In this document: positions 1 through 64,000 of the stretch, piece after piece
Position numbering within the stretch: the stretch's first letter is position 1
Layout of the letters: every line of letters starts with the position of its first letter
Origin: Brachybacterium saurashtrense
Lineage (GTDB): Bacteria; Actinomycetota; Actinomycetes; Actinomycetales; Dermabacteraceae
DNA length: 64,000 nucleotides
Reading direction: 5' to 3'
Assembly (NCBI RefSeq): GCF_003355475.1
Contig: NZ_CP031356.1
Location: 3,162,001-3,226,000, forward strand
Position numbers and translations under genes: made by a program
Notes under the pieces: model-generated
Told to the model about the DNA's origin: nothing
The model's database searches: none
Seen by the model: only the letters and a program-made list of their open reading frames with translations

Positions 1-71
1 GCGTACTCGTCCAAGTCGCAGGCGTCCTGCACTAAGAAGACAGATCTTGCCGCTAGAGAGCGAATCGTCAT
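1..71 (-). CDS. N-terminal fragment of an unrecognised protein (runs off the window)
   Basis: An ATG at 71 on the minus strand opens a stop-free frame to the window edge. The 23 residues begin MTIRSLAARSVF and end in a DACDLDEY stretch. An AAAGGA box lies five bases before the ATG and is a plausible ribosome binding site. The visible piece is too short to name a family. Base composition is visibly lower in G+C than in the rest of the window, like the IS debris next to it, so the gene could belong to an acquired segment. Confidence 0.35.
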   Translation of the reverse strand, partial: MTIRSLAARSVFLVQDACDLDEY

Positions 72-831
72 GCTTGTCCTTTATGTCGATCTTTAGGGGT
101 TTCGAGGCTTTCCAGCAGGAAACCAGGCCGTCTGCACGCTCTTGACGGTTCTGGAAGGTTCAGTGACCTAAGCGCGATCGTAAGGACTAGGTCCTCGGCC
201 TCGGCTCCCGACCTCCGCCGGGAGGATGGACTGCGGTCGCCCCGTGTGCGACTGCGACGACGGGCTGCGTCGTCGGTTAAGTGGCTCTTCGCATCTGGGG
301 GTGTAGGTGCGGTTCACGGGGTGGGCGCGTCGGTGCCGGGATAGATGTCGAGGTCTCCCGACGCCGCCGCCGCGCCGTCAGCCCCTACACCCTCATCTGT
401 GAAGAGCCCCTTTGACACCGCCGCTTCTCAGCCCCCGAAATCGACATGCAGGTCGTTGACAGCCCGTTCCAAAACTCCAACAGTTGGGACCCCTTCATCG
501 CCTTCAGCGGCCCCGCCACGAAGACCGAGGCATGGGCGAAAGAAAACTCTTCGGATGGCATCGATGCTCGCGCTGACAGAGACAACCTTCCGATAGTGGT
601 AGCGCGGCTGGGCGAGGGCGTGCAGCGGAAAGGCGATCGAGTAGCCAGCGGCGCGCACGAGCCCATCGACTTCGTGGTGGTCATCGGCCAGGAGGATGAA
701 CCAACGGTTCACGTCGCAATGCAGGGCCCGGAACGCTGAACAGACATATCGATCCACGCCCGGAGCTTCAGGCTCTCCATCACTAAAGCGCCCTGGGTTC
801 CGTTCCGAGCCTCAGCAAGGCGAATCGGAAC
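72..831. other. Lower-GC stretch without a convincing gene
   Basis: This 760-base stretch has relaxed G+C and several short overlapping open frames on both strands. The most protein-like is 446-739 (plus strand, 97 residues, starting MQVVDSPFQ), but it has no ribosome binding site and a stop lies 33 bases before its ATG. A minus-strand frame over 428-757 is equally open. I recognise neither. A 6-bp inverted repeat (GGTTTC at 98-103, GAAACC at 119-124) is the only other structure. Because it abuts an IS remnant, the stretch is best read as decayed or foreign DNA. Confidence 0.4.
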
Positions 832-1070
832 ATGCCCAAAGAATTCAGTCCAGAGCTGCGTCACCTTGCCGTGCGCATGGTCTACGACCGCCACGCTCGC
901 GAAGGCGGCCCCGCGCAGCACCGATCCGTGCCGTCGCGCCACAGCTCGGCGTCGGTGAGGAGACCCTGCGGATCTGGTGCAATCGTTACGGCCCCACCGA
1001 ACCGGGAAGAGCTCGATTGACGCCCATCGAATACGAGACCCTCTTGAACCCGGTCGCCCTCGCGGCCTGA
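832..1070 (+). pseudogene. IS3-family transposase remnant (orfA head fused to orfB tail)
   Basis: The frame opening at 832 reads MPKEFSPELRHLAVRMVYDR, the usual N-terminus of IS3-family OrfA. After about 905 the similarity continues in another frame, reading IRAVAPQLGVGEETLRIWC, the helix-turn-helix that binds the IS ends. Shortly after, the same frame reads RLTPIEYETLLNP and then stops, which resembles the extreme C-terminus of the IS3 OrfB integrase. The element therefore carries a frameshift plus a deletion removing the end of orfA and almost all of orfB with its DDE triad. It cannot encode an active transposase. The sequence after 1070 (CTGATCGTGCGGCAG) looks like an IS3 right end, but I could not place a matching left end. 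Confidence 0.7.
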
Positions 1071-1159
1071 TACCCCAACTGCCACCTGATCGTGCGGCAG
1101 CCCCAACCCTGGATGATTCACTCACGCCTCCACGCCAGCGTCGACAACGTCATGGCCCA

Positions 1160-3556
1160 CTACACCAGGGCCCCCAGATGCACGCGCACCGGCCCGTCGG
1201 CGGTGACCAGCACGTGCCCGTCCTCGTGGGCGACCCGAGCGCCCGGTCCGTCGGCGGTGACCTGCCGCGGGGTCTCCAGCACGATCCGCGCGGCGGGGCC
1301 GGCCGGGACGTCGAAGGTCAGGTGGTCGGGGCCGATCCCCGCCAGCTCGGCGTTCGCCGCGAGCACCCGGGCGGGGCCGACGTCGAGCCCGCGCGCCAGC
1401 AGGTAGCCGGTGTGCGGGGCGGGCTCCAGCGCGATCTCCTCGCCGTCCAGCACGATCTGCACCTGCGGCCGGTAGCCGGTGACGTTCAGGACGTGCAGGA
1501 TCCGCCCGCCGTCCTCGTCCCGGGTGGTGGTGGCGAACACGCCCGGCACGCTGCTGTGCAGGGCGAGGCCGCGCCCCGCCCCGAGCGTCTCGAGCAGGTG
1601 CCCGAGCAGGCCCGGCCGGGAGGGCAGGCCGGCCGCCAGCAGCACCGCCCGGCCCGCCCCGACGCGCACGTCGATCCCGCAGGTCTCGCCGTCCACCGTG
1701 GTGAGCACCGGGCGTGCGTCGCCGGAGGCGGTCAGCTCCTGGAACCACGGCACCCGCGTCTCGCCGAGCAGGCTCGGATCCGACCTCCACGAGACGGAGG
1801 GGTGGAAGCGGCCGGAGTCGTGGCGCACCGGTGCCGCCTGCGCGCCGAGCGCGTCGGCGAGGATCCGGCAGTCGGCGCCCTCGAGGTCCCGTTCGGGCAG
1901 CACGCCCAGCAGCAGCAGGCTCCCGCCGGCCTCGAGGTGCGCCACCAGATGGCGCTGCACGGCGGCGTCGAGGTGGCGGGAGGTCGCCACCATCAGCACG
2001 CGCCGCCCGGAGCCGTCCGGCCGCGGGCGCATCGTGCGCAGGTCCACCGCGTCGAAGCGGTGTCCGCGCAGCAGGGCGCTGCGGGCCAGGGCCAGGCGCT
2101 GCCCGGCGCCGCGATGGGCGCGCAGGTCGCCCACGATCTCGGCCATCACCGCGCTGCCCGGGTGCGCGTGCTCGGTGGCGTAGGAGTCCAGCACCAGGCC
2201 GAGCGCGAGGTCGTCGAGCTCCTCGACGGCGCGGGCGAGGTGCCGCTCGTGCAGGGCCAGGCGCCCGATCGCCGCGCCCAGCGGCGCGTAGGTGGGCGAC
2301 TCCTGCCCCTCGGGACCGATCGGGGCGGCGAAGCCGTGGCGCTCGCCGGTGATCGCGATGCGGTCGTTGCCGTCGCCCACCGGCTCCTCGAGGGGTGGGT
2401 TGTGGCCGCCGGCGAAGAGGTAGTAGTTCAGCAGCCGGTTCCCCTGCGCGACGAACAGGCGGGACTTGAGATCCGCGGTCGAGGGCTCGGCCAGGCGCTC
2501 CAGGCCGTCGCCGTAGTCGCCGGTGCCGGCCTCGAACTCGAGCGAGGTGAGCGGCTGGTCGTCGTCGTGCACGGCCTGCTGCAGGGCGTTGAGGACGTAC
2601 AGGTCCGTGGTGGTGTCCAGGGTCATCTCGCCCACGTAGTGGTCCGAGCCGGAGAGCATCCCGTCGATCCCGGAGTAGGACTGCTCCAGCTGGCTGATCC
2701 CGATCGGGAAGGTCTCGCAGGAGCCGCCGCCGGTGCCGTGGATGTTGATCAGGAACGGCACCCCGGTCACGCCCCGCGCCTCGGCGGCGGCGCGCAGGTG
2801 CGCGACGTAGCGGGCGGCGCGGTCGCGGGCGAAGCGGGCCAGGTCCACCCGCAGCGGTGCCGCCCAGGCCTCCTCGGGGCTGCGCACGGCCCGCGCCCAG
2901 GCGTCGTCGTCGGCCGTGAGCGCGGGATAGGTGCGCGCGGCGTCCGTGCGGTGGGCGGGCAGCCAGGCACGCAGCTGGGTGAGGGCGGCGTCGGTGAGCA
3001 CGGGGGTGTTCGAGACCCACGAGAGCATGCCGATCTCGTTGTCCAGCTGCACGGCGAGCACCGGTCCGCCGCGGGTGACCAGCCGCTCGGCGAGCACTGG
3101 CATCACCGCGTCGTACCAGCGGTCCGTCTCCGCGAGGAACGCCGGAGCCAGCAGGTCCACGTCCGGGGTGGGCGCGGGCGCGCCGTCCCAGCCGCGCGGC
3201 ACGATCTCCGGGTGCTCGCGGTACAGCCGGTAGGGCAGGCCCTCGTTCTTCAGCTCCGCCATCTGGAAGGGGCCGGGGCGGGCCAGGAACCACAGCCCGG
3301 CCTCGCGGCACAGGTCGATGAAGGCGCCCAGGTCGCGCTCGTCCCGGGTGGCGCCGGTGAGGTCCACGGTGCCGTCCGGCAGCTCGTGCCACAGCCAGGG
3401 GATGTAGCTGGCCACGGTGTTCGCGCCGGCGGCGCGCAGCTGCGCGATCCGCGCGGCCCACTGGGCGCGGGGCACGCGGAAGTAGTGGATCTCCCCGGCC
3501 AGCACCAGGCGCGGTGCGCCGTCGAGGAGGATCCGGCGGCGGTCGATCGTGATCAT
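1160..3556 (-). CDS. Glycoside hydrolase family 35 beta-galactosidase
   Basis: A 798-residue cytoplasmic enzyme (no signal peptide) expected to remove terminal beta-galactosyl residues. The N-terminal TIM barrel carries GEIHYFRVPR at residues 21-30, RPGPFQMAELKNEG at 93-106 and the GH35 signature GGPVLAVQLDNE, whose final Glu174 is the predicted acid/base. The nucleophile is the Glu in the LEFEAG segment near residue 339. The C-terminal part looks like the beta-rich jelly-roll domains of this family. I chose the ATG at 3556 because MITIDRRRILLDG is the normal family start; the open frame upstream is low-complexity. The gene is divergent from a LacI gene, with a LacI-type palindrome between them, so it is probably repressed by that protein. 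Confidence 0.85.
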   Translation of the reverse strand: MITIDRRRILLDGAPRLVLAGEIHYFRVPRAQWAARIAQLRAAGANTVASYIPWLWHELPDGTVDLTGATRDERDLGAFIDLCREAGLWFLARPGPFQMAELKNEGLPYRLYREHPEIVPRGWDGAPAPTPDVDLLAPAFLAETDRWYDAVMPVLAERLVTRGGPVLAVQLDNEIGMLSWVSNTPVLTDAALTQLRAWLPAHRTDAARTYPALTADDDAWARAVRSPEEAWAAPLRVDLARFARDRAARYVAHLRAAAEARGVTGVPFLINIHGTGGGSCETFPIGISQLEQSYSGIDGMLSGSDHYVGEMTLDTTTDLYVLNALQQAVHDDDQPLTSLEFEAGTGDYGDGLERLAEPSTADLKSRLFVAQGNRLLNYYLFAGGHNPPLEEPVGDGNDRIAITGERHGFAAPIGPEGQESPTYAPLGAAIGRLALHERHLARAVEELDDLALGLVLDSYATEHAHPGSAVMAEIVGDLRAHRGAGQRLALARSALLRGHRFDAVDLRTMRPRPDGSGRRVLMVATSRHLDAAVQRHLVAHLEAGGSLLLLGVLPERDLEGADCRILADALGAQAAPVRHDSGRFHPSVSWRSDPSLLGETRVPWFQELTASGDARPVLTTVDGETCGIDVRVGAGRAVLLAAGLPSRPGLLGHLLETLGAGRGLALHSSVPGVFATTTRDEDGGRILHVLNVTGYRPQVQIVLDGEEIALEPAPHTGYLLARGLDVGPARVLAANAELAGIGPDHLTFDVPAGPAARIVLETPRQVTADGPGARVAHEDGHVLVTADGPVRVHLGALV

Positions 3557-3655
3557 GGAGGGTTCCCGTCCGTGGCTGGTCGGCGGGGCGCTGCGCCCGC
3601 ACCGTGGTGGGTGGTGACGTGGACTCCGGCGGCTCCCTCGTCTACCGTGACACCA

Positions 3656-3669
3656 TGCAAGCGCTTCCA
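3656..3669. promoter_or_regulatory. LacI-family operator
   Basis: TGCAAGCGCTTCCA is a 14-bp near-palindrome: the arms TGCAAGC and GCTTCCA match at 6 of 7 positions around a central CG dinucleotide. This is the typical LacI/GalR half-site arrangement. It sits in the 205-bp divergent region between the GH35 gene and the lacI-type gene, so one site can control both directions. Confidence 0.7.
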
Positions 3670-3761
3670 TCGGGGTTTCGCAAGCACCCCGCCGCAGAGG
3701 AGGACACGATGGCCGTGACACCGGTTCCCGTCGCAGCATCCTCCCCAGGAAGGTGACCAGC

Positions 3762-4835
3762 ATGTCCCGTGCCCCCGAGAACGGCGCCCCCGAGCGGGCC
3801 GCCACCATCTACGCCGTCGCCCAGGAGGCGGGCGTCTCCACCGCCACCGTGTCCCGCGCCCTCGGCGGCAGCGACAAGGTGGCGCCCCGCACCCGCGAGG
3901 CAGTGTTCGCCGCCGCCCGCGCGCTGAACTACGTGCCCGAGGGCGCCGCCCGCGCCCTCGCCGGGCGCCGCTCCCACGCGCTCGGCCTGGTGCTGCCGCA
4001 CATCGACGGCCCCTACTACGCGGCCGTGCTGGTGGGCTTCGAGATGGCCGCGAGCCAGCTGGGCCTGTCCGTGGTGCTCGACCTCGCCGGCCCGGACACC
4101 GAGCCGGAGCGGGAGATCCGCCGCCTGGCCGGCACCGTGGACGGCGTCGCCTTCATGGCCCGCAGCGCCGTGGAGGACTCGCTGATCGCGGAGATCGGCG
4201 CCCGCCGCCCCGTGGTCACCGCCGCCCGCGCCCGCGTGCCCGGCCGCGACGCCTTCTACACCGAGAACACCGTCACCGCCGCCCGCCTCACCGCGCACCT
4301 GGTGGAGTCCGGGCGCACCCGCTGCGCCTTCGTGGGCCGCCCCGAGCCGGATTCCGACATGGGCGCCCGCCACGAGGGGTTCCTCAGCGCCCTCGCGGAC
4401 GCGGGCCTCAAGCCCGTGGCCACCTTCGCCGCGGACCCCGTCGAGGAGGCGGGCGCCCAGGTGGCGCGCGAGCTGCTCGCCGAGGGCACCGCCGTGGACG
4501 CGCTGGTGTGCGGCAACGACCAGCTCGCCCTCGCCGTGATGCACGAGCTGCAGGACGCCGGCGTGGACGTTCCCGGACAGATCGCGATCGTGGGCTGGGA
4601 CGACGTCCACGCCGCCCGCTACGTGCGCCCCGGCCTCACCACCGTCGCCCAGCCCGTCGAGGAGCTCGGCGCGCTCGCCGCCCATCGCCTCGCCGCGCTC
4701 GTGGACGGCGCCGATCCCGATCCCGAGCCCGTGGTGCTGGGGTCCACCATCGTCCACCGCGGAAGCTGCGGCTGCCCGCACCCCGGCCACGGCGAGGGGC
4801 TCGACCCCCGCCCACACCCACAGGAGCAACCATGA
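3762..4835 (+). CDS. LacI/GalR-family transcriptional regulator
   Basis: A 357-residue repressor. The helix-turn-helix TIYAVAQEAGVSTATVSRAL lies near residues 15-34, followed by the hinge (NYVPEGAARALAGRRS) and a periplasmic-binding-protein-like ligand domain. I chose the ATG at 3762 because AGGAAGG at 3747-3753 is well spaced for it; an in-frame GTG at 3753 overlaps that box. Its stop overlaps the next start as ATGA, so regulator and phosphorylase are co-transcribed. The ligand is probably a sugar released by the flanking GH35 or phosphorylase enzymes. An operator at 3656-3669 implies autoregulation and control of the divergent galactosidase. Confidence 0.88.
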   Translation: MSRAPENGAPERAATIYAVAQEAGVSTATVSRALGGSDKVAPRTREAVFAAARALNYVPEGAARALAGRRSHALGLVLPHIDGPYYAAVLVGFEMAASQLGLSVVLDLAGPDTEPEREIRRLAGTVDGVAFMARSAVEDSLIAEIGARRPVVTAARARVPGRDAFYTENTVTAARLTAHLVESGRTRCAFVGRPEPDSDMGARHEGFLSALADAGLKPVATFAADPVEEAGAQVARELLAEGTAVDALVCGNDQLALAVMHELQDAGVDVPGQIAIVGWDDVHAARYVRPGLTTVAQPVEELGALAAHRLAALVDGADPDPEPVVLGSTIVHRGSCGCPHPGHGEGLDPRPHPQEQP

Positions 4836-7800
4836 CCAGCACCTCCACCGCCGTGCGCACCCTGCCGGTGACCCTCGAGCGCACCGAGGCCGGGGACGCC
4901 GCCCGCCTCGAGGCGGGCGGTCTCAGCCTGCTGCAGTACCCGGCCACGGCCGCCGGCTCCGGCCCCGCGGGCGTGCACCTGCGCCTGCGCGCCCCCGGCG
5001 AGAGCGCCTGGCGCGCCGCACCGCTCACCGGCCCCGCCACCGGCGGTCCCGCCACCTCCGGCGCCGTCGCGGCCGACGGCACCGTCACCACCGTCCACAC
5101 CCTGCCCGGGCGCGCCGGCGCCCGGCTGCGCGCCCGCACCCGCCTGGCCGTCACCGCCGACGGCAGCGGCTGGGCCTGGACCGTGCACCTGCGCCACGAC
5201 GGCGACGAGCCCGTGGAGGCGGACCTCCTGCACACCCTGGACGCGGCCCTCGCCCCGCTCGAGGCGGTGCGCCGCAACGAGCAGTACGTCGCCCAGTACC
5301 TCGACCTCACGCCCGTGACCCTCCCGGAGGGCTCCCTCGCCCTCGCGGTGCGCCAGAACATGCCCGCCGGCGAGGTGCCCTGGGCCGTGATCGGCGCCGA
5401 CGCCCCGGTCGCGCAGTGGGGCACCGACGCCCTGCAGCTGCTGGACCGGGAGCACGGCGCCGGTCTGGACCCGCGCCGTGACCTGCCCTCCGAGCGCCTC
5501 CAGCACGAGCACACCCTCGCCGCCCTCCGCACCGCCGCCGTCACCCTCGCCCCGGGCGAGGAGTGGAGCACCGCCTTCTGGGGCGCCGTGGTGGCCGATC
5601 ACCCGGAGGCCACCTCCGCCTCCGACGCCGCCCTGATCACCACCCTGCGGGCACAGCTCGAGGTGCCCACCGCGCCGGCGCAGGACGCCGCGCGCCCCGC
5701 CGCCGGCGACGGCGGCCAGAGCTCCGCCGGCGGCGTCGAGCAGGCCGCCGCGGGCGCCGGCCAGACCGCCGCGGGCAGCGCCGAGACCCCCGTCGTCGGC
5801 TGTCTGCCGGCGCTCGCCCCCGAGCTGCCCGTGCGCGCCCCGCGCCGCGCCGAGCTCGAGCGCCTGGCGGGCGGCCGGCTGCACCTGGAGGAGCACGCCG
5901 GCACCGACCGCTCCGCGCCGCGCGCCGCCCCGCACACTGGGGCCGCCGCCCGCGCCGATGCCGCCGACGCTCCCGCGCTGCTCTCCGCCTTCGGGCCCGA
6001 CGCGCACGTGGTCAGCGCCGCCAAGGAGCGCGAGGTGCTGCGCCCCCACGGCCACATCCAGCAGGTCACCGCCACCGCCGCCGCGGATCTCACCGCCGTG
6101 GCCTCCACCGTGTGGATGCGCGGCGTGTTCTGCTCCCAGTTCACCGTGGGCCACGCCTCCAGCGACGAGCTCACCAGCGTGCGCCGCTCCTACCTGGGGC
6201 TGGAACGCCGCAGCGGGGTGCGCCTGCTGCACCGTGCCGTGGGCGGCGAGTGGCACCTGCTGGGCGTCCCCTCCGCCTGGGCCACCACCGCCTCCTCCAG
6301 CACCTGGCTGTACGCCACCGACGACGGCACCTCGCTCACCGTGCGCTCCGAGGTGCGCCTGCCCGGCACGGTGCACCTCGGGATCGAGGCGGAGCACGGG
6401 GCCGACGACGGCGAGCTGCTGCTCGTCATCGACAGCACGGACGCCCTGGACGTGCAGGTCACGGTCGACGGTGCCGTGGTGCCGGTGGAGGACGACGCCG
6501 CCCTCTTCGCCGACGCCCGCCCCCACGGCAGCGGCCTGCGCACCGCCGCCCTCGGGGTCGCCGGCGACGTCGAGGTGCACCTCGCCCCGTCGGCCGCCGG
6601 AGACACCCCCGCCCCGCAGGCCGCCGGCGGGATCGGCGCCGCCCCGTCGGCCGCGCGCGAGGCCGCCCCCGACCCGACGGCGTACGCGCCGCGCCTGCCC
6701 GCCCTGACCGGCGGCGACACCGAGGAGGCGCAGCAGGTGGGCGAGATGCTCGCCTGGCTCGCGCAGAACGCCGCGGTGCACTTCCGCACCCCGCGCGGCC
6801 TCGAGCAGTACAGCGGCGGCGCCTGGGGCACCCGCGACGTGTGCCAGGGGCCCGTGGGCCTGCTGCTCGCCACCGACGAGCCCGCCGTGCTGCGCTCCAC
6901 CCTGCTCGCCGTGTTCGCCGCGCAGCAGGAGGACGGCACCTGGCCGCAGTGGTTCGAGTACCTGCCCGGCCGCGCCGGCCCCGGCCTGCGCGACAGCCAC
7001 GGCGACGTCGTGTACTGGCCGCTGCGCGCCCTCGGCGAGTACCTCGAGGTCACCGGCGACGCCTCGCTCCTCGACGAGCCCGCACCGTGGGTGGGGGAGC
7101 AGGAGATCGGTGCGCCCACCAGCGTGCTCGACCACGCCGCGCGGGCGCTCGAGCACATCGCCGCCCAGCGCACCGAGGATCCGCGCCTGCCGGCGTACGG
7201 CCACGGCGACTGGAACGACTCCCTGCAGCCGGCCCGCCCGGAGCTGGCCCGGCACCTGTGCTCCACCTGGACCACCGAGCTGGAGATCACCGCGCTGCGC
7301 ACCCTCGCCCAGGCGCTCGAGGAGCACGCCGGCGGAGCCGGGGCGGAGGCCGCCGAGGGGGCGGGATCGCCGGCGGCGGCGCTCGCCATGCGCTGCCGCG
7401 CGCTCGCCGACGGGGCCGCGGCCGCCTTCGCCGAGACCCTGCTGGTGGACGGCGAGCTCGCCGGCTACGCGCTGCTCGAGGGCGGCACCGTCGAGCATCT
7501 GGTCCACCCCACTGACACCCGCACCGGGCTGCGCCACGGCTCCCTGCAGATGATCCACGCCCTCGCCGACGAGCTGCTCACCCCGGAGCAGGCCCGCCAC
7601 CACCTGGCGCTGATCGGCGAGCACCTCGACGGCCCCACCGGGATCTACCTCTTCGACCGGCCCGTCGAGTACCACGGCGGGGTGATGGAGGTGTTCCAGC
7701 GGGCGGAGACCGCCACCTTCTGGGGCCGCGAGATCGGGCTCATGTACATGCACGCCCATCTGCGGTACATCGAGGCGCTCACCCGCCTGGGCGAGGCCGA

Positions 7801-8323
7801 GCGCGCCTGGGCGGAGCTGCTGACGGCGGTGCCGATCGGCCTCGAGCAGCGGGTGCGCGGCGCCCGACGCCGCCAGGCCAACGTCTACTACTCCAGCTCC
7901 GACGCCGTGTTCCCCGACCGGTACACCGCCGCGGAGAACGGGGACGCGCTGTTCGAGGACACCACCGGCTTCGAGGGCGGGTGGCGGGTGTACTCCTCTG
8001 GCCCCGGGCTGATGCTGCGCCTGGTGGTCGAGGACGTGCTCGGCGTGCGGGCCCGCGCCGGCCGCCTCGAGATCGACCCGGTGCTGCCCGCCGCGCTGGA
8101 CGGCACCACCGCGCAGATCCCCTTCGACGGCGGCCACCTCACCGTGCACCTCGCCGTGGGCGAGACCGGCTGCGGGGTGCGGTCCCTGCGCGTGGACGGC
8201 GAGGACGTGGACCTCGCCGGGGCCGCGGTGCGGGGGCTCTCGCGTCGCTACCGCGAGGCGGGCGTGGCGCTGGAGCGCGCGCGGGTCGCCGCCGGATCGG
8301 TGCTCGAGGTGGTCACCGGCTGA
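4832..8323 (+). CDS. GH94-clan glycoside phosphorylase (GH94/GH149/GH161-like), 1163 residues
   Basis: A very long cytoplasmic protein. An N-terminal beta-sandwich region (about 1-290) is followed by an Ala/Gly-rich linker (about 290-325), a second beta-rich region, another low-complexity Ala/Pro linker near residue 600, and an (alpha/alpha)6 barrel. The barrel has AWGTRDVCQGPVGLL, DSHGDVVYWPL and GDWNDSLQPA, whose Asp796 is the predicted general acid. This order matches inverting phosphorylases that cleave a beta-glycosidic bond with phosphate to give a sugar-1-phosphate. The acceptor and linkage cannot be read from sequence; the length favours the GH149/GH161 beta-glucan phosphorylases over ordinary GH94 (about 800 residues). 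It is co-transcribed with lacI (ATGA overlap) and faces a beta-galactosidase, so the substrate could be galactose-containing. Confidence 0.7.
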   Translation: MTSTSTAVRTLPVTLERTEAGDAARLEAGGLSLLQYPATAAGSGPAGVHLRLRAPGESAWRAAPLTGPATGGPATSGAVAADGTVTTVHTLPGRAGARLRARTRLAVTADGSGWAWTVHLRHDGDEPVEADLLHTLDAALAPLEAVRRNEQYVAQYLDLTPVTLPEGSLALAVRQNMPAGEVPWAVIGADAPVAQWGTDALQLLDREHGAGLDPRRDLPSERLQHEHTLAALRTAAVTLAPGEEWSTAFWGAVVADHPEATSASDAALITTLRAQLEVPTAPAQDAARPAAGDGGQSSAGGVEQAAAGAGQTAAGSAETPVVGCLPALAPELPVRAPRRAELERLAGGRLHLEEHAGTDRSAPRAAPHTGAAARADAADAPALLSAFGPDAHVVSAAKEREVLRPHGHIQQVTATAAADLTAVASTVWMRGVFCSQFTVGHASSDELTSVRRSYLGLERRSGVRLLHRAVGGEWHLLGVPSAWATTASSSTWLYATDDGTSLTVRSEVRLPGTVHLGIEAEHGADDGELLLVIDSTDALDVQVTVDGAVVPVEDDAALFADARPHGSGLRTAALGVAGDVEVHLAPSAAGDTPAPQAAGGIGAAPSAAREAAPDPTAYAPRLPALTGGDTEEAQQVGEMLAWLAQNAAVHFRTPRGLEQYSGGAWGTRDVCQGPVGLLLATDEPAVLRSTLLAVFAAQQEDGTWPQWFEYLPGRAGPGLRDSHGDVVYWPLRALGEYLEVTGDASLLDEPAPWVGEQEIGAPTSVLDHAARALEHIAAQRTEDPRLPAYGHGDWNDSLQPARPELARHLCSTWTTELEITALRTLAQALEEHAGGAGAEAAEGAGSPAAALAMRCRALADGAAAAFAETLLVDGELAGYALLEGGTVEHLVHPTDTRTGLRHGSLQMIHALADELLTPEQARHHLALIGEHLDGPTGIYLFDRPVEYHGGVMEVFQRAETATFWGREIGLMYMHAHLRYIEALTRLGEAERAWAELLTAVPIGLEQRVRGARRRQANVYYSSSDAVFPDRYTAAENGDALFEDTTGFEGGWRVYSSGPGLMLRLVVEDVLGVRARAGRLEIDPVLPAALDGTTAQIPFDGGHLTVHLAVGETGCGVRSLRVDGEDVDLAGAAVRGLSRRYREAGVALERARVAAGSVLEVVTG

Positions 8324-8410
8324 ACCCGGGCGGGCGTGGGCGGAGGGGGTGGCGCCGGAGCGCCGGACCCGGCCGGCCCGGGGCGGTGGTGCCCGGCCGA
8401 CGAGAACTGC

Positions 8411-8453
8411 CGGATTCTGAGCCATTCGCGGAGGCGATATGGCTCAGAATCCG
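8411..8453. terminator. Perfect 15-bp hairpin between convergent genes
   Basis: The arms CGGATTCTGAGCCAT (8411-8425) and ATGGCTCAGAATCCG (8439-8453) are exactly complementary around a 13-base loop. The hairpin lies between the end of the plus-strand phosphorylase and the end of the minus-strand gene at 8481, so it can terminate both transcripts. There is no T-run, as is common for terminators in very GC-rich actinobacteria. The arms are less GC-rich than their surroundings. Confidence 0.65.
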
Positions 8454-8480
8454 ACAACTCTGGCGCGTCACCCAGGTGCT

Positions 8481-8897
8481 CTAAGAACTCGCGCTCGGGC
8501 CCCGTAGCGGCCAGTCCACCTCGTGCGTGAATGGGACGGCGACGACCTGCACCGGGTCCTCATAGACGATCCGTCCAGGACGTTCTGTCCGGAGCTCAAC
8601 CCAGGGAACTTCGTACCTGTCGAGCAGCCTGGTGTAGCGACGGGCCATCAGTACGAGGTTGAAGGCGTCGCCCTTAAACCAGGAACGTGCGCCTGGGTTG
8701 ACCGTCGCGTTGTAGCAGTCGGCAACGACGGTGCTCGGATCGGTGTAGGAACGGTTGCCGTGAGCGTTCTGGCGTCGCACCCACTCCGCATCTTCGTCAG
8801 CGAGTAGGCCCGCGTCGCGGAAGCCATTGGTCATCGCAAAGATGCCGGGGTAGGCGCCCCGCCCGTTTGGAACCGCACTCTGAAATCGCAGGAACAT
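8481..8897 (-). CDS. Unrecognised 138-residue protein with a leaderless-type start
   Basis: I do not recognise the family. The sequence is protein-like and balanced (MFLRFQSAVPNGRG at the start, then NGFRDAGLLADEDAEWVRR, SWFKGDAFNLVLMARRYTRLL, PVQVVAVPFTHEVDWPL) with no signal peptide or membrane segment. It looks like a small cytoplasmic alpha/beta protein. No Shine-Dalgarno precedes the ATG at 8897. Instead a TAGTCT -10 box ends six bases before it, the arrangement of leaderless actinobacterial genes. An in-frame GTG lies directly upstream at 8900. Composition is less GC-rich than the neighbours, and hairpins flank it on both sides, so it may be an independently acquired single-gene unit. 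Confidence 0.6.
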   Translation of the reverse strand: MFLRFQSAVPNGRGAYPGIFAMTNGFRDAGLLADEDAEWVRRQNAHGNRSYTDPSTVVADCYNATVNPGARSWFKGDAFNLVLMARRYTRLLDRYEVPWVELRTERPGRIVYEDPVQVVAVPFTHEVDWPLRGPSASS

Positions 8898-8903
8898 CAC
8901 GCC

Positions 8904-8909
8904 AGACTA
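8904..8909 (-). promoter_or_regulatory. -10 element TAGTCT of a probable leaderless promoter
   Basis: Read on the minus strand, TAGTCT is followed by GGCGTG and then the ATG at 8897, so the expected transcription start coincides with the start codon. No clear -35 box is visible. Confidence 0.4.
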
Positions 8910-8945
8910 GACAGCCATCAGGGGGCTGATACGGGATCGAACGCG

Positions 8946-8966
8946 ACTGTGCCACAAAGGGACAGT
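8946..8966. terminator. Small hairpin downstream of the acetyltransferase gene
   Basis: ACTGTGCC (8946-8953) and GGGACAGT (8959-8966) pair with one mismatch around an ACAAA loop. The hairpin lies 30 bases past the stop of the minus-strand acetyltransferase gene. The downstream AGTTCTGGC (8964-8972) recurs in the big hairpin arm at 9651. Confidence 0.35.
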
Positions 8967-8996
8967 TCTGGCCGCCGCCGACGTGCCGCGACCCGT

Positions 8997-9575
8997 TCAG
9001 AGCGCCCGGACCACCCGCGCGGGGCTGCCCACGGCCACCACGTTCGCGGGGACGTCCCGGGTGACCACGGCAGCGGCGCCGATCACCGAGTTGTCCCCGA
9101 TGGTCACCCCGGGCAGCACGGTGACGCCGCCGCCCAGCCAGACGTTGTTGCCGATCGTGATGGGTGCGGCGCGCTCCCAGCCGTCCCGGCGCGGCTCCGG
9201 CGCCGTGGGGTGGATCGGGGTGAGCAGCTGGACGTTCGGGCCGATCTGGCAGTCCTCGCCGACGGTGATCGGGGCGACGTCCGCCGCGGTGAGGTGGTAG
9301 TTCACGAAGGCGCGCGCGCCGATCGTCACGTTGCTGCCGTAGTCCACGGACAGTGGGGGTCTCACCCTCGTCCCCTCGCCCAGGCCGCCCAGCAGCTCGG
9401 CGAGCAGCGCCCCCGCTTCCGGTGACTCCTCCAGCCAGGCCCGGTGGTAGCGATCGGCGAGCCGCGCGGCCCGGCGCTGCAGTGCCCCGAGCTCCTCGTC
9501 GGAGCAGTACCAGTCGCCCGCGACCAGGCGTTCGTGCTGGCTGCGAGGGTCCTCGGGGTCGGCGGGGATGCTCAT
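8997..9575 (-). CDS. maa: Maltose/galactoside-type O-acetyltransferase (left-handed beta-helix)
   Basis: A 192-residue enzyme transferring acetyl from acetyl-CoA to a sugar hydroxyl. The N-terminal segment (HERLVAGDWYCSDEELGALQ) is the Mac domain typical of maltose acetyltransferases. It is followed by hexapeptide-repeat coils (ITVGEDCQIGPNVQLLTP, ITIGNNVWLGGGVTVLPG, VTIGDNSVIGAAAVVTRD). The His in the TPIHPT segment is the predicted catalytic base, and the C-terminus GSPARVVR is canonical. ATG at 9575 (MSIPADPED) gives the family length. It is a single-gene unit between two hairpins. The native acceptor is unknown; such enzymes are often regarded as sugar-detoxifying. Confidence 0.85.
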   Translation of the reverse strand: MSIPADPEDPRSQHERLVAGDWYCSDEELGALQRRAARLADRYHRAWLEESPEAGALLAELLGGLGEGTRVRPPLSVDYGSNVTIGARAFVNYHLTAADVAPITVGEDCQIGPNVQLLTPIHPTAPEPRRDGWERAAPITIGNNVWLGGGVTVLPGVTIGDNSVIGAAAVVTRDVPANVVAVGSPARVVRAL

Positions 9576-9649
9576 GGTCCCGAGCGTAGCCGGGCGCGGC
9601 GTGCCCCTCGGGCCCGCACTCGAGCACCCGCCCCGCAGGGCGCCACGAC

Positions 9650-9709
9650 CAGTTCTGGCAGGATTCGATCGATGCCGGCGGCGACATCGATCGAATCCTG
9701 CCAGAACTG
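9650..9709. terminator. Perfect 25-bp hairpin after the TRAP transporter operon
   Basis: Positions 9650-9674 and 9685-9709 are exact reverse complements (25 bp) with a 10-base loop CCGGCGGCGA. The left arm begins CAGTTCTGGCAGGATTCG. It lies 30 bases downstream of the dctM stop, so it most likely ends the minus-strand TRAP operon and insulates the acetyltransferase gene. No T-run follows. The stem is unusually long for a terminator and shares a GGATTC core with the hairpin at 8411. Confidence 0.65.
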
Positions 9710-9739
9710 TTCGCCGGGGCGACCGGCGGGGCGCCGGGC

Positions 9740-11011
9740 TCAGGTGATGAACAGCAGCCCGGGCAGGTACGCCACCGCGGCCACCACCAGCAGCCCCAGC
9801 CCGTAGAAGGGCAGCAGGGAGCGGGCGGTCTCGAGGATCGGCACCTTGCCGATGGAGGCGGAGATGAACAGCGTGGTCCCCACCGGCGGGGTGTACAGAC
9901 CCATCGCGAGGGTCACCACCATGAGGATGCCGAAGTGGATCACGTCCATCCCGATCGCGGTCGCCACCGGGAGCATCACCGGGGTGAGCAGCAGGATCGC
10001 AGGGGAGATGTCCAGGAACATGCCCACGATCAGCAGGATCAGGATCATCGCGAGCACCACCAGCCAGTCCGCCTGCAGCGTCGTGGTGAGGGACTCGGCC
10101 AGCGCCTGCGGCGCCTCCTGGATGGTGAGCAGCCAGGCCAGCGCGGAGGAGAACATGATCAGCAGCAGCACCACGGCGCTCGCCGCGGCGGAGTCCACCA
10201 GGGCCTTCCGCAGCTGCGCCAGGCTCAGGTCCCGGTACAGCAGCACCCGCACCGCGAGGGCGTAGAGCACCGCTAGCACCGACACCTCGGTCACCGTGGC
10301 GATGCCGGTGAACAGCACCACCCGGATCAGCACGATCGGGATGAGGATCGCGGGGGTGGCGAACAGCAGGTCCACCAGCAGGCGCTTCACGGTGAACCGC
10401 GCCCGCACCCGCGGGAAGCCGGCCTTCCACGCCACCAGCCAGCAGCACAGCAGCAGCAGCGCCGCGGCCAGCAGGCCCGGGCCGATCCCGGCGGTGAACA
10501 CCGCCGCGACCGAGGCGCCGGAGGCGGAGGCGAACAGGATCATCGGGATCGAGGGCGGGAGGATCACGCCCAGCGAGGAGGCGGAGGCGTTGACCGCGGT
10601 GGCGTAGCCGCCGCTGTAGCCCAGGCGGCGGGTCCAGGGGATCACCACCTTGCCGATGCCGGTGGCGTCGGCGACGGCGGAGCCGGAGATCCCGGCGAAG
10701 ACGGCGTTGGTGAGCACGCTGGTCATCCCCACACCGCCGCGCAGGCGGCCCACCACGCGGGTGGCCAGGCCGATCACCTGGGCGCCCAGCTTCCCGCTGA
10801 ACAGCAGGTCCGCGGTGAGGATGAAGAAGGGGATGGCGAGGATCGAGTAGTCGCCCACGGGGCTGAAGGACTGCTGGGCGAGGGCCTCCATGGGCAGGGA
10901 GCCCACCGCGAACAGGCCCACGATCGCGCCGGCGATGATCGCGAAGGCGACCGGGATGCCCAGCAGCAGCAGGACGATGAACACGGCGACGGCGAGGAGT
11001 GCTTCAAGCAT
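9740..11011 (-). CDS. dctM: TRAP transporter large permease, DctM family
   Basis: A 423-residue membrane protein with about 11-12 hydrophobic segments, starting MLEALLAVAVFIVLLLLGIP. It is the ion-coupled transport channel of a tripartite ATP-independent periplasmic (TRAP) system. Typical DctM stretches are GISGSAVADATGIGKVVIP, ILPPSIPMILFASASG and MGLYTPPVGTTLF. The ATG at 11011 follows AAGGAG and overlaps the end of dctQ by eight bases, indicating translational coupling. TRAP systems mostly import sugar acids and other carboxylates. With the downstream isomerase, SDR and transketolase genes this suggests uptake of an aldonate or a related sugar derivative. Confidence 0.92.
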   Translation of the reverse strand: MLEALLAVAVFIVLLLLGIPVAFAIIAGAIVGLFAVGSLPMEALAQQSFSPVGDYSILAIPFFILTADLLFSGKLGAQVIGLATRVVGRLRGGVGMTSVLTNAVFAGISGSAVADATGIGKVVIPWTRRLGYSGGYATAVNASASSLGVILPPSIPMILFASASGASVAAVFTAGIGPGLLAAALLLLCCWLVAWKAGFPRVRARFTVKRLLVDLLFATPAILIPIVLIRVVLFTGIATVTEVSVLAVLYALAVRVLLYRDLSLAQLRKALVDSAAASAVVLLLIMFSSALAWLLTIQEAPQALAESLTTTLQADWLVVLAMILILLIVGMFLDISPAILLLTPVMLPVATAIGMDVIHFGILMVVTLAMGLYTPPVGTTLFISASIGKVPILETARSLLPFYGLGLLVVAAVAYLPGLLFIT

Positions 11012-11690
11012 CGGGGTTCTCCTTCGGGGAGTCCTGCGCCGACGGGGCGTCGTCGGTCGCACGGTGCGACGGGGCGGTGCCGGGCGCGACGGCGGCGTCG
11101 GCCGGGGTGGGCGCCCCGTGGCGGGCGTAGTGGAGGGTGCGGACGCCGGCCTGCACCGTCATCACCGCGACCATCACGAGGAAGGCCCCGAAGCTGCCCA
11201 GCTGCGGCCAGCCCATGATCGGGGTGGACTGCGCGGCCATCGGCGGGATCAGGTACACCGCGAGGTAGGTGAGGTAGCCCAGCAGCACGGTGGAGAACGC
11301 CCAGATGGCGGTCTGCGCGCGCTGGTGGGCCCGGCCGGTGAGGCGCGAGACCAGCAGGTCCACGGCGATGTGGCCGCGGTGGGACTGGGCGACGATGGCG
11401 CCGCCCGCGATCAGCCAGGGGAACAGGTAGGTGGGGCCCTCCGCCGCGATCGGCAGGGAGGAGTTCAGCACGTACCGCATCACCACGGCGAGGGTCACCA
11501 GCACCACGATCAGTGCGGTGGTGACGATCGCGAGCGCGCCGCCCAGCCGCCCCAGCACCGCGTTGACGGGCTCCTCGGGGCGGGTGTCCTCGGCATGGCC
11601 CTCGGAGGTGTCGAGGGCGGCGAGGTCCTCCTCGGTGATGACGGGGTGGCGGTCCGCGGCAGGGTCGGCGGCGGGGGAGGTGGGGCTCAT
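11004..11690 (-). CDS. dctQ: TRAP transporter small permease, DctQ family
   Basis: A 228-residue protein with four predicted membrane helices (about residues 48-72, 85-105, 127-150 and 165-190). An acidic, hydrophilic N-terminal tail of about 45 residues and a Pro/Ala-rich C-terminal tail flank them. DctQ pairs with DctM in the membrane. The gene overlaps dctP by four bases (ATGA) and dctM by eight, forming one operon. The long tails are longer than in typical DctQ proteins of about 160-180 residues. Confidence 0.85.
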   Translation of the reverse strand: MSPTSPAADPAADRHPVITEEDLAALDTSEGHAEDTRPEEPVNAVLGRLGGALAIVTTALIVVLVTLAVVMRYVLNSSLPIAAEGPTYLFPWLIAGGAIVAQSHRGHIAVDLLVSRLTGRAHQRAQTAIWAFSTVLLGYLTYLAVYLIPPMAAQSTPIMGWPQLGSFGAFLVMVAVMTVQAGVRTLHYARHGAPTPADAAVAPGTAPSHRATDDAPSAQDSPKENPDA

Positions 11691-12736
11691 GAGGCACTCT
11701 CCTGGTGCTCGGCGCGGAGCGACTCCGCGGCGGCGGTGAGCTGGTCGAAGAACTCGGGGTGCTGCTGCTGCCAGCGCTCGTGCACCGGCAGCGTCGCCTC
11801 CCGGAACAGGGCGCGATCGGGGTGGGTGACCTGGAGGATCTCCTCGAACTCGGCGTAGATCTCCTCGCTCTGGGAGAGCATCAGGCTCCGCTGCTCCTGC
11901 TGCGCCTCGACGGCGGCCTCCTCGATCACGGTGCGGATCGCGGGGTCGAGGCCCTCCCAGCGGGTGGTGGAGATGACGAAGGGGTTCATCTCGTACTTGT
12001 GCCCGGTCACCGCGAGGTGCTCCTGCACCTCGTGGAGCGAGGAGGAGTGGATGTTGACCACCGGGTTCTCCTGGCCGTCCACGGCGCCCTGGCGCAGTCC
12101 CAGGTACAGCTCGCCGAACGCCATCGGGGTGGGATTCGCGCCGAGCTCGCGGAAGATGTCGATGGTCATCGGATCGTCCGGGGTGCGGATCTTCAGCCCG
12201 GCCACGTCCTCGGGCACCTCGAGGGGCCGCACCGAGTTGGTGATGTCGCGCATGCCGTTGTCCCAGAAGCCCAGCACGTGGAAGCCCTTGGTCTCGGCGA
12301 GGCCCGCGAGGCTGTCCTGGATCTCGCCGTCGAGCACCGCGAAGGCGTGCTGCGAGGTCTCGAACAGGAACGGCAGGCCGATCAGCGCGGCCTCGGGCAC
12401 GTAGCTGGAGAACGGGCCCTGGGAGTTGATCGTCATGTCGAGGGTGCCGGCGGCCACCGAGACCATCATCTCGGTGTCGCTGCCCACGGACTCCTGGCCG
12501 AGGATCTGGATCTCCACCTCGTCGTTCGACTTCTCGGCGACCAGGCGCTGGAAGGCCAGCGCCCCGTCGGAGCGGGGGTTCCCGGGCGCGGCGCCGTGCC
12601 CGAGGATGATCCGCACCGAGTCGGTGCGTCGGGGCCCGTCGCCGCCGGCGCAGGCGCTGAGGCCGACGCCGGCGAGGCCGGCCAGGGCGGCCCCGCGCAG
12701 GACGCCGCGGCGGCTGGGGGAGCGGGGAGGGAGCAT
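11687..12736 (-). CDS. dctP: TRAP transporter substrate-binding lipoprotein, DctP family
   Basis: A 349-residue extracytoplasmic solute receptor. The N-terminus has twin arginines (SPSRRGVLRG) and a lipobox LSAC with Cys29, so it is probably a lipid-anchored, Tat-exported protein. The mature part carries the DctP features GTLDMTINSQGPFSSYVPE, DVAGLKIRTPDDPM and LYLGLRQGAVDGQENPV; the Arg in LKIRTP normally binds the substrate carboxylate. AGGAGG precedes the ATG at 12736. It heads the dctPQM block. An unusual array of six degenerate 14-bp repeats lies just upstream. Confidence 0.9.
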   Translation of the reverse strand: MLPPRSPSRRGVLRGAALAGLAGVGLSACAGGDGPRRTDSVRIILGHGAAPGNPRSDGALAFQRLVAEKSNDEVEIQILGQESVGSDTEMMVSVAAGTLDMTINSQGPFSSYVPEAALIGLPFLFETSQHAFAVLDGEIQDSLAGLAETKGFHVLGFWDNGMRDITNSVRPLEVPEDVAGLKIRTPDDPMTIDIFRELGANPTPMAFGELYLGLRQGAVDGQENPVVNIHSSSLHEVQEHLAVTGHKYEMNPFVISTTRWEGLDPAIRTVIEEAAVEAQQEQRSLMLSQSEEIYAEFEEILQVTHPDRALFREATLPVHERWQQQHPEFFDQLTAAAESLRAEHQESAS

Positions 12737-12810
12737 GGGGACCTCCTGGGTGGGGTGCGACGTCGCACCCCGTGGTGGGGGGGTGGGCCGAGGCCGGCGG
12801 GTGCCGGCAC

Positions 12811-12894
12811 GGCGGGATCTGACCAGCGGGACTGACCAGCGGGGACTGACCAGCGGGAGCTGAACAGCCGGATCTGAACTGCGGGAACTGCGAA
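12811..12894. repeat. Six degenerate 14-bp direct repeats
   Basis: Units of 13-15 bp with the consensus GCGGGA(T)CTGAACA or GCGGGACTGACCA begin at 12811, 12826, 12839, 12853, 12867 and 12881. The array fills the gap between the TIM-barrel gene and dctP, which are transcribed in the same direction. Spacing is a little over one helical turn per unit, so it could be a cooperative protein-binding array or a simple repeat expansion. Confidence 0.6.
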
Positions 12895-12917
12895 GAAGGG
12901 CCCGGGGACCCGTGGTG

Positions 12918-13748
12918 TCAGGCGGTCTGCGCCAGCAGCGCGGAGATCTCCGCGTGGCTGCGGGCGACGTCCCGGACGCGGTCCTCCTCGTCGATGTCGT
13001 GCGTCTCCAGCTCGAGGACGTACGTGCCGGGGAAGCCCTGCTGCTCGAGGGCGCACACCAGGGCGGGGAAGTCCACGTCCCCGGCGCCCAGGGAGAGGTT
13101 GAGGTCCCCGGGCACCGCGTCGCGCAGGTGCACCCGCTCCACCCGGTCGCCGAGGGAGCGGGCCCAGGCCAGCGGGTCCTCGGCGGAGGCGACCACGTGG
13201 GAGACGTCGAACAGCACCCCGAACTGCGAGGGCGTGCAGCGTGCCAGCAGCGCGTCGGCGTCCGCGACGGTGTGGACGTAGCGGCGGTGGTGCAGCACCT
13301 CCACCAGCAGGCGCACCCCGTGCTCGGCGCACACCTGCGAGATCAGCTCCAGGTTCGCGGCGATGCGGTCGAGGTCCGCCTCGCGGTCCACGAACGGGGC
13401 GTGGGACGCGCGACCGGCCGGCACGATCAGCGCCGCACCGAGGGTGGCGGCGAGCCCGGCGAGGGGAGCGACCACGTCGCGCAGCGCCTCGGGGGTGAGG
13501 TCGGGGTCGTTGAGATCGCCCGGATCGGCGTTGACCGCGCCGGTGCGCAGTCCCTCCGCGGTGATCCGCCGGGCGTACTCGGCGCTGTCGCCGTGGAAGG
13601 GGACCGGCACGTGGTCGGTGACGTCCGGGATCGCGCCCAGGTCGATCTCGCGGGCGCCGGTCGCCGCGATCAGCGACAGCGCCTCCTCCAGCGGGCGGTG
13701 GCGGAACGAGATCGTGGAGATCCCGACGCGGTGGTGGGGCGCGCTCAT
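12918..13748 (-). CDS. Xylose-isomerase-like TIM-barrel sugar isomerase/epimerase
   Basis: A 276-residue cytoplasmic protein of the AP-endonuclease-2/xylose-isomerase-like superfamily, usually metal-dependent sugar isomerases, epimerases or dehydratases. Metal-ligand motifs are visible: VRLLVEVLHHRRYVHT (Glu), FGVLFDVSHVVAS (Asp and His), RVERVHLRDAVPGD (His) and TYVLELETHD (Glu). The ATG at 13748 overlaps the SDR stop as ATGA, so it is translated directly after the SDR. The neighbours (TRAP receptor, SDR, divergent FadR and transketolase) suggest it isomerises the keto product of the SDR or the imported substrate. The exact reaction cannot be assigned. Confidence 0.7.
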   Translation of the reverse strand: MSAPHHRVGISTISFRHRPLEEALSLIAATGAREIDLGAIPDVTDHVPVPFHGDSAEYARRITAEGLRTGAVNADPGDLNDPDLTPEALRDVVAPLAGLAATLGAALIVPAGRASHAPFVDREADLDRIAANLELISQVCAEHGVRLLVEVLHHRRYVHTVADADALLARCTPSQFGVLFDVSHVVASAEDPLAWARSLGDRVERVHLRDAVPGDLNLSLGAGDVDFPALVCALEQQGFPGTYVLELETHDIDEEDRVRDVARSHAEISALLAQTA

Positions 13749-14521
13749 GAGATGTACGCGCCGCCGTTGATGGCCTGCGTGGTGCCGGTGATGTAGCCGG
13801 CGTCCTCCCCGGAGAGCCACACCACGAGCGCGGCGATCTCCTCGGCGGTGGCCTGGCGCTTCATCGGGATCGAGGCGGAGAGCGCCGCCTCGGCCTCCTC
13901 GGTGGTGTTGCCGCGGATGTTGGTGTCCGCCGCGCCGGGGGAGACGGCGTTGACGGTGATGCCCTCGGGTGCCATCTCGCGGGCCAGCGAGCGGGTGAGG
14001 CCCAGCACCCCGGCCTTCGCGGCGGAGTACGGGGTCTTGGAGAACACACCGCCGCCCTGCTGCGCGGAGACGGAGGACATGTTCACGATGCGGCCGTAGC
14101 CGCTCTCGAGCATGGCGGGCAGGAAGGCGCGGCAGGTGTAGAAGCTGCCGGTGAGGTTCACGGCGAGGATCGTGTCCCACAGCTCGTCGGTGACCTCGAG
14201 GAACGGGACCGGGGAGGGGATCCCGGCGATGTTCGCCAGCGCGCCGACGGGCGGCAGCTCGCTCGCGGCGATCTGCGCGGCCACCTCGTTCACGGCGGCG
14301 GAGTCGGTGACGTCGAGGGCGTAGCCCGCGGCGGGCACGCCGTGCGCGGCGGAGAGCTCCTCGGCGAGGACGCGGGCGCCCTCGCCGTCGAGGTCGAGGA
14401 TCGCCACGGCCCAGCCCTCGCGGGCGAAGCGGGTGGCGGTGGCGCGGCCGATGCTGCGGGGGCCGGCGCCGCCGGTGACGACGGCGGTGCGGCGCTGGGG
14501 GCCGGTGGTCTCTGTGTGCAT
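13745..14521 (-). CDS. Short-chain dehydrogenase/reductase, polyol/aldonate type
   Basis: A 258-residue NAD(P)-dependent oxidoreductase. The cofactor loop reads TGGAGPRSIGRA, two residues longer than the usual TGxxxGIG. The substrate-side motifs are NIAGIPSP, the catalytic Ser in NMSSVSAQQGG and the YSAAK pair (Tyr, Lys). An Asp after the second beta strand (ILDLDG) suggests NAD preference. It is the first gene of the minus-strand operon, with a good promoter (14604-14632) overlapped by an operator. It closely resembles the SDR at 43322, sharing the longer loop, the AGIPSP motif and GGG-FSKT, so both probably act on related polyols or acid sugars. Confidence 0.82.
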   Translation of the reverse strand: MHTETTGPQRRTAVVTGGAGPRSIGRATATRFAREGWAVAILDLDGEGARVLAEELSAAHGVPAAGYALDVTDSAAVNEVAAQIAASELPPVGALANIAGIPSPVPFLEVTDELWDTILAVNLTGSFYTCRAFLPAMLESGYGRIVNMSSVSAQQGGGVFSKTPYSAAKAGVLGLTRSLAREMAPEGITVNAVSPGAADTNIRGNTTEEAEAALSASIPMKRQATAEEIAALVVWLSGEDAGYITGTTQAINGGAYIS

Positions 14522-14603
14522 CGGTGCACTCCCTCACGTCGGTGTGGTCGGGCACGGGGCCCGGGGTCGGGTGGGGCCCGAGGGCCCGGAACGGATCGAG
14601 CTG

Positions 14604-14633
14604 ACCGTAGGGGCGGCGCAGTGGTCGGACAAC
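14604..14633 (-). promoter_or_regulatory. SDR-operon promoter with overlapping FadR-type operator
   Basis: On the minus strand TTGTCC (-35, positions 14632-14627) and TACGGT (-10, 14609-14604) are separated by exactly 17 bases. The -35 box lies inside the near-palindrome GTGGTCGGACAAC (14621-14633), which has the T-G-G-T...A-C-A form of FadR-subfamily operators. A bound regulator would block RNA polymerase. Confidence 0.55.
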
Positions 14634-14703
14634 TCTGGGCGGTTGCCGGGCTGTGCGGCCGACGAGGAAAGTGCAGGTCAGAGGGGTGCGCCCGGGGCAA
14701 GAT

Positions 14704-14714
14704 TGGTCAGACCA
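14704..14714. promoter_or_regulatory. Perfect palindrome TGGTCAGACCA, FadR-type operator
   Basis: Perfect 5-bp arms around a central A. It is the second of three TGGTC/GACCA sites between the divergent SDR and FadR operons and probably binds the FadR protein encoded at 15145. Confidence 0.55.
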
Positions 14715-14747
14715 CGAGAGGCGGAGGGGCGGGGCGGGATGCGCCGC

Positions 14748-14819
14748 GCGGCCGACACGGAGCGCGCGACCGACGCGGGGCGTGTGGCCGACGCGGGGCG
14801 TGCGGCCGGCGAGATGCGC
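14748..14819. repeat. Four 18-bp tandem repeats
   Basis: Imperfect copies of GCGGCCGACGCGGGGCGT start at 14748, 14766, 14784 and 14802, lying between the second and third operator palindromes. The 18-bp period preserves a reading frame on both strands, but no gene is credible here. It may space the operators or be a slippage product. Confidence 0.6.
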
Positions 14820-14861
14820 TGGGGTGCCCCGGCGGCGCGCCCGGAGCGCCTTGTGCCAGAA

Positions 14862-14871
14862 TGGTCGACCA
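14862..14871. promoter_or_regulatory. Perfect palindrome TGGTCGACCA, FadR-type operator
   Basis: This is the third site of the TGGTC/GACCA series. It is followed by AATTGTTCCACA, an AT-richer patch that may hold the promoter for the plus-strand regulator operon, although no good -35/-10 pair could be fixed. Confidence 0.5.
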
Positions 14872-15144
14872 ATTGTTCCACACCGGGAACCGGCTCTGAC
14901 CAGCACCGCGAGGGGCACGGCGGGGCGGAGTGCGAGCGGCCGTGATTGCCGGAGCGCAGAGGGCGTGCTTGCATCGTCGCCATCCTGCGGGCCGGACCGC
15001 GATCTGCGGACCGGACCGTGCACGGGTTCGCACCGCGCACCGGACGTGCGGCACCGCCCGCCGCACGGCCCCCACCCCGCGCCCCGCCCGTGCAGCCCCG
15101 TCGGCGCCGCGCCGCCCGGTACGACGACGACCGAAGGAGGTCCG

Positions 15145-15933
15145 ATGGACGCCGAGACCCTCGAGTTCCTCGACAGCCTCGTGCGCGAGGGCACCGCGGT
15201 GGAGGAGGGGATCCTCATCCCCACCGAGCGCCGGCTCGCCGAGGCCAGCGGCATGTCCCGGGCGCGGGTGCGCGAACGGCTCTCCGGGCTGCAGATGCTG
15301 GGCATGCTGAAGAAGGTGCAGGGCAGCGGGAACATCCTGGTCACGCCCTCCTTCGACGGCGGCAGCGGGAACGTGTTCGAGCTGATGCTGCGCGCGGGGA
15401 TGGTCACCGGCTCCCAGCTCGCCGAGGCCCGGGAGATGCTCGAGGTGGCGATCGCGCCGCGCATGGTGGAGCGGGTCACCGAGGAGCAGATCCGCGAGCT
15501 CGAGGACCTCGTCCACGAGATGATCGACGCCTCCTCGGACAGGGACTTCGTGCGCGGGCTGCGCGCCGACCACGCCTTCCACCTCGCCCTGTTCGCCGTC
15601 CTCGGCAACCCGATCATGAACTACGTGGCCGGGGGCATGAACCACGCCCTCCACGACCTGCTGCTGGAACGGCGGCGTGTGGTGATCAGCAAGGAGATCG
15701 CCGCCAACGGCGGGGCCATCCCCGAGATGTTCGCGAGCGACGAGGTGCACTTCGAGATCACCCGCGCCCTGCGCACCCGTCGGCGGGAGGCGGTGGCCGC
15801 CGCGATGGCCGAGCACTTCGACCGCTGGCGCCGCATCTCCCGCACCCCCTCGCGCGGCGGCGCGGACCGCCCCGCACCCGGTGCCGCGCCGCAGACCGCG
15901 CAGGCCCCGGACGAGACCCCACCCCCCACCTGA
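15145..15933 (+). CDS. GntR-family regulator, FadR subfamily (FCD domain)
   Basis: A 262-residue DNA-binding protein. A winged helix (PTERRLAEASGMSRARVRER, about residues 28-47) is followed by an all-helical FCD ligand domain with metal/ligand motifs (RADHAFHLALFAVLGNP, EVHFEITRAL). The C-terminal tail (about 30 residues) is Pro/Ala-rich. GAAGGAGG at 15133-15140 supports the ATG at 15145. Its first residues lack the usual full N-terminal helix, so the winged helix is slightly short. It stands at the head of the transketolase operon and probably controls both directions through the TGGTC/GACCA palindromes. The ligand is probably an acid sugar or pathway intermediate. Confidence 0.82.
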   Translation: MDAETLEFLDSLVREGTAVEEGILIPTERRLAEASGMSRARVRERLSGLQMLGMLKKVQGSGNILVTPSFDGGSGNVFELMLRAGMVTGSQLAEAREMLEVAIAPRMVERVTEEQIRELEDLVHEMIDASSDRDFVRGLRADHAFHLALFAVLGNPIMNYVAGGMNHALHDLLLERRRVVISKEIAANGGAIPEMFASDEVHFEITRALRTRRREAVAAAMAEHFDRWRRISRTPSRGGADRPAPGAAPQTAQAPDETPPPT

Positions 15934-15941
15934 GGAGACCA

Positions 15942-16823
15942 GTGACCGTGACCTCCCCCGCGACGCCCGCGCCGGAGCGGATCCTCCGGCTCCGCGAGGC
16001 CGCCCACCGCATCCGCCAGTACGCGCTGATCCAGGCGGAGGTGCAGGGCCAGGGCTACATCGGCCAGGCCCTCGACATCGCCGACGTGCTCGCCGTGCTG
16101 TTCGCCGATCAGCTGCACCTGGACCCGCTGGACCCGGAGAGCGCGGAGCGCGACCGCTTCCAGCTCTCCATCGGCCATTACGCCCTCGCCCTCTACGCGG
16201 CGCTGGTGGAGGCGAAGGTGCTGCCGGCCGAGGAGCTGCAGACCTACGCGGGGGACGACTCCCGCCTGCCGATGTCCTCCATGCGCACCTACACCCCGGG
16301 GGTCGAGATCTCCGGCGGCTCCCTCGGCCACGGCCTCGGGATCGCGAACGGCGTGGCTATGGGGCTGAAGCGCAAGGGCTCGGAGAGGTTCGTCTACAAC
16401 CTCCTCTCCGACGGCGAGCTCGGCGAGGGCTCCACCTGGGAGGCCGCGGCCGTCGCCGCCCACCACCGGCTCGACAACCTGATCGCGATCGTGGACTTCA
16501 ACGACCAGCAGGCCGACGGGAAATCCACCCACATGCTCTCGATGGAGCCGGTCACCGAGAAGTTCGAGGCCTTCGGCTGGGAGGCCCGCCGCTGCGACGG
16601 GCACGACGTCCCGGCGCTGGTGCAGAACCTCACCGCGCTGCGCGAGAGCACGCAGCCCCGCCCGCGGGTGCTGATCGTGGACACCACGCTCGGCAAGGGC
16701 GTGGACTTCCTCGAGGCACGGGAGAAGCTGCACTTCATGAAGGTCGAGCCGCAGGAATGGGCGCTCGCCCACGAGAAGCTGGCCCAGAGCCACCGAGCAC
16801 TCACGGAGGACCAGGCGCGATGA
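15942..16823 (+). CDS. Transketolase, N-terminal (TPP-binding) subunit
   Basis: A 293-residue half-transketolase carrying the pyrophosphate-binding domain. Visible are the early His in QLSIGHYALALYAAL, ISGGSLGHGLGIANGVA and the TPP/Mg motif SDGELGEG...DFND. I chose the GTG at 15942 because GGAG (15933-15936) fits it; a GTG at 15948 is possible. Split transketolases occur in special sugar pathways (for example AptAB for D-apulose-4-phosphate and SqwGH for sulfoquinovose) as well as in ordinary metabolism. Placement beside SDR, isomerase and TRAP genes argues for a dedicated catabolic role. It overlaps the C-terminal subunit by four bases (ATGA). Confidence 0.85.
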   Translation: MTVTSPATPAPERILRLREAAHRIRQYALIQAEVQGQGYIGQALDIADVLAVLFADQLHLDPLDPESAERDRFQLSIGHYALALYAALVEAKVLPAEELQTYAGDDSRLPMSSMRTYTPGVEISGGSLGHGLGIANGVAMGLKRKGSERFVYNLLSDGELGEGSTWEAAAVAAHHRLDNLIAIVDFNDQQADGKSTHMLSMEPVTEKFEAFGWEARRCDGHDVPALVQNLTALRESTQPRPRVLIVDTTLGKGVDFLEAREKLHFMKVEPQEWALAHEKLAQSHRALTEDQAR

Positions 16824-17839
16824 CCACCCCCACCTCGACCCCGAGCCCGACGCCCACCTCGACCCCCGCCGCGCTCCGCTCCGGCGCCATGAGCGCGGAT
16901 CTCGCCGCGGACGGCCAGCGCGCGATCTCCGCGCCGCTGGGCCATGCCCTGGTCGCCGCCGCGCAGCGCGACGAGCGGATCGTGGGCCTCTCCGCTGACC
17001 TCGCCAAGTACACCGACCTGCACATCTTCCGCGACGCGATGCCGGAGCGCTTCCACCAGATCGGCATGGCCGAGCAGGCCCTGCTGGGCGCCGCCACGGG
17101 TCTCGCGATGGAGGGCTTCATCCCCTTCGCCTCCACCTACTCCGTGTTCGCCACCCGGCGCGCCTACGACTTCCTGCTGCTGGACATCTGCGAGGCGAAC
17201 CTCAACGTCAACCTGGTGTGCGCCCTCCCGGGCCTCACCACGGGCTACGGCCCCTCCCACGCCGCCACCGACGATCTCGCGATCCTGCGCGCCGCCCCGC
17301 GCCTCACGATCGTGGACCCCTGCGACGCGATCGACATCCAGCAGGCGGTCCCGCAGCTCGCCGCCGCCGAGGGCCCCACCTACCTGCGCCTGCTGCGCGG
17401 CCGGGTGCCCGCGGTGCTGGACGAGTACGACTACACCTTCGAGCTCGGGAAGGCGGCCCTGCTGCGCGACGGCGCGGACGTGCTGGTGGTCTCCAGCGGG
17501 CTGATGACGGAGCGGGTGCTCCAGGCCGCCACGGCCCTCGAGCGCGACGGCATCGGCGTGGCCGTGCTGCACGCCCCCACGATCAAGCCCTTCGACGAGG
17601 AGGCGCTGGTGGCGCAGCTGGGGACGGGGCGTCTGGTGCTCACCGCCGAGAACCACTCCGTGGTGGGCGGGCTGTTCGACACCGTCGCGCGCGTCGTCGC
17701 CTCCCGCGGGCTGGGGGAGCGGATCACCCCCATCGGCCTGCCGGACGGGTTCCTCGAGGCGGGCGCCCTGCCCACCCTCGCCGACAGGTACGGCGTCAGC
17801 ACCGCCGCGATCGTGGAGCGCGTGCGCGCCCTGCTGTGA
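16820..17839 (+). CDS. Transketolase, C-terminal (pyrimidine and C-domain) subunit
   Basis: A 339-residue partner of the preceding subunit. It carries the Glu that activates the TPP aminopyrimidine (RFHQIGMAEQALLGAATGLA), the pyrimidine domain (TTGYGPSHAATDDLAILR) and the C-terminal transketolase domain (ENHSVVGGLFDTVARVVA). An extra Thr/Ser/Pro-rich N-terminal tail of about 18 residues precedes it. Together the two chains give about 630 residues, the size of a full transketolase. It forms a heterodimeric or heterotetrameric TPP enzyme transferring a two-carbon ketol unit. No sugar kinase is seen in the module, so either the phosphorylated substrate is made elsewhere or the substrate is unusual. 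Confidence 0.85.
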   Translation: MTTPTSTPSPTPTSTPAALRSGAMSADLAADGQRAISAPLGHALVAAAQRDERIVGLSADLAKYTDLHIFRDAMPERFHQIGMAEQALLGAATGLAMEGFIPFASTYSVFATRRAYDFLLLDICEANLNVNLVCALPGLTTGYGPSHAATDDLAILRAAPRLTIVDPCDAIDIQQAVPQLAAAEGPTYLRLLRGRVPAVLDEYDYTFELGKAALLRDGADVLVVSSGLMTERVLQAATALERDGIGVAVLHAPTIKPFDEEALVAQLGTGRLVLTAENHSVVGGLFDTVARVVASRGLGERITPIGLPDGFLEAGALPTLADRYGVSTAAIVERVRALL

Positions 17840-18008
17840 GGGGCGCGGCGGGCGCCGGCCCGGGAAGCCTTGACACCCGGTGGCCGTGCCGGGAGACTTA
17901 TGAAACCAGCTTGCACAATGCGGTGGTGCGGCCCGTCGCCCTCCGGCGGACCGCCGAACCGGCCCGCGGTGGCGGGCCGCACCCTCCACCGCTCGCGAAA
18001 GGTCGACG

Positions 18009-19004
18009 ATGTCCCACCCCTCCTCGCCCCCACCCCCGCTGCGCGTCGGCATCGTCGGCACCGGCGGGATCTCCCGCGCCCACCTGCCCGGATGGCTCGC
18101 GCTCGACGCGGAGCTGCACTGCACCAGCCACGAGGGCGCCGAGGCGTTCGCGGCCGAGTCCGGCGCGCGGGTGCACAGCACCCTCGAGGAGCTCCTGGCC
18201 GCGGTGGACGTCGTGGACGTGTGCACCCCCACCCCGGAGCATCCCGCGATCGTCCGCGCCGCGCTCGCCGCCGGGAAGGACGTGATCTGCGAGAAGCCGC
18301 TCGCGCTGGACCCCGCCGAGGCCCGGGAGCTCGCCGACCTCGCCGCGCGGGAGGGCCGCCGGCTCCTGCCCGCGCACGTGGTGCGGTTCTTCCCCCAGTA
18401 CGCGGCGGCGAAGCGCGCGGTCGAGGCCGGCACGATCGGCAGCCTCGCCGTGCTGCGCTTCGAGCGCACCGGCTCCCTGCCGGACCGTGACTGGTACGCG
18501 GACGACTCCCTCTCCGGCGGCATCGTGATGGACCAGATGATCCACGACATCGACCAGGCGCTGTGGCTCGCCGGCCCTGTTCGCACCGTCCATGCGCAGC
18601 AGGCGCGCGCCGGCTCCGACGCCACGATCCGCACCGGCCACGTGATGCTCACCCATCGCTCCGGGGCGCTCAGCCACTGCCGCGGCTTCTGGGGCCCGCC
18701 CGGCACCGGCTTCCGCTACACCCTGGACCTCGCCGGGGACGCCGGCCGCCTCCGCTACGACAGCGCCGGGGATCCGGGGGTCATCTTCGACGAGGTGGCC
18801 GCCGCCCGTCAGGCCGGCGCGGACGGCTTCCTGCCGGACGTCTCCGGGATGCCGGACCCCTACGCGGCGGAGATCGCCGAGTTCATGACCGAGATCGGCG
18901 GCGGCCCCGCCGCCCGGGTGGACGCGGCCGACGGCGTGCGCGCCGTGGAGGTCGCCGCCGCCGCCCTCGAGTCCCTGCGCACCGGACGGAGCATCGCATG
19001 CTGA
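18009..19004 (+). CDS. Gfo/Idh/MocA-family NAD(P)-dependent dehydrogenase (first of two)
   Basis: A 331-residue oxidoreductase. The N-terminal Rossmann fold has VGIVGTGGISRAHLPGWLAL and the family EKP motif (DVICEKPLAL). The C-terminal alpha/beta domain has GGIVMDQMIHDIDQALWLAG, whose Asp and His match the usual catalytic pair. It acts on sugars, inositols or sugar acids; the substrate is unknown. A 169-bp gap separates it from transketolase, so it may have its own promoter: TTGACA at 17870-17875 is seen, but the -10 is unclear. It overlaps the second dehydrogenase by seven bases. D-apiose dehydrogenase belongs to this family, which is relevant in view of the apionate genes at 34-41 kb. Confidence 0.82.
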   Translation: MSHPSSPPPPLRVGIVGTGGISRAHLPGWLALDAELHCTSHEGAEAFAAESGARVHSTLEELLAAVDVVDVCTPTPEHPAIVRAALAAGKDVICEKPLALDPAEARELADLAAREGRRLLPAHVVRFFPQYAAAKRAVEAGTIGSLAVLRFERTGSLPDRDWYADDSLSGGIVMDQMIHDIDQALWLAGPVRTVHAQQARAGSDATIRTGHVMLTHRSGALSHCRGFWGPPGTGFRYTLDLAGDAGRLRYDSAGDPGVIFDEVAAARQAGADGFLPDVSGMPDPYAAEIAEFMTEIGGGPAARVDAADGVRAVEVAAAALESLRTGRSIAC

Positions 19005-20050
19005 CCACCCCCGCCCCCGAGGCCGGTCCCACCGGCGCTCCCGCCCCGTCGGTCGCCGGCGGGTCGACCCCCGCCCCGCTGCGCCTCGCGCTGATGAGCT
19101 GCGCCCACACCCATGCCGCCTCCTACGCAGGCCTCCTCGAGGCCCGGGCCGACGTCGACCTCGTCGTCGCCGACCCCGACGGCTTCGGCGACGTGCCGGC
19201 CGCGCGGGTGGTCGCCTCCTATGAGGAGGCCTGGGAGGCCTGGTCCGACGGTCCCGACGCGATCGTCGTGACCAGCGCGAACGCCCATCACCGGGATCTC
19301 GTGCTCGAGGCCGCGCGCCGCGGCGTGCACGTGCTGTGCGAGAAGCCCCTGGCCACCACCGTCCCCGACGCGGAGGCGATGGTCGCCGCCTGCCGCGAGG
19401 CGGGCGTGGTGCTGATGACCGCGTTCCCCGTGCACTTCTCGCCCGCGGTCGAGGCGCTGCGCGCCGCGGTCGCCGACGGCACCCTCGGCGAGGTGATCGG
19501 CCTGACCGGCACCAACAACGGCAAGCTGCCCGAGGGCCGGGACTGGTTCACCGACGTGGATCTGGCCGGCGGCGGCGCGATGGTGGACCACACCGTGCAC
19601 CTCGCCGAGATCCTGGAGTCGATGTTTGGGCAGCCGGCGACCGTCCGCGCCGTCACCAACCGGATCCTGCACGCGGACCGCGCCGGGGAGGGCGCCGAGA
19701 CCGGCGGTCTGGTCACCCTCACCTATGACACCGGCATCGTCGCCACGATTGACTGCTCCTGGTCGCAGCCGGATAGCGCCCCCACCTGGGGCGGGCTCAC
19801 CCTCCAGGCCGTGGGCACCGGCGGGCAGCTGCAGATCGACGCCTTCGCCCAGCATGTGGGTGGCCCCGGCCAGTGGCTGCCCTACGGCGCCGATCTGGAC
19901 GCCCTCCTGCTGGAGGCCTTCCTCGGCGCGGTGCGTGCGGGCGAGGCCGTGGAGCCCTCGGGCGAGGTGGGCCTGCGCACCGTGCGCGTGGTCGCCGCGG
20001 CGAAGGAGTCGGTGCGCACCGGGCAGCCGGTCGCGCTCGCGGACGTCTGA
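18998..20050 (+). CDS. Gfo/Idh/MocA-family NAD(P)-dependent dehydrogenase (second of two)
   Basis: A 350-residue oxidoreductase with about 25 extra low-complexity residues before the Rossmann fold. Its N-terminal glycine motif is replaced by LALMSCAHTHAASYAGLL, so the usual GxGxxG turn is absent or diverged. The EKP motif (VHVLCEKPLAT) and the C-domain GGGAMVDHTVHLAEILESMF are intact. The odd dinucleotide loop raises the possibility of a non-canonical cofactor mode or a structural partner role for the preceding enzyme. It is translated from ATG 18998, overlapping the upstream gene, and ends 20 bases before the convergent Lrp-type regulator. Confidence 0.78.
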   Translation: MLTTPAPEAGPTGAPAPSVAGGSTPAPLRLALMSCAHTHAASYAGLLEARADVDLVVADPDGFGDVPAARVVASYEEAWEAWSDGPDAIVVTSANAHHRDLVLEAARRGVHVLCEKPLATTVPDAEAMVAACREAGVVLMTAFPVHFSPAVEALRAAVADGTLGEVIGLTGTNNGKLPEGRDWFTDVDLAGGGAMVDHTVHLAEILESMFGQPATVRAVTNRILHADRAGEGAETGGLVTLTYDTGIVATIDCSWSQPDSAPTWGGLTLQAVGTGGQLQIDAFAQHVGGPGQWLPYGADLDALLLEAFLGAVRAGEAVEPSGEVGLRTVRVVAAAKESVRTGQPVALADV

Positions 20051-20070
20051 GAGGAGCGGCGCCGCCGCCG

Positions 20071-20541
20071 TCAGCCCCCCAGGTCCCGCTCCAGCACGGG
20101 CGCCAGCCGGAAGGGGATCAGCTCGCCCATCGCCAGCGAGGTGTCCGTGCGGATCACGCCCTCGCAGCCCAGCACCAGCTTGTTGACCCGGTAGAGGTCG
20201 TCGGTGTCGCGGCACACGCAGCGCACCAGGATGTCGTGCAGGCCGCTGAGCCCGTGCACCTGCACCACCTCCGGGATCTCGCGCAGCTGCGCGATCACGT
20301 GCTCCAGCCGCGGCTGATCCACCTGCGTCTCCATGAAGGCGGTGAGCGGGTAGCCGAGCGAGGCGGCGTGCAGGCGCCGGTCGTAGCCCTGCAGGGCGGG
20401 TCCCGCCTCGAGCGCCGCCAGGCGTGACTGCACGGTGTTGCGCGAGAGGCCCAGGCGCTCGGCGAGGGAGACGATCGTGGAGCGGGGATTCTCCGTCATC
20501 GCCAGCAGCAGCCGGCGGTCGGTGTCATCAACGGTGCGCAT
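20071..20541 (-). CDS. Lrp/AsnC-family transcriptional regulator
   Basis: A 156-residue regulator. The helix-turn-helix (TIVSLAERLGLSRNTVQSRL) occupies about residues 22-41, and a RAM (ACT-like) ligand domain follows, ending in LAMGELIPFRLAP. ATG 20541 (MRTVDDTDRRLLLAM) is the normal Lrp start. A TAGAGT -10 box lies eight bases upstream and there is no Shine-Dalgarno, so a near-leaderless mRNA is likely. It is divergent from the branched-chain keto acid dehydrogenase operon. Regulators of this family often activate or repress that operon in response to branched-chain amino acids or keto acids; the same is inferred here. Confidence 0.88.
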   Translation of the reverse strand: MRTVDDTDRRLLLAMTENPRSTIVSLAERLGLSRNTVQSRLAALEAGPALQGYDRRLHAASLGYPLTAFMETQVDQPRLEHVIAQLREIPEVVQVHGLSGLHDILVRCVCRDTDDLYRVNKLVLGCEGVIRTDTSLAMGELIPFRLAPVLERDLGG

Positions 20542-20607
20542 ACTGCGCAACTCTACGCGGCCGTAGCCGGAGAAGTTGAGCATTCTGCTCCCGATCCTCC
20601 GTTTCCG

Positions 20608-20636
20608 TTGTACGCCCTGCACTCCGGGCGTAACGT
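20608..20636 (+). promoter_or_regulatory. Promoter of the leucine-degradation operon with inverted repeat
   Basis: TTGTAC (-35, 20608-20613) and TAACGT (-10, 20631-20636) are spaced by 17 bases and point toward the E1-alpha gene. The inverted repeat TACGCCC (20611-20617)/GGGCGTA (20626-20632) spans the spacer and touches both boxes. It is a probable site for the divergent Lrp/AsnC protein. Confidence 0.5.
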
Positions 20637-20720
20637 GCGTCACGACGACGACGTCACGGGCGCCCACAAGGCGCCGACGTCCCATGCGCCCACCCGGCGC
20701 GGCGGATACTGGAGGCCCGT

Positions 20721-21848
20721 ATGTTGACGACCCCGTCAGCTCCCGAACGCGACCTGGTCGCTGGACTCGCCCAGCCCCTGCGCGTCCTCGCCGAGGACGG
20801 CACCCGGCACCCCGACCCCACCCTCGACCCCCTGCTCGACGACGTGGACGAGGAGCTGCTGCGCAGCCTCCACCTCGACATGGCGGTGATCCGCGCGCTG
20901 GACGACGAGGCCGTGGCCCTGCAGCGCCAGGGCGAGCTGGGGCTGTGGCCCCCGCTGCGCGGCCAGGAGGCGGCGCAGATCGGCCTGGGCCGCGCCCTGC
21001 CGGAGACCGACTTCCTGTTCACCTCCTACCGGGAGAACGGCCTGGCCTGGTGCCGCGGCGTGGGCCCGGAGGAGATGCTGGCCGTGTGGCGCGGCACCGC
21101 GCTGTCCGGCTGGGACCCCTTCGCCCACCACATGGCCACCCCGCAGGTGATCATCGGTGCGCAGACCCTCCACGCCGTGGGCTGGGCGATGGCCGCCCGC
21201 GCCAAGCGCGAGGACGCCCTGGCGGTGGCCTGCTTCGGCGACGGCGCCGTGAGCCAGGGGGACGTCAACGAGGCGATGGCCTTCGCGGCCTCCTTCCACG
21301 CCCCGGTGCTGTTCTTCTGCCAGAACAACCAGTACGCGATCTCCGAGCCGGTGACCGTGCAGGCCGCGGTGCCGATCGCGCAGCGCCCCGCCGGATTCGG
21401 CATCCCCGCCCTGCGGGTGGACGGCAACGACGTGCTCGCCGTGCGGGCGGCGAGCCTGCTGGCGGCCCGTCGGATCCGCGCTGGCGAGGGCCCGATGTTC
21501 CTCGAGGCCGTCACCTACCGGATGGGCCCGCACACCACCAGCGACGATCCCACCCGCTACCGCGACGAGGCGGAGCTGGAGCGCTGGCGGCGGCGCTGCC
21601 CGCTGGCCCGGGTGGAGCGGCACCTGGAACACCTGGGCGCCGACGTCGAGCAGCTGCGCGCAGAGGCGCAGCGCCGCGGCGACGAGGCCCGCACCGGGCT
21701 GCAGGAGGCGGTGACCGCCCTGGCCGCACCGGCCCCGGAGAGCCTGTTCGACAACGTGCTCACCACCGAGCCCGCGCACCTGCGGCGCCAGCGCGAGCAG
21801 TTCCGCGCCTTCACCGCGTCGCTCGCTCCCGAGGGGGCCGCGTCATGA
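20721..21848 (+). CDS. bkdA: Branched-chain alpha-keto acid dehydrogenase E1, alpha subunit
   Basis: A 375-residue TPP-dependent decarboxylase subunit that decarboxylates 2-oxo acids of Leu/Ile/Val and passes the acyl group to lipoyl-E2. The TPP/Mg signature begins CFGDGAVSQGDVNEAMAF and ends FFCQNN. The phosphorylation-loop equivalent YRMGPHTTSDDPTRYR is present. TGGAGG precedes the ATG at 20721. It is the first gene of a tightly overlapping operon. The pyruvate dehydrogenase alternative is less likely given the downstream carboxylase and acyl-CoA dehydrogenase. Confidence 0.9.
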   Translation: MLTTPSAPERDLVAGLAQPLRVLAEDGTRHPDPTLDPLLDDVDEELLRSLHLDMAVIRALDDEAVALQRQGELGLWPPLRGQEAAQIGLGRALPETDFLFTSYRENGLAWCRGVGPEEMLAVWRGTALSGWDPFAHHMATPQVIIGAQTLHAVGWAMAARAKREDALAVACFGDGAVSQGDVNEAMAFAASFHAPVLFFCQNNQYAISEPVTVQAAVPIAQRPAGFGIPALRVDGNDVLAVRAASLLAARRIRAGEGPMFLEAVTYRMGPHTTSDDPTRYRDEAELERWRRRCPLARVERHLEHLGADVEQLRAEAQRRGDEARTGLQEAVTALAAPAPESLFDNVLTTEPAHLRRQREQFRAFTASLAPEGAAS

Positions 21849-22837
21849 CCACGATGACCATGGCCGCGGCGCTGAACGCCGCGCTCGGCGACGCGCTCGC
21901 CGAGGACGGAGACGTGCTGCTCATCGGCGAGGACATCGGCACCCTGGGCGGGGTCTTCCGCATCACCGACGGGCTCAAGGACCGCTTCGGCGCCGAGCGC
22001 GTGATCGACTCCCCGCTGGCGGAGTCCGGGATCCTCGGCACCTGCGTGGGCATGGCGTACCACGGCCTGCGCCCGGTGGCGGAGATCCAGTTCGACGGCT
22101 TCGTGTTCCCCGCCGTGGACCAGATCGTCACGCAGGTCTCCCGCCTGCACTACCGCACCGGCGGCCGGGTGCGGATGCCGCTCACGCTCCGCATCCCCGT
22201 GGGCGGGGGGATCGGCGCGGTGGAGCACCACTCCGAGTCCCCGGAGGCGTACTTCGCCCACACCCCCGGGCTGCGCGTGGTCACCGTCGCGGACCCGCAG
22301 GACGCCTACTCCACGATGCGCGCCGCGATCGCCTGCGACGACCCGGTGATCCTGCTCGAGCCCAAGCGCCGCTACTGGGGCACGGGCGAGATGGACACCT
22401 CCCTCACCGCCGATCTCGACTCCGCCCGGGTGCTGCGCGAGGGCCGTGACGCCACCCTGGTCGCCTACGGCCCGCTGGTGGTGACCGCGCTCGAGGCCGC
22501 CGTCGCCGCCGAGGACGACGGCATCGACCTCGAGGTGATCGACCTGCGCTCGCTGTCCCCGTTGGATCGGGACACGGTGGCGGCGAGCGTGCGCCGCACC
22601 GGCCGGCTGGTGGTCACCCATGAGGCGCCCGGCAGCGTATCGCTGGCCTCCGAGGTGATCACCGCCGCCGTCGAGGACTGCTTCGCGCATCTCGAGGCCG
22701 CGCCCGAGCGGGTCACCGGCTACGACGTCCCCTATCCGCCGGCGGCGCTCGAGGAGCACCACCTGCCCGGCATCGACCGGATCCTGGATGCGGTGGATCG
22801 CACCCTGGGCCGGCGCAGCTCGAGGGAGGCTGCCTGA
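21845..22837 (+). CDS. bkdB: Branched-chain alpha-keto acid dehydrogenase E1, beta subunit
   Basis: A 330-residue partner of E1-alpha. It has the transketolase-like pyrimidine domain: [17 protein letters not shown], the catalytic Glu region [17 protein letters not shown], and [18 protein letters not shown]. The C-terminal domain includes the conserved [12 protein letters not shown]. It overlaps the alpha-subunit gene by four bases (ATGA) and the E2 gene by one (TGATG). The alpha2beta2 E1 binds TPP at the subunit interface. Confidence 0.9.
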
Positions 22838-24180
22838 TGAGCGACTTCCGACTTCCCGACCTGGGCGAGGGCCTCACCGAGGCCACCATCGTGGCCTGGC
22901 ACGTCGCCGTGGGCGACGAGGTGACCCGCAACCAGCCCCTGGCCGAGGTGGAGACCGCCAAGGCCCTCGTGGAGCTGCCCAGCCCCCGCGCGGGGCGCGT
23001 CGCGGCGCTGCACGCCGCGGAGGGGGAGACCCTCGCCGTCGGCACCCCGCTGATCGGGTTCGAGGAGGTGGCGGCGTCCGGCGCGACGCAGCCCTCCCCG
23101 GAGCCGGCCCCGTCGGCCGCGGAGGAGACCCCCGCACGGCCGCAGCGCCAGCAGGTGCTGGTGGGGTACGGACCGGTGCTGCCCGGCACCGGACGGCCCC
23201 GCCGTCGGCCCCGCGCCTTCGCCACCGAGCCCTACCGGGGACGCACCGCCGAGGAGGCCGCGCACGAGCGCCCGCGGGCGATGCCGCCGGTGCGGCGCCG
23301 CGCCCGCGACCTGGGCGTGGACCTCGCCGCGGTGCACGGCACCGGCCCGGGCGGGCGGATCCTGCGCACCGACGTGGAGGCCTGCGCGGACGATGCCCGC
23401 GGCGGCAGCTGCTCCTGCGGCGGCACCGGCGCGGCAGGCGAGACGGGCGGCGCAGCGGGCACCACCGCGGTGGCCGCCAGCGGCACCGGCCGCCGCACCT
23501 CCACCCGCACCCCCGTCACCGGGCTGCGGCGGGAGACGGCGCGGGCGATGGCGACCTCCGCGTCCACCGCCCCGCACGCCTCCGTGCACACCACCGTGGA
23601 CGTCACCGACACCCTCGAGCGCCTGCGCACCCCGGGCCGGGACGCGGGCCGCACGTCGTTCCTGGGCGCCGTGTGCCGAGCGCTCGTGCCGGCCGCGGCC
23701 CGCACGCCCGAGGCCAACGCCCGCTTCGACGAGGAGGCCGGGGAGATCGAGCTGTTCGACGAGGTGGACCTCGGGATCGCCGTCGCCACCGAGCGCGGCC
23801 TGGTGGTCGCCACCGTCCCCGGCGCCTCCACCCTCGGCGGCGCCGCGCTCACCGAGGCCATCGCCGCACAGGCCGCCCGGGCCCGCGAGGGCGCCCTCAC
23901 CCCGGCGGAGCTCACCGGCTCCACCCTCACCGTCACCAACGTGGGCGTGTTCGGGGTGGAGGGCGGGGTGCCGATCCTCAACCCCGGCCAGAGCACGATC
24001 CTCGCCCTCGGCGCGCTGCGCAGCCGGCCCTGGGAGCATCGCGGCGGCATCGCGCTGCGCACTGTCGTGACCCTCACCCTCTCCTTCGACCACCGGGTGC
24101 TCGACGGTGCCGAGGCTTCCCGCTTCCTCATGGACATCGCGGACGTGCTCGCCGACCCCGCCACCCTGCTGACGAGGTGA
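22837..24180 (+). CDS. bkdC: Branched-chain 2-oxo acid dehydrogenase E2 (lipoyl acyltransferase)
   Basis: A 447-residue core enzyme. It has one N-terminal lipoyl domain with the lipoylated Lys in [10 protein letters not shown] (about residue 42) and a peripheral-subunit-binding domain ([20 protein letters not shown], about 150-170). The C-terminal acyltransferase ends with [14 protein letters not shown], which supplies the catalytic His and Asp. The linker after the binding domain contains two cysteines in a GGSCSCGG stretch, which is unusual. No E3 (dihydrolipoamide dehydrogenase) gene lies in the window, so E3 must be shared with another complex. Confidence 0.9.
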
Positions 24181-24182
24181 GC

Positions 24183-25859
24183 ATGGACATCCTCCGCACC
24201 GCCGCCGCCCACGACGCCGACGCCGCAGACCGCGCCGCGGCGATGGACGCCCTGGTCGCCGAGCTGCGCCGCCGACTCGCCGCCGCGGTGGAGGGCGGCT
24301 CCGAGACGGCCCGGGCCATGCACCGCCAGCGCGGCAAGCTGCTCGCCCGGGAGCGGATCGACCGCCTGCTCGACCCCGGCAGCCCCTTCCTCGAGATCGC
24401 GCCGCTGGCCGCGGAGGGGATGTACGAGGGCGCCGCACCGAGCGCCGGGGTGGTGGCCGGGATCGGGATGATCCACGGCCGGCACTGCCTGGTGCTCGCC
24501 AACGACGCCACCGTCAAGGGCGGCACCTACTTCCCGATGACGGTGAAGAAGCACCTGCGCGCCCAGGAGATCGCCGCCCAGAACCGGCTGCCGTGCGTGT
24601 ACCTGGTCGACTCCGGCGGGGCCTACCTGCCGATGCAGGACGAGGTGTTCCCCGACCGCGACCACTTCGGCCGGATCTTCTACCACCAGGCGCGGATGAG
24701 CGCGGACGGCATCGCGCAGCTCTCCGCCGTGATGGGCTCCTCCACGGCCGGCGGCGCCTACGTGCCCGCGATGAGCGACCAGACGGTGATCGTGCGGGAC
24801 CAGGGCACGATCTTCCTGGGCGGGCCGCCGCTGGTGAAGGCCGCGACCGGGGAGGAGGTCAGCGCCGAGGAGCTGGGCGGCGCCCTGATGCACACCGAGG
24901 TCTCCGGCGTGGCCGATCACCTCGCCGAGGACGACGAGCACGCCCTGGAGATGCTCCGCGACATCGTCTCCACCCTGCCCGCACCGGCGGCCCCGCAGGA
25001 GGGCGCGGGTCCCGGGGGCTCCGGGTCGCGGGCCGCCGGGCCGGCCGGGTCCGGGCCGACGGATCCCGCGCCGGGGCGGACCGCGCCGCGCGAGCCCGCC
25101 GTGGACCCCGCGAGCATGGGCGCCGCCGTCCCGTCGGACCTCTCCACCCCCTACGACGTGCACGAGGTCATCGCCCGGATCGTCGACGCCGGCGAGTTCT
25201 CCGAGTTCAAGCCCGGGTACGGCACCACGCTGGTCACCGGCTTCGCCCGCCTGCACGGCCACCGGGTGGGGATCGTGGCGAACAACGGGGTGCTGTTCAG
25301 CGAGTCCGCGCTCAAGGGCGCCCACTTCGTGCAGCTGTGCGACCAGCGCGGCATCCCGCTGGTGTTCCTGCAGAACATCTCCGGGTTCATGGTGGGCGCC
25401 GAGTACGAGCGCGGCGGCATCGCCAAGGACGGGGCGAAGATGGTCACCGCCGTGGCCTGCGCCCGCGTCCCGAAGCTCACCGTGGTGATCGGCGGCTCCT
25501 TCGGCGCCGGCACCTACTCGATGTGCGGGCGGGCCTACTCGCCGCACTTCCTGTGGCTGTGGCCCACCGCGCGCGTGTCCGTGATGGGCGGGCAGCAGGC
25601 CGCGGCCGTGCTCGCCACCGTCAAGCGGGACCGGATCGAGGCCGGCGGCGGCACCTGGAGCGCCGAGGAGGAGGCCGCGTTCCGGCGCCCCATCGAGGAG
25701 GAGTACGAGGCGCAGGGCAGCCCCTACTACTCCACCGCCCGGCTCTGGGACGACGGCATCATCGAGCCCTCCCGGACCCGCACCGTGCTGGGCCTGGCGC
25801 TCGACGTCGTCACCCGCACCCCGCTCGCCGCGCCCTCCCACGGCGTGTTCCGGATGTGA
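24183..25859 (+). CDS. Acyl-CoA carboxylase carboxyltransferase subunit, methylcrotonyl-CoA type
   Basis: A 558-residue biotin-dependent carboxyltransferase. The two crotonase-like halves are clear. The N-half has [20 protein letters not shown] and [20 protein letters not shown]; the C-half has [30 protein letters not shown] and [16 protein letters not shown]. These match methylcrotonyl-CoA carboxylase beta (AccD1 type) better than propionyl-CoA carboxylase. A Gly/Pro/Ala-rich insert of about 45 residues (around 266-313) separates the halves and is not typical. The gene starts two bases after the E2 stop. It acts with the following biotin carboxylase to make 3-methylglutaconyl-CoA in leucine breakdown. 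Confidence 0.88.
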
Positions 25860-25866
25860 GGCCCCG

Positions 25867-28014
25867 ATGACCAGCCCTTCCACCCTGCCCGCCGGCGCCT
25901 TCGACGCCGTGCTCATCGCCAACCGCGGCGAGATCGCCCTGCGGATCCTCCGCTCCGTGCACGCCGCCGGCCTCGCCGCGATCGCCGTGCACACCGACGA
26001 GGACGCCGCCTCCCCGCACGTGCGCGCCGCCGATCGCGCCGTGCGCGTGGACTCCTACCTGGACGGCGACCAGATCCTCGCCGCCGCCCGCACCACCGGC
26101 GCCGGCGCGATCCACCCCGGCTACGGGTTCCTCGCCGAGAACGCCGCCTTCGCCCGCGCCTGCGCCGCGGCCGGGATCGTGTTCGTGGGCCCGCCCGCCG
26201 CCGCGATCGAGACCATGGGCGACAAGATCGCCGCCCGCGCCGCCGTCACCGCCCGGGACGTGCCCGTGGTGCCCGGCCTCGCCGAGCCCGGCCTGGACGA
26301 TGCCGCGCTGTGCGCCGCGGCCGCGGAGATCGGCTTCCCGCTGCTGGTCAAGCCCGCCGCCGGCGGCGGCGGCAAGGGCATGCACGCGGTGGCCGACGCC
26401 GCCGCGCTGCCCGCCGCGCTCGCCGCCGCGCGCCGCGAGGCCGCCGGCGCCTTCGGCGACGACACCCTGTTCCTGGAACGCCTGATCACCGCGCCGCGGC
26501 ACATCGAGGTGCAGATCCTCGCCGACGCCCACGGCCACGTGATCCACCTGGGGGAGAGGGAGTGCTCCCTGCAGCGCCGCCACCAGAAGGTGATCGAGGA
26601 GGCGCCCAGCCCCTCCCTCACCCCCGCGCAGCGCGAACGCTTCGGGCAGGCCGCGGTGGAGGCCGCGCGGGCGGTGGACTACGTGGGCGCCGGCACCGTG
26701 GAGTTCATCGTCGCCGGCGACGCCCCCGAGGCGCCGTTCTTCCTGGAGATGAACACCCGGCTGCAGGTGGAGCACGCCGTCACCGAGGCCGTCACCGGCA
26801 TCGACCTGGTCGCCGCGCAGCTCGCGATCGCCGCCGGGGTGTCGCTGTCCCTCACCCAGGAGGAGGTGCAGCTGCGCGGCCACGCGATCGAGGCCCGGAT
26901 CTACGCCGAGGATCCGGACGCCGGCTTCCTGCCCACCGGCGGCACGCTCCACGCCCTCGCCCTGCCCGACGCGGCCCGGGTGGACCACGCGCTCGCCGAG
27001 GGGCTCGCGGTCTCCTCCCGCTACGACCCGATGCTCGCCAAGGTGATCACCCACGCCCCCACCCGGGCGCAGGCGCTGGGCCGGCTGGACCGGGCGCTGG
27101 CGCAGACGCACCTGCTGGGCGTGGTCACCAACACCGCCTTCCTCCGAGCGCTGCTCGCTCTGCCCGAGGTGCGCGAGGGGAGGCTGGACACCGGGCTCAT
27201 CGAGCGCCGCCTCGCGGAGCTGGCCCGGCCGCCGCTGCCCGCGCACGTCCTCGCCGTCGGCGCGCTGCTGGAGCGCGAGGCGGTGACCCGTTCGCGCCCC
27301 GCCGGGCTCTGGCACGCGACCTCCGGCTGGCGCCTCGGGGCGCCGGCGCCCTACCGGGTGCGGTTCGAGGAGGCCGACGGGACCGTGCACACCATCGCCC
27401 TGGTCGACACCGCCGCCGCTGACGGCGCCGACGGCGCTGTCGCGGACGCTGCAGCGCGGGCGCGGGTCGAGAGCGGGCCGGCCGGGGCGGGGGAGGCGGC
27501 GCCCGCCGAGGAGTTCACCCTCTGCCTGCACGAGGGTGCGGTGACGATCGACGGGGTGCGCCTGCCGCTGCGGCACCACCTCAGCGAGCACACGCTCTGG
27601 GTGGGCCTGCCCGGCGAGGACCGGGAGCTGCGACGCCACCGTCCCCGCTGGGAGGCCGGCGGCGGCGCCGCGGCCCCCACCCTCGACGCCCCCATGCCCG
27701 GCACGGTCACGGCCGTGCTGGTCGCGGACGGCGACCCGGTCACGGCCGGGCAGGCGGTGCTGGTGGTGGAGGCGATGAAGATGGAGCACACCCTGCTCGC
27801 CCCCGAGCCCGGCACCGTGCGTCTGGACGTCGCCGCCGGTCAGCGCGTCGCCCGCGGGGAGGAGCTCGCCTGGGTGGAGCCCGCCGAGCCCGCCGACGGC
27901 CCCTCCGACTCCGTCGGTGCCGATGCCGCGGAGCCCGTCGGCCCGGATGCCGCGGACCCCGTCGGCCCGGCTCCCACCGACACCGGACCCGCCCCTGAGG
28001 AGGCCCGCCCATGA
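25867..28014 (+). CDS. Acyl-CoA carboxylase alpha subunit (biotin carboxylase plus biotin carrier)
   Basis: A 715-residue protein with the biotin carboxylase domain first (VLIANRGEIALRILRS, the ATP-grasp loop KPAAGGGGKGMH, HIEVQILADAHG, FFLEMNTRLQVEHAVTE). A linker/BT region and a C-terminal biotinyl domain with the biotinylated Lys in VEAMKMEHTLLAPEPG follow. About 35 residues extend past the usual end as an acidic, repetitive tail (DAAEPVGPDAADPVGP). The partner is the preceding carboxyltransferase. It overlaps the MaoC gene by four bases. Confidence 0.9.
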   Translation: MTSPSTLPAGAFDAVLIANRGEIALRILRSVHAAGLAAIAVHTDEDAASPHVRAADRAVRVDSYLDGDQILAAARTTGAGAIHPGYGFLAENAAFARACAAAGIVFVGPPAAAIETMGDKIAARAAVTARDVPVVPGLAEPGLDDAALCAAAAEIGFPLLVKPAAGGGGKGMHAVADAAALPAALAAARREAAGAFGDDTLFLERLITAPRHIEVQILADAHGHVIHLGERECSLQRRHQKVIEEAPSPSLTPAQRERFGQAAVEAARAVDYVGAGTVEFIVAGDAPEAPFFLEMNTRLQVEHAVTEAVTGIDLVAAQLAIAAGVSLSLTQEEVQLRGHAIEARIYAEDPDAGFLPTGGTLHALALPDAARVDHALAEGLAVSSRYDPMLAKVITHAPTRAQALGRLDRALAQTHLLGVVTNTAFLRALLALPEVREGRLDTGLIERRLAELARPPLPAHVLAVGALLEREAVTRSRPAGLWHATSGWRLGAPAPYRVRFEEADGTVHTIALVDTAAADGADGAVADAAARARVESGPAGAGEAAPAEEFTLCLHEGAVTIDGVRLPLRHHLSEHTLWVGLPGEDRELRRHRPRWEAGGGAAAPTLDAPMPGTVTAVLVADGDPVTAGQAVLVVEAMKMEHTLLAPEPGTVRLDVAAGQRVARGEELAWVEPAEPADGPSDSVGADAAEPVGPDAADPVGPAPTDTGPAPEEARP

Positions 28015-28547
28015 CCACCCCGCAGCCGCCCCGCGGCGAGGAGCCGGACGCTGCCGGTCCGCGCCGGATCGTCCAGCGCGGCCTGTACGCGGACGAGCTC
28101 GAGATCGGCGCGATCTACGAGCACCGCCCCGGCCGCACCCTCACTGAGGCGGACAACGTCCTGTTCACCACGATGACCATGAACCCGCAGGCCCTGCACC
28201 TGGACGCCGCCTGGGCCGAGGGCACCGAGTTCGGCCAGCGCTTGGTCAACTCGATGCTCACCCTCGCCACCGTGGTGGGCGCCTCCGTCGCCCAGCTCAC
28301 CCAGGGCACGCTGGTGGCGAACCTCGGCTTCGGGGAGATCACCTTCCCCCACCCCGTGCACCTCGGCGACACCCTCTGCTCGCAGACCGAGATCACGGGC
28401 GTGCGCCCTTCGCGCTCGCGGCCCGGCCAGGCCGTGGTCTCCCTCGTCCACACCGGCCGCAACCAGCACGGCGACGTGGTGGTGCGCGCCGAGCGCACCA
28501 CGTTGATGCACTGCACCCCGCAGACGCCCCGTCAGGAGGAGTCATGA
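28011..28547 (+). CDS. MaoC-family hydratase, candidate 3-methylglutaconyl-CoA hydratase
   Basis: A 178-residue hot-dog-fold hydratase. The signature reads GRTLTEADNVLFTTMTMNP followed by QALHLD; its Asn/Thr and His positions match the MaoC active site. The second half has VNSMLTLATVVGASVAQL and VANLGFGEITFPHPVHLGD. In the equivalent M. tuberculosis operon (accD1-accA1-fadE19-maoC-citE-bkdABC) the MaoC partner is thought to hydrate methylglutaconyl-CoA. It replaces the crotonase-type LiuC of proteobacteria. It overlaps both neighbours by four bases. Confidence 0.75.
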   Translation: MTTPQPPRGEEPDAAGPRRIVQRGLYADELEIGAIYEHRPGRTLTEADNVLFTTMTMNPQALHLDAAWAEGTEFGQRLVNSMLTLATVVGASVAQLTQGTLVANLGFGEITFPHPVHLGDTLCSQTEITGVRPSRSRPGQAVVSLVHTGRNQHGDVVVRAERTTLMHCTPQTPRQEES

Positions 28548-29413
28548 CCCCGCATCGCGTCCCGACCGACCGCGAGCCGCTGCCGCTGGGACCGGCGCTG
28601 CTGTTCTGCCCCGGTGACCGGCCCGATCGCTTCGCGAAGGCGGCCGAGCGCGCCGACGCGGTGATCCTCGACCTGGAGGACGCCGTCGCCCCGGAGCACA
28701 AGGCCGCCGCCCGCACCGCCGTCGCCGTGCACGAGCTCGACCCCGCCCGCACCGTGGTGCGCGTGAACCCGCCGGGCACCGCCGACTTCCTCGCCGACGT
28801 CGCCGCCCTCGCCCCGCGCCGCCCGCGCCGGGTGATGCTGCCCAAGGCGGGCTGCACCGCCGATGTGGACCGGCTGGTCGCGGCGCTGCCCGGGGTGCGG
28901 GTGGTGGTGCTGTGCGAGACGGCGCCCGGCGTGCTCGCCGCGCCCGCGCTCGCCGCCCATCCGGACGTGGACGCGCTGATGTGGGGCGGGGAGGACCTCG
29001 TCGCCTCGCTCGGCGGCACCTCCTCCCGCGGGGCCGACGGCGGCTACCGCGACGTGGTGCGCCACGCCCGCTCGACCGTGCTGCTGGCGGCCCGCGCCCA
29101 CGGACGCAGCGCCATCGACGCGATCCACACCGAGATCGCCGACGAGGACGGCCAGCGCGCCGAGGCGGAGGACGCCGCCGCCAGCGGCTTCACCGCCACC
29201 GCCTGCATCCACCCCGGCCAGGTGCCGGTGATCCGCGCCGCCTACGCCCCCGCCGCCGAGGACCTCTCCTGGGCGCGGGACGTGCTCGCCGCCGCGGAGG
29301 CGCACGGCGACGGGGTGTTCACCCACCGCGGCCGGATGGTCGACGGCCCGATCCTGCGGCACGCCCGCGTGCTCGTCGGCCGTGCCGAGGCCCTCGCGGC
29401 GTCCCCCGTCTAG
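28544..29413 (+). CDS. HpcH/HpaI (CitE-like) beta-hydroxyacyl-CoA lyase, candidate (R)-HMG-CoA lyase
   Basis: A 289-residue TIM-barrel lyase. Metal and CoA-thioester motifs are RPDRFAKAAERADAVILDLE (substrate Arg and metal Glu), VRVNPPGT, VVLCETAPGVLAAPALA (metal Glu) and LMWGGEDLVASLGG (metal Glu/Asp). The C-terminal SGFTATACIHPGQVPVI is typical of CitE-like proteins. There are no other citrate lyase subunits. In the matching M. tuberculosis operon the CitE homologue (Rv2498c) was reported to cleave (R)-HMG-CoA to acetyl-CoA and acetoacetate. The same role fits here because no classical HMG-CoA lyase is present. Confidence 0.78.
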   Translation: MTPHRVPTDREPLPLGPALLFCPGDRPDRFAKAAERADAVILDLEDAVAPEHKAAARTAVAVHELDPARTVVRVNPPGTADFLADVAALAPRRPRRVMLPKAGCTADVDRLVAALPGVRVVVLCETAPGVLAAPALAAHPDVDALMWGGEDLVASLGGTSSRGADGGYRDVVRHARSTVLLAARAHGRSAIDAIHTEIADEDGQRAEAEDAAASGFTATACIHPGQVPVIRAAYAPAAEDLSWARDVLAAAEAHGDGVFTHRGRMVDGPILRHARVLVGRAEALAASPV

Positions 29414-29528
29414 GGCCTCGCCCGGCCCGTCGGCCGGCCCCGTCGGCCTCCCCTTCGCGCCCCCGCCCCTCGTCACCCACCACCCGTCCCCCCTGCACCC
29501 CGGGCGCACCGCCCCGAAGGAGCCCACC

Positions 29529-30740
29529 ATGACCAGCACCGCCACCCGCACACCGCCGCCCGGCACCGAGCTGCTCCGCGAGGAGCACCAGCGCCTGGCC
29601 GCACAGGTGCGCGACTTCGCCGACGAGGTCGTGGCCCCCGCCAGCTACACCTACGACACCGAGCGGCGCCTGCCGATGGAGATCATCGCGCAGATGGGGG
29701 AGATGGGCCTGTTCGGCCTGCCGATCCCGCGCGAGTACGACGGCCAGGGTCGCGACTACCTCTCCCTCTGCGTGGCGGTGGAGCAGCTGGCCCGCGTGGA
29801 CCAGTCCATCGCCGTCACCCTCGAGGCCGGCCTGGGCCTGGGCGCGATGCCGATCCTCACCTTCGGCACCGAGGAGCAGAAGCGCCGCCACCTGCCGGCC
29901 CTGGCCCGCGGCGAGGAGCTCGCCGGGTTCGGACTCACCGAGGCCGACGCCGGCTCCGACGCCGGCGGCACCCGCACCACCGCCCGCCTCGAGGACGGGC
30001 AGTGGGTGATCGACGGGACCAAGCAGTTCATCACCAACTCCGGCACCCCCATCACCTCCCTGGTCACCGTCACCGCCGTGACCGGGCAGAAGCAGCGCCG
30101 CGACGGCAGTACCACCCCGGAGCTCACCAGCATCATCGTCCCCACCGACACCCCCGGCTTCACCGCCCTGCCCGGCTACGACAAGGTGGGCTGGCACACC
30201 TCGGACACCCACCCGCTGCTGCTCGAGGACGTGCGCGTGCCCGAGGAGAACCTGCTGGGGGAGCGGGGCACGGGCTTCTCCAACTTCCTCACCATCCTCG
30301 ACCAGGGCCGGGTGGCCTTCGCGGCGCTCGGAGTCGGCGCCGCCCAGGGCTGCCTCGAACAGGCCGTCGAGTACGCCAGGACCCGCGTCGTGTTCGGCCG
30401 GCCGCTCGGGGAGAACCAGCACATCGCCTTCACCATCGCCCGCATGGAGGCCCGCGTCGCCGCCGCCCGCGCCCTCATGCACGAGGCCGCCCGACGCCTC
30501 GACGCCGGCATGGACTTCAGCAAGGAGGCCTCGCTGGCGAAGCTGGTGTGCAGCGAGGCCGCGAGCGCCAACGCCCGCGACGCCTGCCAGATCTGGGGCG
30601 GCAACGGCTTCCTCAACGAGAACGTCGTGGCGCGCCACTACCGCGACTCCCGCGTGCTGGAGGTGGGGGAGGGCTCCACCGAGGTGCAGCTGGCGATCAT
30701 CGCCAAGCACCTCGGCTTCCCGGACGCGCTGACCCGGTGA
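29529..30740 (+). CDS. Acyl-CoA dehydrogenase, candidate isovaleryl-CoA dehydrogenase
   Basis: A 403-residue flavoenzyme. FAD and substrate motifs in order are GLTEADAGSDAGGTRTTA, WVIDGTKQFITNSG, the helix LDQGRVAFAALGVGAAQGCL and the C-terminal QIWGGNGFLNENVVARHYRD followed by VGEGSTEVQ, which carries the predicted catalytic Glu. Human isovaleryl-CoA dehydrogenase has its catalytic Glu elsewhere (helix G), so specificity rests on context. GAAGGAG precedes the ATG at 29529. It is separated from citE by 115 bases but belongs to the same leucine-degradation set, like fadE19 in M. tuberculosis. Confidence 0.82.
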   Translation: MTSTATRTPPPGTELLREEHQRLAAQVRDFADEVVAPASYTYDTERRLPMEIIAQMGEMGLFGLPIPREYDGQGRDYLSLCVAVEQLARVDQSIAVTLEAGLGLGAMPILTFGTEEQKRRHLPALARGEELAGFGLTEADAGSDAGGTRTTARLEDGQWVIDGTKQFITNSGTPITSLVTVTAVTGQKQRRDGSTTPELTSIIVPTDTPGFTALPGYDKVGWHTSDTHPLLLEDVRVPEENLLGERGTGFSNFLTILDQGRVAFAALGVGAAQGCLEQAVEYARTRVVFGRPLGENQHIAFTIARMEARVAAARALMHEAARRLDAGMDFSKEASLAKLVCSEAASANARDACQIWGGNGFLNENVVARHYRDSRVLEVGEGSTEVQLAIIAKHLGFPDALTR

Positions 30741-30805
30741 GGGGGCGGGCCCGTCGGGCGGATCCGGCATGCCGCCTGCGGATTCACCGACGGGGGAGCG
30801 GCAAC

Positions 30806-30816
30806 TTCCTATAGGG
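30806..30816. promoter_or_regulatory. TTCCTATAGGG operator-like palindrome
   Basis: CCTATAGG is a perfect 8-bp palindrome upstream of the GntR gene at 30890. It resembles the TCCTATAGGA sites at 37897, 42276 and 44160, although the outermost pair is lost (T...G). It may be a weak member of that set or an independent autoregulatory site. Confidence 0.4.
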
Positions 30817-30889
30817 TGAGGCGGTCATCGTCGAAGTGCGGAGAGGGGCGCGCAGCCGCCCCGGCCGCGACGCGGAGGGGAGGGCCGTC

Positions 30890-31603
30890 ATGGCCGTGCG
30901 ACGTCAGGTGCTGCGCGCCGAGGTGGAGGAGCTGATCCTCCAGCGACTGCTCGAGGCCCGCTGGCCCCCCGGAGCCCGCCTCAGCATCGACGGCATGGCC
31001 CGTGACCTCGAGGTCTCTCCCACCCCGGTGCGCGAGGCGATGGTCTCCCTGGAGCGCTCCGGGCTGGTGGAGTACGTGGCCCTGCGCGGCTACGTGGTCG
31101 CCCCGATGCTCGACCCCGCGCAGATGACCGAGCTGCTGGACGCCCGTCGGGTGGTGGAGGCCGCGGCGCTGGGCCGTGCCTTCGAGGACGTCGACGCGCT
31201 GCTGGTGGACCTCGAGCGCGCGCACGCCGCGCACGGCGACGTGATCGACCGGATCACCGCGGCCGGCGAGGTCACTTACGAGCTGATCCAGGAGCACTTC
31301 CACGCCGACTGGTCCTTCCACCAGACCCTCTTCGACCACGCCGGCAACCGGTACCTCTCCACGATGGTGGAGACCGTGCGCGCCCACACCCACCGCATGC
31401 GTCAGACCTGGGTGGGCGGGCCGCCGGCTCTCGACGTGGACGAGGCCTATGCCGAGCACGGGAAGATCCTCGAGAAGGTGCGCCGCCACCACCACGACGG
31501 GGCGCTGCAGGCCCTTGAGGAGCATCTCAGCGCCGTGCTGGAGCGCTCCCACGCCGTCGCGGCCGAGGAGGCGGCGAGGGGCGCGGAGGCGACCGGCGTC
31601 TGA
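30890..31603 (+). CDS. GntR-family regulator with FCD domain
   Basis: A 237-residue regulator with winged helix near residues 20-65 (GARLSIDGMARDLEVSPTPV, then REAMVSLERSGLVEYVALRGY). The FCD domain has EHFHADWSFHQTLFDHAGNRY and its metal-binding histidines. GGAGGGGAGGG upstream favours the ATG at 30890 over an in-frame start at 30836. It ends the leucine region and may regulate the acyl-CoA dehydrogenase or the whole operon; its ligand is unknown. Its TGA stop abuts the stop of the convergent gene within a shared TGATCA. Confidence 0.8.
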   Translation: MAVRRQVLRAEVEELILQRLLEARWPPGARLSIDGMARDLEVSPTPVREAMVSLERSGLVEYVALRGYVVAPMLDPAQMTELLDARRVVEAAALGRAFEDVDALLVDLERAHAAHGDVIDRITAAGEVTYELIQEHFHADWSFHQTLFDHAGNRYLSTMVETVRAHTHRMRQTWVGGPPALDVDEAYAEHGKILEKVRRHHHDGALQALEEHLSAVLERSHAVAAEEAARGAEATGV

Positions 31604-32506
31604 TCAGCTCTCCAGCAGCGGATCCGCGGAGTCCTCGGAGAAGCGGGCCCGCAGGAACTCAGAGTGCACGTCCAGAGAGCGGGTGACCCCGGAGACCACG
31701 TCGTCCTCGAGCCGGTCGAGGCGACCGCCCAGCACCGCCAGCTGCTGGTCGATGCTGTGCAGGTTCGCCAGCGCCTGCTCCCGCGCGGACTCGGTGGTGG
31801 TGGGGGTGAGGAAGCCGGCGGTGTCCTCCAGGGCGTCCACCAGCTCGGGGAGATAGCGCTCCGCCATCCCCTCGAGCATCATCACGTCGGCGTCCGAGGC
31901 GCGGCGGGACTGCAGCGCCGCCGAGCCCATCAGCGCCTCCACCCGCAGCAGCAGCGTCTCCGCGCGGCGGAGGATCGGCGTCACCGCGCCGCCACGGGCG
32001 CGCCGCTCCAGGTGCTGGACGCGTCGCTGCTGCCGCCGGGAATCCTTCACCACCTTCTCCACCAGCACCCGGGTGCCGGCGGGCATCTCCGCCGGGGCGC
32101 CCCGGGGCGGCGCCACCGGCGAGGGCCGACGATTGCGCAGCAGGAACGCGGAGCCGCCGCCGGTCACCGCGGCGACGCCCAGCCCCGCCAGGAACGGGGT
32201 GAGCAGTCCCGCCCCGCCCACCAGACTGCTCACGCCCAGCACCAGGAAGCTGCTGATCCCCAGCATCCCGGCGAGCACCACGGGGACCCCCACGGTGAGC
32301 CAGCGGCCCCGCCGCCGCGGCACCCGCAGGGCCTTCGAGCGCGGGGCGTGGATCGTGCCCTCCAGCGGGCTGCGGGGCGGCGGAGACGGCGGAGGCAGCC
32401 GTGACCAGGGCTCCTGTGCGGTGCGGGGGGAGGTCGCGCCGTGACGCATCGACGCGGCGCCGCGGCGGAGCGGCTGCTGCCCCGACGGGCCGTTCTGCGC
32501 ATTCAT
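31604..32506 (-). CDS. XpaC-like membrane protein, orphan paralogue of the gene at 61909
   Basis: A 300-residue protein with a Pro/Arg-rich cytoplasmic N-terminus (about 75 residues) and two adjacent membrane helices (about 76-95 and 105-128, GRWLTVGVPVVLAGMLGISS...). A charged, mainly helical C-terminal domain follows, with RYLPELVDALEDTAGFLTP and a C-terminus reading SGVTRSLDVHSEFLRARF. The last 100 residues closely match the protein at 61909-62940, which sits beside telA. By family it belongs with XpaC/toxic-anion-resistance partners, but this copy has no telA neighbour. Function is unknown; a cell-envelope stress role is inferred only from the family. Confidence 0.65.
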   Translation of the reverse strand: MNAQNGPSGQQPLRRGAASMRHGATSPRTAQEPWSRLPPPSPPPRSPLEGTIHAPRSKALRVPRRRGRWLTVGVPVVLAGMLGISSFLVLGVSSLVGGAGLLTPFLAGLGVAAVTGGGSAFLLRNRRPSPVAPPRGAPAEMPAGTRVLVEKVVKDSRRQQRRVQHLERRARGGAVTPILRRAETLLLRVEALMGSAALQSRRASDADVMMLEGMAERYLPELVDALEDTAGFLTPTTTESAREQALANLHSIDQQLAVLGGRLDRLEDDVVSGVTRSLDVHSEFLRARFSEDSADPLLES

Positions 32507-32671
32507 GGGACCGTGCACCTCTCGCTGGACGGGGACGTCCAGGCTATCGCTCCCCTCTGCGCGGCGGCTGGGGGATAGCCCCCGAGGTGGGCGCGCGGAG
32601 GCGTGCAGGAGAGGGTGCGGGGGCGGGCCCATAGGCGACGCGAGCCCACTCTGCAACGTTCCAGAGGACCC

Positions 32672-32701
32672 TTGACGGGAATAGTGAACCCTCCCTAATC
32701 T
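32672..32701 (+). promoter_or_regulatory. Promoter of the secreted esterase gene
   Basis: TTGACG (-35, 32672-32677) and TAATCT (-10, 32696-32701) are separated by 18 bases and point to the gene at 32765. The predicted transcript has a leader of roughly 57 bases containing GAAGGAG. Surrounding bases are AT-richer than the window average. Confidence 0.65.
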
Positions 32702-32764
32702 GCGCTCACCGACGTGCAGTCCACGAAGCGTCGGCCCCGAATGCCAGTGAACGAAGGAGTTCTC

Positions 32765-34027
32765 ATGCGCACCACCCTGCCTCGCCGTTCCCTCCTCACC
32801 TCGGGAGCGGTCGGTGCCGCCCTCGGCGCCACCGCGCTCCTGCCCGCCGCCGCCCACGCCGCCCCCGCCGACAGGAGCGGGCGCCGCCAGGCCCGCTTCG
32901 ACCTCGACGCCGAGGTGCTCGACGGCGGCGAGCAGGTCGTCTCCCTCACCGTGCGCAGCAGCGCGCTGGCCTCCGTGGCGCCGGAGTCCCTCACCGCCGG
33001 CACCTTCGCGGTGCACGTCCGCGCCACCAGCCCCCTGGACGGCGGTCTCGCCTACGAGCAGGATCGCGTCGTCACCGGCGTGCACTGGTCGGGCTCCGAC
33101 GCGGTGCTCGAGCTCGAGCACGGCGAGGGCGTCGCCGGCGGCGGCACGCTGCTGTACACCTCCGGGCGCAACGTGCAGTTGGACCTCGAGTACACCCTTA
33201 CCCAGCTCCAGCCCCTCAGCCATCGCGGCAACGGTGCGGCGGTCGAGTTCGAGACCTTCACGCAGGGTGATCTCGTCTCCCCCGAGGTGGACGCCTTCTC
33301 GTACCACCAGGTCGAGGACGGGCTGAAGTACCGCCTGTTCAGCCCCTCGGCGCGACGCGGCACGGGACGCGACAAGGCGCTGGTCGTGTGGCTGCACGGA
33401 GGTGGCGAAGGAGGCCTGCTCACCGGCGGGAACGACTATTACGACAACGAGACCACGCTGCGGGCCAACCGCGGGGCCCTCGGCTTCGCGACCGCGGAGG
33501 CGCAGGAGATCTTCGGCGGCGCCTACGTGCTCGCACCGCAGTCCACCTCGGCCTGGATGCAGGACGGGGACGGCTTCGCGCCACAGATCCAGGCCGTCAT
33601 CGACGAGGTGGTCGCACGGGAGCGGATCGACCCCGATCGCATCCATGTCACCGGCTGCTCGAACGGCGGGTACATGACGTTGAAGATGGTGGCCGAGCAG
33701 CCGGAGCAGTTCACCTCGCAGGTCCCGATCTGTGGCGCCGTCAGCGGCCCCGGCGGCACGTTCCACCTCAGCGACGAGACGCTGAGCTCGCTCGCCTCGA
33801 CGCCCACCTGGCTGGTCGCCGCCGCGAACGACACCACGATCGATGCGCAGCAGCACACCGTGCGGTTCCACGAGCTGATCGACGGGTCGATCCTCAGCCT
33901 GTACCCGACCGTCGAATGGGACGGGTACGAGTTCCCGGGCCACTGGTCGTGGATCTACGTGGCGCGCAACGACCCGCAGGAGCAGGGCGTGCACCTGTGG
34001 GAGTGGATGGCCGCGCAGGAGCGCTGA
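32765..34027 (+). CDS. Tat-exported alpha/beta-hydrolase esterase (depolymerase-like)
   Basis: A 420-residue secreted enzyme. The N-terminus MRTTLPRRSLLTSG carries a twin-arginine signal with predicted cleavage after AHA near residue 34. An N-terminal beta domain (about 40-180) precedes the catalytic alpha/beta-hydrolase domain. That domain has the oxyanion region VVWLHGGGEGG, the nucleophile elbow VTGCSNGGYM (Ser299) and a C-terminal GHWSWIYV His. The layout resembles feruloyl/acetylxylan esterases or polyhydroxybutyrate depolymerases, also annotated as prolyl-oligopeptidase-family hydrolases. It is monocistronic with its own promoter, and its codon use is slightly less GC-biased than the neighbours. 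A role in side-chain removal from plant polysaccharide is possible but not shown. Confidence 0.75.
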   Translation: MRTTLPRRSLLTSGAVGAALGATALLPAAAHAAPADRSGRRQARFDLDAEVLDGGEQVVSLTVRSSALASVAPESLTAGTFAVHVRATSPLDGGLAYEQDRVVTGVHWSGSDAVLELEHGEGVAGGGTLLYTSGRNVQLDLEYTLTQLQPLSHRGNGAAVEFETFTQGDLVSPEVDAFSYHQVEDGLKYRLFSPSARRGTGRDKALVVWLHGGGEGGLLTGGNDYYDNETTLRANRGALGFATAEAQEIFGGAYVLAPQSTSAWMQDGDGFAPQIQAVIDEVVARERIDPDRIHVTGCSNGGYMTLKMVAEQPEQFTSQVPICGAVSGPGGTFHLSDETLSSLASTPTWLVAAANDTTIDAQQHTVRFHELIDGSILSLYPTVEWDGYEFPGHWSWIYVARNDPQEQGVHLWEWMAAQER

Positions 34028-34108
34028 GGACGGCGGGTCCCGTGTGGTGCTCGCCGCCCGGCGTCGCGTCAACGCCCGAGGTGCCCTGAGCGGGTCGGAG
34101 CAGCAGGC

Positions 34109-34600
34109 TCAGCGCTGGGCGGCGCGCACGTGCAGGGCCCGGATCTCGCGCGCGAGGTCCGGGTCCGGCCCGGCCACCTCCACCCCCGGCGCGACCTGCG
34201 GGATCGGCAGCGGTGCGACCGGCCCGGGGGCGAGGCCCAGGTCAGCGTGCCAGGTCCCCAGCTGGACGGTGCTGGAGGCGTAGACGATCCGGCCCAGCCC
34301 CACCCAGGCATGCGCGGCGGCGCACATCGGGCAGTGCTCGCCCGAGGTGTACACGGTCGCGGCGGCTCGCTCCTCCGGCGTGAGGTGGGCGGCGGCCCAG
34401 CGCGCGATCTCGAACTCGGGATGGCGCGTGTTGTCGCCGTCCTTCACCCGGTTGCGGTCGGCGAAGCGCTCAGCGCCGTGTGCGTCCACGAGCACCGAGC
34501 CGAAGGGCTCATCGCCCGCCTCGACCGCCTCGGCGGCGAGATCCACGCAACGGCGCAGATGACGGCGGTCGACGTCGGTGAGGACAGTGCTGGTCTTCAT
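34109..34600 (-). CDS. Nucleoside/guanine deaminase-like zinc enzyme
   Basis: A 163-residue cytidine-deaminase-fold protein. The zinc site is intact: His60-Pro-Glu62 (NTRHPEFEI) and Cys90/Cys93 (GEHCPMCAAAHAWVG). The C-terminal part (GRIVYASSTVQLGTWHADLG) is as in guanine deaminases or tRNA-adenosine-deaminase relatives. It hydrolytically deaminates a purine or pyrimidine base, nucleoside or similar amine. ATG 34600 gives the usual length; an upstream ATG at 34621 is possible. It converges on the esterase gene and has no obvious link to the sugar genes. Confidence 0.8.
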   Translation of the reverse strand: MKTSTVLTDVDRRHLRRCVDLAAEAVEAGDEPFGSVLVDAHGAERFADRNRVKDGDNTRHPEFEIARWAAAHLTPEERAAATVYTSGEHCPMCAAAHAWVGLGRIVYASSTVQLGTWHADLGLAPGPVAPLPIPQVAPGVEVAGPDPDLAREIRALHVRAAQR

Positions 34601-34713
34601 GCCCCCACCACAGCACATCCGCGCGCTCCCCGCAGGCAGTGGCGCGGCCGACGGGCGGGAAGCACCACCGGCGACCCGCGCGCCTGCCGGCCCAGGCCGC
34701 GTCGTCCGCGTGC

Positions 34714-35487
34714 TCAGGCCGTGGCGTGCGCCTGCGCGATCCGGAGCAACTCGAGGTAGCCCTCCAGCCGCCAGGCGGTGCGGCCCACGAACAGCCCGGT
34801 GACGTGCTCGATCCCGAGCAGGGCGGCGGCGTTGTCGAGGTTCACCGAGCCGCCGTACAGCAGCCCCGCCACCCGGCCGGAGTACTCCGCGCCGAGAGCC
34901 GCGAAGGGCTCGATGAGCTCCTCCACCGTGGCGGGCCTGCCCTTCTCGCCGATCGCCCAGATCGGCTCGTAGGCGATCACCACGCGGGAGAGCTCCTGCG
35001 GCGAGAGGCCCTCGAGGGCCCCTGCCGCCTGCTCGAGGATGAACGCGCTGGAGCCGCCGGCGTCCTTGACCTCGGCGCTCTCCCCGATGCACAGCAGCGG
35101 GGTGAGGCCGTGGCGCAGCGCCGCGGCGACCTTGAGGCGCGTGGTCTCCACCGTCTCGCCGAAGTGCTCGCGGCGTTCCGAGTGGCCGATCTCGACGACC
35201 TGCGCGCCCGCGTCCTTCGCCTGCGGGACGGAGACCTCCCCGGTCCACGCGCCGGCGTCCTCCCAGTGGGCGTTCTGCACGCCCAGCAGCACAGGGGAGT
35301 CCTCGCCCAGGATCCCCGCCACCGTGGTGGTCGCGGTGAACGACGGGATCACGAAGGGCTGCACCCCCGAGGGCGCAGCGCCGCCGTGCTCCGCGACGAG
35401 ATGGTCGCGCAGCCCCTCCGCCCAGGCGCGGCCCTCGACGAGAGTCTTGGTCATCTTCCAGCTGGTGCCGATCCAGAGGGTGGGCAT
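34714..35487 (-). CDS. lerI: Triose-phosphate-isomerase-like L-erythrulose-1-phosphate isomerase
   Basis: A 257-residue TIM barrel. Catalytic residues are Lys11 (GTSWKMTK), His102 (EIGHSERREHFG) and Glu174 (AYEPIWAIGEKG), with the phosphate loop VAGLLYGGSVN. The N-terminal GTSWKM in place of the GNWKMN of glycolytic TpiA is typical of the EryH/LerI branch. That branch interconverts L-erythrulose-1-phosphate and D-erythrulose-4-phosphate. It is followed upstream in the same operon by an RpiB-like isomerase and a DAK-type kinase, the known LerK-LerI-DerI set. A housekeeping tpiA role is less likely here. Confidence 0.75.
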   Translation of the reverse strand: MPTLWIGTSWKMTKTLVEGRAWAEGLRDHLVAEHGGAAPSGVQPFVIPSFTATTTVAGILGEDSPVLLGVQNAHWEDAGAWTGEVSVPQAKDAGAQVVEIGHSERREHFGETVETTRLKVAAALRHGLTPLLCIGESAEVKDAGGSSAFILEQAAGALEGLSPQELSRVVIAYEPIWAIGEKGRPATVEELIEPFAALGAEYSGRVAGLLYGGSVNLDNAAALLGIEHVTGLFVGRTAWRLEGYLELLRIAQAHATA

Positions 35488-35534
35488 GTCTCTCCTTGGT
35501 GTGGGGGTGCGGGGTCGGCCCGCCCGGGCTCAGG

Positions 35535-36002
35535 TCACTTCTCGAGCGAGCCGTCGTAGGCGCAGATCGCGTCGACCTTCGCGGCGGAGCTGGAGGCGGG
35601 ATCGAACTCGAGGTCCAGCCACACCTTCACCAGCTCCTTCGCGGATTCGAGGCCGATCACGCGCTGGCCCATGCACAGCACCTGCGCGTTGTTGGACAGC
35701 ACCGAGCGCTGCACGGAGTAGAGGTCGTGCGCGGTGACGGCGCGGATCCCGGAGACCTTGTTCGCCGCGATCGCGACGCCCAGGCCGGTGCCGCAGATCA
35801 GCAGCGCCCTGTCCGCCTCCCCGGCGGCGACCTTCTCCGCCGCGGCGACGGCGACGTCGGGGTAGTAGGTGCCGTCGTCCGCCGAGCCGACGCCCACATC
35901 GGCCACCGAGGCGACGCGGTCGTCGGCCTCGAGCAGGGCCTTGAGCTCTTCCTTGTGGGTGTAGCCGGCGTTGTCTCCGCCGACGATGATCCGCAGTGCC
36001 AT
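35535..36002 (-). CDS. derI: RpiB/LacAB-family D-erythrulose-4-phosphate isomerase
   Basis: A 155-residue sugar-phosphate isomerase. The N-terminal RIIVGGDNAGYTHKEEL has Asn where RpiB usually has His (DHAG), a change seen in the EryI/DerI branch. The catalytic Cys is in ICGTGLGVAIAANKV, and the C-terminal QRSVLSNNAQVLCMGQRVIG is canonical. It would convert D-erythrulose-4-phosphate to D-erythrose-4-phosphate, which enters the pentose phosphate pathway. AAGGAG precedes the ATG at 36002. It lies between lerI and lerK, all on the minus strand. Confidence 0.75.
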   Translation of the reverse strand: MALRIIVGGDNAGYTHKEELKALLEADDRVASVADVGVGSADDGTYYPDVAVAAAEKVAAGEADRALLICGTGLGVAIAANKVSGIRAVTAHDLYSVQRSVLSNNAQVLCMGQRVIGLESAKELVKVWLDLEFDPASSSAAKVDAICAYDGSLEK

Positions 36003-36097
36003 GGGTTCTCCTTCACGAGAGGGTGGTCGAGGGTCGCAGGCGGGGCCGCCTGCCAGGACGGGGTGCGGGAGTCCGGTCCCGCACCCCGGGGTCGAGG

Positions 36098-37813
36098 TCA
36101 GGACAGGTGCTGCCCGAGCTCCTTCATGAGGATCGAGAAGGAGATCGCGCCGGGATCGGGGGTGCCCACGGACTTCTCGCCGAGCACGCGGGAGCGGCCC
36201 AGCGTCGCCGTGATCGAGGCGGTGGCGTCGGCCGCCTCGCGGGCGGCTCCGGCGGCCTCGAGGATCGCGGCGGCGGCGTTCTCGCCGGTGAAGGTGCTCG
36301 CGAGCGTCTGGCGGAAGGGCACCGCCGCGTCGATCATCGTCTTGTCGCCCACCTGGGCGCCGCCCAGGCGCTGGATCGCGTCGATGCCGGCGTCCAGGGC
36401 GTCCACCACGGTGCGGGAGCCTGCCCCGTCCCGGTCGTCGAACACGCCGCCGGCGGCGATGAGGGCCGCGCCCCACAGCGCACCGGAGGTGCCGCCGGCC
36501 GATTCCGACCACGCCTCCCCGGCCCGGACCAGCAGGGTGCGGGCCCCGGCGCCGTCCTCGAGGGCGGCACGCGCCGCGGCGGCCGCCCCGCTGGAGCCGT
36601 AGGCCATGCCCTGGCCGTGGTCGCCGTCGCCCGCGATCGCATCGATCCGGCCCAGCTCGGCCTCCTCGCGGGCGCAGACGCTCTCGAACAGTGCCAGCAC
36701 CTCTGCGACCTGCGCGGCGACGGCGCGGGACTCCTCGGTGGACTCCGGGGTCTCGTCGGCCCCCGCCTCCCAGAAGGAGGTGCGGCGCGGACGCTGGACG
36801 GCCGGCATCGCGCCGCGGTGGAAGGCGGGGGTGTCCACCGGGGCGAGCCAGTGCTGCTCCAGCTCCTCGTCGAGGAACACCAGGGTGAGGGAGAGGCCGG
36901 CCATGTCGAGGCTGGTCACGAGCTCGCCCACCTCGGGACGCACGGAGGTGATGCCCGCGTCCTCGAGCAGCTCGGCCACCTTGCGGTAGACCACGAACAG
37001 CTCCTCGTACTTCACGGTGCCCAGCCCGTTCACGAGCACCGCGGCGCGGCCCTGGTAGCCGCCGTCCGTGCGCTCGGGCTGCTCGGCGAGCACGCCCTCG
37101 ACCAGCATGGCCGCGATCTCGTCGGCCGTGCCGATCGGCTGGTCGCGCACCCCGGGCTCGCCGTGGATGCCCAGGCCCACGCCCATCTGCCCCTCGGGAA
37201 CGTGGAACAGGGCGCCCTCCGCGCCGGGCAGGGTGGGGCCGTCGAAGGCGACGCCGAAGGAGCGGGTGGCGTCGTTCGCCTTCCACGCGATGCGCTCGGC
37301 GGCGTCGAGATCCGCGCCCGCCTCGATCGCGGCGCCGGCGATCTTGAACACCGGCAGGTCGCCGGCGATGCCGCGGCGGTCGCGGTGGTTCTCGGGGGTG
37401 TTGGAGATGATGTCGTCGCTGACCTTGATGATCCGCACGTCGATCCCCTCGGCGCGCAGCTTCTCCGCCGCGGCGCCGAAGTGGAGCACGTCCCCGGCGT
37501 AGTTGCCGAAGCCCAGGATCACGCCGCCGCCGTTCTGGGCGTTGCGCGCCACCGAGTAGACCTGGGAGGCCGACGGCGAGGCGAAGATGTTGCCGCAGGG
37601 CGCGCCGTGGCCCATGCCCGGACCCACCCAGCCGGCGAAGGCGGGGTAGTGGCCGGAGCCGCCGCCGATCACCAGGGCGGGCTGGCCCGCGGGGGTCTCG
37701 GTGGCGCGCACCACGCCGCCGTGCACCACGGCGACGTGGTCGGGATGGGACAGGGCGAGCCCTGCGACGGCCTCGGCGGCGAAGTCCGAGGCGTCGTTGA
37801 AGAGGTACGTCAT
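36098..37813 (-). CDS. lerK: Two-domain dihydroxyacetone-kinase-family L-erythrulose kinase
   Basis: A 571-residue ATP-dependent kinase. The DAK1 domain (1 to about 330) has VIGGGSGHYPAFAGWVGPG and the substrate-binding His217 (GVGLGIHGEPG). The DAK2 nucleotide domain (about 365-571) has AGDGDHGQGM at 395-404 and ESAGGTSGALWGAAL. Single-chain DAK1-DAK2 enzymes use ATP and phosphorylate dihydroxyacetone or erythrulose. With the LerI- and DerI-like genes next to it, L-erythrulose 1-kinase is favoured over dihydroxyacetone kinase. Its promoter region holds a perfect TCCTATAGGA palindrome at 37897, and a hairpin terminator separates it from the permease gene upstream. Confidence 0.78.
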   Translation of the reverse strand: MTYLFNDASDFAAEAVAGLALSHPDHVAVVHGGVVRATETPAGQPALVIGGGSGHYPAFAGWVGPGMGHGAPCGNIFASPSASQVYSVARNAQNGGGVILGFGNYAGDVLHFGAAAEKLRAEGIDVRIIKVSDDIISNTPENHRDRRGIAGDLPVFKIAGAAIEAGADLDAAERIAWKANDATRSFGVAFDGPTLPGAEGALFHVPEGQMGVGLGIHGEPGVRDQPIGTADEIAAMLVEGVLAEQPERTDGGYQGRAAVLVNGLGTVKYEELFVVYRKVAELLEDAGITSVRPEVGELVTSLDMAGLSLTLVFLDEELEQHWLAPVDTPAFHRGAMPAVQRPRRTSFWEAGADETPESTEESRAVAAQVAEVLALFESVCAREEAELGRIDAIAGDGDHGQGMAYGSSGAAAAARAALEDGAGARTLLVRAGEAWSESAGGTSGALWGAALIAAGGVFDDRDGAGSRTVVDALDAGIDAIQRLGGAQVGDKTMIDAAVPFRQTLASTFTGENAAAAILEAAGAAREAADATASITATLGRSRVLGEKSVGTPDPGAISFSILMKELGQHLS

Positions 37814-37896
37814 CGTGGGGTCCTCCGTGTGCTGCCGTGCGGGGGCCGACGGCGCGTGGTCGTGGGGTGCCGGGCGACGAGGTCGCGACAGTGAGA

Positions 37897-37906
37897 TCCT
37901 ATAGGA
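37897..37906. promoter_or_regulatory. TCCTATAGGA palindromic operator (lerK side)
   Basis: This is a perfect 10-bp palindrome 84 bases upstream of the kinase start. The same sequence occurs at 42276-42285, with a one-mismatch copy at 44160. It is a likely binding site for the FadR-type regulator encoded at 41433, linking the kinase/isomerase operon to the divergent acid-sugar modules. Confidence 0.65.
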
Positions 37907-37920
37907 AACGTGCGGTGCGG

Positions 37921-37986
37921 GGCGGGACGTTCCGCCCGGCCCTCCCGATCATGCGACGGGAAGCCCGGACAGCGGAACATCCCGCC
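37921..37986. terminator. Nested hairpin between permease and kinase operons
   Basis: Positions 37921-37935 and 37972-37986 (GGCGGGACGTTCCGC against GCGGAACATCCCGCC) pair over 15 bp with one mismatch. An inner stem, TCCCG (37943-37947) with CGGGA (37957-37961), lies in the loop. The hairpin starts six bases past the stop of the minus-strand GntP gene, so it probably ends that transcript before the separately controlled lerK operon. Confidence 0.6.
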
Positions 37987-37992
37987 GAATGG

Positions 37993-39426
37993 TCAGACCA
38001 CCAGCCAGGCGAGGCTGATCAGCAGCATGCCGAGCACGCCGAGCACGGTGCACATGACGGTCCAGGTCTTCAGCCCGTCGATCACCGACAGCCCCATGAA
38101 CTTCGTGGAGATCCAGAACCCGGAGTCGTTGATGTGGGACAGCGAGAGCGATCCCATCCCGATCGCCAGGATGATCAGCACGATCTGCACGGAGGAGAAC
38201 TCCCCGGAGGTCACCGTGCCCTGCACGATGCCCGCGGCGGAGAGCGTGGCCACGGTGCCGGAGCCCTGGGCCACCTTGAACGCCAGCGCCACCAGGAAGG
38301 CGAGCAGCAGGATCGGCACCCCCAGGTCCAGCAGCATGCCGGAGAGCGCATCGCCCACGCCGGTCTCGGTGAGCACCTTCGCGAACACGCCGCCGGCGCC
38401 GGTGACCAGGATGACGATCGCGGCCGGGCCCAGGGCGCCGTCCATCACCTCGCTGATCTGCTGGCGTCCCCAGCCGTGCATGCGGCCCAGCAGGTACATG
38501 GCCGCGAGCGTGGCCACCAGCAGCGCGGTCGCCGGGGCGCCCACGAAGGAGACCACGTGCGCGGCCGCGGAGTCGTCGGCCGTGAGCATCCCGCCGACGG
38601 TGCCGATCGCGATCATCACGATGGGCAGCAGGATCAGGGCGATGACCAGCGCCGCGGGCGGGCGCGTGGCCGACGGGGAATCGCCCTCGGAGGCGCCTGC
38701 CCCGAGGCCGCCGTCGCCGCCCGCCTCGCCCGCGCCGCCGGTGGGCGCGCCCACGCCGGCCGCCCCGGTGAGGGCGAACTTCCGGGCCGTCTCCGGCGAG
38801 TAGTCGACGATGTTCGCGGTGAGGCGCTTGCCCAGCACGTAGACGATGAACCCCATCGGGATCGCGAGCAGGATGCCGGCGAGGGTCACCATGCCCATGA
38901 GGTCCGCACCCAGCAGGGTGGTGGAGCCGACCACGCCGGGGTGCGGCGGCACGGTGTTGTGGATGAACACCATGAACACGGCCACGGGCATGCCGATCAT
39001 GGCCGGGCCGCGGTGGCCGGCGGCCTTCGCGAAGGCGAAGATGATCGGCACCAGGATGATGTAGGCGACGTCGAAGAAGATCGGGATCGCCACCAGGCCG
39101 GAGGAGAGCAGCAGCGCCTGCTCGAGGCGCTTCTCCCCGAGCGTGCGGGCGGCGGCGAGGGCGATCACCTCGGCGCCGCCGGTCTTCTCGATGATGCCGC
39201 CCAGCATGGCGCCGAGGCCCACGAGCAGGGCGACGTTGCCGAGGGTGCCGCCCATGCCCTCGATCATGAGAGGGACGACCTCCTGGACGGGGATGCCGGC
39301 GGCCAGGGCCGTCAGCGCGGCCACGAACAGCAGGGCGAGGAAGGCCGGCCACTTGAGCTTGATGACGGTGAGCAGGAGGATCGCGATCGCGCCGACGGCG
39401 ATGGCGACGAGGAGCAGGGGGTCCAT
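37993..39426 (-). CDS. GntP-family gluconate/acid-sugar permease (first copy)
   Basis: A 477-residue inner-membrane symporter with about 12-14 hydrophobic segments. GntP motifs include ALLVGLGAMLGGIIEKTGGA, SGLVAIPIFFDVAYIILVPI, TVPPHPGVVGSTTLLGADLM and SLSHINDSGFWI. A Gly/Ala-rich cytoplasmic loop (about 230-255) is longer than usual. GntP permeases import gluconate and other aldonates by proton symport. Here, next to an ApnO-like enzyme, the substrate may be D-apionate or a four- or five-carbon acid. It is co-directional with the ApnO and TIM-barrel genes and ends at a hairpin. Confidence 0.88.
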   Translation of the reverse strand: MDPLLLVAIAVGAIAILLLTVIKLKWPAFLALLFVAALTALAAGIPVQEVVPLMIEGMGGTLGNVALLVGLGAMLGGIIEKTGGAEVIALAAARTLGEKRLEQALLLSSGLVAIPIFFDVAYIILVPIIFAFAKAAGHRGPAMIGMPVAVFMVFIHNTVPPHPGVVGSTTLLGADLMGMVTLAGILLAIPMGFIVYVLGKRLTANIVDYSPETARKFALTGAAGVGAPTGGAGEAGGDGGLGAGASEGDSPSATRPPAALVIALILLPIVMIAIGTVGGMLTADDSAAAHVVSFVGAPATALLVATLAAMYLLGRMHGWGRQQISEVMDGALGPAAIVILVTGAGGVFAKVLTETGVGDALSGMLLDLGVPILLLAFLVALAFKVAQGSGTVATLSAAGIVQGTVTSGEFSSVQIVLIILAIGMGSLSLSHINDSGFWISTKFMGLSVIDGLKTWTVMCTVLGVLGMLLISLAWLVV

Positions 39427-39491
39427 GATGATCCTTGGTCAGGGCCGGGGGCGGGCGTCCTCGCCCACCCCCGGCAGGGGAGAGGTGCTGG

Positions 39492-40394
39492 TCAGCGCTC
39501 GATGGTGTCGAGGTCGAGCATCTGGGCGAGCACGGTGTCGAGCTCCTGGTCGTCCCAGATCTTCGTCCAGTCGGGCTTGATGAGGGAGTCGCGGCCGTAG
39601 TCCATGGCGCGCAGGCACGCCTCGGAGAACGGGTTCGAGCCGCGCAGCGCATTGGTGAGCGCGATGAAGATGTGCCCGTAGAACAGGGCCTTCACGGCCT
39701 TCTCCGGGATGCCCACCTCGTGGATCGCGTGGTCCATCGAGTCCTTGAGGAACTGGCCGATCATGCAGCCGGTGGTCTCCACCAGGGTGGGCTCGAGCTG
39801 GGCGAGCTGCTTGACGGTCACCCAGTGCACGTCGATGACGGGGGCGTAGATCGCGCGGACCACCTTCGCGACCGTCTCGCGGATCTGCTCGTCCTCGCCC
39901 TCGTAGGCGGCCACGACCTCCTGCGGGGCGGCGATGCCGCCGAAGGTGTCCGCCCACTCCTCGGGGGTGGTGCGCTCGAGGAACACCGACGGGTGGGCCG
40001 GGTGGGCGCAGGCCTGGTGCACGCCCTCGCGCTCGGCGAGCAGGCCCGCGTACGCGGCGGCCGGGTCCAGGGTGAGCAGCACGGAGCCGTCCTTCATCAG
40101 CGGCACCACCTGCTCGGAGATCGTCCCGAGCACCACGTCCGGCACCGCGAGGATCACCACGTCGGCCGCGGAGGCGGCGTCCTCGAGGGTGCTGACCTCG
40201 CGGCCCAGCTCCTTCAGGCGCTCACGGCCGGCCTCGGAGGCCTCGACGTAGTGGATCGGGGCGTCGGTGAGGTTCAGGTTGTTGGAGACGCGGGTGCCCA
40301 TCTTCCCGGCCGCGCCGACCACGGCGACCGAGATCGACGGGTCGAGCTCCACGGACTTGCCGTACAGGGGGTTCAGTTCCTTGCTGCTGGTCAT
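39492..40394 (-). CDS. apnO: ApnO-like D-apionate oxidoisomerase (6PGDH C-terminal-domain fold)
   Basis: A 300-residue NAD-dependent enzyme. The Rossmann motif VAVVGAAGKMGTRVSNNL (Gly-rich loop at 27-33) is followed by ADVVILAVPDVVLG. The rest (HPAHPSVFL, YAPVIDVHWVTVKQLAQLEP, TLVETTGCMIGQFLKD) is the helical domain annotated as phosphogluconate-dehydrogenase C-terminal. This combination matches D-apionate oxidoisomerases, which turn D-apionate into 3-oxo-isoapionate. GAAGGAG precedes the ATG at 40394. The downstream GntP permease and erythrulose-phosphate genes fit that pathway. Another aldonate dehydrogenase activity remains possible. Confidence 0.65.
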   Translation of the reverse strand: MTSSKELNPLYGKSVELDPSISVAVVGAAGKMGTRVSNNLNLTDAPIHYVEASEAGRERLKELGREVSTLEDAASAADVVILAVPDVVLGTISEQVVPLMKDGSVLLTLDPAAAYAGLLAEREGVHQACAHPAHPSVFLERTTPEEWADTFGGIAAPQEVVAAYEGEDEQIRETVAKVVRAIYAPVIDVHWVTVKQLAQLEPTLVETTGCMIGQFLKDSMDHAIHEVGIPEKAVKALFYGHIFIALTNALRGSNPFSEACLRAMDYGRDSLIKPDWTKIWDDQELDTVLAQMLDLDTIER

Positions 40395-40429
40395 CAGAGG
40401 TTCTCCTTCGAGAGTGGGGGTGTGGAGGG

Positions 40430-41263
40430 TCAGGACAGGTGGGTGCTGCGCCAGTCGCGCAGCGCGGCGAGGGTGCGGTCGGTCCAGGCGCGCTCGCGGG
40501 CGAGGGTGGCCTCGAGGTCGCCCTGCCAGGGCAGCCAGTGCTCGACGATGGCGGACGGGGCGCCGCCTCGGGCCGACGGGAGCCGGTGGCCCCGGTACAC
40601 GGCGTCGAGCTCGTGGTCGAGATCCAGCAGGCCCTCGCCGAGCGGGGCGCCGGAGAACGTGAAGCCCACCCAGCCCTCCTGGCGCGCGAAGGCGAAGTCC
40701 TTCACGTGCAGGTTCGCGGTGCGCGGCGCGCAGGCCTCCACCACGTCGCGAGGGTGCTCGAGGGCGGAGACGCAGTTGGCGGGGTCGAGGCAGATGCCCA
40801 CGTGCGGGGAGTCGAGCTCCTCGACGACGGCGAGCAGGGTGGCGGTGGGGACCTGCTCGTAGGTCTCGAGGGCGAGGGTCACGCCGGCCTCCTCGAGGCG
40901 GGGGAGCGAGGCGCGCAACTCGGCGACCGCCGCGGCGGGGCCGGCCGCGATCTCCTGGCTCTGGATCATCGAGCGCAGGGTGCGGGCGCCGAGCGCCTCG
41001 GCGATGTCGACGTAGCGGCTGAGGTGCTCGCGGCCGACGGTGCGGGTGCCGAGCTCCAGCTCGAGCCCGAGGATCTCGGCCCGTTCGCGCAGGTCGCGCA
41101 GGGCTGTGAGGTCCAGCTCCTCGATCCGCGGGTCGTCGCAGATCTGGAACACGTCGCAGCCCAGGCGCGCGGCGCGGTCGATCATCCCGGCGATGCCGAG
41201 GGGTGCGGGATTGCGCTCGGCGAACTCCCAGAACAGGGCGTAGGTGCCGATGCCGATCTTCAT
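40430..41263 (-). CDS. Xylose-isomerase-like TIM-barrel protein, candidate 3-oxo-isoapionate decarboxylase
   Basis: A 277-residue TIM barrel starting MKIGIGTYALFWEFAERNPA. Metal-ligand segments are VTLALETYEQVPTA (Glu), VGICLDPANCVSAL (Asp), TANLHVKDFAF (His) and AIVEHWLPWQG (Glu). The WVGFTFSGAPLGEGLLD segment precedes the last ligand. Family members isomerise or epimerise sugars. OiaC, a member of the same superfamily, decarboxylates 3-oxo-isoapionate to L-erythrulose. Because ApnO-, LerK-, LerI- and DerI-like proteins are all nearby, OiaC is the most economical reading. It is the first gene of the operon, behind a promoter overlapped by a 24-bp palindrome. Confidence 0.6.
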   Translation of the reverse strand: MKIGIGTYALFWEFAERNPAPLGIAGMIDRAARLGCDVFQICDDPRIEELDLTALRDLRERAEILGLELELGTRTVGREHLSRYVDIAEALGARTLRSMIQSQEIAAGPAAAVAELRASLPRLEEAGVTLALETYEQVPTATLLAVVEELDSPHVGICLDPANCVSALEHPRDVVEACAPRTANLHVKDFAFARQEGWVGFTFSGAPLGEGLLDLDHELDAVYRGHRLPSARGGAPSAIVEHWLPWQGDLEATLARERAWTDRTLAALRDWRSTHLS

Positions 41264-41304
41264 TGGCCGGGAACTCCGTCGTCTCGTGGTGATGCGTCGC
41301 GGAC

Positions 41305-41344
41305 ACCGTAGACCCGATCCGGCCAACCGGTCAACCGGTTGGCC
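41305..41344 (-). promoter_or_regulatory. Promoter and 24-bp palindromic operator of the apionate-type operon
   Basis: On the minus strand TTGACC (-35, 41334-41329) and TACGGT (-10, 41310-41305) are 18 bases apart. The -35 box lies inside a palindrome with perfect 11-bp arms, GGCCAACCGGT (41321-41331) and ACCGGTTGGCC (41334-41344), around a CA centre. The site differs from the TCCTATAGGA motif, so a second regulator or a distinct site type is implied. Confidence 0.65.
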
Positions 41345-41432
41345 GCAAGTGGGCAGGGAGCGGTGCCGACGTCGGTGCGGGGGTAGCGCGGAGGAGCGCG
41401 GGCGGCGGTGCCGGCCTGCGGCGGGAGGGCTG

Positions 41433-42215
41433 TCAGCCGGCGGGGGAGTCCTGCGAGGCGGCGGACTCGTCGGCGTCCGGCCCGCCGCTGTCGCGCAGGA
41501 GGCGTCGACGGGCCGAGGCCATGTGGGCGATCATCGCGGAGGCGGCGCGGTCGCCGTCGCGCGCCTCGAGCGCGGCGAGGATCTCGCTGTGCTCGTCCAG
41601 GGCGGTGCGCATGTCCTCGCCCTCGTGCACGGCGCGGTCGTTGTACACCCGCAGCAGCTGCCGGGTGACCTTCAGCAGGTCCGTGACCACCGGGTTGCCG
41701 GCGGCCTCGCCCAGCAGGGCATGGAAGGAGGAGTCCGCGGCGACGAACGCCTCCACGTCCTCGAGGCCCTCGCGCATGGTCTCGATCGTCGTGCGGAGGC
41801 GCTCGAGGCGCACCCCGTCGACCCGCTCGGCCGCCAGGCGCGCGGTGAAGCTCTCCAGCCCCGCCCGCAGCTCCATCAGCTGGTCCGTGCTGCGGGAACC
41901 GATCATCAGGCCCCAGCTGAGGGTCTGGGGGAGCAGCTCGCTGGCGCTGCCGCGAAGGTAGGTGCCGGAGCCGGGGCGCACGTCCACGATCCCCAGGATC
42001 TCGAGCGCGGCGAGGGCCTCGCGCACCGCGGAGCGGCCCACGCCGAGGGATTCCGCGAGCCGGCGCTCCGGGGGCAGGCGGGTGCCGGGCTCGAGGGTCC
42101 CGTCGGTGAGCCGCTCCAGCAGCTTCCCGGCCACACCGGAGACGGGCGTGCCCGCCGGCACGGCCGAGAGTGACGCGACGAGGGCGTCCGAGGAGCGGTC
42201 CGAGTAGGCGGGCAT
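41433..42215 (-). CDS. GntR-family regulator, FadR subfamily (FCD domain), acid-sugar modules
   Basis: A 260-residue regulator. The winged helix (RLPPERRLAESLGVGRSAVR, then EALAALEILGIVDVRPGSGTY) spans about residues 45-95. The FCD domain has AADSSFHALLGEAAGNPVVT and a C-terminal HMASARRRLL. The ATG at 42215 (MPAYSDRSS) is chosen by length. An ATG at 42290 lies upstream of the TCCTATAGGA palindrome and would put that site inside the coding region. It stands between the two acid-sugar modules and is the best candidate to bind TCCTATAGGA at 37897, 42276 and 44160. The effector is unknown. Confidence 0.8.
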   Translation of the reverse strand: MPAYSDRSSDALVASLSAVPAGTPVSGVAGKLLERLTDGTLEPGTRLPPERRLAESLGVGRSAVREALAALEILGIVDVRPGSGTYLRGSASELLPQTLSWGLMIGSRSTDQLMELRAGLESFTARLAAERVDGVRLERLRTTIETMREGLEDVEAFVAADSSFHALLGEAAGNPVVTDLLKVTRQLLRVYNDRAVHEGEDMRTALDEHSEILAALEARDGDRAASAMIAHMASARRRLLRDSGGPDADESAASQDSPAG

Positions 42216-42275
42216 GGCAGGAAAGGTACCAAGACTCGCGGTGGCGGGCCGTGGCGCTTCCCCTCCGACCAAAGT

Positions 42276-42285
42276 TCCTATAGGA
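42276..42285. promoter_or_regulatory. TCCTATAGGA palindromic operator (divergent region)
   Basis: This perfect palindrome lies in the 104-bp gap between the FadR gene (minus) and the TIM-barrel gene (plus), placing both under one site. It is identical to the site at 37897-37906. Confidence 0.7.
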
Positions 42286-42319
42286 TCCATGACGCGATCT
42301 TCCCGAGGAAAGGACGACG

Positions 42320-43240
42320 ATGTTCACCGCAGAGAACTGGCCCATCGGCGCCAACATGCTCTCGTTCGGCAGCACCACGCCGGACGGCACGCCGACCCTC
42401 GAGGCCTCGTCCTCGGTGTGGGCGTCCCAGCTGCGCCAGGTCAAGGAGCTCGGGGTCGACCAGATCGACCCCACCGACGCCTGGCTCCCGCTCGCCAAAC
42501 TCTCCGACGAGCGCGTCGAGGAGTTCCGCCGCGTGCTGGACGGCGAGGGGCTGACCCTCTCCTCGATCTCCATGACCCGCAACTCCGTGGTGGACACCCG
42601 CCGCGGCGAGGAGAACCTGGCCGACGCGCTGCGGTTCATCGAGCTCGCCCCGAGCTTCGGCGTGAGCGTGGTGAACACCGGCTTCATGCAAGACCTCACC
42701 CCCGCGCAGGCCGCGGCGATCTGGTTCTGGCTCGAGGACGGCCACGTGGACGACCCGGCGCTGCGCGACCTCGCGATCGAGCGCACCCGCACCCTCGGCG
42801 ACGCCGCGCAGGCGCAGGGCATCCAGCTCAGCCTCGAGATGTACGAGGACACCTACGTGGGCACGGCCGACGAGGCCGTCGCGTTCCTCCAGGACGTCGA
42901 CCACGAGGCCGTGGGCCTGAACCCGGATCTGGGCAACCTCGTGCGCCTGCACCGCGAGGTCGAGCCCTGGTCGGACATGTTCGAGAAGGTGCTCCCGCAC
43001 TCCAACTTCTGGCACATCAAGAACTACACGCGCGACTACGACCCGGCCACGGGGGCGTACTCGAGCGCGCCGATGCCCCTGAAGCACGGCTACATCAACT
43101 ACCGCCAGGTGATCCGTCGCGCCCTCGATCACGGCTACACCGGCCCGTTCTGCTGCGAGCACTACGGCTCCGACTCCCTCGGCGTCATCGCCGAGAACGT
43201 GCACTACATCCGCCAGGTGCTGGCCTCGGCCCTGGCCTGA
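42320..43240 (+). CDS. Xylose-isomerase-like TIM-barrel protein of the second acid-sugar module
   Basis: A 306-residue TIM barrel. Metal-ligand segments are LSLEMYEDTYVGTADEA (Glu), AVGLNPDLGNLVRL (Asp), SNFWHIKNYTRDYDP (His) and PFCCEHYGSDSLG (Glu). It is longer than the Hyi/OtnI isomerases (about 260 residues) and differs clearly from the TIM barrels at 12918 and 40430. It may isomerise a 2-oxo to a 3-oxo acid sugar, or epimerise or decarboxylate it. GAGGAAAGGA precedes the ATG. It is the first gene of the plus-strand series and is controlled through the TCCTATAGGA site just upstream. Confidence 0.65.
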   Translation: MFTAENWPIGANMLSFGSTTPDGTPTLEASSSVWASQLRQVKELGVDQIDPTDAWLPLAKLSDERVEEFRRVLDGEGLTLSSISMTRNSVVDTRRGEENLADALRFIELAPSFGVSVVNTGFMQDLTPAQAAAIWFWLEDGHVDDPALRDLAIERTRTLGDAAQAQGIQLSLEMYEDTYVGTADEAVAFLQDVDHEAVGLNPDLGNLVRLHREVEPWSDMFEKVLPHSNFWHIKNYTRDYDPATGAYSSAPMPLKHGYINYRQVIRRALDHGYTGPFCCEHYGSDSLGVIAENVHYIRQVLASALA

Positions 43241-43321
43241 CGCCGCACCCCGACCCGGCCACGGCCGGAGCGGGGCGCGACCCCGCGCGCCCCGCAGACC
43301 CTCACCGTTCGAAGGAGAACC

Positions 43322-44125
43322 ATGACTCTCGAGATCCGCCGCATCCAGCCCTTCCCCGATGCCCGCACGGCCGTGGTCACCGGCGCCGGCGCCGAGCGCG
43401 GCATCGGCCGGCGCGTGGTGCGCACGCTCCTCGCGCAGGGATGGAGCGTGGTCGCCGCCGACATCGACGGCGAGGCCACCGAGGCGTTCGCCGCCGAGCT
43501 CACCGCCGAGCTGCCCGAGGGCGCTGTCCAGAAGGTGCTCGGCGTGGGCGTGGACGTGAGCGACCAGGCCTCGATCGACGCCGCCTTCGCGCGCATCGAC
43601 GCCGAGATGCCGCAGGTGGTGGCGCTGGTGAACCTCGCCGGCATCCCCAGCCCCCACTCGATCTTCGAGCTCACCCCGGAGATCTGGGACCGCGTGATGG
43701 ACGTCAACGCCAAGGGCACCCTGTTGATGACCCAGGCCGCGGCGCGGCGCATGATCGACGGCGGCGTGGGCGGCCGGATCGTCAACACCGCCTCGATCAC
43801 CGCGCTGGACGGCGGCGGCACCTTCTCCAAGACCGGCTATGCCGCCGCGAAGGCCGCGATCCAGGGACTCACCCGCGGCAGTGCCCGTGAGCTGGGTCAG
43901 CACGGCATCACCGCCAACGTGATCCTGCCCGGCCCGATCGACACCGACATCATGGGCGGCACCCTCACCGAGGATCGCAAGGCCGGCATGAGCGCCGACA
44001 TCCCGCTGCAGCGCGTGGGCCAGCCCGAGGAGGTCGCCGGTCTCATCGGATTCCTCGTCGGCGAGGACTCCAGCTTCGTCAGCGGCACCTCGATCAGCGT
44101 CGACGGCGGCAAGCACATGCACTGA
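43322..44125 (+). CDS. Short-chain dehydrogenase/reductase, paralogue of the SDR at 13745
   Basis: A 267-residue NAD(P)-dependent oxidoreductase. The cofactor loop TGAGAERGIGRR is two residues longer than normal. The catalytic set is NLAGIPSP, Ser in NTASITALDGGG and YAAAK. AADIDG after the second strand suggests NAD. The longer loop, AGIPSP and GGGTFSKT motifs are shared with the SDR at 13745 (AGIPSP, GGGVFSKT) but not with the SDR at 49316. GAAGGAG precedes the ATG. It probably oxidises a polyol or acid sugar in the module; the substrate is unassigned. Confidence 0.8.
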   Translation: MTLEIRRIQPFPDARTAVVTGAGAERGIGRRVVRTLLAQGWSVVAADIDGEATEAFAAELTAELPEGAVQKVLGVGVDVSDQASIDAAFARIDAEMPQVVALVNLAGIPSPHSIFELTPEIWDRVMDVNAKGTLLMTQAAARRMIDGGVGGRIVNTASITALDGGGTFSKTGYAAAKAAIQGLTRGSARELGQHGITANVILPGPIDTDIMGGTLTEDRKAGMSADIPLQRVGQPEEVAGLIGFLVGEDSSFVSGTSISVDGGKHMH

Positions 44126-44159
44126 CGCCCACCGCTGGATCGCCCACCACTAGCCAATA

Positions 44160-44169
44160 TCCCATAGGA
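44160..44169. promoter_or_regulatory. TCCCATAGGA operator (one mismatch)
   Basis: This is a nine-of-ten match to the TCCTATAGGA palindrome, flanked as ATCCCATAGGAT. It lies 104 bases upstream of the dehydrogenase gene at 44274, the same distance order as the other sites, suggesting a separate controlled promoter. Confidence 0.5.
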
Positions 44170-44273
44170 TCAATACCCTCAGTGCTGTATCGCTGTCGCA
44201 GGATCGCCGATCCCGCACGGCACAGGCGCCCTCGCCCGCGACGGCGCGCAGCCCGGACGAAGGAGTTCCCCGC

Positions 44274-45245
44274 ATGACCATCTCCACCGTGACCATCGTC
44301 GGCGCCGGCTACATGGGCGGCGGCATCGCCCAGGTGCTCGCCATCGCCGGCTTCGACGTCACCATCGCCGACGTCAGCGTCGAGAACGCCAACGCCTCCC
44401 TCGAGCGCCTGCAGCGCGAGGCCCGCGAGTTCGAGGAGCAGGGCCTGTACAGCCCCGGCTCCGCCGATCTCGTCGCGAAGAACATCTCCGCCGGCAAGAC
44501 CCTCGAGGAGGCCGTGGCGGACGTCGACTTCATCGAGGAGGCGGTGTTCGAGCGCGTGGACGTCAAGCGCGACGTGCTCGGCACCATCTCGCAGCACGCC
44601 CGCCCGGACGCCATCATCGGCACCAACACCTCCACCATCCCGGTGAAGGAGCTGGTGAGCGCCGTGAAGAACCCCGAGCGGTTCCTCACCGTGCACTTCT
44701 CCAACCCGGCACCGTTCATCCCCGGCGTGGAGCTGGTGGCCGGCGAGGCCACCACGCCCGAGACCGTCGAGGCGGTCAAGGCGCTGCTCGCGGCCTCCGG
44801 CAACGAGGGCGCCCAGGTGGCCGACACCCCCGGCATGGTGCTCAACCGCCTCCAGTACGTGCTGCTCAAGGAGGCCACCAAGATCGTGGAGGAGGGCGTC
44901 GCCACCGCCGAGGACGTCGACACGATCGTCCGCACCACCTTCGGCTTCCGCCTGGGCTTCTTCGGTCCCTTCGCGATCGCCGACCAGGCCGGACTCGACG
45001 TGTACGCGAACTGTTTCGTCACCTTCGAGGACGCCTTCGGGGAGCGCCTGGCGACCCCGCAGCTGCTGAAGGACGCCGCCGCCGCGGACCGCAAGGGCGT
45101 CAAGAACGGCAAGGGCCTGCTGGGCGACTACGACGAGGCCACCGCGGCCGAGCTCGTCGCCTACCGCAACAAGGCCTACGCCAAGATGTCGCAGCTCCTG
45201 GCCGAGCTCGGCCCGGCGCCCACCGCCGCCCCGACGGCCGACTGA
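44274..45245 (+). CDS. 3-hydroxyacyl-CoA-dehydrogenase-fold dehydrogenase (L-gulonate 3-dehydrogenase-like)
   Basis: A 323-residue NAD-dependent enzyme. The Rossmann motif TIVGAGYMGGGIAQVLAIAG is followed by VDFIEEAVFE and TNTSTIPVKELV. The catalytic His is in LTVHFSNPAPFIPGVELV, and the helical C-domain has NRLQYVLLKEATKIVEEGVA. Such single-domain-pair proteins include 3-hydroxybutyryl-CoA, carnitine and L-gulonate 3-dehydrogenases. No CoA-pathway gene is nearby, so oxidation of an aldonate at C3 is favoured. It has its own upstream region with a TCCCATAGGA site and is followed by a hairpin terminator. Confidence 0.72.
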   Translation: MTISTVTIVGAGYMGGGIAQVLAIAGFDVTIADVSVENANASLERLQREAREFEEQGLYSPGSADLVAKNISAGKTLEEAVADVDFIEEAVFERVDVKRDVLGTISQHARPDAIIGTNTSTIPVKELVSAVKNPERFLTVHFSNPAPFIPGVELVAGEATTPETVEAVKALLAASGNEGAQVADTPGMVLNRLQYVLLKEATKIVEEGVATAEDVDTIVRTTFGFRLGFFGPFAIADQAGLDVYANCFVTFEDAFGERLATPQLLKDAAAADRKGVKNGKGLLGDYDEATAAELVAYRNKAYAKMSQLLAELGPAPTAAPTAD

Positions 45246-45250
45246 CCTCC

Positions 45251-45286
45251 GGGAGCGGCGGCCGGCCCCTGCCGCCCGCCGCTCCC
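45251..45286. terminator. Perfect 11-bp GC hairpin after the 44274 gene
   Basis: GGGAGCGGCGG (45251-45261) and CCGCCGCTCCC (45276-45286) pair exactly around a 14-base loop, six bases after the stop codon. There is no T-run, but position and strength suggest a terminator or mRNA 3'-end stabiliser. Confidence 0.65.
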
Positions 45287-45351
45287 CTCCCACCTCATCC
45301 ATCCCGCGGGCTCCGCCCGTCGGCCGGGCATCGCCGCCCGGGAACCGAGCC

Positions 45352-45391
45352 AGCGCTCGGGGCCCGTGCGACACCCCGGGTCCCGAGCGCT
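45352..45391. promoter_or_regulatory. Perfect 10-bp inverted repeat upstream of the second GntP gene
   Basis: AGCGCTCGGG (45352-45361) and CCCGAGCGCT (45382-45391) are exact reverse complements with a 20-base spacer, ending about 50 bases before the GntP start. It could be an operator or a leader hairpin controlling the permease. Confidence 0.45.
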
Positions 45392-45442
45392 CGCGCGTGA
45401 GGGAGGCCGACGCGTCCCGCCCCACCGTCACCGGAGACACTC

Positions 45443-46843
45443 GTGGAAGACCTCGTCCTCGCAGACCGGCCCGTCTGGCTGCTGCTCACGATCGCCGTGG
45501 TCGCGATCGCCGTCCTGCTCGTCCTCATCATCAAGGCCCGCCTGCACGCCTTCTTCTCCCTGCTCATCGTCGCCGTCGCCACCGGTCTCGCCGCCGGCAT
45601 CGGGGTGGGGGACGTGATCGACGTGGTGATCACGGGCTTCAGCTCCACCGTGGGCACCGTGGCGCTGCTGGTCGGCTTCGGCGCCGTGCTGGGCCGACTG
45701 GTGGAGGTCACCGGCGGTGCGCAGGTGCTCGCCGACAAGATGCTCGACACCTTCGGCGAGAAGCGCGCGCCGCTCGCCCTCGCCGTCGCCTCGCTGTTCT
45801 ACGCCTTCCCGATCTTCCTGGACGCCGGCTTCATCGTGATGCTGCCGGTGATCTACACCGTGGCCCGCCGCCTGGGCGGCTCGTTCATGCTCTACGTGCT
45901 GCCCTCGATCGCGTCGTTCATGATGATGCACGCCCTGCTGCCCCCGCACCCCGGACCCACCGCCGCCGCCACCGTGATGGGTGCGGACATCGGCCTGGTG
46001 GTGCTGGTGGGCCTGCTCATCGGCCTGCCCACCTGGTACTTCGGCGGCTACCTCGTGGCCCGTGCGATCTCCCGCCGCTTCCCGGACACCCCCGTGCCGA
46101 CCCTGCTGGGCGAGCCCCGCGACGTCCCCGCCGAGGAGCGCCCCTCCTTCGGCGCCATCCTGCTGGTGCTGCTGCTCCCGCTGGTGCTGATCTTCTTCAA
46201 CACCGCGTTCTCCACCCTCGAGGCGCAGGGCACGGTCACCGCCGACAACGTCGGTTACCAGCTCTCGCGCCTGATCGGCGCCACCCCGGTGGCGCTCGCC
46301 CTCTCCGCCCTGCTGGCGATGCTGGTGCTGTACGTGCTCCCGAGGCGCCGTCGCGGCGAGGCGACCGGCGGGCTGCTCGAGGAGCTGGTGGACGACGCCC
46401 TCGGGCCCGTCTGCTCGATCATCCTCATCACCGGCGCAGGCGGTGCCTTCGGCCGGGTCCTCACCGAGACGGGGATCGGCGGCGAGGTCGCCGACGGGCT
46501 GGACGCGATGGGCCTGCCGCTGATCGTCGCCGCCTACCTGGTGACGATGGCGATGCGCATCGCGCAGGGCTCCGCCACGGTCGCCGCCACCACCGGCGCC
46601 TCGATCATGGCGCCGGCCATCATGGCCGGCGACTTCGGGGCCGTGGCCGTGGCCGCCGTGGTGATCGCCATCGGGGCCGCGTCGATCGGCTGGTCGCACG
46701 TGAACGACTCCGGGTTCTGGCTCATCGGCAAGTTCTGCGGCTTCGACACCGTCACCACGTTCAAGACCTGGTCCCTGGTGGGCACCACCATCTCGCTGGT
46801 GGGCTTCGCCCTCTCCTCGGTCGTGTTCGTCATCGCCGCCTGA
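45443..46843 (+). CDS. GntP-family gluconate/acid-sugar permease (second copy)
   Basis: A 466-residue membrane symporter. Typical GntP stretches are ALLVGFGAVLGRLVEVTGGA, LFYAFPIFLDAGFIVMLPVI, LLPPHPGPTAAATVMGADIG and WSHVNDSGFWLIGKFCG. It starts at a GTG (45443) after GGAG. It is distinct from the copy at 37993, so two different acids or separate regulation are implied. The downstream DUF1537 kinase and GarR-like dehydrogenase match the gene content of threonate/erythronate operons, which commonly include GntP permeases. A strong hairpin follows directly. Confidence 0.88.
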   Translation: MEDLVLADRPVWLLLTIAVVAIAVLLVLIIKARLHAFFSLLIVAVATGLAAGIGVGDVIDVVITGFSSTVGTVALLVGFGAVLGRLVEVTGGAQVLADKMLDTFGEKRAPLALAVASLFYAFPIFLDAGFIVMLPVIYTVARRLGGSFMLYVLPSIASFMMMHALLPPHPGPTAAATVMGADIGLVVLVGLLIGLPTWYFGGYLVARAISRRFPDTPVPTLLGEPRDVPAEERPSFGAILLVLLLPLVLIFFNTAFSTLEAQGTVTADNVGYQLSRLIGATPVALALSALLAMLVLYVLPRRRRGEATGGLLEELVDDALGPVCSIILITGAGGAFGRVLTETGIGGEVADGLDAMGLPLIVAAYLVTMAMRIAQGSATVAATTGASIMAPAIMAGDFGAVAVAAVVIAIGAASIGWSHVNDSGFWLIGKFCGFDTVTTFKTWSLVGTTISLVGFALSSVVFVIAA

Positions 46844-46855
46844 TCCGGTGGCACA

Positions 46856-46887
46856 GTGGGGTCGGGGCGTGCGCGCCCCGACCCCAC
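46856..46887. terminator. Perfect 14-bp hairpin after the second GntP gene
   Basis: GTGGGGTCGGGGCG (46856-46869) and CGCCCCGACCCCAC (46874-46887) pair exactly with a four-base loop, 13 bases past the stop. It is the tightest hairpin in the window. It should end or strongly attenuate transcription before the DUF1537 kinase gene. Confidence 0.75.
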
Positions 46888-46978
46888 CTCCCGTTCACCG
46901 CCCTCACCTCGCGACAGCCCTCGCCACCGCGACGGTCCGCAACGCGACAGCCCTCGCCCGCCCGGAAGGCAGGTCCCC

Positions 46979-48334
46979 GTGCCCGAGACCCCTCAGCACC
47001 GACTCCTCGTGCTCGACGACGACCCCACCGGCTCGCAGTGCGTGGCCGGCGTGGACATCGCCCTGGACACCGATCCGGCGGTCGCCGCCGCGGCGCTCGA
47101 GGCGCCCGGCTCCACCTGCTTCGTGCTCACCAACACCCGTGCGCTGGAGGAGCCGCAGGCCGTGGCCCTGAACCGCCGCGTCCTCTCCGGCGTGCTCGCC
47201 GACCCCGTGGCCCGGCACGGGCTGCACGTCGTCTCCCGCTCCGATTCCACCTTGCGCGGGCACGTGATCGCCGAACCGGTCGCGCTGTGCGAGGAGCTGG
47301 CGGCGCACGGGATCGCGGTGGACGCGATCCTGCTGGTCCCGGCGATGCTCGAGGCGGGCCGCTTCACCGAGGGGGACGTGCACTACGCGGTCGTCGGCGG
47401 GGAGGCGCGACGGGTGGAGGAGACCGACTTCGCCCGCGACGCCACCTTCGGGTACCACCACTCCGACCTGCGCGAGTTCCTCGAGGAGCGCTCCGGCGGG
47501 GCGGTGCGCGCGAGCGACGTGCTCAGCCTCTCCCTCGAGGACATCCGCACCGGCGGCGTGCCCCGTGTGCGCGAGGTCCTCGCCGGTGCCCGCGAGCGCC
47601 GCTGGGTGGTGGTCAACGCCACCGAGTACGCGGACATGGAGACCGTCGCGCAGGCGGTGGCGGAGCTCGAGGCGGAGGGCCGCACGTTCCTCACCCGCTG
47701 CGGCCCGTCCTTCGTGCGCCCTCTGGCCGGGCAGCGCGGCGCCCGCGTGGTGGGCCCGGACTCGATCGCCGTCCCCGCCGGCCGTCTCGGCCACGGCCTG
47801 GTGGTGGTCGGCTCCCACGTGGGCCTCACCACCACGCAGCTGCGCGCGGTGCAGGCGCGCGGCACCCTCGTCGAGCACGAGCTCCACGTCCCCTCCGTGC
47901 TCGACGAGCGCCGCGAGGCCCACCTGGACCAGCTCGCCGCGGCCGTGCGCGAGACCCTGGGCCGCGCCGACTGCGTGCTCTACACCAGCCGCGACCTGGT
48001 GCGCACCGACGATCCCGCCGAGTCCCTCGCCATCGCCCGCAGCGTCTCCGACGCCGTGGTCGAGGTGGTGCAGCGGGTACGCGGCGCGAAGCCCGCCTGG
48101 GTGGTCGCCAAGGGCGGCATCACCTCCCACGAGGTCGCCGCGGGCGGGCTCGGGATCCGCCGCGCCCAGGTGGAGGGCCAGTTCTGGCCGGGCCAGGTCT
48201 CCCTCTTCTCCGCGCAGGAGGCGCCGGAGGAGGTGCTCGGCATGCCGTACGTGGTCTTCCCCGGCAACGTGGGCGGCGAGCAGGCCCTCGCCGACGTGGT
48301 CGACACCCTCACCGCGGCCGTCGCCGCCCGCTGA
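46979..48334 (+). CDS. DUF1537-family four-carbon acid-sugar kinase
   Basis: A 451-residue ATP-dependent kinase (OtnK/DtnK/OiaK family). The N-terminal substrate domain opens with LLVLDDDPTGSQCV (variant of the DDLTGA motif) and has HVVSRSDSTLRGHVIAEPVA and VPAMLEAGRFTEGDVHYAV. The C-terminal nucleotide domain has VAKGGITSHEVAAGGLGIRR and PYVVFPGNVGGEQAL. The GTG at 46979 follows GGAAGG and gives a full-length family start. Known members phosphorylate 3-oxo-tetronate, D-threonate or 3-oxo-isoapionate at C4. The decarboxylase/aldolase normally paired with it is not in the window. Confidence 0.85.
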   Translation: MPETPQHRLLVLDDDPTGSQCVAGVDIALDTDPAVAAAALEAPGSTCFVLTNTRALEEPQAVALNRRVLSGVLADPVARHGLHVVSRSDSTLRGHVIAEPVALCEELAAHGIAVDAILLVPAMLEAGRFTEGDVHYAVVGGEARRVEETDFARDATFGYHHSDLREFLEERSGGAVRASDVLSLSLEDIRTGGVPRVREVLAGARERRWVVVNATEYADMETVAQAVAELEAEGRTFLTRCGPSFVRPLAGQRGARVVGPDSIAVPAGRLGHGLVVVGSHVGLTTTQLRAVQARGTLVEHELHVPSVLDERREAHLDQLAAAVRETLGRADCVLYTSRDLVRTDDPAESLAIARSVSDAVVEVVQRVRGAKPAWVVAKGGITSHEVAAGGLGIRRAQVEGQFWPGQVSLFSAQEAPEEVLGMPYVVFPGNVGGEQALADVVDTLTAAVAAR

Positions 48335-48405
48335 TCCGCCCGCCCGACGTAGACCGCCCGCCGCAGCCCGCCCCGCCGCCGCCCGCTCACCCGAGGAGAC
48401 CCGCC

Positions 48406-49290
48406 ATGACCCCCGCCCCCGCCGTCGCCTGGATCGGACTCGGCGCCATCGGCACCCCGATGGCGCGCGCCGCCGCGCTCGCCGGCCACCCCGTCACCGC
48501 CTTCGACCTGAACCCCGCCGCACGCGACGCCGTGGCGGACGTCGCCGTCCCCGCGGCCTCCGCCCGCGAGGCCGTGCGCGGCGCCGACGTGGTGGTGGTG
48601 ATGGTGGCGACCCCCGCCCAGCTGGAGTCCGTGCTGCACGGCGAGGGCGGCATCGCCTCCGAGCTCACGGCGCAGACCACGCTGCTGGTCATGTCCACGG
48701 TGGGCCCTGCCGCGATCGAGCAGACCGTCGCCTCCCTCGAGGGGATCACGGCGCACGTGGTCGACGCCCCGGTCTCCGGCGGCGCCGCCCGTGCCGCGCA
48801 GGGAGATCTGCTGGTCATGGTGGGCGGCGCGGAGGAGGACGTCACGACCGTGCGCCCGCTGCTGGACGCGCTCGCCTCGAACGCCCCCGTCGTCGGCCCC
48901 CGACCGGGCGACGGCCAGCGCTTCAAGGTCGTCAACCAGCTGCTGTGCGGCGTGCACATCGCCGCCGCCGGGGAGGCGCTCGCGCTCGCCGACGCGATGG
49001 GCCTGGACCTGGGCCAGGTGCACGAGGTGCTCGGCACCGGCGCCGCCGCCTCGTTCATGTTCGGCGACCGCGGCCAGCGCATGGTGGACGGCGCCTTCGA
49101 CGACGTCCGCTCCGCCCTGACCATCTTCGTCAAGGACATGGGCCTGGTCGCCGAGGCCGCGGCGGAGGTGTCCCAGGACGTCCCGCTCGCGGCCTCCGCG
49201 CAGGAGGTCTACCAGCGCGGCAGCGCGCTGGGCTGGGACCGCCGGGACGACTCGATCGTCTACAAGGTGCTGCGGGGCGAGACCGACTGA
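48406..49290 (+). CDS. 3-hydroxyisobutyrate-dehydrogenase-family acid-sugar dehydrogenase (LtnD/GarR-like)
   Basis: A 294-residue NAD(P)-dependent beta-hydroxyacid dehydrogenase. It has the Rossmann motif VAWIGLGAIGTPMARAAALA, the substrate loop DAPVSGGAARAAQGDL and the catalytic Lys in FKVVNQLLCGVHIAA. The C-terminal GQRMVDGAFDDVRSALTIFV and KDMGLVAEAA follow. LtnD and related enzymes oxidise L-threonate or D-erythronate at C2 before isomerisation and DUF1537-dependent phosphorylation. It is 71 bases downstream of the kinase and probably co-transcribed. GAGGAG precedes the ATG at 48406. Confidence 0.82.
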   Translation: MTPAPAVAWIGLGAIGTPMARAAALAGHPVTAFDLNPAARDAVADVAVPAASAREAVRGADVVVVMVATPAQLESVLHGEGGIASELTAQTTLLVMSTVGPAAIEQTVASLEGITAHVVDAPVSGGAARAAQGDLLVMVGGAEEDVTTVRPLLDALASNAPVVGPRPGDGQRFKVVNQLLCGVHIAAAGEALALADAMGLDLGQVHEVLGTGAAASFMFGDRGQRMVDGAFDDVRSALTIFVKDMGLVAEAAAEVSQDVPLAASAQEVYQRGSALGWDRRDDSIVYKVLRGETD

Positions 49291-49315
49291 CGCGGCCCGT
49301 CGGCCGGCGCGCCGC

Positions 49316-50098
49316 TCACCGGCGGGTGCGCACCCCCACCACGCCGCCGTCGATCGGCAGCAGCACGCCCACGCTGGAACGGTTCCGCGGCGAGGCCAGG
49401 TAGCAGTGCGCCTGGGCCACCTCCTCGGCGCTCACCAGGCGGCCGTGGGGCTGGCGCGCCTCGAGGGCGGCCCGCTCGGCCGCCGGATCCTCGGCGGCGT
49501 CCAGCAGCTGGCCCACCCACGGCGTGTCGGCCGTGCCGGGCAGCACCGCGTTCACCCGGATCCCCTCGCCCACCAGATCGGCGGCCATCGCGAGGGTCAT
49601 CGCCTGCACCGCGCCCTTGCTGGCCGAGTACAGCACCCGCTGCGGCAGCCCCACGGCGGAGGCGATCGAGGCGGTGTTCACGATCGCCGCGTGCGCGGAG
49701 CGGCGCAGGTGGGGCAGGGCGGCGCTCACCACGCGGGCCACCGCGGTGACGTTCACGTCCAGCACCTGCGCCCACTGCGCGTCGTCGTTCGCGGCGGCAT
49801 CGCCCTGCGCGCCGATCCCGGCGTTGTTGATGACGATGTCGAGCCCGCCCAGCTGCGCGGCGGCGGCGTCCACCGCCTGCTGCACCGCGTCGCGGTCCGC
49901 GACGTCGCAGGCCAGCGCCACGGCGCCCTCGGGCGCGCCCTCGGGATGCAGGTCCAGCACCGCCACCGCGGCTCCGCGCGCCAGGAGCTCCTCGGCGGTG
50001 GCCGCGCCGAGGCCGGAGGCGCCGCCGGTCACCAGGGCGCACAGCCCGGCGAACTCGCCGGCGGTCGCGTGGGCATCGGAGGGAGGGGGAGTGGCCAT
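49316..50098 (-). CDS. Short-chain dehydrogenase, candidate 2-keto-3-deoxy-L-fuconate dehydrogenase
   Basis: A 260-residue SDR with a standard cofactor loop (VTGGASGLGAATAEEL), Asp after strand two (VLDLHPEG, NAD-type), NNAG, catalytic Ser in NTASIASAVGL and YSASK. The C-terminal segment YLASPRNRSSVGVLLPIDGG is typical of fuconate-pathway SDRs. In the non-phosphorylative L-fucose route it oxidises 2-keto-3-deoxy-L-fuconate to the 2,4-diketo acid, the substrate of the FAH-family hydrolase encoded divergently. GAGGAG precedes the ATG at 50098. ATCATCCTA at 50135 marks a likely operator on its side of the divergent region. Confidence 0.78.
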   Translation of the reverse strand: MATPPPSDAHATAGEFAGLCALVTGGASGLGAATAEELLARGAAVAVLDLHPEGAPEGAVALACDVADRDAVQQAVDAAAAQLGGLDIVINNAGIGAQGDAAANDDAQWAQVLDVNVTAVARVVSAALPHLRRSAHAAIVNTASIASAVGLPQRVLYSASKGAVQAMTLAMAADLVGEGIRVNAVLPGTADTPWVGQLLDAAEDPAAERAALEARQPHGRLVSAEEVAQAHCYLASPRNRSSVGVLLPIDGGVVGVRTRR

Positions 50099-50134
50099 GG
50101 GAGCTCCTCGGAGGTGGGATGACATGCTCGCCGA

Positions 50135-50143
50135 ATCATCCTA
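50135..50143. promoter_or_regulatory. ATCATCCTA, fucose-regulator site (SDR side)
   Basis: This is the exact reverse complement of TAGGATGAT at 50236-50244 on the other side of the same divergent region, 92 bases away. It is related to the ACATAGGATG motif at 50233 and 55887. Confidence 0.45.
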
Positions 50144-50232
50144 GCTCTGCGGGGGTGTCGACGTCGCGGATCGCGCAGAAGTGCATTGTTGTTGCAGTTC
50201 TCTGGTGTTGCTTGTGGGGAACTCCCGTCCAG

Positions 50233-50246
50233 ACATAGGATGATGT
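50233..50246. promoter_or_regulatory. ACATAGGATGATGT operator (fucose operon side)
   Basis: The outer arms ACAT/ATGT form an inverted repeat. The first ten bases equal the reverse strand of the site embedded in the ABC-operon promoter at 55887-55897. It lies about 70 bases upstream of the GTG of the hydrolase gene and probably binds the FadR regulator encoded at 55027. Confidence 0.55.
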
Positions 50247-50314
50247 GGTCGACGGGGTCAGGATCGGGCGCCCGTCGGCGCGGATCCCTCGGCCCGGTCG
50301 TGAACGGAGTGCTC

Positions 50315-51181
50315 GTGGAACTGCGACGTCTCGGCCCGGCGGGCCAGGAGCGACCGGCGGTGATCGCCGACGGGGTGACCCACCGGCTCGACCCCCTCAC
50401 CCGCGACATCGACGGCGACTTCCTCGCCGCGGGCGGGATCGCGCGCACCCGCGCCGCGCTGGACGCCGGCGAGCTGCCCGTCTGGGAGGGCGCCGAGGAG
50501 GAGCGCGTCGGCGCCCCGATCGCGCGGCCCCCCGCGGTGCTGTGCATCGGCCAGAACTATGCGGCCCACGCCGCGGAGTCCGGGGCCGCCCCGCCCGAGG
50601 TACCGATCCTGTTCCACAAGCACCCCAACACCGTGATCGGCCCGCAGGACGAGGTGGAGATCCCGCCGGGGGCTTCGACGGTGGACTGGGAGGTGGAGCT
50701 CGGCGTGGTGATCGGCGCCGAGGCCGCGTACCTCCTCGATGAGCAGGCGGCGCTGGACGTGATCGCCGGCTACGTGACCAGCCACGACCTCTCCGAACGG
50801 GACTTCCAGCTGGCCGAGTCCGGCGGGCAGTGGTCCAAGGGCAAGAACGCGCGCGGCTTCAATCCGCTGGGCCCCTCGCTGGTCCCGGCCGACGAGGTGG
50901 ACCCGCAGGCGCTGCGCCTGTGGTCCAGCGTGAACGGCGAGGCCCGCCAGGACTCCACCACGGCCGACATGATCTTCACCGTCGCCCGGATCGTGCACCA
51001 CCTCAGCCAGTACATGGTGCTCTCGCCCGGCGACCTCGTGAACACCGGCACCCCGCAGGGCGTGGCGCTCTCCGGCCGCTTCCCGTACCTCGCCGCGGGG
51101 GACGTGGTGGAGATCGGCATCGACGGGCTCGGCGCCCAGCGCACCCGGTTCGTGGCGGCCGGGGTGCCGGGGACCCGATGA
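50315..51181 (+). CDS. FAH-family hydrolase, candidate 2,4-diketo-3-deoxy-L-fuconate hydrolase
   Basis: A 288-residue fumarylacetoacetate-hydrolase-fold enzyme. FAH signature segments are [37 protein letters not shown], the metal-binding [12 protein letters not shown] (two Glu) and [24 protein letters not shown] closes the active site. I chose the GTG at 50315, well spaced from GGAG (50305-50308), because [16 protein letters not shown] matches the family start. It cleaves the diketo acid to pyruvate and lactate as the last pathway step. The ATG of the dehydratase overlaps its stop. Confidence 0.8.
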
Positions 51182-52563
51182 CCACCTTCACCGCCCTCGA
51201 CGTCCAGGACGTCCGCTTCCCCACCAGCCGGGACCTCTCCGGCTCCGATGCGATGAACCCGGACCCGGACTACTCCGCCGCCTACCTCACCCTGCGCACC
51301 GACGCCCCGGACGCCGGCACGGCACTGGTGTTCACCATCGGGCGCGGCAACGACGTGCAGAGCGCCGCGATCCAGGCGCTGGCCCCGCACCTGCTGGGGC
51401 GTGACGTCGAGGCGGTGCTGGCGGACCTCGGCGGGCTGTACCGCGAGCTGGTGCACGATTCGCAGCTGCGCTGGCTGGGGCCCGAGAAGGGCGTGATGAC
51501 CATGGCGATCGGCGCCGTGGTCAACGCCCTGTGGGATCTGCGCGCCCGCCGCGAGGGCCGGCCGCTGTGGCTCACGCTGGCGATGCTGAGCCCCGAGGAG
51601 CTGCTGGACCTGGTGGACCTGCGCTACCTCGAGGACGTGCTACCCCGCGAGGAGGCGCTCGAGATCCTCCGCCGCGGCGAGGAGGGCAAGGAGGAGCGGA
51701 TCGCGGCGCTGCGCGAGAGCGGCGTGCCCGCTTACACCACCACCCCCGGCTGGCTGGGCTACAGCGACGAGAAGCTCGCGCGCTTGCTGCGCGAGGCGCG
51801 CGAGGACGGCTTCGAGATGGTGAAGCTCAAGGTGGGTGCCGATCCGGCCGACGACGAGCGCCGCCTGCGCATCGCCCGCGAGGTCATGGGCCCGGACTAC
51901 CCGATCGCCGTGGATGCGAATCAGCGCTGGGGCACCGCCGAGGCGATCGGCGCGATCCGGGCGCTGGCCCCGCACGATCCGTACTGGATCGAAGAGCCCA
52001 CCAGCCCCGACGACGTCCTCGCCCACGCCGCGATCCGCGAGGCGGTCTCCCCGGTGCGCATCGCCACCGGCGAGCAGGGCGCCAGCCGGATCCTGTTCAA
52101 GCAGCTGCTGCAGGCCGGTGCGATCGACGTGCTGCAGGCCGACGCCACCCGCGTGGCGGGCCTCAACGAGAACCTCGCGATCCTCCTGCTCGCGGCGAAG
52201 TTCGACGTGCCCGTGTGCCCGCACGCCGGCGGCGTGGGACTGTGCGAGATGGTCCAGCACCTCGCCTTCGTCGACGCGGTCGCGGTGGCGGGGGAGGATC
52301 CCCGGCGTCGGATCGAGTTCGTGGACCACCTCCACGAGCACTTCGAGGTGCCGGTGCGGATCGAGCGCGGCCGTTACATGCCGCCCGAGGCCCCGGGCGG
52401 CGGCGCCCGCATGCACGAGACCTCCGTGGCCGAGCACCTGTTCCCCCACGGCCCCGTCTGGCAGGAGATCGCCGCGGCCGACGGGCCCGGTCCGTCCGAC
52501 GAGCGCGCCGAGGACGACGGGCGCGACGCTGCCGTCCCGGTCCCCGTCCCCGCCGCCGATTGA
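51178..52563 (+). CDS. fucD: L-fuconate dehydratase (enolase superfamily)
   Basis: A 461-residue Mg-dependent dehydratase converting L-fuconate to 2-keto-3-deoxy-L-fuconate. The N-terminal [20 protein letters not shown] and [10 protein letters not shown] are specific to FucD. The barrel has the base Lys in [10 protein letters not shown], metal ligands in [17 protein letters not shown] and ATGEQGASR, and the catalytic His in [17 protein letters not shown] Pro/Asp-rich tail of about 25 residues extends the C-terminus. It is co-translated with the FAH hydrolase (ATGA overlap). Confidence 0.92.
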
Positions 52564-52590
52564 CCGCCCGCCCTGCCGAGAGGACCCCGC

Positions 52591-52926
52591 ATGGAACGGA
52601 TCGCCCTGCACACCCGCATCGCCGCAGGCCACGAGGAGGACTACGAACGCGAGCATGCCCGCATCCCCGACCAGCTCGACGCCACCCTGCGCGCCGCCGG
52701 CGTGCACGGCTGGCGCATCTGGCGCGACGGCCGCGACCTGTTCCACCTGGTCGAGGTGGAGGACTACCAGGCGATGCGTCGCGCCCTCGCGGACGACCCC
52801 GCCAACCAGGCCTGGCAGGAGCACATCAACCGCTTCCTCGAGGTGGTCGACGACTACGGCGGCGAGGACTCCGGGATCCGCCCCGTCTGGTCCCTGCCCG
52901 ACGAGGCGCCGGGGGAGGAGTCGTGA
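52591..52926 (+). CDS. L-fucose/L-rhamnose mutarotase (RhaU/FucU-like dimeric barrel)
   Basis: A 111-residue protein, MERIALHTRIAAGHEEDYER at the start, then the His-containing VHGWRIWRDGRDLFHLVEVED and ending in WSLPDEAPG. The fold is an alpha/beta dimeric barrel that interconverts sugar anomers. In fuconate-pathway operons it speeds beta/alpha-fucose conversion for the dehydrogenase. GAGAGGA precedes the ATG. It overlaps the aldo/keto reductase gene by four bases. Confidence 0.85.
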   Translation: MERIALHTRIAAGHEEDYEREHARIPDQLDATLRAAGVHGWRIWRDGRDLFHLVEVEDYQAMRRALADDPANQAWQEHINRFLEVVDDYGGEDSGIRPVWSLPDEAPGEES

Positions 52927-53900
52927 GCGCCGCCGGGGCCCTCGCCCTGCCGCGCCTCGGCTTCGGCGCCGCCCAGCTCGGCAACCTCTACCGCGTCACC
53001 ACCGACGAGGAGGCCGACGGCGCTGTGCGCGCCGCCTGGGACGCCGGCATCCGCTCCTTCGACACCGCCCCGCACTACGGCCTGGGCACCAGCGAGCGCC
53101 GACTGGGGCAGCGCCTCGCCCCGTACCCGCGCGAGGAGTACCTGCTCTCCACGAAGGTGGGACGTCTGCTGCGGCCCGGGCCCGGCACCGGCGACGACAC
53201 CGCGAACGGGTTCGCCGTCCCCGACCACCACGTGCGCGAGTGGGCCTTCTCCGAGTCCGGGGTGCGGCGCTCGCACGAGCAGTCGCTCGAGCGCCTGGGC
53301 CTGGACCGCGTGGACATCCTGTTCGCCCACGACCCCGAGGAGGGGCCGGAGGATCAGGCGATCGCGGAGGGCCTCCCGGCTCTCGCGAGGATGCGGGACG
53401 AGGGCCTGGTCCGCGCCGTCGGCGTCGGCTCCAAGGACGCCCGCGTCCTCACCCGCGCGGTCCGCACGGGCCTGATCGACCTGGTGATGCTCTCGGGCCG
53501 GTACACCCTGCTCGAGCAGGAGGCCTCCCGAGAGCTGCGCGAAGAGTGCGAGGCGCGCGGCGTCGGCATCATCGCCGTCTCCGTGTTCAACTCGGGCCTG
53601 CTCGCCCAGCACGAGGTCCCCGAGGACGCCCCCTACGAGTACGGCCGCGCCCCACAGGCGATGCTCGAGCGTGCCCGGGAGCTCGCCGCGCTCGCCGAAC
53701 GCCACGGCATCACGCTCCCGGACCTCGCCGTGCAGTACCCGCTGCGCCATCCCGCGGTGCGCTCCGTCGCGCTCGGGATGCGCACCGCTGCACAGGTGCG
53801 CTCCAACCTCGAGCGGATGGCGGCGCCCGTGCCGGAGGCGGCGTGGGCGGAGATCGAGCGGCTCGAGCGCGAGGCGCGGGCCGCAGGAAGCTCGGCATGA
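52923..53900 (+). CDS. Aldo/keto reductase, candidate L-fucose dehydrogenase
   Basis: A 325-residue NAD(P)-dependent TIM-barrel oxidoreductase. The catalytic tetrad is visible: Asp and Tyr in IRSFDTAPHYGLGTSERRLG, Lys in LLSTKVGRLL and His in VDILFAHDPEEG. The N-terminal LPRLGFGAAQLGNLYRVTTD and the GTG start (52923, overlapping the previous stop) match D-threo-aldose/L-fucose dehydrogenases. It oxidises L-fucose to L-fucono-1,5-lactone, the substrate of the next gene product. GGGGAGGAG lies just upstream. Confidence 0.85.
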   Translation: MSAAGALALPRLGFGAAQLGNLYRVTTDEEADGAVRAAWDAGIRSFDTAPHYGLGTSERRLGQRLAPYPREEYLLSTKVGRLLRPGPGTGDDTANGFAVPDHHVREWAFSESGVRRSHEQSLERLGLDRVDILFAHDPEEGPEDQAIAEGLPALARMRDEGLVRAVGVGSKDARVLTRAVRTGLIDLVMLSGRYTLLEQEASRELREECEARGVGIIAVSVFNSGLLAQHEVPEDAPYEYGRAPQAMLERARELAALAERHGITLPDLAVQYPLRHPAVRSVALGMRTAAQVRSNLERMAAPVPEAAWAEIERLEREARAAGSSA

Positions 53901-54832
53901 CCCCCGCTCCCGCGCCCGCCCCGGACCCCGCGCCCGCCCCGGACCCCGCGCCCGATCCCGACGCGACCCCCGGCCCGGTCACCGATGCCCACCTGCACCT
54001 CTGGGACCTCGAGCGGAGCCCCTACGCCTGGCTCGCCGACGCCCCCGCTGCGCTGCGCCGCACCGTCACGATCGAGGACGTGCGCGAGGAGCTGCGCGCG
54101 CTCGGCGTCACCCGCGTCGTCCTCGTCCAGGCGGACGACACCGCCGAGGACACCGCCCACCTGCAGACGACCGCCCGCGCGATCGAGGCCGACGGGTGCC
54201 TCGCCCGCGCCGACGTGGTCGGCTGGTTGCCGCTGAGGGACCCAGAGGCGGTGCGCGCCGCGCTCGCTGACCCGGAGCACACCGATCACCTCGTGGGCGT
54301 CCGTCACCTCGTGCACGACGACCCCGACCCCGGCTTCCTGGACCGGCCCGAGGTGGCGCACTCCCTGGACCTCCTCGCGGAGGCGGGCCTGCCGCTGGAC
54401 GTGCCCGACGCCTTCGAGCGTCACATGGCGCAGGTGGTGCGCATCGCCGAGCGGCATCCCACCCTCACCGTCGTCCTCGACCACCTCGGCAAGCCTCCGC
54501 TCGGGGACGCTGCGGCGATGCGCCGCTGGGACGAGGAGATCGCCGCGATCGCGACGCACTCGAACGTCGTCGCGAAGCTGTCCGGGCTCTCCACCAGCGG
54601 CGACGGCGACTTCGCGGACGCCGTCGAGCGGGCCCGCGCCCTCTTCGGCCCGGACCGGCTGATGATCGGCTCGGACTGGCCGATCGCGCCGCGCGCGCTC
54701 GACGTCTCCGCCGGCTTCGCACCGCTGCTCGCGCACCTGCGCACCTGGGACGCGGCCGACGTCGCCGCCGTCACCCACGGGACCGCGGCCCGCGTCTACC
54801 GCCGCCTCGGCGAGGCGCGGGCCGCCGGGTGA
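53897..54832 (+). CDS. Amidohydrolase-family L-fuconolactonase
   Basis: A 311-residue TIM-barrel lactonase. Metal motif DAHLHLWDLERSPYAWL starts near residue 29. GVRHLVHDDPDPGFLDRPEV, VVLDHLGKPPLG and MIGSDWPIAPRA follow, as in the COG3618 lactonases acting on fuconolactone or rhamnonolactone. The N-terminus carries an extra Ala/Pro/Asp tail encoded by two identical 18-bp repeats (53911-53928 and 53929-53946). It opens the lactone made by the preceding dehydrogenase and is translationally coupled to it (ATGA). Confidence 0.88.
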   Translation: MTPAPAPAPDPAPAPDPAPDPDATPGPVTDAHLHLWDLERSPYAWLADAPAALRRTVTIEDVREELRALGVTRVVLVQADDTAEDTAHLQTTARAIEADGCLARADVVGWLPLRDPEAVRAALADPEHTDHLVGVRHLVHDDPDPGFLDRPEVAHSLDLLAEAGLPLDVPDAFERHMAQVVRIAERHPTLTVVLDHLGKPPLGDAAAMRRWDEEIAAIATHSNVVAKLSGLSTSGDGDFADAVERARALFGPDRLMIGSDWPIAPRALDVSAGFAPLLAHLRTWDAADVAAVTHGTAARVYRRLGEARAAG

Positions 54833-54947
54833 GCGGGAGGTGAGCGCGTCCTCCGCCTGAGGCCGTGGTGCGGTGCGGGTGCGAACAGTCGGCTCACGAA
54901 CCAGTGCCGGCCCGGATGCGGTTCGTCAGTGGGCTGTTCGATCGTCC

Positions 54948-55003
54948 GTGCCGGGTGCCGGGTGCCGGGTGCCGGGTGCCGGGTGCCGGGTGCCGGGTGC
55001 CAG
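54948..55003. repeat. Heptanucleotide tandem repeat (GTGCCGG, eight copies)
   Basis: Seven perfect GTGCCGG units (54948-54996) are followed by one degenerate GTGCCAG (54997-55003). The array lies between the convergent lactonase and FadR genes, 24 bases beyond the FadR stop. A seven-base unit is prone to slippage and could vary in copy number between strains. Confidence 0.85.
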
Positions 55004-55026
55004 GTGGCCGCCGGACCGGGCCCGGT

Positions 55027-55719
55027 TCACTCCGCCGGCGGCTCCCCCTGCTGCAGCAGCCACGACTCGACCCCCGCCACGTGCGCCGCGGCGTAGATGC
55101 GGGCCAGATCGGGGCGGCGTGCCCGCAGCGCGTCGAGGATCCGCCGATGCTCGGCGAGGGTGCGCTCGATCGCGGAGTCGTCGGTGAGGCCGCGCCAGAT
55201 CCGCGCCCGCGCACTGGAGCCGCCCAGGCTCTCCAGCAGCGTGCTCAGGTAGTTGTTGGGGCAGCGGTCGTTGATCAGGCGGTGGAAGGCGACATCCGCC
55301 ATGACCAGCTCCTCGATGCCGGAGCTGGCGTCGATGTCCTCCATGATCCGCTCCAGCTGCGCGAAGTCCTCGTCGGTCAGGTGCGGGCAGGCCTGCTCCA
55401 CGGCGACCGGCTCGAGCAGTCGTCGGATCTCCAGGATCTCCACGTAGCTGGCATCCCGGTGCAGGTCCAGCACGAAGGCGAGGGACTCCAGCAGCTGCTC
55501 GGGCTCGAGCGCGGTGACGTAGGTGCCGTCGCCCTGGCGCACGTCCAGCACGCGGATCACCGCCAGCGCCTTCACCGCCTCGCGCAGAGAGTTGCGGGAC
55601 ACCCCGATCCGCTCGGACAGCTCCTTCTCCGGCGGGAGGCGATCCCCGGGCGTCAGCTCGCCGTCCACCACCATCTGCTTGATGGCGGCGATGGCGCGGT
55701 CGGTGACTGCGGAGGCCAT
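55027..55719 (-). CDS. GntR-family regulator, FadR subfamily, of the fucose module
   Basis: A 230-residue regulator. The winged helix (RLPPEKELSERIGVSRNSLR, then EAVKALAVIRVLDVRQGDGTY) occupies about residues 25-70. The FCD domain has DVAFHRLINDRCPNNYLS and AEHRRILDALRAR. AAGGAG precedes the ATG at 55719. It is divergent from the sugar ABC operon, and its probable site ACATCCTATGT lies inside that operon's promoter; related sites flank the fuconate operon at 50135 and 50233. The effector may be L-fuconate or 2-keto-3-deoxyfuconate (inference). Confidence 0.82.
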   Translation of the reverse strand: MASAVTDRAIAAIKQMVVDGELTPGDRLPPEKELSERIGVSRNSLREAVKALAVIRVLDVRQGDGTYVTALEPEQLLESLAFVLDLHRDASYVEILEIRRLLEPVAVEQACPHLTDEDFAQLERIMEDIDASSGIEELVMADVAFHRLINDRCPNNYLSTLLESLGGSSARARIWRGLTDDSAIERTLAEHRRILDALRARRPDLARIYAAAHVAGVESWLLQQGEPPAE

Positions 55720-55881
55720 CTCGTGTGCTCCTTCGTGGTCGATCGGGGGAGTGGGCGGCGCGAGCGGCGCGGCGTCCCGAGATCCGATGTCTCCCCGATG
55801 GTCGGCGGCGATCGGGACGAGTCTGCCACGTCGCTCCTCGAGATCTGGGAGGAAAGGTCGCGTCCACGCCACATACTGCCG

Positions 55882-55910
55882 TTGACACATCCTATGTTTT
55901 ACGGCAGTCT
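55882..55910 (+). promoter_or_regulatory. ABC-operon promoter with embedded operator
   Basis: TTGACA (-35, 55882-55887) and CAGTCT (-10, 55905-55910) are spaced by 17 bases, reading toward the binding-protein gene. The spacer contains ACATCCTATGT (55887-55897), an ACAT/ATGT inverted repeat whose reverse strand matches ACATAGGATG at 50233. Repressor binding here would block the promoter. Confidence 0.6.
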
Positions 55911-55996
55911 CACTAGTGCGCAGTAAACGTCCGATGTATGGATGTGCTCACGGCCCTGCTTGAGGATCATCGACGATCCTCGCCCGAGGAGAAGAC

Positions 55997-57253
55997 ATGA
56001 ATGCTTCCACCACGCGAATGCCCTCGCTGTCCCGCCGTTCGTTGCTCGCGGGCGTGGGCGCAGCCGTCCCGCTCGCAGCATTGGCCGGGTGTGGAGGCTC
56101 GTCGAGTTCCGGCTCCGACCCCAGCACCACTCTGTACACATGGATCTCGAACGAGAATGACAGGGCGCAGTGGCAGGCGTTCGTCGATGCGGCGAAGGAG
56201 GTCGACCCGGAGTTCGAGCTCACACTCGAGGGGCCGAGCTTCGAGGACTACTGGACGAAGGTGAAGACTCGGATGTCCTCGAACGACGCGCCATCCCTGC
56301 TCACCACGCAGGCGGCGCGCGCGCAGGAGCTCGATGCGCTGCTGGCTCCGCTCGACGACCTCGCCGAGAGCGCCGGCATCGATCTCGGGCAGTACAACGA
56401 GGCGATGATCGGCGGTATGACCGTGGACGGCACTGTGCGGGCGATCCCGTACGACGCCGAACCCATGGTCCTGTTCTACAACAAAGCGCTGTTCACCGAC
56501 GCGGATCTCGAGTTGCCGGGGTTGTCGTACACGATGGATCAGTTCCTCGACAACGCCAGCGCCTTGACGTCGGGCGATGCATACGGGCTCGCGATCTCCG
56601 CCGGACTCGTGCATCTCGGAATGTCGATCGGCTTCGCGAACGGGGGAAGCCCGGTGACCGACGGTGCGCTGTCGCTCACGGATCCGAAGATCGTCGAGGG
56701 CCTGCAGTTCAGTTTCGACCTGGTCACCGAGCATGAGGTCGCTGAGGCGCCCGCTGCGGTGGACTCCGAGCCCGCCGCGCAGCAGGCGCTCATGAACGGC
56801 GACGTCGCCATGTACGTCGACGGCCCATGGATGTACCAGGCCTACGCCGACGCTCTCGGCGAGGATCTCGGCGTGGCGATCATTCCTTCCGAGTCGGGGG
56901 AGGCGAGAGGACTCATCCAGGGATCCGGCTTCGGTATCGCCTCCAACGCGAAGGATCCGGAGGCCGCCTTCGCGTCCGTCATGGCCATCACCACGCCGGA
57001 AGTGATCGGATCTGTCGCGAACGCGCGCGGCACATTCCCCTCGATTGCATCGGAAGAGCAGCAGTGGGCGGAGGGAAAGGCCGAGGACAACGTCGCTGCG
57101 GTCACGGCGCTCGCCGAGAACGGCGCGCCGTTGATCACCACGCCGACGTGGAACGAGGTGGGATCGCAGTTCTCGCAGTTCGCCACGGACGGCTTCCGGG
57201 GGAACCGGAGTGCTGAGGAGATCCTCGGAGAGATCCAGGCGGCGATCGGCTGA
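55997..57253 (+). CDS. Sugar ABC transporter substrate-binding lipoprotein
   Basis: A 418-residue extracellular receptor. The signal PSLSRRSLLAGVGAAV ends in the lipobox LAGC, with a twin-arginine pair. The mature protein has family-1 solute-binding features: RAIPYDAEPMVLFYNKALF, GDVAMYVDGPWMYQAYADAL and FATDGFRGNRSAEEILGEI. With two permeases it forms a CUT1-type importer for an oligosaccharide or glycoside, here probably a fucosylated sugar cleaved by the downstream fucosidase. No ATPase gene is present; a shared MsiK-like ATPase elsewhere is expected for CUT1 systems in actinobacteria. Codon use is clearly less GC-biased than in flanking genes. Confidence 0.88.
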   Translation: MNASTTRMPSLSRRSLLAGVGAAVPLAALAGCGGSSSSGSDPSTTLYTWISNENDRAQWQAFVDAAKEVDPEFELTLEGPSFEDYWTKVKTRMSSNDAPSLLTTQAARAQELDALLAPLDDLAESAGIDLGQYNEAMIGGMTVDGTVRAIPYDAEPMVLFYNKALFTDADLELPGLSYTMDQFLDNASALTSGDAYGLAISAGLVHLGMSIGFANGGSPVTDGALSLTDPKIVEGLQFSFDLVTEHEVAEAPAAVDSEPAAQQALMNGDVAMYVDGPWMYQAYADALGEDLGVAIIPSESGEARGLIQGSGFGIASNAKDPEAAFASVMAITTPEVIGSVANARGTFPSIASEEQQWAEGKAEDNVAAVTALAENGAPLITTPTWNEVGSQFSQFATDGFRGNRSAEEILGEIQAAIG

Positions 57254-58203
57254 TGGCGGCGCCAGTCGTCCAAGCGCCGGCCGGAGCGCCGGGCGTCGCG
57301 CCGGCACGTGCCGCACTCGGACGAGCCGGCCGGGCGCGCAGCGGATGGACAGTCGTGCCCTATCTCGGCCCGGGGATGCTGGGATTCGCGATCTTCATCG
57401 TGGTGCCTCTCGTCGTCTCCCTGGTGATAAGCGTCTTCGACTGGCCGCTGTTCGGCGCCCCTGAGTTCGTGGGCCTCCGGAACTACCAGTACATGCTGGA
57501 CGGCGATCCGGCGTTCTGGGTCAGTCTCCGCAACACGCTGATCTTCGCAGTGCTCTACACCGCCGTGAACCTCGCCGTCGCACTCGGTCTGAGCTACTGG
57601 CTGATGAACCTCGGCGGGCGGTGGGCGGCGTTCTTCCGAGTGCTCTTCTTCATCCCCGTCGTGACGCCGATGATCGGCAATGCCCTCATCTTCCGGCTCA
57701 TGCTCAACGACGACGGCATCGTGAATCAAGCACTGGCCGTCATCGGCATCGAGGGGCCCCAGTGGCTGAACGTGCCCGGGTGGGCAATGTTCTCCCTGAT
57801 CATGATGTCCCTCTGGCAGGGGATGGGATACAACATCATCGTCCTCGGTGCCGGCATCGCGGGGATCAACCCGAGCGTGCTGGAGGCGTCGAGGATCGAT
57901 GGAGCGGGCCCGGTGAGCAGGTTCTTCCGCGTGGTCTTCCCGATGCTGACTCCCACGATCTTCTTCTGCACGATCATGACCGTGATCGGGGCGTTCAAGG
58001 TGTTCGCGCAGCCCTATGCGCTCACCGAGGGCGGTCCCGGAAATGCCACCAACACTCTGGTCCTGCACCTGTACCGCAACGGCTTCTCGTTCGACAGGCT
58101 CGGATACGCCTCCGCGCTGGCATGGGTCCTGTTCGTCCTCGTCATGCTGATCACCGCCGTCCAGTTCAGCCAGCAGAAGAGGTGGGTCACCTATGACAGC
58201 TGA
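57253..58203 (+). CDS. Sugar ABC transporter permease, MalF/UgpA type
   Basis: A 316-residue membrane protein with a 30-residue Ala/Arg-rich cytoplasmic tail and about six helices (first YLGPGMLGFAIFIVVPLVVS). The ATPase-contact EAA loop reads EASRIDGAGPVSRFFRVVFP near residues 215-234. ATG 57253 overlaps the binding-protein stop by one base (TGATG). It partners the second permease and imports the sugar captured by the binding protein. Confidence 0.9.
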   Translation: MAAPVVQAPAGAPGVAPARAALGRAGRARSGWTVVPYLGPGMLGFAIFIVVPLVVSLVISVFDWPLFGAPEFVGLRNYQYMLDGDPAFWVSLRNTLIFAVLYTAVNLAVALGLSYWLMNLGGRWAAFFRVLFFIPVVTPMIGNALIFRLMLNDDGIVNQALAVIGIEGPQWLNVPGWAMFSLIMMSLWQGMGYNIIVLGAGIAGINPSVLEASRIDGAGPVSRFFRVVFPMLTPTIFFCTIMTVIGAFKVFAQPYALTEGGPGNATNTLVLHLYRNGFSFDRLGYASALAWVLFVLVMLITAVQFSQQKRWVTYDS

Positions 58204-59056
58204 AACGATGACACCTGCAGCGCCCACGATGCGCCATCGCCATCGGGGGCAGGTTCTCTCCCGGGTCCTCATCTGTGTGGTGGGTGCGGTGTTCCTCTTC
58301 CCGTTCGTATGGATGGTCGCGACATCGCTCAAGCCTACGAACGAGGTCTTCGCCAGCGGGACGAGCTTCTTCGGGTCACGCATCGAGTGGAGCAACTACT
58401 CGGTGGCCTGGACGGCGATCCCCTTCGGACGCATCCTCATCAACAGCTTCCTCGTCGCGTTCGCGGGAGCTCTGCTCACCGTCTCGGTGTCGGTGCTCAG
58501 CGCGTATGCCTTCAGCAGGTTCAGATTTCGCGGGCGCGCGGCGTTGTTCGGCGCGTTCCTCGCGACCATGGTGCTCCCGCAGGAAGTGCTGATCATCCCG
58601 CTCTATCTCATGATGCAGCGTGCGGGGCTGGTCAACTCGTACCCGGCGCTGATACTCCCCTTCGCGTTCGGCGCCTTCGGCACCTTCCTGATCAGGCAGT
58701 TCCTCTTGTCGCTCCCGCCGGACTACGAGGAGGCGGCCACCATCGACGGAGCGAGTCGCCTGCGCACTCTCGTCAGCGTGATCGTTCCGCTGCTGCGAGC
58801 CCCGATATCGGTGGTCTTCGTGTTCGCCTTCATCGAGTACTGGGGGAGCTTCCTGTGGCCTCTCATCGTGGTGAACGACGCCTCGATGGCGACCGTGCCG
58901 ATCGGCCTGCAGATGTTCTCCGGGGAACGAGGAACCGACTGGGGACCGCTCATGGCCGCAGTCACCCTCGTCGTGCTTCCCAGCCTCCTCATCGTCGTGC
59001 TGCTGCAGAAGCAGTTGCCGCAAGGCGTCTCCATGGGGGGATTCGGCGGCCGGTGA
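58193..59056 (+). CDS. Sugar ABC transporter permease, MalG/UgpE type
   Basis: A 287-residue membrane protein with about six helices (first SRVLICVVGAVFLFPFVWMV). The EAA loop EEAATIDGASRLRTLVSVIV lies near residues 180-199. Its start lies 11 bases inside the preceding gene, indicating tight coupling. The C-terminus ends KQLPQGVSMGGFGG, usual for MalG-type CUT1 permeases. Codon use is relaxed like the other two ABC genes. Confidence 0.9.
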   Translation: MTAETMTPAAPTMRHRHRGQVLSRVLICVVGAVFLFPFVWMVATSLKPTNEVFASGTSFFGSRIEWSNYSVAWTAIPFGRILINSFLVAFAGALLTVSVSVLSAYAFSRFRFRGRAALFGAFLATMVLPQEVLIIPLYLMMQRAGLVNSYPALILPFAFGAFGTFLIRQFLLSLPPDYEEAATIDGASRLRTLVSVIVPLLRAPISVVFVFAFIEYWGSFLWPLIVVNDASMATVPIGLQMFSGERGTDWGPLMAAVTLVVLPSLLIVVLLQKQLPQGVSMGGFGGR

Positions 59057-59123
59057 GTCGCTGAGCCGCCCCTTCGCCCACCCCGTCACCGACCGACCCC
59101 ACCTGAGAAAGTGAGACCTCGCC

Positions 59124-60431
59124 ATGCCCGACACCTCGACATGGGACGCGCTCCCGCACCGCCTGCCCGACTGGTTCCGCGACGCCCCGCTGGGCATCTT
59201 CATCCACTGGGGGCCGTACTCGGTGCCTGCCTGGGCCGAGCCCACCGCCGAGCTCGGCGCCATCGAGAGCGACCTGGGCTGGTTCGCCCACAACCCCTAC
59301 GCCGAGTGGTACTTCAACACGATCCGCATCGAGGGCTCCCCGGCCGCCGAGCATCACCGCCAGGTGCACGGCGACGCGCCGTACGACGACTTCCTCGACC
59401 AGTGGGAGACCACCGCCTTCGACCCCGCGGCCTGGGCGGACCTGTTCCGCCGGGCCGGCGCGGACTACGTGGTGCCCACCACCAAGCACCATGACGGCGT
59501 GACGCTGTGGGACGCCCCCGGCACCGGGGACCGCAACACCGTGCGCCGCGGACCGAAGCGGGACCTCGTGGGCGAGATAGCGAGCGCGGTGACCGAGGCG
59601 GGACTGCGCTTCGGCGTCTACTACTCCGGGGGCCTGGACTGGCACGTCCGGCCCACCGAACCGCTGGTCAGCGGTGAGGACGTGAACGACCGTTGCAGGC
59701 CGCGGGACGACGAGTACGGGAAGTACTGCAGCGCCCACGTGCGCGATCTCATCGACCGCTATCAGCCCGACGTGTTCTGGAACGACATCGGCTGGCCGGA
59801 CGAGAACTTCCACTTCGGCCAAGGCGGGCTCGGCGAGCTGCTCGAGCACTTCTATACCCAGCGCCCCGAGGGGCTGATCAACGACCGCTTCGCCGGCGCC
59901 CACCAGGACTTCGTCACCACCGAGTACCAGGCGGGCGAGATCCCTGAAGGGCAGCCGTGGGAGAACTGCCGCGGCGTGGGCCTCTCCTTCGGCTACAACC
60001 AGGTCGAGGACGCCGCCCAGTACATGAGCGCTGCACAGGCCGTACGGCACGTGGTCGACGCGGTCTCGAAGGGCGGTCGGGTGCTTCTGAACGTGGGCCC
60101 GCGCGCGGACGGCTCCCTGCACGAGCTGCAGGTCGCCGCGCTCGAGGGCCTGGGGGAGTTCATGGCGGAGCACAAGGTGCACCTGGCCGGCTCCCGTGGG
60201 CTCGGCGAGCTGCGCCTGAAGGGTGTGGAATGGGCGCGCGCCGTGGAGAAGGACGGCACCTGCCACGTGTTCCTCAGCGGCGACGCCGGCGAGATCACGG
60301 TTGCGGCGCAGGATCTGCCCACGGGCTTCGCCTGGCCCGAAGTCGGTCGCACCGTCACGCTCGCCGGCGAGGAGAACGCCCCGGTGGCTGTCTCTGCACC
60401 GGCCGCTGACTCCGCACCGACGGCGGGCTGA
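59124..60431 (+). CDS. GH29 alpha-L-fucosidase, cytoplasmic
   Basis: A 435-residue retaining glycosidase without signal peptide, so it acts on imported glycans. GH29 features are DAPLGIFIHWGPYSVPAWAE, DYVVPTTKHHDGVTLWD, the predicted nucleophile Asp221 in DVFWNDIGWP and SKGGRVLLNVGPRADGSLHE near the end of the barrel. A C-terminal beta domain follows. It releases L-fucose for the catabolic enzymes encoded at 49.3-54.8 kb. Unlike the ABC genes before it, its codon use is fully GC-biased. It ends before a bidirectional hairpin. Confidence 0.9.
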   Translation: MPDTSTWDALPHRLPDWFRDAPLGIFIHWGPYSVPAWAEPTAELGAIESDLGWFAHNPYAEWYFNTIRIEGSPAAEHHRQVHGDAPYDDFLDQWETTAFDPAAWADLFRRAGADYVVPTTKHHDGVTLWDAPGTGDRNTVRRGPKRDLVGEIASAVTEAGLRFGVYYSGGLDWHVRPTEPLVSGEDVNDRCRPRDDEYGKYCSAHVRDLIDRYQPDVFWNDIGWPDENFHFGQGGLGELLEHFYTQRPEGLINDRFAGAHQDFVTTEYQAGEIPEGQPWENCRGVGLSFGYNQVEDAAQYMSAAQAVRHVVDAVSKGGRVLLNVGPRADGSLHELQVAALEGLGEFMAEHKVHLAGSRGLGELRLKGVEWARAVEKDGTCHVFLSGDAGEITVAAQDLPTGFAWPEVGRTVTLAGEENAPVAVSAPAADSAPTAG

Positions 60432-60469
60432 GCGCGCAGAGGATGCTCCGCCCGGAGGCGGGCGGAGAA

Positions 60470-60500
60470 GGAGGGCGCGGTCCTCGGGACCGCACCCTCC
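60470..60500. terminator. 14-bp hairpin between the convergent fucosidase and telA genes
   Basis: GGAGGGCGCGGTCC (60470-60483) and GGACCGCACCCTCC (60487-60500) pair with a single mismatch around a TCG loop. It is positioned to terminate both converging transcripts. Confidence 0.75.
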
Positions 60501-60527
60501 GCTGGTGAGGCACTGCTCTTCAATTGC

Positions 60528-61757
60528 TCAGCGGCGGTCCTCGATCTCCAGCAGGTCCATCGCGTTCGTGCCGGCCTGCTCGATCTGTTCGTGCTCGGGC
60601 TGCTCCTTCTGCATCCGCTCGAGGTACGGCTGGGCGCGCTGCACCTGCTGCTCCAGGTTCGTCACCGTGGTGAGGAAGTTCTGGTTGGCCTGGGTGCGGA
60701 AGGAGTCGATGCCGTCCATCGTGGTGAACAGGTTGTCGAAGGCCTTCTGCAGGGTCTCCGGGGAGACGCCCGAGGTCGCGGCCTGCTTCTGGATCTTCAC
60801 GGAGTTGTCCGCCAGCATCTGCGAGGTGCGGGAGATGAGGTTGTCGGTGGTGCGGTTGACCGCATCGATCTGGTCCAGCACGATCTTCTGGTTCTCCAGC
60901 GCCTGCGCGGTGATCACCGCGGTGCGCAGCGCGGTGACCGTGGTGGTGCGCGCCCGCTCCACGCCCTGCTGGAGCTTGGTGTTGTTGTCCTCGATCAGCC
61001 CCATCGACAGGTAGGCCTGCACGGTGACGGCGATCTGGGTGGCGACGTCCTGGCGGCGCTGCCGCACGGCGAAGAGCACGTCCCGTTCGAGGGCGTCGGC
61101 CTCGGCGGCCTTCCCCTCGGCCCGTGCCTGCTCCACGCGGCGCACCGCCCGCTCGTCCAGCAGGGAGAGCAGGTAGGAGGCCTTCTTCAGGGCGCCCAGG
61201 TCCTCCCACAGCGAGCGCCGCTCCACGGCCAGCTCGGCGTTGTCCTTCTGCAGCATCTCCTGGCCGCGGCTGAGCGCGCCCAGCACCTCGTCGAGCTGGT
61301 CCTGATTGGTCTCGAAGCCGCGGAAGTAGCGCTTGGCGACGTTGCGGCCGGGCAGCCAGCCCAGCGCCTTGTCCGCGAAGGTCTCCTCCTTGGGGGCGAG
61401 GTCCTCCATGGTGGTGCGCAACTCGGAGAGGGACTTCGCGACGGACTCCTGCGCGTTGCCCTTCTCCTTCGACTCCCGCAGCGACTGCTCCATGAAGCGG
61501 GAGGAGGTCTGGCTGGTGCGCTCGAAGGTGCGGCGGGCCACCGCGCCCAGCGCGTTGACCTGCGCGGTGTACTCCTGCGAGTGCGGGTTCAGCTGGGAGA
61601 CCTGCTCCACCCAGGCGTCGGCCCGCTGCTCGAGCTGGGCCTGCTGCTCCTCGGGCAGCTCGGGGAGCATGGCGCCGGCGTCGTCGACCTCCACCTCCTG
61701 CACCGGCTCGGCGGGGGTGATCTCCTGCTCGGGCGTGGGCGGCTGGAGCTTGTCCAT
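60528..61757 (-). CDS. telA: TelA/KlaA-family toxic-anion-resistance protein
   Basis: A 409-residue, mostly helical, Lys/Glu/Gln-rich cytoplasmic protein. Family segments include FADKALGWLPGRNVAKRYFR, ALKKASYLLSLLDERAVRRV and RTTTVTALRTAVITAQALEN. TelA proteins were named for tellurite resistance but are widespread in stress loci, often paired with XpaC-like membrane proteins. The gene follows the XpaC-like gene on the same strand with a 151-base gap containing hexamer repeats. AGGAGG-like sequence precedes the ATG at 61757. Biochemical function is unknown. Confidence 0.88.
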   Translation of the reverse strand: MDKLQPPTPEQEITPAEPVQEVEVDDAGAMLPELPEEQQAQLEQRADAWVEQVSQLNPHSQEYTAQVNALGAVARRTFERTSQTSSRFMEQSLRESKEKGNAQESVAKSLSELRTTMEDLAPKEETFADKALGWLPGRNVAKRYFRGFETNQDQLDEVLGALSRGQEMLQKDNAELAVERRSLWEDLGALKKASYLLSLLDERAVRRVEQARAEGKAAEADALERDVLFAVRQRRQDVATQIAVTVQAYLSMGLIEDNNTKLQQGVERARTTTVTALRTAVITAQALENQKIVLDQIDAVNRTTDNLISRTSQMLADNSVKIQKQAATSGVSPETLQKAFDNLFTTMDGIDSFRTQANQNFLTTVTNLEQQVQRAQPYLERMQKEQPEHEQIEQAGTNAMDLLEIEDRR

Positions 61758-61821
61758 CAGGGCCTCCTGGGGTCTCCGGGGTGATCTCCCCGGGATCGTG
61801 GGTGTCGGGTGGGAACGTCGG

Positions 61822-61857
61822 GTGCGGGTGCGGGTGCGGGTGCGGGTGCGGGTGCGG
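61822..61857. repeat. Hexanucleotide tandem repeat (GTGCGG, six copies)
   Basis: Six perfect GTGCGG units lie in the gap between the XpaC-like gene and telA, 65 bases before the telA start (minus strand). Copy-number change could alter spacing in the telA leader. Confidence 0.85.
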
Positions 61858-61908
61858 CCGTCGGTCGGTCGGGCGGCGGGGGTGGTGAGCGCCGGAGCGG
61901 GCGGCGTG

Positions 61909-62940
61909 TCAGAGGGTCCGGATGTCGATGAGCGGGTCCACGTGCTGGTCGGCGAAGCGGGCGCGCAGGAACTCGGAGTGCACCTCGAGGGAGCGTGAGA
62001 CCCCGCCGACCACGTCCCCCTCGACCTGCTCCACCCCCTCGGCCAGCACGTTCAGCTGCGTGTCGATGCTCGCGAGGTTCGCCAGCGCCTCCTCGCGCGC
62101 GCTGCCGGCGAAGGTCCGGAGGAAGCCGATCGTGTCGCTCGCGGCGTCCACCAGCTCGGGCACGTAGCGGCCCGCGATCCCGTCCAGCAGGGTCAGCTCC
62201 GCGGCCGACGGGCGCATGGCCTGCAGCTGCTCGGCGCCCACGAGCGCATCGATCCGGGTGAGCAGCGAGGTGACGTCGTCGAGCACGGCGACGGCCGCCG
62301 GGGTGCTGCTCGCCTGCGGGCGGAGCTGTGCGACACGGTCGCGGGTGGTGCCGTTCGCCTCCAGGATCCCCGCCAGCATCTCGCGCGTGCCGCCGGTGAC
62401 CGAGGCGTCCAGCGTGGGCCGATCGGGGGCGGCGGGCAGCGGGCGATTCGCCGCCACGCCCACGGCGCCGAGGGTCACCGCGCCGATCCCCGCGGCCGCG
62501 GCGAGGGCCAGCAGCGGGCCGCCGAGCCCCGCGCCGAGCACCACCAGGAGCGCCGCCAGCGCCGCGAGGGCGCCCAGCACCACGGGCGCGCCGAAGCGCA
62601 CCAGCGGCGAGCGACGGGGACGGCCGACGGCGCCGCCGTGGGGTGAGCCGCCGGCAGGGGAGCGGCCGGCGGGGGAGCGGGTCCCGGGGCCGTGGACCGT
62701 CCCGTCGAGCGGTCCCTGCACCGGTCCCCACAGGTCGCGGCGCTCCGCCGTGGCCTTCCACGGCAGGTCGCGGTCGCCGGGAGCGGTGGGCGGGGTGTCG
62801 GGACGGCGGTCGGCGTCCGGTGTCGTGGTGGCGGGTGCGCGGGAGTCGTCGGGCGCGGCGTCGGGCGCGGTGGGATCAGGGAGCCGGTCGCTCCCGCTGC
62901 TGCGCGGCCGATCGGCCGACGGCTGCTCTCCTGCGCTCAC
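61909..62940 (-). CDS. XpaC-like membrane protein, TelA partner
   Basis: About 343 residues. A long Pro/Asp/Arg-rich disordered N-terminus (about 110 residues) precedes two adjoining hydrophobic helices ([20 protein letters not shown] and the following Ala-rich one). A helical C-domain ends in GGVSRSLEVHSEFLRARF. It is paralogous to the orphan protein at 31604 over the C-terminal 100 residues. The start is uncertain. GTG 62940 has GGGGAG close upstream; GTG 63021 lies soon after a possible TAACCT -10 box at 63048-63043 and would add 27 residues. Membrane anchoring of TelA is a plausible role. Confidence 0.65.
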   Translation of the reverse strand: MSAGEQPSADRPRSSGSDRLPDPTAPDAAPDDSRAPATTTPDADRRPDTPPTAPGDRDLPWKATAERRDLWGPVQGPLDGTVHGPGTRSPAGRSPAGGSPHGGAVGRPRRSPLVRFGAPVVLGALAALAALLVVLGAGLGGPLLALAAAAGIGAVTLGAVGVAANRPLPAAPDRPTLDASVTGGTREMLAGILEANGTTRDRVAQLRPQASSTPAAVAVLDDVTSLLTRIDALVGAEQLQAMRPSAAELTLLDGIAGRYVPELVDAASDTIGFLRTFAGSAREEALANLASIDTQLNVLAEGVEQVEGDVVGGVSRSLEVHSEFLRARFADQHVDPLIDIRTL

Positions 62941-63123
62941 TGCTCCCCGCTGTCCTCCCCGAGACGGGGACGAGGCCTGCCCGCGCGGATCCGGCGACGC
63001 CGTCCCCGCTGCTGTGCGCACGCCTCGTCCGGGCGTGGCGCCAGGTTATCGCGCAGGGCTGGACATCGCCCGACAACGATCGTCGCGGGAGGGCGTCCGA
63101 TCGTCGGCGCCGGCCCGACGGGG

Positions 63124-64000
63124 TCATCCCTGCGGCACGGTCTCCCAGGCACGGGACGCCGCCGAGCGGACGATCGCCTCGCACACCTCGGCCGCGGCGA
63201 GCCCGTCGGCGGCGCTGGGCGCGCTCGTGGTCCCGTGCACCACGTCGGAGAGGAAGGCGGCGGCCTCGATGGTCTTGAGGTCGTCGAAGCTCATCGGGAT
63301 CCCCGGCCCGGGCTGGAAGTGCGCGAACTCGCCGTGGCCCGGCCCGGCCAGCACCGTGGTGTAGCCGTGCTCGGTGCCGCCCTCGCCGAGCATCACCTCG
63401 AACTCGTTCATGCGAGTAAAGGACCAGCGGGCCGAGCCCTCGGTGCCGAACACCTCCAGCGCGTAGTCGCTGCGGTGCCCGCGCGCCACCCGGGACGACT
63501 CGAGCGTGGCGTGCGCGCCGCCGTCGAGCCGGGCCAGCGCCGCCACCCAGTCCTCGTTCTCCACCGGGCCGCGCTCCTCGCTCACCGCCACCGCGCCATG
63601 GCCCACGCCCGCGCCCAGCGGCAGCCGTCGTTCCTCGATGAACACGTCCGAGGTGGCGGTGACCTCGGCCAGCCGCTGCCCGGTGACGTGCTGGACCAGG
63701 TCCGCGCCGTGGGAGAGCAGATCCCCGATCACGCCGCTGCCGCCCCGCTCCCTGTCGTACCGCCAGGTCAGCGGACCCTCCGGGGAGGAGGCGTAGTCGG
63801 CGTAGAACCAGCAGCGCACGTTCGTGATCCGGCCCAGCCGGCCGCCGGCCACCAGCTCGCGCAGGTGCGCGATCGCCGGCGCGTGGCGGTAGTTGAAGCC
63901 CACGGCGGTCGCGATCCCGGCGCCGTCGCGGGCGCTGGCCGCCGCATCGCGGATCTCGCGGGACTGCGCCGCGGAGACGCCCATCGGCTTCTCGATCCAG
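63124..64000 (-). CDS. Gfo/Idh/MocA-family dehydrogenase (C-terminal part, start beyond the window)
   Basis: At least 290 residues, open to the right edge. The visible part begins at the conserved motif WIEKPMGVSA, so the Rossmann fold lies outside the window. The alpha/beta C-domain has AVGFNYRHAPAIAHLRELVA, ERGGSGVIGDLLSHGADLVQ with the predicted Asp and His, and ALEVFGTEGSARWSF. It resembles inositol/sugar dehydrogenases. An ATG inside the EKPMG motif must not be taken as the start. It is co-directional with the XpaC-like gene but 102 bases or more apart, and its neighbours outside are unknown. Confidence 0.8.
   Translation of the reverse strand, partial: WIEKPMGVSAAQSREIRDAAASARDGAGIATAVGFNYRHAPAIAHLRELVAGGRLGRITNVRCWFYADYASSPEGPLTWRYDRERGGSGVIGDLLSHGADLVQHVTGQRLAEVTATSDVFIEERRLPLGAGVGHGAVAVSEERGPVENEDWVAALARLDGGAHATLESSRVARGHRSDYALEVFGTEGSARWSFTRMNEFEVMLGEGGTEHGYTTVLAGPGHGEFAHFQPGPGIPMSFDDLKTIEAAAFLSDVVHGTTSAPSAADGLAAAEVCEAIVRSAASRAWETVPQG

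Follow-up and report, generated by a model that had tools for sequence, protein, structure and literature searches.

Which pathway do six genes in a row on the minus strand of the Brachybacterium saurashtrense genome encode, and are they controlled as one piece? The genes lie at 34714-41263 of a 64,000-nucleotide stretch (the window) and had been read in an initial annotation as a whole route, in one block, from D-apionate, the acid derived from the plant sugar apiose, to D-erythrose-4-phosphate. All six were confirmed as open frames in the order given there, and the block very probably encodes an importer for D-apionate and the enzymes that turn it into D-erythrose-4-phosphate, the predicted assignments being backed by sequence, trees, context and a shared operator. 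The run comprises two regulatory units, however, so that the picture of one block holds for order and strand and not for control. The pathway itself is already known; the arrangement looks like a composite, an apionate cassette plugged into separately controlled erythrulose genes.

Gene Block and Proposed Route

The genes and sites are as follows.

30836..31603, plus strand: second GntR/FCD regulator (Pfam GntR and FCD), kept beside the block in relatives
34714-35487, minus strand: LerI-like protein, 257 aa, Pfam TIM
35535-36002, minus strand: DerI-like protein, 155 aa, Pfam LacAB_rpiB, with the motif GGDNAG
36098-37813, minus strand: LerK-like DAK1-DAK2 kinase, 571 aa, Pfam Dak1 and Dak2
37895..37908, no strand assigned: operator B upstream of LerK
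37993-39426, minus strand: GntP1, 477 aa, GntP_permease (8.3e-109)
39492-40394, minus strand: ApnO-like protein, 300 aa, PGDH_C (2.4e-52) and a weak KARI_N match
40430-41263, minus strand: TIMb1, a TIM barrel, 277 aa, AP_endonuc_2 (4.2e-20)
41332..41341, no strand assigned: operator A (CAACCGGTTG) upstream of TIMb1
41433..42215, minus strand: GntR/FCD regulator (Pfam GntR and FCD)
42274..42287, no strand assigned: operator B upstream of TIMb2
42320..43240, plus strand: TIMb2, TIM-barrel protein of a partner module, full-length match to 5tnv (8e-153)
43322..44125, plus strand: SDR of the partner module, adjoining TIMb2 in relatives
44158..44171, no strand assigned: operator B upstream of HBDH
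44274..45245, plus strand: HBDH, 3HCDH-family dehydrogenase of the partner module
45443..46843, plus strand: GntP2 permease of the partner module

The start of the GntR gene at 42215 is preferred; a longer frame reaching 42290 would overlap operator B. The block's GntR gene, both operators, the divergent partner module and an ApnL-like operon had escaped the initial annotation.

In the proposed route GntP1 would import D-apionate, which ApnO would oxidize at C2 with NAD+ and convert, by a hydroxymethyl shift like that of ketol-acid reductoisomerase, to the beta-keto acid 3-oxo-isoapionate; TIMb1 (OiaC), probably metal dependent, would decarboxylate this to L-erythrulose. LerK, LerI and DerI would then form L-erythrulose-1-phosphate, D-erythrulose-4-phosphate and D-erythrose-4-phosphate, respectively. 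A distant SDR-ApnL operon, converting apiose via apionolactone to apionate, would belong with GntR-TIMb1-ApnO-GntP1 under operator A, and LerK-DerI-LerI would be a trunk, probably of greater age in the genus, under an operator B that the divergent TIMb2-SDR-HBDH genes also have.

Predicted Steps from D-Apionate to L-Erythrulose

The gene at 39492-40394 is supported as that of an ApnO-like D-apionate oxidoisomerase, an activity predicted from sequence. The best PDB relative is 5t57 (6e-56), the 266 aligned residues of which are 100% identical to an ORF on a plasmid of Cupriavidus necator N-1 that adjoins OiaX-like and OiaK-like genes; this homology to a protein from an OiaK/OiaX context and the placement in the ApnO tree uphold the name given earlier. 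From tree and neighborhoods together, two ApnO clades correspond to two downstream routes, rows without a RuBisCO-like neighbor being labeled as one group, including two loci (L112, L120) that are without TIMb1 and share the ApnO clade of the window. (The ApnO, TPI, RpiB and LerK trees were built on thinned sets, with roughly one locus in three or one in five retained.) Seven proteobacterial 5t57-like stretches, drawn from 251 plasmid records in which ApnO had a match, contained an OiaX homologue in all seven cases, OiaK in six and TIMb1 in none; at 1e-10 none of 81 actinobacterial sources (the window and the best 80 of at least 508 loci) had an OiaX or OiaK match. In Erwinia and Pantoea the set is TIMb1-DAK-TPI-RpiB.

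GntP1 is probably a D-apionate:H+ symporter, the substrate of which we infer. A GntP homologue is found in 9 of the best 80 of at least 508 ApnO loci. Two loci of Agrococcus and one of Kineococcus have it immediately after ApnO, in a stretch without kinase or isomerase genes. Both observations make the importer function suggested before plausible.

TIMb1 is a candidate for the 3-oxo-isoapionate decarboxylase OiaC, by context and elimination. Its gene is coupled to ApnO without OiaK or OiaX: in 76 of 80 named loci (best 80 of at least 508) a homologue lies on the strand of ApnO and at most 300 nt from it, and three loci have none. E133, D160, H186 and E241, an acidic/histidine quartet that we take to be the metal ligands expected for this TIM-barrel family, are invariant in 76 of 76 aligned sequences. 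In a profile search the genome yielded no RuBisCO-like protein, and therefore the OiaX and OiaT branches look absent. The TIM barrel is the sole candidate in the block for the missing step, and the decarboxylase role first proposed for it is retained. The fold is D-tagatose-3-epimerase-like, with ketose 3-epimerases as the nearest solved folds; a sequence search of the PDB at E 0.001 gave no match. Members of the family also occur outside the OiaC route, with homologues (32-33%) located elsewhere on three OiaX-route plasmids, of Shinella, Marivivens and Salipiger. A DUF1537 kinase at 46979 was rejected as OiaK: the window has no OiaK match at 1e-10, the kinase itself shows no more than a weak resemblance to D-threonate kinase (66.8 vs. 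a cut-off of 450 bits), and there is no RuBisCO-like gene.

Predicted Steps from L-Erythrulose to D-Erythrose-4-Phosphate

The gene product of 34714-35487 is supported as a predicted L-erythrulose-1-phosphate isomerase LerI. Its best PDB match is the L-erythrulose-1-phosphate isomerase 11ef, with 239 bits vs. 140 for the top TPI, and in the tree it forms a clade with 11ef (support 99/98), apart from TPI and from the TPI-like clade of other operons. The standard model calls it a TPI (361 bits, cut-off 293); a housekeeping TPI, 37% identical to LerI, is encoded elsewhere in the genome. LerI carries GTSWKM and the loop 6 sequence AIGEKGRPAT. GTSWKM is found in the window protein, four Brachybacterium relatives (L076-L079) and 11ef, and 38 of 54 TPI-like proteins of other loci read GVSLKMY.

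The product of 35535-36002 is likewise supported as a predicted D-erythrulose-4-phosphate isomerase DerI. It falls in a clade apart from housekeeping RpiB, in a tree with two RpiB rows and long branches; nested within this clade is PDB 3qd5, whose deposit names it a putative ribose-5-phosphate isomerase. The same genome encodes a paralogue, 86% identical and beside a second DAK, and a housekeeping-type RpiB of 32% identity. The standard model calls DerI an RpiB (200.8 bits, cut-off 168.2); with the NCBIfam model for D-erythrulose-4-phosphate isomerase, NF051858, it scores 149.8 vs. a cut-off of 240 bits, and the short name of that model suggests a Rhizobiales scope. Both isomerases had been credited with branch-specific motifs. 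GTSWKM does mark the LerI clade, but GGDNAG is no general mark of DerI: DNAG is seen only in Brachybacterium, in 5 of 64 DerI rows (GGDNAG in the window and L077-L079, GSDNAG in L076), and 58 of 64 read GxDDAG. Housekeeping TPI and RpiB roles were rejected on the basis of the trees and the copies elsewhere in the genome.

The DAK1-DAK2 kinase encoded by 36098-37813 lies within a tetrulose locus and is supported as a predicted L-erythrulose kinase LerK. It forms a clade (support 99/99) with the DAKs of a Nesterenkonia locus and of the other tetrulose-type locus in this genome, in agreement with the earlier assignment; the tree separates Brachybacterium from the usual kinases of apionate operons.

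Two Operators

The first unit, GntR-TIMb1-ApnO-GntP1, carries operator A (CAACCGGTTG). The sequence TCAACCGGTTG has two copies in the 3.72-Mb genome, one at the block and one 42 kb away before an operon of an SDR and an apionolactonase-like protein, ApnL, 17 kb past the window edge. Of 80 named loci with ApnO (best 80 of at least 508), 39 have the core; among the window and its congeners, CAACCGGTTG was found in 13 of 15 sampled loci with ApnO and in none of 8 without. The regulator at 41433..42215 probably reads operator A; outside Brachybacterium, its homologues (44-61%) stand at the start of many ApnO operons.

The second unit, LerK-DerI-LerI, carries operator B (TCCTATAGGATC), which is common to the divergent TIMb2 and HBDH genes. 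The pattern CCYATAGGATC has three sites in the genome, at LerK, TIMb2 and HBDH only, and TCCTATAGGA was present in 23 of 23 sampled loci (the window and 22 congeners); the operator patterns were picked after inspection of upstream regions. A degenerate operator B site lies at 30807-30818, by the second GntR/FCD gene (30836..31603), whose product is a candidate for reading operator B. The two operator sequences make the regulons testable.

The ApnL homologue of the distant operon is divergent and stays far below the cut-off of the NCBIfam model NF049900 (best piece in the genome 153.5 vs. 750 bits), Pfam assigns no family to ApnL-like proteins, and an ApnL match is missing in 5 of 16 genomes with ApnO. 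The SDR paired with ApnL is possibly a second type of apiose dehydrogenase.

Alternative Readings and Order of Assembly

That ApnO and TIMb1 act on another branched or linear sugar acid, e.g. a different stereoisomer, would be compatible with ApnO being known by homology alone (40% identity to 5t57) and with the range of GntP permeases, which accept various sugar acids. We consider it unlikely, as operator A is shared with SDR-ApnL and in that form found nowhere else in the genome, as 30 of the best 80 of at least 508 ApnO loci contain an ApnL homologue, and as a Shinella locus combines an ApnO homologue with an ApnL that beats the curated cut-off (813 vs. 750 bits). An exchange of roles, with TIMb2 as decarboxylase and TIMb1 as isomerase, is suggested by their common family, AP_endonuc_2, and by the epimerases nearest in fold to TIMb1, but is very improbable: the TIMb1 homologue is what adjoins ApnO in 76 loci (best 80 of at least 508), and TIMb2 is also present in genomes without ApnO.

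Could LerK-DerI-LerI serve only the TIMb2-SDR-HBDH pathway, the product of the apionate cassette being used elsewhere? The trunk shares operator B with TIMb2, both occur without ApnO, and no operator A core was found upstream of LerK in the 14 ApnO-bearing congeners scanned. This separation is nevertheless quite improbable, since in other actinobacteria the ApnO operon usually includes the DAK, RpiB-like and TPI-like set (best 80 of at least 508 loci), operator A stands directly upstream of LerK in L117, L118 and L142, and the genome has no other LerI (two TPI-family matches), its second DAK-DerI locus being without one. Use of the trunk by the apionate cassette, the preferred reading, agrees with the 50 of 58 ApnO loci flanked by more than 6 kb on either side (a subset of the 80 named loci, best 80 of at least 508) that combine a TIM barrel with DAK, RpiB-like and TPI-like genes; the gene set recurs across ApnO loci and is therefore not due to chance. 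The tallies of TIMb1, GntP, ApnL and the joint gene set in these loci were made with tblastn at 1e-15. Gene calls for the individual loci came from a simple script based on codon GC3, with some starts wrong and some genes missed (in L042 the GntR call covers the place of TIMb1, in L138 the LerI start is cut).

Within the family 27 of 47 genomes have TIMb2 together with LerI, 12 of the 47 both without full-length ApnO. Eight of these 12 were sampled (G016, G026 and G029 were left out, as was G015, where ApnO is cut at a contig end), and seven of the eight congeneric loci keep the trunk beside TIMb2-SDR; the apionate cassette therefore probably arrived after the trunk, the related genomes being non-independent samples. 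Tentatively, and with considerable doubt, the partner module, made up of TIMb2, the SDR, HBDH or other dehydrogenases and GntP2, may represent an undescribed sugar-acid pathway also ending in L-erythrulose, with LerK-LerI-DerI as the common trunk into which the apionate cassette was later plugged. A linear C5 acid could be oxidized at C3 and then decarboxylated or, alternatively, a tetrulose product could be epimerized by TIMb2; the partner SDR could be a tetritol dehydrogenase. The relative of TIMb2, 5tnv, is an M. smegmatis protein with a title that states no function, and would gain a role if this were true.

Relation to Known Systems

Carter et al. in 2018 reportedly described the catabolism of D-apiose and D-apionate through ApnO and OiaC to L-erythrulose. 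That route has ApnO, a TIM-barrel OiaC candidate and the L-erythrulose trunk in common with the window and an ApnL homologue in common with its genome, and differs in that the window has two operators and two modules. The work is cited in PMC6302742. The LerI of the window is of the 11ef type, whereas other ApnO loci usually have a protein of the TPI-like clade, and the partner of ApnL in its genome is an SDR, as against a Gfo/Idh/MocA protein in Shinella and Salipiger. With the proteobacterial ApnO-OiaK-OiaX route, which uses a RuBisCO-like protein, the ApnO family is shared, but the ApnO of the window stands in a separate clade and no OiaK, OiaX or RuBisCO-like gene was found.

Searches of the openly accessible literature brought up nothing on the composite arrangement, on either operator or on an apiose dehydrogenase role for the SDR, and no paper pairing Brachybacterium with apiose. 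On this analysis many actinobacteria, among them Microbacterium, Curtobacterium, Arthrobacter and Streptomyces, have a conserved apionate operon, and the window provides an example of a substrate cassette joined to a trunk under separate regulation. Mycolicibacterium smegmatis catabolizes tetritols via LerK, LerI and DerI, according to PMC10733421, where complementation of an E. coli tktA tktB deletion strain is also described, and PMC12780249; the three enzyme types and the end product D-erythrose-4-phosphate given there are those of the window, whereas the neighboring feeders in the window resemble sugar-acid genes.

The predicted D-apionate block

All six genes that the initial annotation had claimed for the minus-strand block at 34714-41263 of the window (G000:C1:3162001-3226000, from a single contig of 3.72 Mb) are present as open frames with Pfam matches. 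The predicted products are TIMb1 (the candidate for OiaC), ApnO (D-apionate oxidoisomerase), the permease GntP1 and the trunk enzymes LerK, DerI and LerI. By gene content, trees and context the D-apionate route read from them is correct at the sequence level. The route itself is already known; Carter et al. are said to have described in 2018 the catabolism of D-apiose and D-apionate via ApnO and OiaC to L-erythrulose. The block is preceded by a regulator gene, which with TIMb1-ApnO-GntP1 makes up what we call the cassette:

41433-42215: GntR/FCD gene

The start at 42215 is favored because the longer frame runs into the putative operator B. Among the matches listed, the closest named ApnO relatives are from Brachybacterium (L076-L079, 80-92% identity), which makes a Brachybacterium the very probable host. 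In the open-licence literature we found no report of the composite structure, the operators or the SDR as apiose dehydrogenase, and no paper on Brachybacterium and apiose. A Rhodobacteraceae strain with growth on D-apiose and with ApnO, OiaK and decarboxylase genes appears in PMC11747546. PMC6302742 cites the work of Carter et al., PMC12780249 deals with tetritol catabolism via LerK, LerI and DerI, and the literature covered also included PMC10190533.

ApnO and the decarboxylation step

In Pfam searches ApnO of the window matches PGDH_C and, weakly, KARI_N, in keeping with an oxidation coupled to an alkyl shift. Among solved structures its best match is PDB entry 5t57 (6e-56), which over 266 aligned residues is 100% identical to an ORF on plasmid pBB1 of Cupriavidus necator N-1 that adjoins homologues of the RuBisCO-like OiaX and of OiaK. 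For Paraburkholderia sprentiae, Marivivens and Salipiger the NCBI annotation itself places OiaK or OiaX next to or near the ApnO relative. A tree of 29 rows splits ApnO into two clades (support 100/100), one of 6 rows with the RuBisCO-like route and one of 23 rows with actinobacteria, Erwinia, Pantoea and the window protein.

OiaC decarboxylates 3-oxo-isoapionate to L-erythrulose. TIMb1 is the decarboxylase candidate because this is the sole step left between the ApnO product and the tetrulose trunk. A homologue is found in 77 of the 80 named ApnO loci (the best 80 of at least 508 relatives, as for all counts out of 80 or 58 below), in 76 of the 80 no more than 300 nt from ApnO and in the same orientation. 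A profile search found no RuBisCO-like protein in the source genome, and the window and the 80 loci yielded no homologue of OiaX or OiaK. The seven proteobacterial stretches inspected that have the OiaX genes lack TIMb1; homologues with 32-33% identity lie elsewhere on three of those plasmids, so that the family includes further members. All 76 aligned proteins share E133, D160, H186 and E241. The AlphaFold2 model is a confident barrel (pLDDT 94.3) with D-tagatose 3-epimerases as nearest structures, and the fold alone is therefore not diagnostic of a decarboxylase.

In the three named loci without TIMb1 (L112, L120, L155) a homologue of the apionolactonase-like ApnL adjoins ApnO; L112 and L120 fall into the larger ApnO clade. 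The gene after ApnO on the Acidimicrobiaceae contig L112 (8573-9979) has a 468-aa product that matches neither Pfam at 0.001 nor NCBIfam at 1e-10 and may be another decarboxylase.

Another gene group of the window (9740-17839) combines a TRAP permease (DctM) with a TIM barrel (AP_endonuc_2), an SDR and a transketolase split into halves. Sinorhizobium meliloti pSymB groups TRAP genes and transketolase halves with an SDR and a TIM barrel resembling TIMb1 (33%).

The tetrulose trunk

The initial annotation had assigned the TIM- and RpiB-like proteins to erythrulose phosphates rather than to housekeeping. For LerI the TPI tree agrees: it groups with PDB entry 11ef ("L-erythrulose-1-phosphate isomerase"; 99/98, 11ef on a long branch) and scores 239 bits against it vs. 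140 bits against the best TPI. DerI is set apart from RpiB in a tree with two RpiB rows, but 3qd5, deposited as putative ribose-5-phosphate isomerase, is nested within its clade.

TPI-like proteins of most other ApnO loci form a separate clade (100/99), 38 of 54 having GVSLKMY in place of GTSWKM. Among the 58 full-flank loci the LerI type occurs in 5 (4 Brachybacterium, 1 Nesterenkonia) and a match to the other clade in 45. The LerK tree, which carries a long-branch warning, repeats this split: the kinases of the genus, the genome's own second DAK and the Nesterenkonia kinase group together (99/99), apart from those of other apionate operons (98/98). The second DAK lies at 2.81 Mb in the source genome:

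L039 8113-18368: second DAK-DerI locus, with DAK, DerI (86% identity), ABC transporter ATPase and zinc-type alcohol dehydrogenase

No LerI was found in this locus, and a genome-wide search gave two TPI-family matches. Such a gene set would suit an erythritol or D-threitol route, since EltD and LerK convert erythritol to D-erythrulose-4-phosphate (PMC10733421). The second DerI groups with the block DerI of Brachybacterium paraconglomeratum (98/94), which hints at gene conversion.

The trunk and its partner module

Of 47 family genomes, 28 have LerI (E up to 1e-60), 31 have TIMb2 of the partner module and 27 have both; 12 of the 27 lack full-length ApnO. Eight ApnO-less loci from these 12 genomes were compared. 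In 7 of the 8, LerK-DerI-LerI and TIMb2-SDR are divergent and flank operator B; L163 and L166 have one extra gene there, and L162 has DerI-LerI and no LerK in the stretch covered. In the window, and likewise in 10 of 14 other ApnO-bearing congeners, LerK and TIMb2 flank the cassette, and L046 and L047 have additional genes in this interval; the cassette of L051-L054 is located elsewhere nearby. Most simply, the cassette would have arrived later than the trunk-TIMb2 arrangement; its loss from the ApnO-less genomes is a possible alternative.

TIMb2-SDR is followed by HBDH-GntP2-DUF1537, by an FMN dehydrogenase and a D-2-hydroxyacid dehydrogenase, or by PdxA and a TTT-type transporter, and Paracoccus has TIMb2-DAK-PdxA-TTT. 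We therefore propose a second acid route, via TIMb2-SDR, that would feed the LerK-DerI-LerI trunk and in which TIMb2 could act either as decarboxylase or as tetrulose epimerase. After GntP2 the window has a DUF1537 kinase and an L-threonate-dehydrogenase-like protein (46979-49290), the latter with 245.8 bits vs. a cut-off of 350.

Putative operators

Palindromes A and B were chosen by reading upstream regions. Operator A, TCAACCGGTTG, has two genome sites, upstream of TIMb1 and of SDR-ApnL; operator B, CCYATAGGATC, has three, upstream of LerK, TIMb2 and HBDH. Backwards-read controls gave no sites in the genome scan. With one mismatch A has 2 matches in the window vs. 0.93 expected, no rarer than chance, so that its case rests on genome count and conservation; B, with two mismatches and both strands counted for the palindrome, has 7 vs. 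0.77 expected (0/100 shuffles reach 7).

The A core occurs in 39 of the 80 named loci (51 sites vs. 0-2 for nine rearranged palindromes) and in its exact form is missing from the other 41; the sites, read by eye, mostly precede the operon's first gene or lie next to GntR or at SDR-ApnL. In a sample of 23 loci (the window and 22 congeners, 14 with and 8 lacking ApnO) the B core TCCTATAGGA is found in 23/23 (42 sites; at most 1 for 29 rearranged palindromes). The A core CAACCGGTTG is found in 13/15 loci with ApnO (15 sites; L048 and L051 lack the exact core) and 0/8 without; one rearranged palindrome reaches 6, the others listed 0.

Upper steps

3243540-3244994 (source genome): ApnL homologue, after an SDR gene

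Matches to this SDR and ApnL are both present in 27 of the 80 named loci, often directly after ApnO. Among 47 family genomes ApnO (E <1e-100) occurs in 16, ApnL in 14 and both in 11 (Fisher p 6e-5, relatedness ignored). The SDR is the predicted apiose dehydrogenase of the source genome. The characterised apiose dehydrogenase is reported to be of the Gfo/Idh type, and in Shinella and Salipiger a Gfo/Idh gene precedes ApnL, whereas in the source genome the SDR does. A Gfo/Idh-type protein could possibly serve instead, the window having such genes near 18-20 kb; however, homologues (1e-6) of five source-genome Gfo/Idh proteins occur in 7/80 loci only, and the Shinella protein is matched in 3/80 (26-28% identity).

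Nucleoside-hydrolase-like proteins (IU_nuc_hydro) are encoded beside ApnL genes in L066 (16443-18967) and L068 (6396-8480), and operator A stands upstream of such a gene in L068, L072 and L073. Speculatively, they might release apiose from glycosides.
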